Under the pieces are notes generated by a model. The model was not told the DNA's origin. It saw only the letters and a list, made by a program, of their open reading frames with translations, and made no database searches. From a virus, in the IMG/VR virus record IMGVR_UViG_3300048999_000104, positions 1 through 23,776 of that record: a stretch of 23,776 nucleotides of DNA; one strand, given 5' to 3'. Position numbers and translations under genes: made by a program. Shown piece after piece: positions 1 to 23,776 of the stretch (positions within the stretch are counted from its first letter, which is position 1; each line of letters begins with the position of its first letter).

Positions 1-126
1 CTCACCGCGGCAGCAGCCCCCGGACAGCCGTCTGACGCCACGCTGCGCGAGCTGTGGCACCCGACCGGCCACCGGGACCTGAACGGCCCGAACAAGGCGC
101 TGTACGAGGGGACGGGACGTGGCTGA
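1..126 (+). CDS. C-terminal end of an unidentified upstream gene (partial)
   Basis: The plus frame beginning at base 1 is open for 41 codons and stops with TGA at 124-126. The visible residues (…ATLRELWHPTGHRDLNGPNK…) are only the tail of a protein whose start lies outside the window, so no function can be assigned. It overlaps the next gene, whose GTG start is at 119, by 8 bases. That overlap implies translational coupling and membership of the same operon as the methyltransferase and glycosyltransferase. A role in the same modification pathway is possible but is only inference from position. Confidence 0.6.
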   Translation, partial: LTAAAAPGQPSDATLRELWHPTGHRDLNGPNKALYEGTGRG

Positions 127-733
127 GTACCGGCTGTTCGATCCGGCCGCCCCGCCGGAGTGGCTGGACCCGGAGTGGTGGCGCGACAGCGAGAGCTGCG
201 ACCACCTCACGCACCCGGCCGGCGTGCACAACACCCGGCTGAAGGCAGTCGCTGATCTGGCTGCGTGGACCTACAGCGCTCACAACCTCGACTGGATCAC
301 CGACGTCGGGGCGGGCGACGGCGCCGCGCTTTCGCTGCTGCCCGAGTGGGCGCAGCGGTACGCGACGGGCTTCGAGATCGTCACCGACTCGGTGCGCGTA
401 GCTCGCGAGGTTCGCGGCGTGGACGTGCGGCAAGCCAACGTGCTCACCGACGACATCCCGTGGGGTACGCCGTCCAACGTGGTCGTGTGCACGGAAGTGC
501 TGGAGCACCAGGCGGATCCGCACGGCTTCGTCCGCGACGTGCTGGGCCGCAACGCCGACTGGCTGATAGCCAGCTCGCCGCACAGCGAAACACCCGAGCA
601 GCACGAGTGGAACCACGCGTGGGCGTGGGACCGCGACGGCTACCGAGCGCTGATCGAACAGGGCGGCTTCGAGGTAGTCCGGCACCTCGACATCGAGTGG
701 TCGCAGGTGGTCTTGGCGCGAAAGGCGGGCTGA
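119..733 (+). CDS. Class I SAM-dependent methyltransferase
   Basis: This 204-residue protein has the hallmarks of a class I (Rossmann-fold) S-adenosylmethionine methyltransferase. The glycine-rich SAM-binding motif I reads ITDVGAGDGA at about residues 60-69. An acidic residue follows the next strand (TGFEIV), and a motif near VVCTEVLEHQADP resembles the post-II/III region of the Methyltransf_11/23 type. The substrate cannot be read from sequence. The GTG start at 119 overlaps the end of the preceding gene, and the TGA overlaps the next start as TGATG, so the three are one translational unit. Because the partner is a glycosyltransferase, methylation of a sugar is the best guess; DNA methylation is unlikely because no DPPY/NPPY-type catalytic motif is seen. 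Confidence 0.85.
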   Translation: MAEYRLFDPAAPPEWLDPEWWRDSESCDHLTHPAGVHNTRLKAVADLAAWTYSAHNLDWITDVGAGDGAALSLLPEWAQRYATGFEIVTDSVRVAREVRGVDVRQANVLTDDIPWGTPSNVVVCTEVLEHQADPHGFVRDVLGRNADWLIASSPHSETPEQHEWNHAWAWDRDGYRALIEQGGFEVVRHLDIEWSQVVLARKAG

Positions 734-1329
734 TGAAGGACGGCATCACGGTGGTGATCCCCAGCATCCCGCCGCGGGCCCGGCTGCTGGAGCGCGCCTT
801 CGCATCGGTGCAGGCGCAGAAGCTACCGCCCGTCTCGACCGTCGTGCAGCTCGACGACGAGCACCGCGGCGCGGCGGCCACGCGGCAGGCCGGCCTGGCG
901 CACGTCGAGACCGAGTGGGTGGCGTTCCTCGACGATGACGACGAGCTGATGCCCGCCCACCTGCGCGCGCTGTCCATCGCCGCGCGGAAGCTCCAAGCCG
1001 ACTACGTGTTCAGCTACTTCATGGTCAAGGACGGGCTTGGCCGGGAGCGCCCGGACGTCGACCCGCTCGGCCACTTCGGCAAGCCGTTCGACCCGGACCG
1101 TCCACACCAGACCACCATCACGACGTTGGTGCGCACCGAGCTGGCGCAGGCCATCGGCTTCCGTGAGCCACCACCGGGCGCGCTGATCAACGGCGAGCAC
1201 CACGGCGAGGACTTCCAGTTCACCGTGGAGTGCGTAGCGGCAGGCGCGAAGATCGTGCACGTGCCGCGGCGTACCTGGTTCTGGCATCACCACGGCGCGA
1301 ACACGAGCGGGCGCCCGGACCGCTGGTAG
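733..1329 (+). CDS. Family 2 (GT-A fold) glycosyltransferase
   Basis: This 198-residue protein starts with a typical GT2 first strand (ITVVIPSIPPRARLLERAF) and carries the metal/nucleotide-sugar DXD region as VAFLDDDDEL near residues 62-71. A later acidic segment (GEDFQFTVEC) and a C-terminal WFWHHHGANTSG complete a GT-A-like core. It is short for the family (usually 220-330 residues), so it may be a minimal catalytic domain. The ATG at 733 overlaps the methyltransferase stop (TGATG). A longer in-frame reading upstream exists but would lie entirely within the methyltransferase and is not needed. Role (inference): adds a sugar to a virion protein, DNA or cell-surface glycan, with the methyltransferase capping it. 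Sugar donor and acceptor are unknown. Confidence 0.85.
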   Translation: MKDGITVVIPSIPPRARLLERAFASVQAQKLPPVSTVVQLDDEHRGAAATRQAGLAHVETEWVAFLDDDDELMPAHLRALSIAARKLQADYVFSYFMVKDGLGRERPDVDPLGHFGKPFDPDRPHQTTITTLVRTELAQAIGFREPPPGALINGEHHGEDFQFTVECVAAGAKIVHVPRRTWFWHHHGANTSGRPDRW

Positions 1330-1403
1330 CCCGACGGCTCGCCGCCGGAGGTAGCGAGAGCCCTCGGCCGAGGCCTGCGCACGGGCGCGACGTGGAGGGC
1401 ACC

Positions 1404-2930
1404 ATGTTCGACCTCACCACGCACGTGGTCGCGCACGAACTGCCGCTGCTGGAGTTCCCCGAGGGCCGCCGCGTGCTGACCGAGCTGGACCCGCTGCTGT
1501 TCGCGCTCGTCTACTTGCCGCATCACTTGCGCGGTCCGGAGACGGGCGACGTGTTGTCGTTCTCCGAGGCGCACACCGCGTGGTGTGAGCTGGCGAAGCG
1601 GTACGTCCGGCCGATCAGCGTCGGCGAGCCCGGCGACATGCGCGACACGATCATCGCACCGCGCGGGTGCGGCAAGAGCACGTGGTGGTTCACGATCATC
1701 CCGCTGTGGCTGGCCGCACACGGGCACCGGCAGTTCCTCGCGGCGTTCGCCAACTCGGCGACGCAGGCGCAGGACCATCTCGGCACGTTCAAGCGTGAGA
1801 CCGAGCACGGCGAACTGCTCCGCGCGGACTTCCCGGATCTCTGCACGCCAGCGCGGCGGCCGTCGGGCGTGTCCGTATCGGACTCCCAGAGCATGTACAT
1901 CGCGCGCAGCGGCTTCGTGTTCGCCGCGCGCGGCATCGACTCGCAGGTGCTCGGGCTCAAGATCGGCACGCGCCGCCCGGACCACCTCATCCTGGACGAC
2001 GTCGAGGGCACCGAGGGCAACTACAGCCCGGCGCAGAAGGCGTCCCGGCTGGCCACGATCACGTCCGGCATCCTGCCGATGAACAACCGCGCCTCGGTGA
2101 CGATGGCCGGCACGGTGGCGATCCCGGGCGCCATCATCGACGACGTGGCCGCCAAGCAGCGCGGCGACGAGTACCCCGCGTGGGTCGACGATGAAGGGTT
2201 CACGCCTCGCTACTGGGACGTGATCCAGACCGACGACGACGGCAGCGAGCGCAGCTTGTGGCCCGAGCGCTGGAGCATGGCGTGGATCAACCGCAACCGC
2301 CACATCCGCTCGTTCCAATCGCAGATGCGCAACGACCCGATGGCCGCGGACACCGCGTTCTGGGGCGGAGACGACTTCGCTTACCGCGACGACGTGGCGA
2401 TCACGCACCAGCTGCTGAGCATTGACCCGGCCGTGACGACGAAGGCGAAGAGCGACTACACCGCGCTGGCCGTCATCGGTTACAGCCGGCCGGAGCAGGT
2501 GTGTGTGGTGCGCGCGGCGTGGCAAGTGAAGATCCCGCCAGGGGAGAAGCTGCGCGCCCGCGTGTTGCAGATTCTCGATGCGTACCCGGACATCAGCGGT
2601 GTGGTGGTGGAAACCAACCAAGGTGGTGACGCCTGGCTGGCGATCTTGCACGACCTGCCGGTGACGGTGCGCACCATCACGCAGTCCCGGCCCAAGGAAG
2701 TCCGCGCGGGCTCACTGCTGGCGAAGTACCAGCGCGGCCGGGTGTTCCACGAAAAGCGGCTCCCTCAGCTGGAAGCGCAGATGCTGCGGTTCCCGCTGGC
2801 CGAGCACGACGACCTGGTCGACGCCGTCGGGACGGGTGTCGAGGTGTTCCTGAAGAACGACAAGCAGCCACGTGAGGTCCGAGCCCGTGAGGCCGGCGGA
2901 ATGGGCGAGGGGGGCGACGATGACGACTGA
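1404..2930 (+). CDS. terL: Terminase large subunit (packaging ATPase/nuclease)
   Basis: This 508-residue protein is the phage DNA-packaging motor. The N-terminal ATPase has Walker A at residues 85-93 (APRGCGKST) and Walker B at about 195-201 (LILDDVE). The C-terminal RNase H-like nuclease shows its acidic residues in ISIDPAVTTKAKSDYT-type context (D341), VVVETNQGG (E403) and EHDDLVDAVGTG (D469/D470/D473). The ATG at 1404 is chosen because GGAGGG lies at 1394-1399; the frame is open further upstream but runs into the glycosyltransferase gene. The 74-base gap before it contains a weak bulged hairpin (1336-1362) and a 12-bp palindrome (1362-1373). The 3' end overlaps the portal gene by 11 bases. 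No small terminase is visible; it probably lies upstream of the window. Confidence 0.96.
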   Translation: MFDLTTHVVAHELPLLEFPEGRRVLTELDPLLFALVYLPHHLRGPETGDVLSFSEAHTAWCELAKRYVRPISVGEPGDMRDTIIAPRGCGKSTWWFTIIPLWLAAHGHRQFLAAFANSATQAQDHLGTFKRETEHGELLRADFPDLCTPARRPSGVSVSDSQSMYIARSGFVFAARGIDSQVLGLKIGTRRPDHLILDDVEGTEGNYSPAQKASRLATITSGILPMNNRASVTMAGTVAIPGAIIDDVAAKQRGDEYPAWVDDEGFTPRYWDVIQTDDDGSERSLWPERWSMAWINRNRHIRSFQSQMRNDPMAADTAFWGGDDFAYRDDVAITHQLLSIDPAVTTKAKSDYTALAVIGYSRPEQVCVVRAAWQVKIPPGEKLRARVLQILDAYPDISGVVVETNQGGDAWLAILHDLPVTVRTITQSRPKEVRAGSLLAKYQRGRVFHEKRLPQLEAQMLRFPLAEHDDLVDAVGTGVEVFLKNDKQPREVRAREAGGMGEGGDDDD

Positions 2931-4428
2931 TCTTGGTGAGGCGCTGGACGCGATGGCCGGCGCTGCCCCTGGCTACCAGAAGGCTGTGGCGTACAGCGAA
3001 GGCCCGGTGCACGAGGTGTTCGCCTCGCGGCGGATGCGGCGGCTGCTGTGGGACAAGCGGGTCAACTTCCAGGCGCTGCTCGGCGACGTGATCATCGACG
3101 CGGTTGCGAACAAGCTGAAGATCACGACCATTACGGGCGACAATGACGCGCGGACGGCGCTGATCGCTCAGGTGGACGAGGACAACGCGATGGCGCTCGT
3201 GCGCCCGGCCGTGATGCGCCGCGCGTTGCAGCAGGGCGACAGCTACCTGTCGGCGTGGCCGGTGCTCGACGAGAACGGCGACGCGGTGCCCGGCAAGGTG
3301 TGCGTGAGCGTGCACGACGCCCGTACGGCGCGGATCATCTACGACCCCGAGAAGCCGACCGAGCCGAAGCTCGGCGTTCAGCGGTGGAAGTTCGGCAAGC
3401 GGGTGCGGGTGGACCTGCTGTACCCGGACCGGATCGAGCACTACCTGTCGCGAGTGGATGAGGGCAGCTCGACCCGCCCGACGGACTTCGCGCCGTACGC
3501 GTCGGATGGGCGGGATGCCGTCGAGGACAACCCGTACGGCGAGATCCCCATGGCGCATTTCCACGGGACGGGCCTGCCGGGCGAGTACGGCGAGCCGGAG
3601 CACAAGAGCTTCTACGGCACGCAGGACACGCTGCTCAAGCTGAAGATCGGGCACATGTCCTCGGTGGACTACCACGCGCTGCCCCAGCGGTACGCGCTGC
3701 GCGAGGCGGGCAGCAACACTGCTGAGGCAGCCGACCTGGATCCGGACGACTTCGCGACGATGCCGGACGCTCAGCGACCGCGGAGCCGGCTCGACAAGCC
3801 GTCGACGCTGTCCAGCGAGCCCGGTTCCGTGTGGGATCTCCTGGGCGTCAAGTCGGTGGGCGAGTTCCCGCCGGCGGATCCGAAAGCGTTCCTCGACCCG
3901 CGTGAGGCGTACTTGCGTGAGGGCGCGCTGGTCAGCTCGACGCCGCTGTACATGTTCGACCGCACCGGGCAGATACCGAGCGGGGAGAGCCTGAAGACAG
4001 CGAACGCGCCGCTCGACGACAAGGCCGGCGCGCGCAAGACCTCGTTCGACGGGACATGGCGCGCGTTCTACCGGTTCGTGCTGAAGCTGCTCGGCGAGGA
4101 CAACGCGCCGGTGACGCTGGCGTGGGCGCCGATCGAGTCCACGGACGAGACGACGAAGCTCGCGCAGGCCAAGCAAAAGCAGGAACTCGGCGTCCCGCTC
4201 GACCAGTCGCTGACCGAGATCGGCTACAAGGCTGACGACGTCGAGCGCTGGATGTCCGAAGGGGACGGCGGGCTGACGGTCCGGGTCGAGTTGCTGGCGC
4301 GGCTCGGCGATGCCGTGGCGTCGTTCTCGACGGCGGTTGCGGCCGGCCTGCTTGAACAGTCGGTGGTGCAGGCCGTGATCACGAAGGCGATTGGTGATCT
4401 CGATGAGCAGTCCGCTGGACCCGCGTGA
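2920..4428 (+). CDS. Portal protein (SPP1 gp6-like)
   Basis: This 502-residue protein is placed as the dodecameric portal at the packaging vertex. It follows terminase directly and has the expected length for SPP1_gp6-like portals. Its composition fits: an early helical segment (RMRRLLWDKRVNFQALLGDVIIDAVANKLKI broken over two helices), a mixed alpha/beta wing, and a C-terminal stretch typical of portals (SGESLKTANAPLDDKAGARKTSFDGTWRAF at about residues 347-376, then a LAQAKQKQELGVP helix). The ATG at 2920 has a strong GAGGGGGG ribosome site at 2909-2914 and overlaps the terminase stop. The next gene overlaps its 3' end by 26 bases, as expected of portal-MuF pairs. Confidence 0.92.
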   Translation: MTTDLGEALDAMAGAAPGYQKAVAYSEGPVHEVFASRRMRRLLWDKRVNFQALLGDVIIDAVANKLKITTITGDNDARTALIAQVDEDNAMALVRPAVMRRALQQGDSYLSAWPVLDENGDAVPGKVCVSVHDARTARIIYDPEKPTEPKLGVQRWKFGKRVRVDLLYPDRIEHYLSRVDEGSSTRPTDFAPYASDGRDAVEDNPYGEIPMAHFHGTGLPGEYGEPEHKSFYGTQDTLLKLKIGHMSSVDYHALPQRYALREAGSNTAEAADLDPDDFATMPDAQRPRSRLDKPSTLSSEPGSVWDLLGVKSVGEFPPADPKAFLDPREAYLREGALVSSTPLYMFDRTGQIPSGESLKTANAPLDDKAGARKTSFDGTWRAFYRFVLKLLGEDNAPVTLAWAPIESTDETTKLAQAKQKQELGVPLDQSLTEIGYKADDVERWMSEGDGGLTVRVELLARLGDAVASFSTAVAAGLLEQSVVQAVITKAIGDLDEQSAGPA

Positions 4429-5551
4429 CCTGATCGCCCAGCACGACGGCGACGCACTGGCGCTGGAGCGGGCTGCGGTGACCGCCGTGGCCGGGCCTCT
4501 GCGTACGGCTGCTCAGCAGGTGTTCGCGTGGCTGCTCGGCGCGTGGGCGCGTGCGTTCGGCAAGCCGAAGACGGAAGCCGAGGGCACGCGCTTCACGGCG
4601 CTGATGGCTGACCTTGCGGCGCGCATCACCGGCATCCCGGTGGACGCGGTGCCAGTGCTGCGCGACTACGCGGGCCGGGCGCGGCGGCTCGGCGTGGCGC
4701 AGGGCGTCCGGGAGGCAGGCGTGCCGAACGCCCTGGCGTCGCTGGAGATCGCAGACACCACGGCGCAAGCGATCGAAGCGGCGGCCCGCAACGCACGGGC
4801 GAAGCTCGTCGAGGCGGCCACGCTGGCACGGGCGAAGGACTCCGGCACTCTGCTCGACGTGCAGCGGCGCATCAGCGCAATGCACCAGGCCGCGGCGATC
4901 CTGGAACGTGCGGCGCGCACCACGGCGAACGAGGAACTGAACGCCGGCATCGCGGACGTGGCCAAGGCCACCGGCGCGCGGCTGGTGTGGGTGGCCGAGC
5001 GGGACGCGTGCGTGACCTGTCTCGCGCTGTCCGGCCACGTCGTCGATCCCGGCACGCCGTTCGACTGGCGGCTGACGTTCGGCGCCAAGGCGTACGAGCC
5101 GAGGCGCTACAACCCCGCGGGCAAGCTCGTGGCCGTTCCGCTGCTGCGTCCGCCGCGGCACCCGAACTGTCGGTGCCGGGTCTCACCGTGGCGCGGGCAC
5201 GACGCCGGCGCCGCGCTCGCGGTCACGCACGACTGGGCGGAAGCCATCAAGGAAGCGCTCGCGCGCGGCGACACCGTAGCCGCGGACGCCGCCCGCCGAG
5301 CAGCTGCCGCCGCTGCCGACTCGGCCAGCTTCGATCTGCCCCGGGCGCTGCGCCGTGAGGCTGAACGCTCGGTGCTGCGCGGCGACGCGCTGCCGTCCGA
5401 GTCCGAGAACGTCCGGCTGCACGCCGCAGACCGGCTGCTGGCGCGCATCGGCGCCGCCAAGAACTCCCGCTCTCCGTCCGGCTGGCCTGTGCCGGCCTCG
5501 GTGAAGCAGCGGGCGAAGCGCGCCGTCAAGCGCGGCGCATTCACGAGGTAG
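4403..5551 (+). CDS. MuF-like minor head / head morphogenesis protein
   Basis: This 382-residue protein has the signature of phage Mu F / SPP1 gp7-type minor capsid proteins: a CVTC pair at residues 203-206 (in WVAERDACVTCLALSGHVVDPGTPF) and a downstream HPNCRC at 253-258. These cysteines and the histidine probably form a structural metal site. The N-terminal 190 residues are alanine-rich and helical. Family members sit inside the head near the portal and take part in assembly or are ejected with DNA. The ATG at 4403 is preferred over TTG 4391 and GTG 4394 because GGTGA precedes it by five bases. No extra toxin or ADP-ribosyltransferase domain is evident in the ~120-residue C-terminal extension. 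Confidence 0.88.
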   Translation: MSSPLDPRDLIAQHDGDALALERAAVTAVAGPLRTAAQQVFAWLLGAWARAFGKPKTEAEGTRFTALMADLAARITGIPVDAVPVLRDYAGRARRLGVAQGVREAGVPNALASLEIADTTAQAIEAAARNARAKLVEAATLARAKDSGTLLDVQRRISAMHQAAAILERAARTTANEELNAGIADVAKATGARLVWVAERDACVTCLALSGHVVDPGTPFDWRLTFGAKAYEPRRYNPAGKLVAVPLLRPPRHPNCRCRVSPWRGHDAGAALAVTHDWAEAIKEALARGDTVAADAARRAAAAAADSASFDLPRALRREAERSVLRGDALPSESENVRLHAADRLLARIGAAKNSRSPSGWPVPASVKQRAKRAVKRGAFTR

Positions 5552-5584
5552 CCCGTGAGGGCGACAACCAGGAAAGAGGCCGTG

Positions 5585-6115
5585 ATGGCTGAGGAAACCC
5601 CCACCACCCCGCCCGTAGTGCCCGCCGCACCAGCTGTGCCGGCCGTCGAGGAGTGGAAGCCGCCGACCAAGGCGGAGTACGAAGCGATCCAGGCGAAGCT
5701 CAGCGCGGCCAATGCGGAGAGCGCGGGCCGTCGCGTGAAGATCACCGAGCTGGAACGCAAGAACGAGACCGACGCCGAGCGCGTGAAGCGTGAAGCGCTG
5801 GAAGAGGCCACCTCGGTCTACAAGCCGACCGCGATCCGTGCGTCGGCGAAGTCCGCCCTTCTCGAAGCCGACGCCAAGACGGACCGCGTGGCCGCCTTGT
5901 CCGGGCTTCTCGACGTGTCCAAGTTGGACATCGACGACAAGGGCGAGATCACCGGTCTCGACGCTGAGGTGAAGCGTGTCAAGGCCGAGTACCCCGAGTT
6001 CTTCAAGGTCGAGGGCGAGAAGCCGCGCCCCGGCAAGCTCACCCCGGGCGGGAAGCCGCCGGCCACCGGCGAGAAGGCCCCGTGGGACCTGATCGCCGAG
6101 CAGTACGGCGGCTGA
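5585..6115 (+). CDS. Capsid scaffold protein
   Basis: This 176-residue, charged, mainly helical protein begins with a Pro/Ala-rich disordered stretch (residues 1-30). It has a coiled-coil centre (about 35-75: AIQAKLSAANAES…VKITELERKNETDAERVKREALEEA) and a C-terminal section DLIAEQYGG. That pattern, together with its position immediately before the major capsid gene, is typical of internal scaffolding proteins in actinophages and SPP1-like phages. The scaffold guides procapsid assembly and is then expelled or cleaved. ATG 5585 has GGAAAGAGG at 5571-5579; the frame is open to 5555 but lacks a better ribosome site there. Confidence 0.87.
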   Translation: MAEETPTTPPVVPAAPAVPAVEEWKPPTKAEYEAIQAKLSAANAESAGRRVKITELERKNETDAERVKREALEEATSVYKPTAIRASAKSALLEADAKTDRVAALSGLLDVSKLDIDDKGEITGLDAEVKRVKAEYPEFFKVEGEKPRPGKLTPGGKPPATGEKAPWDLIAEQYGG

Positions 6116-6157
6116 CCGCCGTCCAGGAGCCCGCGAGGGCAACACCACCCGCACCCG

Positions 6158-6192
6158 TGAGGGATCGCGGTGACTTTTCCTACTATCCCTCA
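6158..6192 (+). promoter_or_regulatory. Stem-loop in the leader of the major capsid gene
   Basis: TGAGGGAT (6158-6165) and ATCCCTCA (6185-6192) form a perfect 8-bp inverted repeat with a 19-base, T-rich loop. It lies 17 bases upstream of the capsid ATG and just before the GGAGAG ribosome site, inside the 94-base gap between scaffold and capsid. It could stabilise a processed 5' end or tune translation. It is not a terminator, since the downstream gene must be strongly expressed and no T-run follows. Confidence 0.5.
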
Positions 6193-6209
6193 AGAAATGG
6201 AGAGCCATC

Positions 6210-7148
6210 ATGGCTGTCGCTTTCACCGGTGCGGGCTGGATTCCGATCGAGACCAACCCCGAAGTCATCCAGAAGGTTCAGCAGGCCTCGGCTGTCGAGC
6301 GGTTCGGCCATCACGTGCCGATGGGCTCGAACACCAAGTACACCCCGCGCTCCGGCGGCGTCCACCTCGGCCGGTGGGCCAAGTCCACTAGCGCCCCGGC
6401 CGACACCACGGGCAACGACTCGGTGCTGCTCAACACCGACAAGGTGGGCGGCAAGGTCACCGTCGCCGAGGAGGACATGAGCGACTCGCTCGCGTCCATC
6501 GTCAAGACCAAGAGCACCGACGCCGGCACGTCGTACGGCAAGCTGTTCGACAACATCTGCCTCGGCATCACGGCCGCCAAGGCGACGAGCGGGTGGGGCT
6601 TCGACAGCCTCTACTACCTGCTGACGCAGAACGACACGATCACCGGCTACACGGGCAACGCGAACCTGACGTTGGCCGGCACCGGCGGCATCACCTACGA
6701 CGGTCTGTCGGACGCGCTCGGCCTGTACGAGCAGGGCGATTTCTTCGACCCGTCCGAGACGGTGGTCATCGCGCACCCGTCGTTCGCGGGTGTCCTGCGG
6801 AAGATCAAGAGCACCACGAACGAGCCGATCTTCAACGAGTCGTCCAGCGGCGACGCCGGCGGCGGCCAGGGCGGCACGCTCAAGCTGTTCGGCTACGACC
6901 TCCAGTGGTCCATGGGCTCGAAGACCAGCGCCACCGGGTCGGACACCCCGACCGGGAACCCGTTCATCACGTTCGGGAACCGGCAGTTCCTCCAGGTCGG
7001 TGACCGCAACCCGCTGGCCGTGAACTTCCAGGACAGCCAGAACGGCATCGGCGTCGACACCGACGAGAACGTGCTCTACTTCCGGGCCCGCAAGGCGTTC
7101 GCACCGGGTGCCCCGGGTGCGTTCTCGATGCTGGTCAAGAACTTCTGA
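6210..7148 (+). CDS. Major capsid protein (HK97 fold)
   Basis: This 312-residue protein forms the icosahedral shell. Position (directly after the scaffold), length and internal sequence fit an HK97-fold capsid protein without a fused delta domain. An N-arm and early strand (MAVAFTGAGWIPIETNPEVI) are followed by the E-loop/P-domain region (GGVHLGRWAKSTSAPADTT…GGKVTVAEEDMSDS). A long spine-helix region and a C-terminal A-domain follow, with ETVVIAHPSFAGVLRKIKST, which is typical of the family, and a final strand (FRARKAFAPGAPGAFSMLVKNF). The start ATG has GGAGAG at 6199-6204. The gene is bracketed by stem-loops (6158-6192 upstream, 7160-7212 downstream), unlike its tightly packed neighbours. 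This suggests its mRNA is separately stabilised or transcribed for high output. Confidence 0.92.
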   Translation: MAVAFTGAGWIPIETNPEVIQKVQQASAVERFGHHVPMGSNTKYTPRSGGVHLGRWAKSTSAPADTTGNDSVLLNTDKVGGKVTVAEEDMSDSLASIVKTKSTDAGTSYGKLFDNICLGITAAKATSGWGFDSLYYLLTQNDTITGYTGNANLTLAGTGGITYDGLSDALGLYEQGDFFDPSETVVIAHPSFAGVLRKIKSTTNEPIFNESSSGDAGGGQGGTLKLFGYDLQWSMGSKTSATGSDTPTGNPFITFGNRQFLQVGDRNPLAVNFQDSQNGIGVDTDENVLYFRARKAFAPGAPGAFSMLVKNF

Positions 7149-7159
7149 CCGGCCGAGTC

Positions 7160-7212
7160 GTGAGGCCGCGTGGCACATGCACGTCATCCCCCGGCGTGCC
7201 GCGCGGCTTCAC
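7160..7212 (+). terminator. Strong 17-bp stem-loop after the major capsid gene
   Basis: GTGAGGCCGCGTGGCAC (7160-7176) pairs with GTGCCGCGCGGCTTCAC (7196-7212). All 17 positions pair, two of them as G-U wobbles, with a 19-base loop. It begins 12 bases after the capsid stop and ends 21 bases before the next start. No T-tract follows, so it is either a U-less terminator or attenuator (which occur in high-GC actinomycetes) or a 3' stabiliser/RNase processing site. The wobbles make it directional: it is stronger as RNA than the exact DNA palindrome would predict for only one strand. Confidence 0.75.
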
Positions 7213-7233
7213 CCCACCCGGAAGGGAGGCACC

Positions 7234-7653
7234 ATGCCGGAAACCTGGGCGACCGCGGCCGACGTGCTGACCTACGCCAACGCCACTGTGGACGACGCCA
7301 CGGTGCTGCGTGCACAGGCGACGATCGACGTGCACTCGGCGCGGCTCTACGCCGACAAGGCCATGATCAGCGACCGCGATCAGTACTGGCTCAAGCTCGC
7401 CGTCGTCTACCAGGCGGCGTGGCTGCCCGCGCAGCCGGACGCCTTCCAACGCCTCGAAGTGACCGAGGCCGGCGGGGCGACGAACAAGACCATGTTCACC
7501 GAGCAGGCGCTGGTGCTCTCGCCGTACGCCCGGTGGGCGCTCAAGCGGGTGTCGTGGCTCAAGTCGCGCTCCCTGCACGTCCGGGCGGCCGACGAGTACG
7601 GCGCGTTCGGGCGCGACGACAACAACTTGTGGGGTCACTACGAACCGCTGTAG
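7234..7653 (+). CDS. Head-tail connector (adaptor, gp6/gp15-like)
   Basis: This 139-residue protein starts at ATG 7234 with a strong GAAGGGAGG ribosome site (7221-7229). The N-terminus (TWATAADVLTYANATVDDATVLRAQATIDVHSARLY) is helical, like the adaptor proteins (HK97 gp6, SPP1 gp15) that dock onto the portal. Those proteins usually consist of a four-helix bundle with an exposed C-terminal tail, here QSADEYGAF-like and acidic. The position as first gene after the capsid supports this. The frame is open upstream into the capsid gene's 3' end but the hairpin region and ribosome site make 7234 the clear start. Family assignment rests more on position and size than on sequence motifs. Confidence 0.75.
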   Translation: MPETWATAADVLTYANATVDDATVLRAQATIDVHSARLYADKAMISDRDQYWLKLAVVYQAAWLPAQPDAFQRLEVTEAGGATNKTMFTEQALVLSPYARWALKRVSWLKSRSLHVRAADEYGAFGRDDNNLWGHYEPL

Positions 7654-7662
7654 GAGGTTGCC

Positions 7663-8010
7663 GTGTGGGCTCTAGCGACATGTCGAGCGTCGATCTTCCG
7701 CGGCACGATGCCGGACCCGGACTACGGGAACCCGGTGCCGAACAACCTGACGCCGGCCGCGAGCGGCGTGCTGCTCGCGGTCGACGAGAAAACCTCGAGG
7801 TTTTGGGACCCGGCCACGCAGACACCGCGCGTCGTGCGCGTCGTCTCCGGCACTGTCCCATCCACCACGGACATCCTGACCGGTGACCGGATCCGCGACG
7901 ACACGAACGGCGTGCTCTACGTCGTGCAGAACGTGACCCGCCCCCGGACACCCGGCCGTGTGCGGGATGTCGAGCTGGAGCTGAAGCGGATCGGCGACGA
8001 CGGGGGGTGA
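7663..8010 (+). CDS. Head closure / stopper protein (gp16-like)
   Basis: This 115-residue protein is likely the stopper ring that closes the portal channel after packaging. It contains a short beta-barrel-like core: VRVVSGTVPSTTDILTGDRI, then VLYVVQNVTRPRTPGRVRDVEL. The pattern of a tolerance-region strand, 'GDRI…(G)VLYVV', and a final strand is common to SPP1 gp16/HK97 gp7-type connector proteins. The GTG start at 7663 follows TAGGAGG, in which the ribosome site overlaps the previous stop codon (7651-7657). The next gene begins three bases after its stop. The assignment depends on gene order plus this pattern. Confidence 0.72.
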   Translation: MWALATCRASIFRGTMPDPDYGNPVPNNLTPAASGVLLAVDEKTSRFWDPATQTPRVVRVVSGTVPSTTDILTGDRIRDDTNGVLYVVQNVTRPRTPGRVRDVELELKRIGDDGG

Positions 8011-8013
8011 GCC

Positions 8014-8337
8014 GTGGCGGAGTACCGCGAAGAGCCCGACTGGCGGGAGAAGATCGCGGCCGACGTGCGGGAGCTGTTCGGCCAGCTCGTCGGCGATGTG
8101 CTCGACGATGCCAAGCGGCTCGTCGCGGTTGACACCGGGCACTTGCTGGAGTCGCTGGACAGCGAGATCAACGGCGACACCGCGCGGATCGGGTCGGAGC
8201 TGAACTACGCGCTCTACGTCGAGGAAGGCCACCGGGTCGCCTACCGCGGGTCGGACGGCGAGACGGTGTTCACCGGCGATGTCGTGCCGCCCCAGCCGTT
8301 CCTGCGCCCAGCGCTGTACCGGAAGCGGGGTGTCTGA
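8014..8337 (+). CDS. HK97 gp10-like tail completion / minor tail protein
   Basis: This 107-residue protein carries the recognisable HK97 gp10 family pattern. A helical N-terminus is followed by VDTGHLLESLDSEI, a strand (ARIGSELNYALYVEEGH), and a C-terminal PPQPFLRPALYRKRG in which the protein is threaded at the head-tail interface. GTG 8014 is the only start consistent with the three-base spacing after the stopper gene. Its stop overlaps the following ATG (TGATG at 8335-8339), so translation of the two is coupled. Confidence 0.82.
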   Translation: MAEYREEPDWREKIAADVRELFGQLVGDVLDDAKRLVAVDTGHLLESLDSEINGDTARIGSELNYALYVEEGHRVAYRGSDGETVFTGDVVPPQPFLRPALYRKRGV

Positions 8338-8795
8338 TGGCCCCGTTCATCTACGCCTCGGATGAGGTGGTCGCGCGAGCGTGGGTCGCGCAGCTGGACG
8401 GCTTCTCTGCCGAGATGGTGGCCGAACAGCTGCCGCGCGACGCGTCGAGCTGGTCCGTCGGCGGCTTCGTCACGGTCACGTGGGCCGGCGGCAGCACGGT
8501 GCCCGAGTACCGGCTGGAGTCCCCGGTCATGGCGGTGCAGGGGTGGGCGAACCAGCCCGGCACCGACCGGCCGCCGTGGGAGAAGGCGCGCAACCTCGCG
8601 CTGGCCGTGCAAGCGGGGACCTACCGGCGCGAGCCGTGGTTCCTGCCGCTGGCCGGTTGCAGTGAGAACGCCGTGGTGAAGACGGCTTACGTCGTCGGCA
8701 AGCCGCGGCGGGTGTACGGCGATTTCGGTGACTACGCCGGCTACACCCTCGACCTCGTCCTGAACTGGACGCCTGTCGCCAAGAGCACCCCGTGA
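8337..8795 (+). CDS. Tail terminator protein
   Basis: This 152-residue protein occupies the slot between the gp10-like protein and the tail-tube protein, where siphophages encode the tail terminator (gpU/SPP1 gp17-like) that caps the tube and joins it to the head. It shows alternating strands and helices (WSVGGFVTVTWAGG, VPEYRLESPVMAVQGWANQP, EKARNLALAVQAG) and ends with a strand rich in aromatic residues. Sequence motifs alone are not diagnostic; the assignment is from order and size. The start codon is shared with the preceding stop (TGATG). The stop lies at the base of a stem-loop that precedes the tail-tube gene. Confidence 0.7.
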   Translation: MAPFIYASDEVVARAWVAQLDGFSAEMVAEQLPRDASSWSVGGFVTVTWAGGSTVPEYRLESPVMAVQGWANQPGTDRPPWEKARNLALAVQAGTYRREPWFLPLAGCSENAVVKTAYVVGKPRRVYGDFGDYAGYTLDLVLNWTPVAKSTP

Positions 8796-8833
8796 GGGGA
8801 ACCGACAACCAACCTTCGGGACATCGGTCCCCT
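8795..8833 (+). promoter_or_regulatory. Stem-loop in the leader of the tail-tube gene
   Basis: AGGGGAACCGA (8795-8805) pairs with TCGGTCCCCT (8824-8833), giving 10 bp with one bulged A and an 18-base loop. It starts at the last base of the tail-terminator stop and ends 19 bases before the tail-tube ATG. It has nearly the same geometry as the stem-loop in front of the capsid gene (loop 19, same distance to the start). No T-run follows. Confidence 0.5.
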
Positions 8834-8852
8834 GTCCACAGTGGAGCCCTTC

Positions 8853-9458
8853 ATGGCTGACACCAACGGCCTGGAGCCCGGCAACCTCGTCATGGGGCCT
8901 GCCCGGCTGTACATCTACAAGAACGCGTTCGACCCGGCGCTTGCGTACGAGCCGAACCTGACCGACGTGAACCTGACGCCGGCTGCCTCGGCCTGGTACG
9001 ACACGGGCATCACGCTCGGCGGCACCAGCGTGACCGTCTCGCCGACGTGGACGAACCTCGTCGGCGACCAGCTGGTGGACAAGCTCGGCGCCCGGCTCAC
9101 CGACCGCGACATCAAGTGCACGATGAACTTCGCCGAGATGACGCGACCGAACCTCAGCTACGCCTGGAACATGACGGCGGGGGCGACAGGCGCGAACTAC
9201 GCCGTGTCGGACATCAACGCCGGCCAGACCGCGAACCGGGCCCCGTACCGGACGCTGCTGGTCGACGGCCTCGGCCCGGACAAGACCGACGGCAGCGCGT
9301 CGTTCAAACGGCGTGTGATCCTGCGGAAGGCACTGCCGTCCGGTAACACCGCGCTCCAGTGGGACAAGACGAACCAGCAGGTGCTGGCCGCGGAGTTCCA
9401 GGCGTTCTTCGTGTCCGAGTCGGTCAGCCCCATCCGGGTCATCGACCAGACCACCTGA
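8853..9458 (+). CDS. Major tail protein (tail tube)
   Basis: This 201-residue protein is likely the tail-tube subunit. It sits between the tail terminator and the G/GT chaperones, its usual place. Its sequence is beta-rich, with NLVMGPARLYIYKN, WYDTGITLGGTSVTVSPTW and a C-terminal AEFQAFFVSESVSPIRVID, a pattern common to tube proteins of actinophages. ATG 8853 is preferred over GTG 8841 because GGAG (8842-8845) lies seven bases before it. The gene is isolated from both neighbours by a stem-loop upstream (8795-8833) and a strong intrinsic terminator downstream (9471-9523). That layout suits a high-copy product. Confidence 0.88.
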   Translation: MADTNGLEPGNLVMGPARLYIYKNAFDPALAYEPNLTDVNLTPAASAWYDTGITLGGTSVTVSPTWTNLVGDQLVDKLGARLTDRDIKCTMNFAEMTRPNLSYAWNMTAGATGANYAVSDINAGQTANRAPYRTLLVDGLGPDKTDGSASFKRRVILRKALPSGNTALQWDKTNQQVLAAEFQAFFVSESVSPIRVIDQTT

Positions 9459-9470
9459 TCCACCCCCGAC

Positions 9471-9523
9471 GCAGCCCCGCGGCACGTGAGCCTGACCTCC
9501 GTGCCGTGGGGCTGCCCCCTTTT
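9471..9523 (+). terminator. Intrinsic terminator/attenuator after the tail-tube gene
   Basis: GCAGCCCCGCGGCACG (9471-9486) pairs over 16 bp (one G-U) with CGTGCCGTGGGGCTGC (9500-9515). The loop is 13 bases and the stem is followed by CCCCTTTT. This is a textbook intrinsic terminator shape placed 12 bases after the tail-tube stop, yet the tail chaperone, tape measure and all later tail genes lie beyond it on the same strand. It therefore probably acts as a partial terminator that raises tail-tube mRNA over downstream mRNA. Confidence 0.85.
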
Positions 9524-9546
9524 CGTCCTGTCAGGAGGACCACACC

Positions 9547-9954
9547 ATGGCTGCACCCACCTCGCGCAAGACCGCCCCGCGCAAGACCACCACCGCCCGC
9601 AAGCGCCTGGCCGCGAAGCCGGCGCCCGCACTGGGGCTGGTGCTCGACGACGACGCGGCGCGCGCCGCCACCGAGAAGCTGGTTGCCGACCGCGAGCCGC
9701 TGTTCACCATCGCGGGGACCACCTACACGATCCCGAAGCGCGTGCCACCGTCGTGGGCGATCAAGGCGTTCACCGTCGCGACCGAGCAGGGGGAGTCTGC
9801 GGCGCTGGCGTTCGCGGCCGAGAAGCTGCTGACCCCCGAGGCGTGGACCGCGCTTACCGACTGCGAGACCGTCACCGACGACGGCATGCACGCTGTGCTG
9901 AAGGCGCTGATGGACCGCATCCTGCCCGGCGGTGTCCTGGGCCCAAAAGCCTGA
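9547..9954 (+). CDS. Tail assembly chaperone G
   Basis: This 135-residue protein is the upstream chaperone of the G/GT pair. It has a Lys/Arg-rich, probably disordered start (residues 1-25) followed by a compact helical domain (IAGTTYTIPKRVPPSWAIKAFTVATEQ…). The AGGAGG ribosome site at 9533-9538 is excellent. The gene ends GGC CCA AAA GCC TGA, with a slippery heptamer just before the stop, so a fraction of ribosomes continue in the -1 frame to make the longer GT product. Both forms normally coat the tape measure during tail assembly in an uneven ratio and are absent from the finished virion. Confidence 0.9.
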   Translation: MAAPTSRKTAPRKTTTARKRLAAKPAPALGLVLDDDAARAATEKLVADREPLFTIAGTTYTIPKRVPPSWAIKAFTVATEQGESAALAFAAEKLLTPEAWTALTDCETVTDDGMHAVLKALMDRILPGGVLGPKA

Positions 9955-10310
9955 CCGAGGCATGGCACGAGCGGCTGTCGGCGGTCGGCTGGTTCTTCCT
10001 GCACCTGGACGACGTGCTCAGCGACATGTCGGTGTTCCACCGCGTGGACGACCTCGACGCGCTGACGGCCGCGGTGTTCCTGCCGCGGATGGTGCGTCTG
10101 CCGCATTACGACGGCGCCGTACGGCACGTGCTGCGCCGTGAGGGCGAGCAGCCGTCCACGGCCGTCTCAGCGCCCGCGCGAGCCACCGCGCCTGCCGAAC
10201 AGGCGGCATCCGTGCACGCACACACCGTGGGCGAGCTGTCCCGGATGAACCAGACCAAGGAATACGGCCCGCTGGGCGTGAATCAGGCCGGCGTTTTCGA
10301 CGTCGGGTGA
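9547..10310 (+). CDS. Tail assembly chaperone GT (made by -1 ribosomal frameshift)
   Basis: After the Lys codon at 9946-9948 ribosomes slipping back one base re-read from 9948 (AGC CTG ACC…) and continue to the TGA at 10308-10310, giving 134 + 120 = 254 residues. The T part (SLTEAWHERLSAVGWFFLHLDDVLSDMSVFHRVDDLDALTAAVF…, then a Pro/Ala-rich linker and …MNQTKEYGPLGVNQAGVFDVG) is not preceded by its own start codon or ribosome site. Frameshifted G-T fusion is well established in lambda-like and many actinophage tails. The T domain is thought to recruit tube subunits. Coordinates span both frames: 9547-9948, then 9948-10310. Confidence 0.9.
9942..9948 (+). promoter_or_regulatory. -1 ribosomal frameshift slippery heptamer
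   Basis: C CCA AAA in the zero frame of chaperone G matches the canonical X XXY YYZ slippery pattern. Both the P-site (CCA to CCC) and A-site (AAA to AAA) tRNAs can re-pair after a one-base backward slip. It is three bases before the zero-frame stop, and the -1 frame then stays open for 120 codons. Confidence 0.9.
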
Positions 10311-10320
10311 GGGGGTTCCG

Positions 10321-13300
10321 GTGGCGGGCGATTTCAAGCTTGCGGGTGCGTACGTCGAGGTCAACCTTCGGGACAACACGTCCGGTGACGAGAAGCGCAT
10401 TCGTGCGCGGATCGAGGGTGAGTCCGCGGTCACGTGGGACACCGCGCTGAATGACCCGAAGAACACCGAGATCGTCAAGCAGAAGGTGTCATCGGGCAAG
10501 CCCGTCCAGATCAGCGCCGACCTGGACGACAAGCTGGCGCAGGCGAAGGCTGACGAGTTCGTCGCGAAGCGGCGTTCCGTGGTCATCGACCTGGATGCGA
10601 ATATCGCCAAGCTCCGGATGAAGCTGGAGGAGCTGAACAAGAAGCGCGGCACCTCGGTCGAGGTGGATGCCGACATTCGCAAGGCAGAGGCTGAGCTGGC
10701 CGCGCTGGTGACTCGCCGCCGCACGGTGCAGCTGGAGGTACAGGCTAAGACCCGCCCTGCCGAGGACGAGATCTCTCGAATGGCGGCGCGGGCCAACGCG
10801 CAGTTCGACGCGCTGAAGTTCGCCGGCCTGTCGGTCGGGCTTCCGGCCGCGGCGGCGATCGGCGCAGCCGGCGTCGCGGGCTCGCTCGCGTTGGTGGCCG
10901 GTGGTTTCGGCGCGCTCGGGGTGTACATCGCGAGCACCGACGAGGACATTGCCAAGAAGTCGACTGCGTTGTCCGAGCAGGTGCAGACCGACGCCAAGGC
11001 CATGGGCGGGTCCTACAAGACCGAGGTCTCCGGCGCGCTCGATGACGTTGGCGCGGCGTGGGGCCGTCTCCGCCCGCAGGTGGCCGCTGCGGTGGACGCT
11101 TCGGCGCCCGCGGTCCGCATCCTCACCGGCGCGGTGACCGACCTGGCCGAGAACGCCATGCCCGGCCTGGTCGATGCGGCGAAGGCGTCCGGCCCGGCTC
11201 TGCTCGGTGTGCGCGCGTTCGCGGCGCAGGCCGGTAGTGGGCTGTCGGAGTTCTTCACGAACGCCTCGCAGGGCAGCGCCGGCGCCGAGCAGGGTTTCAC
11301 GCTGCTCGGTGGCGTCGTGCAGTTGCTGCTCGGCCGGTTCGGCACGCTGTTCGCGAACCTCGCCAGCGGCTCGGCGGGCCCGCTGAACTCGCTGTACGCG
11401 ATCGTGGACGACATCACCGGCGGCCTGGTCGACCTCACGGCGCAGGGCTCCGGCGCGATCGGTTTCCTGACCGGCTTCACCGGAACGGCGACCGGCGCGG
11501 CGGCGACGCTGCGCCTGCTGCTCGGCGTGCTTTCTGCGCTCCCGCCCGAGGTGACGCAGCTGGGTGGCTCGGTGGCTGCGTCGTCGCTGCTCCTCTCGAA
11601 GTTCGGCATCGACGCGGGCAAGGGTTTCGAGGGATTCGGCGAGAAGGTCAGCTCTGCCAAGGGAGCCACCGGCAAGTTCAGCGCCGTGGTGTCCGGGCTC
11701 GCCGCCAGCGCGTTCAACCCGGCGGCGCTGGGCGCGGTCGCGCTGGGTGTGGGGCTGGACATCCTCGGCCAGAAGCAGCAGGAGGCCGCGGCGAACACGG
11801 CCGCGCACGCCGAGCGCGAGCGGAACCTGACCGAGGCATTGCGCGACTCCGGCGGCGCGATCACCGACAACATCCGCAGTCTCGCGGTGCAGGATCTCGG
11901 CAACTACAAGGTCGCCGACGGCGTGCGCAACCTGAACAAGGACGTGCTCAACCTCGCCGGACCGCAAGGCCTCCAGCAGTTGCAGGACATGTACTTGGGC
12001 AACACGCAGGCCGGCGACAAGCTGAAGGCGACCCTTGACGCTCAAGTAGAGGCCGGGCGCAGGGTGGCGACCGGTTTCGAGGCGGCGCGCGCGCCGTTCG
12101 ACGACCACATCCGCTACGTCAACGGGGTCGCGTACGCCTACGACGACACGGGTTTCAAGGCGCAGCAGCTGCTGGACATTGTGGATTCCGAAGGCGGCAC
12201 GTTCGGCAATGCCTCGAAGGACGCCGATGCGAACGCGCAGGCGCTCAAAGGTGTGTCCAAGGCGGCCGAGCAGATCACGCCGCAGGCCTACGCGGCGAAG
12301 GTTGCAACGGCCGACTTGCAAGGCGCGTTTCAGACGCTGAACAACACCGCTGGCGACACGGTGTCCAAGGGCCAGGCGATTATCGACGTGATGGACCGCT
12401 TGTCGGGCAAGCACAAGTCCGAAGAGGAGGCGTTGCAGTCCTGGAACGATCACCTGCGCGGTATCGGTGATGCGTTCAAGACGCTCGACTTGGCGAAGCA
12501 CACCAAAGACCTGATCGACTCGTCGGGCGCGATCAACACCACCTCGGAAGCCGGGTCCAAGCTGCAAGACACGTTGCAGCAGGGTGCCACGGACATGGCC
12601 TCTTACGCGCAGTCGCTTAAGGACGGCGGCGCGTCGGCGGGTGAGATCACGGACAAGCTCGGGCCGATGCGTGACGAGTTCGCGAAGCAGCTTAAGCAGC
12701 TGGGCCTGAACGACGGCCAGGTGCAGGATCTGCTGAAGCACTACGGTTTGGTTCCCAGCGACATCACCACCACGATGGGGCTGGAGGGCGATGCCGACAC
12801 GCAGAAGGCCATCACGGACATCGTCAGCGGGCTCGCCAAGGTGCCTGCGAACGTGGGCGTGAAGGTCCAGGCGCTGACGGCGGAAGCTCAGAAGAATCTG
12901 ACCGATCTCGGCTACCACGTCGTGAACCTGCCCGACGGCACCGTGCAGGTGTTCGCGAACACGACCGAGGGCCAGCACGCGGCCGATGTGTTGCAGGCCA
13001 ACATCAACCAGACCCACGGCACGGTGAGCGTCTACGGCGACACCACGCCGGCGGGCTCGGCGGTGGCGAACTGGCAGACGGTCACGAACCGCACCATCGG
13101 CAACACGCTGGTGACGACGGACATCGACCCGGCCACGCGCCAAGTGCGGCAGTGGGAGCAGACGACCGACGAGACCGGCGCCGTCACCACGACGTTCTCC
13201 ACTGTGGACCCGGCCACCGGGGCGGTGCAGCAGTGGAAGCGGAACACCGACGGCACGTGGGCGACGGTCAACGTCAACGCGGACACCGGTGGTGCGATCA

Positions 13301-13746
13301 GTGCTATCCGGCAGATCACCGGGACCCGTTACAGCGCCACGGTGTACGTCACGGCGAACACCAGCGCTATCGGCGGTATCGAGATCCGCTCGGCGAAGTA
13401 CAACGCCCTGGGCAACCTGTACGGCCCGAACATGGGCTTCGCCGACGGGGGATTCCCGACACCGACAGCGGCGAACTCGTTCAACGGGCTCGCGCAGATC
13501 GTGAACCCCGGCACGTACAAGTGGGCCGGGGACGCGAAAGTGCCCGAGGTGTTCATCCCGCTGGACCGTGGTTCCGAGCGGTCGCAGGGGTTGCTGGACA
13601 AGGCGAACCAGCTGATGGGCCGGGCCACGACGGCGTCCGGCGCGACGATCGCCAATCACATCACCATCAACACCACGGAAGCTGACCCTCAGCGGGTCGC
13701 CGCTGCGGTGTCCGGTGAACTCGGCTGGGCAATGCGGGGGGTGTGA
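10321..13746 (+). CDS. Tape measure protein
   Basis: At 1141 residues this is the longest gene of the window and directly follows the G/GT chaperones, so it is the tape measure that sets tail length. By the rough rule of 0.15 nm per residue the tail would be about 170 nm. Residues about 1-165 are charged and helical (KLRMKLEELNKKRG, AEAELAALVTRRRTVQLEVQAK). Residues about 167-206 form a long hydrophobic, Gly/Ala-rich segment, with more at about 326-349, 390-412 and 470-485. The part at about 870-1020 is rich in Thr and strand-like repeats (TTDIDPATRQVRQWEQTTD, STVDPATGAVQQWKRNTD). No peptidase or lysozyme domain was recognised. GTG 10321 follows GAGGGGG at about 10310-10316. Confidence 0.95.
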   Translation: MAGDFKLAGAYVEVNLRDNTSGDEKRIRARIEGESAVTWDTALNDPKNTEIVKQKVSSGKPVQISADLDDKLAQAKADEFVAKRRSVVIDLDANIAKLRMKLEELNKKRGTSVEVDADIRKAEAELAALVTRRRTVQLEVQAKTRPAEDEISRMAARANAQFDALKFAGLSVGLPAAAAIGAAGVAGSLALVAGGFGALGVYIASTDEDIAKKSTALSEQVQTDAKAMGGSYKTEVSGALDDVGAAWGRLRPQVAAAVDASAPAVRILTGAVTDLAENAMPGLVDAAKASGPALLGVRAFAAQAGSGLSEFFTNASQGSAGAEQGFTLLGGVVQLLLGRFGTLFANLASGSAGPLNSLYAIVDDITGGLVDLTAQGSGAIGFLTGFTGTATGAAATLRLLLGVLSALPPEVTQLGGSVAASSLLLSKFGIDAGKGFEGFGEKVSSAKGATGKFSAVVSGLAASAFNPAALGAVALGVGLDILGQKQQEAAANTAAHAERERNLTEALRDSGGAITDNIRSLAVQDLGNYKVADGVRNLNKDVLNLAGPQGLQQLQDMYLGNTQAGDKLKATLDAQVEAGRRVATGFEAARAPFDDHIRYVNGVAYAYDDTGFKAQQLLDIVDSEGGTFGNASKDADANAQALKGVSKAAEQITPQAYAAKVATADLQGAFQTLNNTAGDTVSKGQAIIDVMDRLSGKHKSEEEALQSWNDHLRGIGDAFKTLDLAKHTKDLIDSSGAINTTSEAGSKLQDTLQQGATDMASYAQSLKDGGASAGEITDKLGPMRDEFAKQLKQLGLNDGQVQDLLKHYGLVPSDITTTMGLEGDADTQKAITDIVSGLAKVPANVGVKVQALTAEAQKNLTDLGYHVVNLPDGTVQVFANTTEGQHAADVLQANINQTHGTVSVYGDTTPAGSAVANWQTVTNRTIGNTLVTTDIDPATRQVRQWEQTTDETGAVTTTFSTVDPATGAVQQWKRNTDGTWATVNVNADTGGAISAIRQITGTRYSATVYVTANTSAIGGIEIRSAKYNALGNLYGPNMGFADGGFPTPTAANSFNGLAQIVNPGTYKWAGDAKVPEVFIPLDRGSERSQGLLDKANQLMGRATTASGATIANHITINTTEADPQRVAAAVSGELGWAMRGV

Positions 13747-13747
13747 G

Positions 13748-14659
13748 ATGCCGACGCAGGTGATCTTGCCGGTGTACTCGATCGGTTCGTGGTCGGCCAA
13801 TGTGGACGATGATCAGGGGTGCCGCTGGGTGATCGCACCCGGTGGCGCCTCGTTCGTCACCGACGGCGTGGGCCGCAAGACGCACACGCTGGAACGGCCG
13901 TTCGGTCCGGGCGCGTATCGATCGCGCTCGTACCTGACGGCTAAATCCGGTGTGCTGCAAGGCTGGTGCGACGCCGGCGGCGACCGTACCGCTCGGGTGG
14001 CCGCGCGGGATCGGCTGATGGCGCTGTTCGCGGGTGGCGGCACGGCGGTGCTCGCCGTGGACGACGGCATCTCACCGCGGCAGCTCACGGTCGAGCTGGA
14101 CGGCGGCGCACCGAAATGCGCGGTCTGGCCGGACGGCGGCGGTTTCGACTGGCAGATTGCGCTGTACGCCGCGGACCCGCGGTTCCTTTCGGCAGAAGTC
14201 ATGTACTCGGCGGCCCTGCCAGGCGGTGCGTCCACCGACGGCCTGAACTGGGCTGCCGGCTCGCCCGGCGGTCTCGACTGGGCTGCCGGCTCACCGGGAG
14301 GCCTCGACTGGGGCACTTCGGGCAGCGGCGTGAACGTGCTGACGATGACGAACTCCGGCAGCGCGCCGACGTGGCCGCTGCTGACGTTCACCAGTCCGGC
14401 GACGCTGACCAACCCGGTGCTCACCGACCCGGCCACGAGCCGGGTGTGGTCGTACTTGGGCGACATCGTTGCGGGGCAGACGTTGCGCGTCGACTGCTCG
14501 CCGTTCACGCGGTCGGTGACGCTCGACGGGGTCGACCGCTCCGGTGCGCTGGGCCTGGCGCAGTGGCCGGAGATCGGGCCCGGCCAGACCGTGAACCTTC
14601 AGCTGACCGGCATCGGTACCGGGACCTGTATCGCCGCGTGGCAAGCGGCCAACCTGTGA
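13748..14659 (+). CDS. Distal tail protein (Dit-like)
   Basis: This 303-residue protein follows the tape measure, the place of the Dit protein that forms the hexameric ring at the tail tip. The N-terminal half (RSRSYLTAKSGVLQGWCDAGGDRTARVAARDRLMALFAGGG, QLTVELDGGAPKCAVWPDGGGFDWQIALYAADPRFL) matches the N-terminal belt domain of siphovirus 'tail family' proteins. The C-terminal half (MTNSGSAPTWPLLTFTSPATL…GQTLRVDCSPFTRSVTLDG) matches the galectin-like domain usual in these. Between them a tandem repeat (residues about 165-188, unit GLxWAAGSPG) is inserted. ATG 13748 lies one base after the tape-measure stop (TGA 13744-13746). Longer in-frame extension upstream is within the tape-measure gene and is rejected. 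Confidence 0.83.
   Translation: MPTQVILPVYSIGSWSANVDDDQGCRWVIAPGGASFVTDGVGRKTHTLERPFGPGAYRSRSYLTAKSGVLQGWCDAGGDRTARVAARDRLMALFAGGGTAVLAVDDGISPRQLTVELDGGAPKCAVWPDGGGFDWQIALYAADPRFLSAEVMYSAALPGGASTDGLNWAAGSPGGLDWAAGSPGGLDWGTSGSGVNVLTMTNSGSAPTWPLLTFTSPATLTNPVLTDPATSRVWSYLGDIVAGQTLRVDCSPFTRSVTLDGVDRSGALGLAQWPEIGPGQTVNLQLTGIGTGTCIAAWQAANL
14240..14311 (+). repeat. 30-bp in-frame tandem repeat inside the Dit-like gene
   Basis: Units at 14240-14269 and 14270-14299, plus a 12-base partial unit at 14300-14311, are nearly identical. They encode GL(N/D)WAAGSPG repeated twice and then GLDWG. The units differ mainly at the third base or one residue, which suggests recent duplication kept in frame. It forms a Gly/Ser/Pro-rich linker with a tryptophan in each unit, between the two predicted domains. 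Confidence 0.9.
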
Positions 14660-14675
14660 GAAGGGGGCTTTCCTG

Positions 14676-15848
14676 ATGCCTACGAACGCAACCGCGACCG
14701 GCGTGTGGTCGGCGCAGACGCGCAACAACGCACGCCAGGGCCGTGCCCTGGTGCAGGCGGTCATGCTCGGCGCGTCGGCGACGGCGCCGCTGTCGGCGAA
14801 CCGGGCCGGGGTCATCCCGACCGCGGGCGACGGGACGAACATCTACGACGGCCGGGTGACCGTCTCGTCCGGACTGACGATGACGGTGCAGCCGATGTCT
14901 GCGGTGGTGAACCGCTCCGGCCAGGGCCCGTACCTCGGGTGGCTGCTGCCGTCTGCGGTCAACGTCACCTGCGACGCGGCGCCGGCGTCGAACCCGCGCC
15001 GGGACATCGTGGTGCTGCGCAACTACGACGCGGCGATCGGCGACACCGGCGGCGCGACCGGGCCGTGTCAGATCGAGATCATCACCGGCACGCCAGGTGC
15101 GTCCCCGGTGGACCCGGTCACGTGGGACACCACCGGCACGATCACCACGTGGCCCGCCGCAGCCTCGGGTGGCGGTGTCGGCATCCCGCTCGCGCGGGCC
15201 CAGGTCTCCACCGGCGGCGTCATCACCCTGACCGACATCCGCCGGTCGGCGGGTGTGCTCGGCGCGATCCGCGCGTTGCTGCCGGGCGACTCGCTGTCGG
15301 ACCCGGGTTTCCTGCCCGGGGAGCAGATCATCACCGGCGGTGTGGTCTACACGTGGAGCGGTAGCGCGTGGGTTCCGGTCGACTTGGTCGGCGCGAACCT
15401 CGGGTACGCAGAGTACTCGCAGACCACGGCGCAGACGATCACGACGAACACCGACACCCGGGCCACCTGGGATACGACGGTGGCGTCTTCGCCGGACATC
15501 TCCTACAGCGCAGGCGTTTTCACCGTGAACCGTGCGGGAGTCTGGGATATCTCGGGCACGATGCGGCTCAACGGGGCCGCAGGCAACGGTGTGTTCGAGC
15601 GGGCTGTGGTCTTGTCGACTACGTCCGCGACCGCGTACCGGTTCGGCGGCATGAACAACTACGACCCGAACCTGAACAGCGCGCCGTCGCCCTCGTATGT
15701 GGCCACGCAGTACCCGATCATCGGCAAGAAGCGGTTCGCCGTCGGTGACACCTTCGCGGTGTGGTTGTGGCAGTCGTCCGGGGGCAACCTCCCGACGCAC
15801 GTTCTGCTCGGCGCGAACCGCATCGCGATGAAGTGGACAGGTCCGTGA
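14676..15848 (+). CDS. Tail fibre/baseplate protein with C1q-like C-terminus
   Basis: This 390-residue protein shows a Thr/Ser/Gly-rich beta architecture. Residues about 1-245 contain strand-rich baseplate-like sequence (VTVSSGLTMTVQPMSAVVNRSGQGPYLGWLLPSAVNVTC, GPCQIEIITGTPG) common to actinophage minor tail proteins. Residues about 260-390 (STAGVFTVNRAGVWDISGTMRLNG… in pattern, FAVGDTFAVWLWQSSGGNL) resemble the C1q/TNF-like jelly-roll domain often found at phage receptor-binding tips. It is a likely host-contact protein. ATG 14676 has AAGGGGG at 14661-14667. The stop overlaps the next GTG by four bases. Function is inferred from the fold pattern and gene order. Confidence 0.7.
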   Translation: MPTNATATGVWSAQTRNNARQGRALVQAVMLGASATAPLSANRAGVIPTAGDGTNIYDGRVTVSSGLTMTVQPMSAVVNRSGQGPYLGWLLPSAVNVTCDAAPASNPRRDIVVLRNYDAAIGDTGGATGPCQIEIITGTPGASPVDPVTWDTTGTITTWPAAASGGGVGIPLARAQVSTGGVITLTDIRRSAGVLGAIRALLPGDSLSDPGFLPGEQIITGGVVYTWSGSAWVPVDLVGANLGYAEYSQTTAQTITTNTDTRATWDTTVASSPDISYSAGVFTVNRAGVWDISGTMRLNGAAGNGVFERAVVLSTTSATAYRFGGMNNYDPNLNSAPSPSYVATQYPIIGKKRFAVGDTFAVWLWQSSGGNLPTHVLLGANRIAMKWTGP

Positions 15849-16993
15849 CGCAGCCCGTGGAGCGGGAGTACGCCGCGCTCGTCTACCACACGACGACGGG
15901 CAAGGTGCTCTACGACCTGGACCTTGCTGCCGAGCCGGAGTGGTCGAGGGTCGTCAATGATCCGGGCGGGTGGAAGATCTCCGTTCCGATAGACGGCGGC
16001 CCGCGCACGGTGAAGGTGCGCGAGTGGTGCGTGCCGGACCGGTTCTCTGTGGCGGTGCTGCGCGGAGACTTCGTGTGCCAGGCCGGGCCGATCACCCCCT
16101 ACGCGCCGGACGACAGCACGACGGTGTTCACGGTGTCCGGTAAGGGGATTTGGGACATCCTGAACCGGCGGGTGCTGCACAACGCGGCGCTGCTGCCGTC
16201 ACAGCGGCTCAACGACCCGGCGGCGGACATCACGCTGACGGGCACCCTGCCCTACATCGCGCGCGAGATCGTCAACCACCAGATCAACATGTCGTTCATC
16301 GCCGGGTCGAACCTGCCGATCGACCTGCCCGCGATCTCGGCGGGCGGAACGGACACCCGCACCTACCACGGTTTCGACCTCGCGATGGGCGGTGCCCGGC
16401 TGCGGGAGTTGACGCAGGTCGACGGCGGGCCGGACGTGCTGTTCCAGCCGTATCTCACGGTCGTCGGTGGTGCGCGGTTCATCCGGCACCGCATGTTGGT
16501 CGGCAGTCCATGGCTGACGCAGCCGGGCGTGCCGCTGCGGTTCGACTACCGCTCGACCCTGACCAGTCTGACGATCGCGGGTGGCACGTCGCCGGGCGCG
16601 GTCCGGGCGTTCGTGAAGGGTACGGGGAACGAGGCCGGCCAGCTCTACGGCTCGGCCGTCGCCACCGACCTGATCAGCGCGGGCTGGCCACTGACGGACC
16701 TGGTCGACACTGGCCACACCGACGCGTCCGTGCAGTCCACACTGGACGGTTGGGCGACGGCGGATGTGTCGCTGTCGGCCGGGCAGGTCGAGCAGTGGCA
16801 GGCCACTGTCCTTGCGGATGCCGACCCGCGGCTGGACACCTACGTGCCCGGCCACTTCGTGAACTACTCGGTCGATGACCACCATTGGCTCGCCGACGGC
16901 GTTTACGCGTGGCGGCTGCTCGGCGTGTCCCGCACCGGTTCGACACCGCGGGACCGGGTGGATCACCAGCTGCAAGCCGTCCGCGGCGGATAG
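15845..16993 (+). CDS. Tail hub protein (Gp37-like minor tail protein)
   Basis: This 382-residue protein is probably a baseplate hub or tail-associated protein like the ReqiPepy6 Gp37 family found in many actinophages. Supporting segments are an N-terminal strand domain (EYAALVYHTTTGKVLYDLDLAAEPEWSRVVNDPGGWKISVP), VFTVSGKGIWDILNRRVLHNAALLPSQRLND and, later, PRDRVDHQLQAVRGG. Hub proteins share the motif 'F…G.G…W.L…' followed by a helical linker. The GTG start at 15845 overlaps the previous TGA by four bases (GTGA), so it is coupled. In typical phages this gene directly follows Dit; here the fibre-like gene intervenes. Confidence 0.7.
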   Translation: MTQPVEREYAALVYHTTTGKVLYDLDLAAEPEWSRVVNDPGGWKISVPIDGGPRTVKVREWCVPDRFSVAVLRGDFVCQAGPITPYAPDDSTTVFTVSGKGIWDILNRRVLHNAALLPSQRLNDPAADITLTGTLPYIAREIVNHQINMSFIAGSNLPIDLPAISAGGTDTRTYHGFDLAMGGARLRELTQVDGGPDVLFQPYLTVVGGARFIRHRMLVGSPWLTQPGVPLRFDYRSTLTSLTIAGGTSPGAVRAFVKGTGNEAGQLYGSAVATDLISAGWPLTDLVDTGHTDASVQSTLDGWATADVSLSAGQVEQWQATVLADADPRLDTYVPGHFVNYSVDDHHWLADGVYAWRLLGVSRTGSTPRDRVDHQLQAVRGG

Positions 16994-17004
16994 GAGAGAC
17001 GCTG

Positions 17005-17727
17005 ATGGTGGCGAACCCTCGACCCGAACGGCCACGGTCGAGCGACTTCCTGGTGAACCAGCTCGCGGAGCTGAAGCAGCAGAAGGACGCGCTCACGCGG
17101 CAGTCCAAGTACCCGTTCATGGTGTCGCACGACGATCCCGCGCTCGGCAACATCGTGGACGTGGCGATCGTGCCCCGGCCCAACGGGCTCAACGGCGCGG
17201 CCGTGCTCATCTACGACGGTGCCGAACACCTCGTTCTCGGGTCCGATGTGGACGCCGGGTACGGGTTGGCGCAACCGCAGACGCAGGTCCCGATGTACCC
17301 GACCAGTCCCGGGTTCATCTTCAACAGCGGTACGTCATTTGCGTCGTACTACACGGGGCAGGTGCAGCAGAACAACAGCTGCTTTCTGGCGCAGTGGCGG
17401 ATGAACAACTCGTACGGCGGGGCGGCTCCGTCATCGACCGTCGAGAGCTTCGTCAGGATCACCGACTCGGTAACCGGCTGGTCGTGGCAGTCGCCCACCG
17501 TGCAGTCCGGGCCCACCACGGCGACCTCGCCCGGCCTGCTCACCACGTGCGGGCCGTACGCCGTGCAGGTGCCGCAGGCGAGCATCGGCAATTTCTTCAC
17601 TGTTGACATCTTTTCGCGGCTGGTCTCGGGCGGCGGCGGGTCGGCGGTTGCCGTCACGCCGCTGTCCATGATCGGCACGGCGCAGTTCTTCGCACAGGCG
17701 TACTTCGCCGGAATCGTTACACCGTAG
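17005..17727 (+). CDS. Minor tail protein (unassigned)
   Basis: This 240-residue protein is beta-rich with aromatic and Ser/Thr-rich segments (VAIVPRPNGLNGAAVLIYDG, GYGLAQPQTQVPMYPTSPGFIFNSGTSF, FVRITDSVTGWSWQSPTV) and a Gly-rich C-terminus. I do not recognise its family; position at the end of the tail genes suggests a tail-tip or fibre-accessory protein. ATG 17005 has TAGGAGAG at 16991-16998, in which the ribosome site overlaps the previous stop. No transmembrane or signal sequence is visible. Confidence 0.6.
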   Translation: MVANPRPERPRSSDFLVNQLAELKQQKDALTRQSKYPFMVSHDDPALGNIVDVAIVPRPNGLNGAAVLIYDGAEHLVLGSDVDAGYGLAQPQTQVPMYPTSPGFIFNSGTSFASYYTGQVQQNNSCFLAQWRMNNSYGGAAPSSTVESFVRITDSVTGWSWQSPTVQSGPTTATSPGLLTTCGPYAVQVPQASIGNFFTVDIFSRLVSGGGGSAVAVTPLSMIGTAQFFAQAYFAGIVTP

Positions 17728-17739
17728 GGAGATTGAGCA

Positions 17740-17892
17740 ATGAGCGATGTCAGCTTCGAGCAGATCAACACGGAGGTGGCTCGGCTCGTTTTCAGCGCCG
17801 AGGCGACCACGCAGTGGGACAACGTGCGATTCACCTTGGAGCGTGACGCCAACGACAACATCGTGGGTCTCACGATGATCAAGGTGGGCTGA
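17740..17892 (+). CDS. Small protein of 50 residues before the holin-like gene
   Basis: An open frame from ATG 17740 to TGA 17890-17892 encodes MSDVSFEQINTEVARLVFSAEATT…, 50 residues ending …IVGLTMIKVG. A ribosome site GGGAGA lies at 17727-17732 and the next GTG is two bases after its stop, so it sits snugly between neighbours. It is acidic and has a helix-strand look. There is no membrane segment, so it is not a holin itself. It could be a tail accessory or a lysis regulator, but no function is recognisable. It is below the length that automated callers often require. Confidence 0.65.
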   Translation: MSDVSFEQINTEVARLVFSAEATTQWDNVRFTLERDANDNIVGLTMIKVG

Positions 17893-17894
17893 CC

Positions 17895-18140
17895 GTGAGC
17901 ACGACGGACGATCGACGCAGCGGCGTCACGATCACCAACCGCGAGATCTACGACTTGCTGCTGGAGAACACCCGCGTGACGCGGGACCTCGCGGGCAAGG
18001 TGACCGCGATCGAGACGCGCGACACCGACCACGAGTCGCGGATCCGGTCACTGGAGCAGTGGCGGTGGACGATCGGCGGCGTGATCACGGTCGTCTCGTG
18101 GGCCGGCGCAGCCGCGGTGTCTGCGCTGACGGGGGGTTGA
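17895..18140 (+). CDS. Holin-like membrane protein (XhlA-type layout)
   Basis: This 81-residue protein has a hydrophilic N-terminus (residues 1-55: helix-forming REIYDLLLENTRVTRDLAGKVTAIETRDTDHESRIRSLEQW in heptad-like spacing) and one C-terminal membrane helix (about 58-77: WTIGGVITVVSWAGAAAVSA). That layout, and position directly before the endolysin, is typical of the XhlA/haemolysin-type holin-associated proteins of Gram-positive phages. GTG 17895 is the start used; its stop is two bases before the endolysin ATG. Whether it alone forms the lesion or needs a second protein is not visible. Confidence 0.72.
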   Translation: MSTTDDRRSGVTITNREIYDLLLENTRVTRDLAGKVTAIETRDTDHESRIRSLEQWRWTIGGVITVVSWAGAAAVSALTGG

Positions 18141-18142
18141 GC

Positions 18143-19126
18143 ATGGCACTCGGCATCGATATCTACCGTTCGTTCCAGACCGTCACCAGCTGGCCGGCAG
18201 TCAAGGGCGCGGGCGTCACCTTCGCCTACGTCAAGCTGACCGACGGCGCCGGCGTCGCCACCGGCGGCCGAGGCGACAACGAGGTGAACGGCGCAAGGTC
18301 CGTTGGCATCCCGGTGGGCGGCTACCACTTCGTGCAGGCCAGCCCCGGTCCGGCGGCGCAGGCGGACATACTGCTCGGCGAGGTGATCCGCACCGGCGCC
18401 ACCGGCTGTGTGCCGGTGCTGGATCTGGAGGACAACCCGCCGGGCTCCAGTCGCCCGAACATCCCGGACAGCCAGAAACGGGCGTTCGCCATCGCCTTCT
18501 GCCAGCGCATCATCGAGCGGGGCTACCGGCCGGGCGTCTACATGAACAACGCGTTGGCCAAGCTCCTGCGCCCAGACCAGTGGGGCGTGCCCGGCCTGGT
18601 CATCTGGATCGCGCGCTACGGCGGCAAGCCGGACGCGGCGGCCGGGCGCTACGACATCCACCAGTACAGCTCATCTGGCGCCATCCCCGGCATCACTGCT
18701 CAGGGTGTGGACCTCGATGAGAGCTACACCACGGCGCACCTCACGGCGGGCGTAACGGTGCCCGTCGCAGACCAGGAGGAAGACATGCCCGACCGAGAGC
18801 TGTTGCCCACCGGCGGGGCGCGCGCCCGCTCGGTGACCCTCACCGTTCCGAAGTCCGCCGCGGAGATCGTGGTGGCGCTCGGGTGGGTGCCGCTGTTCGT
18901 GACCAAGCTGGCCGTCTACGGCCCGTCGCCAGCCACCGGCACCACCGCGCTGTACGTGGAGGACCACGCCGCCGCGCCCAAGCGGATCGACGGCGGCCGG
19001 CCGTGGCAGATCGCCCTGGCCGCCGCGCGCGCCAAGGGCGACGCCGTCACGGTCGAACTGACGTACTCGCTCGCGCCGGCCCCGGCCGACAAGCCAGACA
19101 CCCGCGCGACGATCGGTTTCCGGTGA
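18143..19126 (+). CDS. Endolysin, GH25 muramidase
   Basis: This 327-residue protein is a lysozyme cleaving the peptidoglycan glycan backbone to release progeny. The GH25 barrel spans about residues 3-200: GIDIYRS at 4-10 (catalytic-site Asp6), YVKLTDG, YHFVQAS at 61-67, the DXE catalytic pair in VLDLED (D94/E96) and IHQYSSSGAIPGITAQGVDLDES near the end. After a linker (about 200-215, VADQEEDMPDRELLP), residues 216-327 form a strand-rich domain (SVTLTVPKSAAEIVVALGW, VTVELTYSLAP) that could bind the cell wall but matches no repeat family I know. No signal peptide is present, so it depends on the holin. GGGGGG at 18131-18136 precedes ATG 18143. A strong terminator ends the operon 23 bases downstream. 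Confidence 0.92.
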   Translation: MALGIDIYRSFQTVTSWPAVKGAGVTFAYVKLTDGAGVATGGRGDNEVNGARSVGIPVGGYHFVQASPGPAAQADILLGEVIRTGATGCVPVLDLEDNPPGSSRPNIPDSQKRAFAIAFCQRIIERGYRPGVYMNNALAKLLRPDQWGVPGLVIWIARYGGKPDAAAGRYDIHQYSSSGAIPGITAQGVDLDESYTTAHLTAGVTVPVADQEEDMPDRELLPTGGARARSVTLTVPKSAAEIVVALGWVPLFVTKLAVYGPSPATGTTALYVEDHAAAPKRIDGGRPWQIALAAARAKGDAVTVELTYSLAPAPADKPDTRATIGFR

Positions 19127-19149
19127 CCGCGCCTGGCTTCTGAACGACT

Positions 19150-19190
19150 AGAGCCCCGCTCCTGCATGACGCAGGCGGCGGGGCTCTTTC
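19150..19190 (+). terminator. Intrinsic terminator of the late operon
   Basis: AGAGCCCCGC (19150-19159) pairs with GCGGGGCTCT (19178-19187), and the interior contains a second stem CCTGC (19161-19165)/GCAGG (19171-19175). CTTTC follows. It lies 24 bases after the endolysin stop, so it ends the structural/lysis transcript. Its stem and tail sequence (GGGGCTCTTTCGT) is almost repeated by the terminator at 21776-21809. Confidence 0.9.
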
Positions 19191-19338
19191 GTCGTCTCTG
19201 GGGCGCGGGCCCGGCGCTGTTGCCTGGGGAGGCCGCCGGGCCCGCGTTGGTCATGGTAAGGCGGTGGCCGTCGTCGTGCACGGGCGTTGGAACCCGGCCG
19301 GTGCGGGGTCGAGGGGTCCGCCAGCACCGGCCGGGGGT
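19191..19338. other. Convergent intergenic region with two further stem-loops
   Basis: This stretch between the end of the late operon (+) and the last gene of the minus-strand mini-operon holds two perfect inverted repeats. They are CGCGGGCCCGGCG (19204-19216) with CGCCGGGCCCGCG (19234-19246), 13 bp with a 17-base loop, and CCCGGCCGGTG (19293-19303) with CACCGGCCGGG (19325-19335), 11 bp with a 21-base loop. The second starts three bases past the 61-residue gene's stop and is a candidate terminator for the minus strand. Neither has a good T-run. I see no gene between them. Confidence 0.7.
19293..19335 (-). terminator. Stem-loop ending the minus-strand mini-operon
   Basis: An 11-bp perfect inverted repeat (CCCGGCCGGTG / CACCGGCCGGG) lies just past the stop codon (19339-19341) of the last minus-strand gene. 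The T-run expected of an efficient intrinsic terminator is lacking, but two T residues and a G bulge follow the stem on the minus strand. Confidence 0.55.
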
Positions 19339-19524
19339 TCAGGGGAGTGGGTGGTGGTAGTGCTCGCACACCCATGCCGCGCCCGCATTGCGGTACTGCG
19401 TCTTGCAGTACATGCACCTGCTGATGACCTTCTGGTGCTCCGTCATCAGCGCGAGTTCCCATGGCTCGGCGCGCATTTTCGTGATCGACGGCAGTGGCGT
19501 GGCCTTCGTGACCATGACGCTCAT
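19339..19524 (-). CDS. Small zinc-ribbon-like protein
   Basis: This 61-residue protein, last gene of the minus-strand mini-operon, contains a cysteine/histidine cluster at its C-terminus. C37 and C40 (RCMYCK) are followed by C53 and H55/H57/H58 (VCEHYHHPLP). Spacing CxxC-x12-C-x-H suggests a small zinc-binding module. The rest is helical (EPWELALMTEHQKVI). Such small zinc proteins often bind nucleic acid or another protein. The ATG at 19524 overlaps the preceding gene's TGA as ATGA, so translation is coupled. I do not recognise the exact family. It has no antiparallel gene of merit. Confidence 0.7.
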   Translation of the reverse strand: MSVMVTKATPLPSITKMRAEPWELALMTEHQKVISRCMYCKTQYRNAGAAWVCEHYHHPLP

Positions 19525-19694
19525 CGGTACTTCTCCGGCAGCTTGTGCGGCTTACCGCCCTTCGGCCAGAACGCGCGGACGACCCGACTCCCGGCTTCGA
19601 TCTCAGCTTCCGTGAGGTCGTCGCCGAACTGGTGGGGCGTGGCGAGGATCGCGAACTCATCGTCGAGCGGCTGCTCGCTTTCCACCTCGGCCAT
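19521..19694 (-). CDS. Small charged protein, middle of the mini-operon
   Basis: This 57-residue protein starts at ATG 19694, where TGATG overlaps the stop of the upstream gene. It has an acidic first half (MAEVESEQPLDDEFAIL…DDLTEAEIEAG) and a basic tail (RAFWPKGGKPHKLPEKYR). No membrane or signal segment is present. An alternative reading that extends the same frame upstream to 19997 has a low-complexity Arg/Pro/Gly-rich character and would run antisense-like through the neighbour, so the short version is preferred. Both overlaps (TGATG and ATGA) support real coupled genes. Function is not recognised. Confidence 0.65.
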   Translation of the reverse strand: MAEVESEQPLDDEFAILATPHQFGDDLTEAEIEAGSRVVRAFWPKGGKPHKLPEKYR

Positions 19695-19972
19695 CACGCC
19701 CCACCTCTCCGCCTCGTCGAGAAGCACGGGTGGCAGTCCCGCGCGCGGTCCCGGTCCTCGCCCAGCTCCTGCGACAGCTCTCCCCGGAACGCGTACTTGG
19801 TGGGGGAGGTGAACCGCCCCTGCGTGCACTGGGGCTCCAGGAAGTCGCAACCTAGGTCGGCGACCTGCTCGCGGAGGTACCGGTGGTTCTGCATGTCCCG
19901 CGCCCAGAAGTGGACGGCGTACAACGCGGCATCCAGGTTTCCCGTGATCGCGGTCATCACGCGCCGTCCCAT
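19694..19972 (-). CDS. Small protein, first gene of the minus-strand mini-operon
   Basis: This 92-residue protein (…MTAITGNLDAALYAVHFWARDMQNHRYLREQVADLGCDFLEP…) begins at ATG 19972, with GTG 19960 or ATG 19957 as alternative starts. The N-terminal half is helical with several aromatic residues. Cysteines follow in GCDFLEPQC and CHPC. It is coupled to the next gene by a TGATG overlap. It is transcribed away from the XRE cassette across a 150-base region holding palindromic operator-like sites, which suggests it is regulated with that cassette. No family was recognised. Confidence 0.62.
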   Translation of the reverse strand: MGRRVMTAITGNLDAALYAVHFWARDMQNHRYLREQVADLGCDFLEPQCTQGRFTSPTKYAFRGELSQELGEDRDRARDCHPCFSTRRRGGA

Positions 19973-19997
19973 CTGGCCATGGGCTACACACTGACAC

Positions 19998-20033
19998 GAT
20001 TTCGCGAACTCAGTCTACGGATTTCGCGAAATC
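19998..20033. promoter_or_regulatory. Paired TTCGCGAA palindromes, operator-like
   Basis: GATTTCGCGAAATC (20020-20033) is a perfect 14-bp palindrome. GATTTCGCGAACTC (19998-20011) is a near copy 22 bases upstream, which places both on the same face of the helix. On the minus strand a weak -35 (TTGGTT) and -10 (TAGACT) can be drawn with an 18-base spacer containing the perfect palindrome. This is the usual position of a repressor site. The likely binder is the XRE protein encoded at 20893. Confidence 0.65.
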
Positions 20034-20050
20034 TCAACCAAGTGCACACG

Positions 20051-20104
20051 ATTGGACCAATTTTCGTCCCGCTGGTTGGTGCCATGATCGGAAGTCGCGA
20101 AACC
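20051..20104. promoter_or_regulatory. Additional palindromes and third operator-like half-site
   Basis: ATTGGACCAAT (20051-20061) is an 11-base palindrome around a central A. GAAGTCGCGAAACC (20091-20104) shares the TCGCGAAA core with the upstream operators. Both lie between the divergent genes. The second lies 19 bases before the 80-residue gene's start. Promoter elements on the plus strand are not clear. Confidence 0.5.
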
Positions 20105-20122
20105 CCCACGTCAGGAGGACCG

Positions 20123-20365
20123 ATGACTCAGCAACACGACGACCGGCAGCACGACGAACCGCTGGAACTGGAGTTCCTGGGTACGACCAGCGCGGGCGGC
20201 AACTGCCCGAACGCCTACCGCACCAACCGCGGCACCTTCGTGGTCCAGGGCTACAAGATCACCGACCCGTCCGCGCTGAAGAAGTTGCACGATCGCGGGA
20301 TGCCGGAGACCGAGACCGCAGTGGAGATCCCGGTCGAGCTGCTCGACTTCTTCCAGGGCGCCTGA
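20123..20365 (+). CDS. Small protein of the DUF6879/XRE cassette
   Basis: This 80-residue protein (central …SAGGNCPNAYRTNRGTFVVQGYK, then ITDPSALKKLHDRG and a C-terminal VEIPVELLDFF) resembles small proteins seen upstream of DUF6879 genes in actinobacteria. It appears to have a beta-hairpin core and a helix, with one conserved-looking Cys. It is not the canonical DUF397 partner (whose 'W.KSSYSGG.GGNC' pattern is different although the Gly-Gly-Asn-Cys is reminiscent). AGGAGGA at 20113-20119 gives a strong start at ATG 20123. The stop overlaps the next start closely (TGATGG at 20363-20368), so the cassette is translationally coupled. Confidence 0.78.
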   Translation: MTQQHDDRQHDEPLELEFLGTTSAGGNCPNAYRTNRGTFVVQGYKITDPSALKKLHDRGMPETETAVEIPVELLDFFQGA

Positions 20366-20883
20366 TGGGGGAGCGCCTGACCGGCGACGCGTGGGGCCGG
20401 GCGCTGCACAGCTTCACTCGGACCGCGTTCCGATGGGAGGCGCAAGGCGTCTATCGCGAACCGTACGAGCAGGAGTCGATCCGGCAGTTCCTCGCCGGGC
20501 AGCAGCCGGACACCGCGTTCCTACAGGACTGGCTCGACGACGTCCGCCGCACCACCGACGCCGGCCGCCGCTACAGCCGGGTGCGGGTCCTGACCGACCC
20601 GCTCACCGACTACCTGCGGTGGGAGCTGTCCATCTCGCACCTGAACGCCGCGGCTGGGGAGGAGATCCGCGTGCTCTCCGCCGCGCGGCAGCGCACGCTC
20701 GGCGTGCCGGACACCGACTTCTGGCTGTTCGACGACGAGTGGGCAGCGGTGATGCACTTCGGCGACGAGGGCTTCCTGTACGCCGACGTCGTCCGGGACC
20801 CTGCCGAGGTTGGTGAATTTCTCGAAATTCGCGACCGGGTGTGGGACGATGCTGTCGCGTTCGAGGAGTTCACTGTGCGATAG
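20365..20883 (+). CDS. DUF6879-like protein
   Basis: This 172-residue protein matches, from memory of the family, actinobacterial DUF6879 proteins. An N-terminal helical part ends in YSRVRVLTDPLTDYLRWELSISHLNAAAGEEIRVL (broken over two elements), then DTDFWLFDDEWAAVMHFGDEG, and finally a C-terminal RDRVWDDAVAFEEF. These genes sit next to XRE/DUF5753 regulators in Streptomyces and Pseudonocardiaceae; their biochemical role is unknown. The 3' end contains an AT-rich palindrome (20815-20830), unusual for the surrounding GC-rich codons, just before the regulator gene. ATG 20365 overlaps the stop of the 80-residue gene. Confidence 0.82.
   Translation: MGERLTGDAWGRALHSFTRTAFRWEAQGVYREPYEQESIRQFLAGQQPDTAFLQDWLDDVRRTTDAGRRYSRVRVLTDPLTDYLRWELSISHLNAAAGEEIRVLSAARQRTLGVPDTDFWLFDDEWAAVMHFGDEGFLYADVVRDPAEVGEFLEIRDRVWDDAVAFEEFTVR
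20815..20830. promoter_or_regulatory. AT-rich palindrome within the DUF6879-like gene, candidate internal operator
   Basis: GAATTTCTCGAAATTC (7-bp arms around a TC centre) lies about 60 bases upstream of the XRE gene start and is followed by GCGA, giving a core like the other sites (TTCTCGAA / TTCGCGA). It encodes GEFLEI(R) with codons that avoid G/C at third positions in part (GAA, TTT, GAA, ATT), unlike neighbours. Confidence 0.4.
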
Positions 20884-20892
20884 CGAGGGCGA

Positions 20893-21741
20893 GTGCCAAG
20901 CAGCTTCGAGAAGCGGCGGACGGAGTTCGGCGAGCAACTGCGCCAGCTCCGTGCCGCCGCTGGCTACGAGACCGGCAAGGACTTTGCCCAGGCGATCGGC
21001 TGGAACGCACCCAAGGTCAGCAAGATCGAGAACGGGCGGCAGACCGCCAGCGATGACGATCTCGATGCGTGGCTCGCCGCCGTCGACGCACCGGACGATG
21101 TCGCCGCCACGCTGCGCGCGATGCTTGAGTCGATCCGCAACGCCTACGTCACCTGGAAAGAAGCGGTCCGCGCCGGCCACCGCGCCCGGCAAGAGCAATC
21201 CATCGGTCGCGAGGCGAAAGCCAAGCGAATCCGGGCGTACGACGCCAACATGGTGTCCGGTCTCGTTCAGATCCCTGAGTACGCTCGCCACGCGCTGACC
21301 AAGCACGCCGCGATCCACGGTGGCGCACAAGACATCACCGAAGCTGTGCAGACTCGGATGCGGCGGCAGCAGATCCTCTACGAGCCCGGCCGCACGATCG
21401 AGCTGCTGACTACCGAGGCTGCGCTTCGGCACCCGGGCGCGCCGCGAGACGTCATGGTCGCGCAGCTGCATCGCCTGCTCGCCACGGTCGGCATGCCCGG
21501 CGTCCGGCTCGGGATCATCCCGATGAACGTCGAGCTGCCCTACCCGCTGACTACCGACTTCTGGATTGTCGATGACGTCGTGATGATCGAGACACCCACC
21601 GCCGAGCTGACCATCGACGACCCGGACGAGGTCGCCACGTTCGACAAGATCGCCGATCTGATGTGGACCGTCGCGGAGGAAGGCGACGCCGCCCGCGCCA
21701 CGCTCCTGCGCGTGCTCGGCGACCTTGCACCGGCGGGCTAG
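20893..21741 (+). CDS. XRE-family regulator with DUF5753 domain
   Basis: This 282-residue protein has an N-terminal helix-turn-helix at about residues 8-65 (FGEQLRQLRAAAGYETGKDFAQAIGWNAPKVSKIENGRQTASDDDLDAW) followed by a DUF5753/Scr1-type C-terminal domain (RIRAYDANMVSGLVQIPEYARHALTKHA; then TRMRRQQILYEPGRTIELLTTEAALRH; then GVRLGIIPMNVELPYPLTTDFWI, DDPDEVATFDKIADLMW). Scr1-like proteins in Streptomyces act with small DUF397 partners and regulate secondary metabolism and development. Here the partner appears to be DUF6879. GTG 20893 is the only in-frame start near GAGGGC at 20885-20890. It probably binds the TTCGCGAA palindromes (inference). Confidence 0.9.
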   Translation: MPSSFEKRRTEFGEQLRQLRAAAGYETGKDFAQAIGWNAPKVSKIENGRQTASDDDLDAWLAAVDAPDDVAATLRAMLESIRNAYVTWKEAVRAGHRARQEQSIGREAKAKRIRAYDANMVSGLVQIPEYARHALTKHAAIHGGAQDITEAVQTRMRRQQILYEPGRTIELLTTEAALRHPGAPRDVMVAQLHRLLATVGMPGVRLGIIPMNVELPYPLTTDFWIVDDVVMIETPTAELTIDDPDEVATFDKIADLMWTVAEEGDAARATLLRVLGDLAPAG

Positions 21742-21775
21742 GGCTGCCTTGTCGAGGCTGGCGCGGCGCACGAAA

Positions 21776-21809
21776 GAGCCCCGGCCGCCGTGAAGGCTGA
21801 CCGGGGCTC
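21776..21809. terminator. Bidirectional intrinsic terminator
   Basis: GAGCCCCGG (21776-21784) and CCGGGGCTC (21801-21809) form a perfect 9-bp stem with a 16-base loop. Read on the minus strand it is followed by TTTCGTG, a usable tail for the lipoprotein operon; on the plus strand it serves the XRE gene that ended 34 bases earlier. A smaller stem CGTGCC/GGCACG (21818-21840) precedes it on the minus side. Confidence 0.82.
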
Positions 21810-21846
21810 GCTTACTGCGTGCCGAGGGGCGGCAGGCACGTCGTGG

Positions 21847-22461
21847 TCAGTATTTCCACTCCCAGCCGTGTGCACCCTGGCCGAGTAGTCCTGAGCCATC
21901 GGTGAGCTGGAGCGCGCCGGTCTTGTCCGTCGTGGCGATGGCAATCTGGCCGGTGTACGTGCGATTGGGGCCGTACGCCGACGGCAGTTGCTTCGTCGAT
22001 AACAGGCACATGTCGGTTTCAGCCTGGTTCGTGACGCCGTCGTTGCCGGTCGTAGATAAGGCGTACGGATTGATTAGGCCGGGCAGGATCCCGAAAGCGC
22101 TGGAGCCTTGGTCTGCGTCCTTGTCGGTGTGCGTCTGGACAGTCACGTCCAGCAAGATCGTGTGGTTGCCCGCGCTGCGGGACATGTAGGCATCGCACTT
22201 CGGGTCCACCGTGATTCTCGTGATCCAGAAATCGACTGCGGCGCTGCCGTCGGTGTTCGTGATGCCCGCACGCTCGCCCACCTTTTTCGTGATGTAGCCC
22301 GAAACCGGTGCGGACGGAGTGGGCGCGGCGGTCGGTGGCACGCTGGCGGGCGCGGCAACAGCAGTGGCGCCGGGGGTTGTCTTGGGCGCCTCATGGCCGC
22401 ACGCCGTCAGCGCGAGAGTGGCGCCCGCCGCCATCGCGAGCAGAGCGATTCGCTTAATCAT
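21847..22461 (-). CDS. Secreted lipoprotein
   Basis: This 204-residue protein begins MIKRIALLAMAAGATLALTAC, a signal peptide with a lipobox LTAC (Cys21 would be lipidated). A Pro/Thr/Ala linker (about 25-60) precedes a strand-rich domain (about 62-204) with two further cysteines (DPKCDAY, DMCLLS) that resembles the immunoglobulin-like DUF4352 fold common in actinobacterial lipoproteins; the family name is tentative. Start ATG 22461 has AAGGGG (22470-22475 on the complement) seven bases away. The longer frame upstream is rejected because the signal peptide starts here. In phages, lipoproteins of this kind can block injection by related phages. Alternatively it serves the host. Confidence 0.85.
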   Translation of the reverse strand: MIKRIALLAMAAGATLALTACGHEAPKTTPGATAVAAPASVPPTAAPTPSAPVSGYITKKVGERAGITNTDGSAAVDFWITRITVDPKCDAYMSRSAGNHTILLDVTVQTHTDKDADQGSSAFGILPGLINPYALSTTGNDGVTNQAETDMCLLSTKQLPSAYGPNRTYTGQIAIATTDKTGALQLTDGSGLLGQGAHGWEWKY

Positions 22462-22483
22462 GGTGTGGCCCCTTGGTCTGGTG

Positions 22484-22497
22484 TGATCGGAAGTCGC
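22484..22497. repeat. 14-bp repeat shared with the XRE-cassette promoter region
   Basis: TGATCGGAAGTCGC occurs here, 22 bases upstream of the lipoprotein start, and exactly again at 20085-20098, 25 bases upstream of the 80-residue gene. Orientation relative to the gene differs between the two sites. The shared core includes GAAGTCGC of the third operator-like site. Confidence 0.6.
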
Positions 22498-22523
22498 CGG
22501 GCGCCACCTGGCCGTTACGGCGC

Positions 22524-22985
22524 TCACGCGAACCGCACCCGGCAGGCCCACACGTTTTCTCCGTCGAACGGCACTCGCTCGGGCTGCGCGATCAGGTGAT
22601 CGTCATAGAAGATCGCGCAACCCGCAGCATCGTCACCGACCGGCGCGGATACGTACACCACCAGGTCGAGCAGCCCGACCGCCTTCGTGGTCTGGAAGTG
22701 CGCCGAATCGCCGCCGGAGTTCGGCAGGTTGGTTGGGCCGGTGTCGCCGAACACCTCGCCGACGACGCGGAATACGGTGCCGGGCGCGCCCGTGACGCTG
22801 ACGACCACCTCGTGCTGTACAGGTGCGTGAGCCTCGACGTAGCTGGCCGCGTCGACGGCCGGGGTCGCGTGGCCGGGCACCGTGGTGGCGAGCGAGCTGG
22901 ACGCCCACAGCGCCAGCAGCGCGACGACCACAATCACGGCGACGAGCCCGGCGAGAGCAGCAACGACGGTCGCGGTGCGCTTCAC
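22524..22985 (-). CDS. MmpS-like membrane-anchored protein
   Basis: This 153-residue protein has one N-terminal membrane helix (about residues 6-30) and an extracytoplasmic domain. That domain has the MmpS-like pattern: EVVVSVTGAPGTVFRVVGEVFGD, LLDLVVYVSAP, then a cysteine pair C123/C148 in AGCAIFYDDH and VWACRVRF that is likely disulfide-bonded. MmpS proteins of mycobacteria partner MmpL transporters; none is visible here, so the role is uncertain. GTG 22985 is chosen because it overlaps the upstream gene's TGA by four bases (GTGA). ATG 23009 (adds eight residues) is possible. A 62-base gap separates it from the lipoprotein gene. Confidence 0.7.
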   Translation of the reverse strand: MKRTATVVAALAGLVAVIVVVALLALWASSSLATTVPGHATPAVDAASYVEAHAPVQHEVVVSVTGAPGTVFRVVGEVFGDTGPTNLPNSGGDSAHFQTTKAVGLLDLVVYVSAPVGDDAAGCAIFYDDHLIAQPERVPFDGENVWACRVRFA

Positions 22986-23164
22986 AGGTCTGCGCTGCTC
23001 GGGTCGCATTTTCCGTTGCCCATCGTGGTGCAGTCCCAACATGACTGGTCCTCTTCGCAGTGAGCGGTGGTGGGCGACGGCTTGCCCCGGGCGGTGCTGC
23101 CGCACTGAGCGGCGAGGGTGAACGGCAGGAGGACCACGGCGAGCACCACCAGCACCCGGCTCAT
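22982..23164 (-). CDS. Small secreted cysteine-rich protein
   Basis: This 60-residue protein has a clear signal peptide (MSRVLVVLAVVLLPFTLAAQ) and then five cysteines in the remaining 40 residues (C21, C36, C42, C45, C53), in the pattern HCEEDQSCWDCTTMGNGKC. An odd number of cysteines suggests dimerisation or one free thiol, or a lipid-modified Cys21, although Q before it is not lipobox-like. Its start overlaps the preceding stop (ATGA) and its stop overlaps the next GTG, so it is translationally coupled. No family was recognised; it may be a secreted effector or adhesion factor. Confidence 0.68.
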   Translation of the reverse strand: MSRVLVVLAVVLLPFTLAAQCGSTARGKPSPTTAHCEEDQSCWDCTTMGNGKCDPSSADL

Positions 23165-23367
23165 CGGGTACCACCCTTGAGCGCGTCGAGCGCGGCGACG
23201 ACGTCGGCGCGCATGGCGGCGATCCGCTCGGTCTCCGGGCGCATGGCGGCGACGTCGGCGCGCTGGCGCCGGGCGGCGCGCAGCTGCTCGTCCGCGCGGG
23301 CGAGTCGATCCGAGACGGCGCGGCTCCGGCGGAGGAAGTGGAACAGGGTGCCGAGTGACTTGGGCAA
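23161..23367 (-). CDS. Small coiled-coil protein, first gene of the envelope operon
   Basis: This 68-residue protein starts with TTG at 23367, supported by AGGAG (23374-23378 on the complement) six bases upstream; no ATG is in place. It is almost wholly helical with heptad-like runs of Ala/Leu/Arg (DRLARADEQLRAARRQRADVAAMRPETERIAAMRADVVAALDALKGG). The start MPKSLGTLFHFLRR is amphipathic and could associate with a membrane. It is linked to the Cys-rich gene by an ATGA overlap. No function is recognised. Confidence 0.66.
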   Translation of the reverse strand: MPKSLGTLFHFLRRSRAVSDRLARADEQLRAARRQRADVAAMRPETERIAAMRADVVAALDALKGGTR

Positions 23368-23776
23368 TGGGTGCTCCTACCTGAGTGGGAGCGGGTGCCC
23401 GTCTGCCTCCCGGCGATGGTGCCCGCTACGGCGCCCGAGCCTGTGTGTTTTGGCTATCAACGGGCCGCCGCAGTTCGCGTCCAGGTACTCCGCGTCGCTG
23501 CCGGCTGTTCGGGTGGTGACGGCTTGTCCACTGTGGACCTGCAGGCGCGGTCGGGTCCGGCTGAAGGCTCCCCCGGGACCGGCTGGAACCGGTCGGGCTG
23601 CTGGGTGCTTGCTGGGATCTGTTGGGCTGCTTGGTGATCACAGCTGGTTGGACACTCGCCGGGACCGGCTGAGGACTGCGATGGGGTCGGCCCGGCGATC
23701 GTGGCCGCCTGTGGTGCGTGGCCGGGACAACCGGCGCCGCTCCGGTTGTCCCGGCCACGGCCGGGGGGCCCGCGCC
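23368..23776. other. Intergenic end region without a convincing gene
   Basis: About 400 bases upstream of the minus-strand operon hold no frame I trust: both strands have long frames but their products are low-complexity Pro/Arg/Ser-rich and lack ribosome sites. The region contains three copies of a 12-base motif, CGGG(A/T)CCGGCTG, at 23552-23563, 23574-23585 and 23660-23671, and ends in an 18-bp stem-loop. A promoter for the minus-strand operon should lie here; a weak minus-strand -35 (TTGATA, complement of 23455-23460) is seen with no good -10. Confidence 0.55.
23717..23759. repeat. Perfect 18-bp inverted repeat (stem-loop)
   Basis: CGTGGCCGGGACAACCGG (23717-23734) and CCGGTTGTCCCGGCCACG (23742-23759) match exactly around a seven-base loop (CGCCGCT). 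No T-run flanks it on either strand, so a standard intrinsic terminator is unlikely; a T-less terminator for a gene beyond the window, or a protein-binding or recombination site, are options. Confidence 0.75.

Follow-up and report, generated by a model that had tools for sequence, protein, structure and literature searches.

A conserved three-gene cassette with a WhiJ-type regulator and a predicted pseudo-phospholipase D protein beside phage lysis genes

Comparison with WhiJ/BldB modules

The WhiJ/BldB modules of Streptomyces, such as Scr1/Scr2 and WhiJ9/BldB9, encode an HTH and DUF5753 regulator with a small DUF397 partner next door. DUF397 has been described as a four-stranded domain with one helix (PMC7159879). 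WhiJ9 is a direct-repeat-binding protein that activates iosA and has a modest repressive effect on its own expression; DNA binding is not a property of BldB, and the two kinds of protein are fused in 129 known cases (PMC10294661). In an earlier model, according to the account given in PMC6262351, the small partner relieves WhiJ from its operator. In S. coelicolor, Scr1/Scr2 and 14 further pairs behaved as regulators rather than toxins in the assays carried out (PMC6262351, PMC10364602).

The DNA analyzed here (the window) is a 23,776-base virus record from IMG/VR. Genes for terminase, portal, scaffold, head, tape-measure, and tail proteins and for a GH25 endolysin were recognized at positions 1230-19126, in agreement with the phage setting given in the initial annotation. 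The endolysin gene (18128-19126, + strand; Pfam PF01183, E = 2.8e-21; PHROG 291) lies just upstream of the cassette and marks its slot in the phage. The cassette consists of three co-directional genes on the + strand, whose ends overlap by one base or nearly abut. The first encodes a small partner protein of 80 aa (20123-20365; ATG after AGGAGGACCG; motif CPxxYxTxRGTxVVQGxxxTD...AVEIP). The second encodes a DUF6879 protein of 172 aa (20365-20883), a predicted PLD-fold pseudoenzyme, which matched Pfam PF21806 with an E value of 1.4e-53 and a score of 181 bits against a gathering cut-off of 23.9. The third encodes a WhiJ-type regulator of 282 aa, referred to below as XRE (20893-21741; HTH_31, E = 7.7e-13; DUF5753, E = 2.1e-33; PHROG 9908, E = 1.2e-36). 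The cassette of small protein, DUF6879, and XRE/DUF5753 proposed earlier for 20123-21741 is therefore exact in its coordinates, with Pfam matches for the latter two proteins. The comparison with Scr1-like regulators was also apt, since the XRE protein is a DUF5753 protein like WhiJ and Scr1.

The cassette further resembles whiJ-bldB(-abaA) modules in its leader repeats, in fusions of the partner, and in its comparable place in phages. However, the partner comes first and the XRE gene last, a DUF6879 pseudo-PLD is added, no AbaA ATPase is present, and the small protein, unlike the partner in WhiJ/BldB modules, has no DUF397 match. In a tree of XRE proteins, DUF6879-associated and DUF397-associated members were separate (2 label changes versus 20.4 expected from shuffles), and 22 of 24 DUF397-associated proteins were placed behind a branch with an SH-aLRT value of 99. 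The window XRE belongs to the DUF6879-associated lineage, outside the DUF397-associated one. Lacking a DUF397 partner and having an XRE protein of another lineage, the cassette is not regarded as a WhiJ/BldB member, although by analogy it resembles these modules in its probable role.

The small-protein family, with the signature C-P-x-x-Y-x-T-D-R-G-T-x-V-V-Q-G, is conserved upstream of DUF6879 in most loci. No Pfam family was matched by the 80-aa protein. In an AlphaFold2 (AF2) model of a natural fusion, the small domain is predicted to have three or four strands followed by a helix at the C-terminus. The motif and the strand-helix topology resemble those of DUF397, but a divergent DUF397 was rejected because neither local nor global hhalign was significant (P = 0.33 against 30 DUF397 proteins). 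With no detectable DUF397, the analogy to BldB rests on the arrangement and rough topology, and the small protein may be called BldB-like by position only. The small domain is duplicated in one chain in ~20 loci, many of them from Nocardia (e.g., L013 4619-5035 and L003 3682-4020).

Relatives of DUF6879 came from 97 plasmid records, one phage record (Streptomyces phage Kromp), 35 IMG/VR contigs, and GTDB genomes (80 of 429 loci kept); a few loci are present in both IMG/VR and GTDB. With seed-built profiles, a locus was scored as the unit when, within 400 bp and on one strand, DUF6879 was preceded by (or fused to) the small gene and followed by an XRE/DUF5753 gene. Both partners were present in the fixed order around 130 of the 153 full-length DUF6879 genes. 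An even draw of 296 same-phylum genomes gave 14 above the Pfam DUF6879 cut-off; in the unselected species sample of the phylum, both partners stood beside 16 of 21 DUF6879 genes. At least eight loci (L002, L153, L162, L170, L171, L181, L182, and L183) encode a fused small-DUF6879 protein ahead of the XRE gene, and three such fusions are already annotated as a single polypeptide in plasmid records. Furthermore, pairwise distances correlated between XRE and DUF6879 (r = 0.79; permutation maximum, 0.05), XRE and the small protein (0.61), and DUF6879 and the small protein (0.66). The gene order, the fusions, these correlations, and the split in the XRE tree indicate that the module travels and evolves together, and this conserved three-gene unit spans filamentous actinomycetes, their plasmids, and their phages. 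Most copies are on chromosomes and plasmids. In five loci (L076, L081, L115, L152, and L158), small-DUF6879 pairs occur without an adjacent XRE gene, so the pair may also work alone. In Streptoalloteichus tenebrarius (L101 4995-6538), three tandem DUF6879 genes lie between the small gene and the XRE gene.

Candidate operators of the cassette

Two operator-like sites of the form GATTTCGCGAA(C/A) are located in the leader at 19998-20033 (+ strand), 22 bp apart from start to start, and the second is a full palindrome, GATTTCGCGAAATC. Inside these repeats, just upstream of the operon, TTCGCGAA occurs twice, at 20001 and 20023. The same two sites with the same 22-bp spacing were found in the cassette leader of Amycolatopsis azurea (L042 4648 and 4670; second site, GATTTCGAGAA), whose DUF6879 protein is 63-64% identical to that of the window, and one such site was found in the leader of Prauserella muralis (L043). 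A third, partial site, AAGTCGCGAAACCC (20092-20105, + strand), is close to the start codon and repeats the main site in the same orientation (76% over 21 nt); its TCGCGAAACCCCC is also found in A. azurea. The leader alignment revealed one more element, CACACGATTGGACCAAT (20047-20063, + strand), identical in A. azurea and similar in P. muralis (CACCCGGTTGGGCCAAT), which could be a promoter or a second regulatory site. A scan of the leader for a consensus sigma-70 promoter found none.

In addition, an operator-like site, GAATTTCTCGAAATTCG, was detected within the 3' end of the DUF6879 gene (20815-20831, + strand), ~65 bp before the XRE start. The DUF6879 gene, whose third positions are 89% G+C, has its sole TTT and its sole ATT codon in this site. 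The site is identical in A. azurea (17 of 17), and GATTTCGCGAAATTCG is present at the homologous codons of P. muralis despite a change of the encoded Leu to Arg. The sequence GATTTCGNGAA is rare, with 10 matches on both strands of 1.76 Mb of fetched DNA, and its matches in the A. azurea and P. muralis loci are all in the leader or at the intragenic site. Across 139 leaders, perfect 6+6 inverted repeats were about twice as frequent as in shuffles (1.01 versus 0.52 per 200 bp). Taken together, there is good evidence that the GATTTCGnGAA-like sites in the leader and at the DUF6879 3' end are candidate cognate operators. The suggestion that the cassette has its own operators is supported by these TTTCGCGAA-type candidate sites, which recur at matching places in the two relatives.

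Downstream of the XRE gene, a hairpin with the stem GAGCCCCGGCC..GACCGGGGCTC (21776-21810, no strand assigned) precedes a convergent lipoprotein gene. It folds slightly better than shuffles (z = -1.59), has no T run, and is a possible, if weak, candidate for a terminator. No clear terminator was found in a scan of the cassette, and a search for RNA elements gave no Rfam match.

Predicted fold of the DUF6879 protein

The AF2 model of the window DUF6879 protein, built from 110 aligned sequences, had a mean pLDDT of 97.6. In a Foldseek search of the PDB, the top matches of the model all had the PLD fold (E values from 7e-5; TM ~0.5), with TrmBL2, Streptomyces PLD, human PLD3, TrmB, and Zucchini among the best. 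A separate model of the natural fusion L170, for which the smaller set A7 was used as the alignment with single-domain rows, had a pLDDT of 93; its Foldseek matches were PLD, Zucchini, NucT, and Nuc, with a TM score of 0.63 (normalized by target) against Nuc (1byr). Comparison of the DUF6879 sequence with the PDB gave chance matches only. The model thus shares its predicted overall fold with the phospholipase D, Nuc, and Zucchini nucleases, whereas their catalytic HxKxxxxD motif is absent from all 110 aligned DUF6879 sequences. Y30, R72, P79, G98, D118, W120, and D123 show little or no variation, and, judging from the model topology, D118-x-W120-x-x-D123 would sit on the strand where the HKD motif is expected. 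DUF6879 is therefore predicted with high confidence to be a pseudo-PLD, with a phospholipase-D fold and no HKD motif. The initial annotation had described it as a protein of no known biochemistry. No paper on DUF6879 was found in the open-access library searched. The description can now be amended in part by this prediction.

The archaeal regulators TrmB and TrmBL2 likewise have a non-catalytic PLD-fold domain linked to HTH regulation. The likeness is known at the level of the fold alone (about 10-15% identity; TM ~0.5), and in TrmB the PLD fold is fused to the HTH, whereas DUF6879 is a separate protein beside XRE. The PLD-type fold of TrmB is its sugar-binding domain (PDB 2f5t title), and this analogy makes ligand sensing by DUF6879 plausible.

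Phage setting and possible roles of the cassette

An endolysin-type gene was present within 5 kb of the cassette in at least 18 distinct phage or prophage loci (the window and 17 others), a lower bound obtained with six queries. The nearby endolysin gene has PHROG support in L010, L012, and P. muralis; in A. azurea, the nearby gene encodes a peptidase-like phage protein with no PHROG lysis label. The cassettes most closely related to that of the window, from A. azurea and P. muralis, likewise follow phage-like or lysis genes; these nearest copies are thus probably prophage copies, and the host of the window phage is probably a member of the Pseudonocardiaceae, such as Amycolatopsis-like soil bacteria. 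Such cassettes had been called seldom described in phages. This holds for isolated phages, with Kromp as the single case in 50,697 records, but 35 further IMG/VR contigs have one, and the closest known copies follow phage or lysis genes. In Kromp, the cassette is flanked on one side by tail genes and lysis genes (endolysin and holin) and on the other by three small genes and by genes for an HTH protein, a tyrosine integrase, a second HTH protein, and an immunity repressor. An integrase gene is located on the far side of the cassette also in L010 and L050. The window extends 2 kb past the cassette, and no integrase gene was found in it; on the basis of the relatives, the window phage is probably temperate.

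The lipoprotein gene of the window (21847-22551, - strand; lipobox LALTACG; PHROG 25640, E = 1.6e-8) points toward the cassette, and a lipoprotein-like gene has the same relative place in the viral contig L010 (6399-6959, - strand). Phage lipoproteins of this kind can act in superinfection exclusion. Beside it, a gene at 22524-23174 (- strand) encodes a protein with a single membrane span and no clear Pfam family. In the Streptomyces phages Samy (L210 2998-4043) and Darolandstone (L211 2296-4061), XRE/DUF5753-DUF397 pairs were found near the integrase gene, in Darolandstone between the endolysin and integrase genes and together with an AbaA-like HATPase. These pairs and the placement of the cassette indicate that WhiJ-type modules of two related kinds are found at comparable sites in actinophages.

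The published findings on WhiJ9, BldB, and Scr1/Scr2 favor a self-regulated switch, and our leading interpretation, held with about even confidence, is that phages carry the cassette next to their lysis genes as accessory cargo, and that it works as a self-regulated transcriptional switch of a WhiJ/BldB-like kind. XRE would recognize the TTTCGCGAA-type sites of the leader and of the DUF6879 3' end, and would govern its own operon and, perhaps, promoters of the host or the phage. Acting as a single unit, the small protein and the pseudo-PLD would bind XRE and alter its activity. The former catalytic cleft of DUF6879 would probably serve to sense a ligand or partner, much as TrmB detects sugars with its PLD-fold domain, and the switch would be expressed from the prophage. 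We infer these steps, from DNA binding, complex formation, and ligand sensing to the direction and targets of regulation and expression in the lysogen. The fixed gene order, the fusions, the distance correlations, the conserved operator-like sites, the predicted fold without HKD, and the recurrent lysis-side slot also speak for the switch; the lack of similarity between the small protein and DUF397 and the small-DUF6879 pairs with no XRE neighbor speak against it. The cassette may be a phage moron, or lysogenic-conversion cargo: its operator-like sites are conserved and its place near lysis genes recurs, but the scans gave neither a consensus promoter nor a convincing terminator. If the cassette acts like WhiJ/BldB, phages would have a route to influence host development and antibiotic production. 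The cassette also offers another entry to the long-unexplained BldB/WhiJ system, and the predicted fold, the operator candidates, and the list of natural fusions make the function of DUF6879 directly testable.

Ranked second, and clearly less probable than the switch, is a type II toxin-antitoxin (TA) or addiction module, in which the small protein and/or DUF6879 is a toxin, XRE is the antitoxin and autorepressor, and the prophage or plasmid is stabilized. The order of partner then XRE and the candidate leader operators resemble those of HigBA/MqsRA-type systems, the linkage of the genes is near-obligate, copies are present on plasmids and phages, and Makarova et al. predicted in 2009 that XRE-DUF397 pairs are TA systems (PMC2701414). 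However, Scr2 and 14 other DUF397 partners of S. coelicolor were non-toxic when tested (PMC6262351, PMC10364602). The cassette also differs from HigBA/MqsRA in having three genes and no RelE-like or MqsR toxin, and neither the small protein nor DUF6879 matched a toxin above cut-off in Pfam, NCBIfam, or PADLOC. The predicted PLD fold without its catalytic motif and the small-DUF6879 pairs that lack an adjacent XRE gene also argue against a TA module.

Control of lysogeny, with XRE as the phage immunity repressor and the small protein and DUF6879 as its anti-repressor, ranks third and is unlikely. It would suit a repressor-like HTH protein with repeated operators, encoded next to the lysis module on one side and, as seen in relatives, the integrase on the other. 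Kromp, however, has the cassette in addition to an annotated immunity repressor, two HTH proteins, and its own integrase, so this role, one of those first suggested, is improbable as the main one. The many chromosomal and plasmid copies also speak against it, as do the TTCGCGAA sites of the window outside the cassette (11350, 12679, and 12952), which all fall within the tape-measure gene and not at phage promoters. Least probable of the four is prophage defense or superinfection exclusion, in which DUF6879 would sense an invader and XRE would keep the operon silent. Such a role is compatible with the accessory position beside lysis genes, with the lipoprotein gene directly behind the cassette in the window and L010, and with PADLOC matches of XRE to RmrA and HTH_VI. 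These matches are weak (E = 4e-4 to 0.03) and cover mainly the HTH, so membership in a defense system was rejected on the PADLOC search, and the cassette has no effector domain.

Beyond the switch itself, we tentatively consider a broader and doubtful reading in which actinophages would keep a standard cargo site on the lysis side for interchangeable WhiJ-type modules that reprogram the development or secondary metabolism of the lysogen. Two kinds of module would share this site: small protein-DUF6879-XRE and XRE-DUF397, the latter with or without an AbaA-like ATPase. DUF6879 would then be a ligand-sensing pseudo-PLD, a class of sensor not described in such a role.

A sister phage is represented by the contig IMGVR_UViG_3300048999_000342 (L186), which has the same first base as the window and whose first 120 nt are identical to window positions 1-120, suggesting a fixed left genome end. 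This contig stops at about window position 19934, just short of the cassette.
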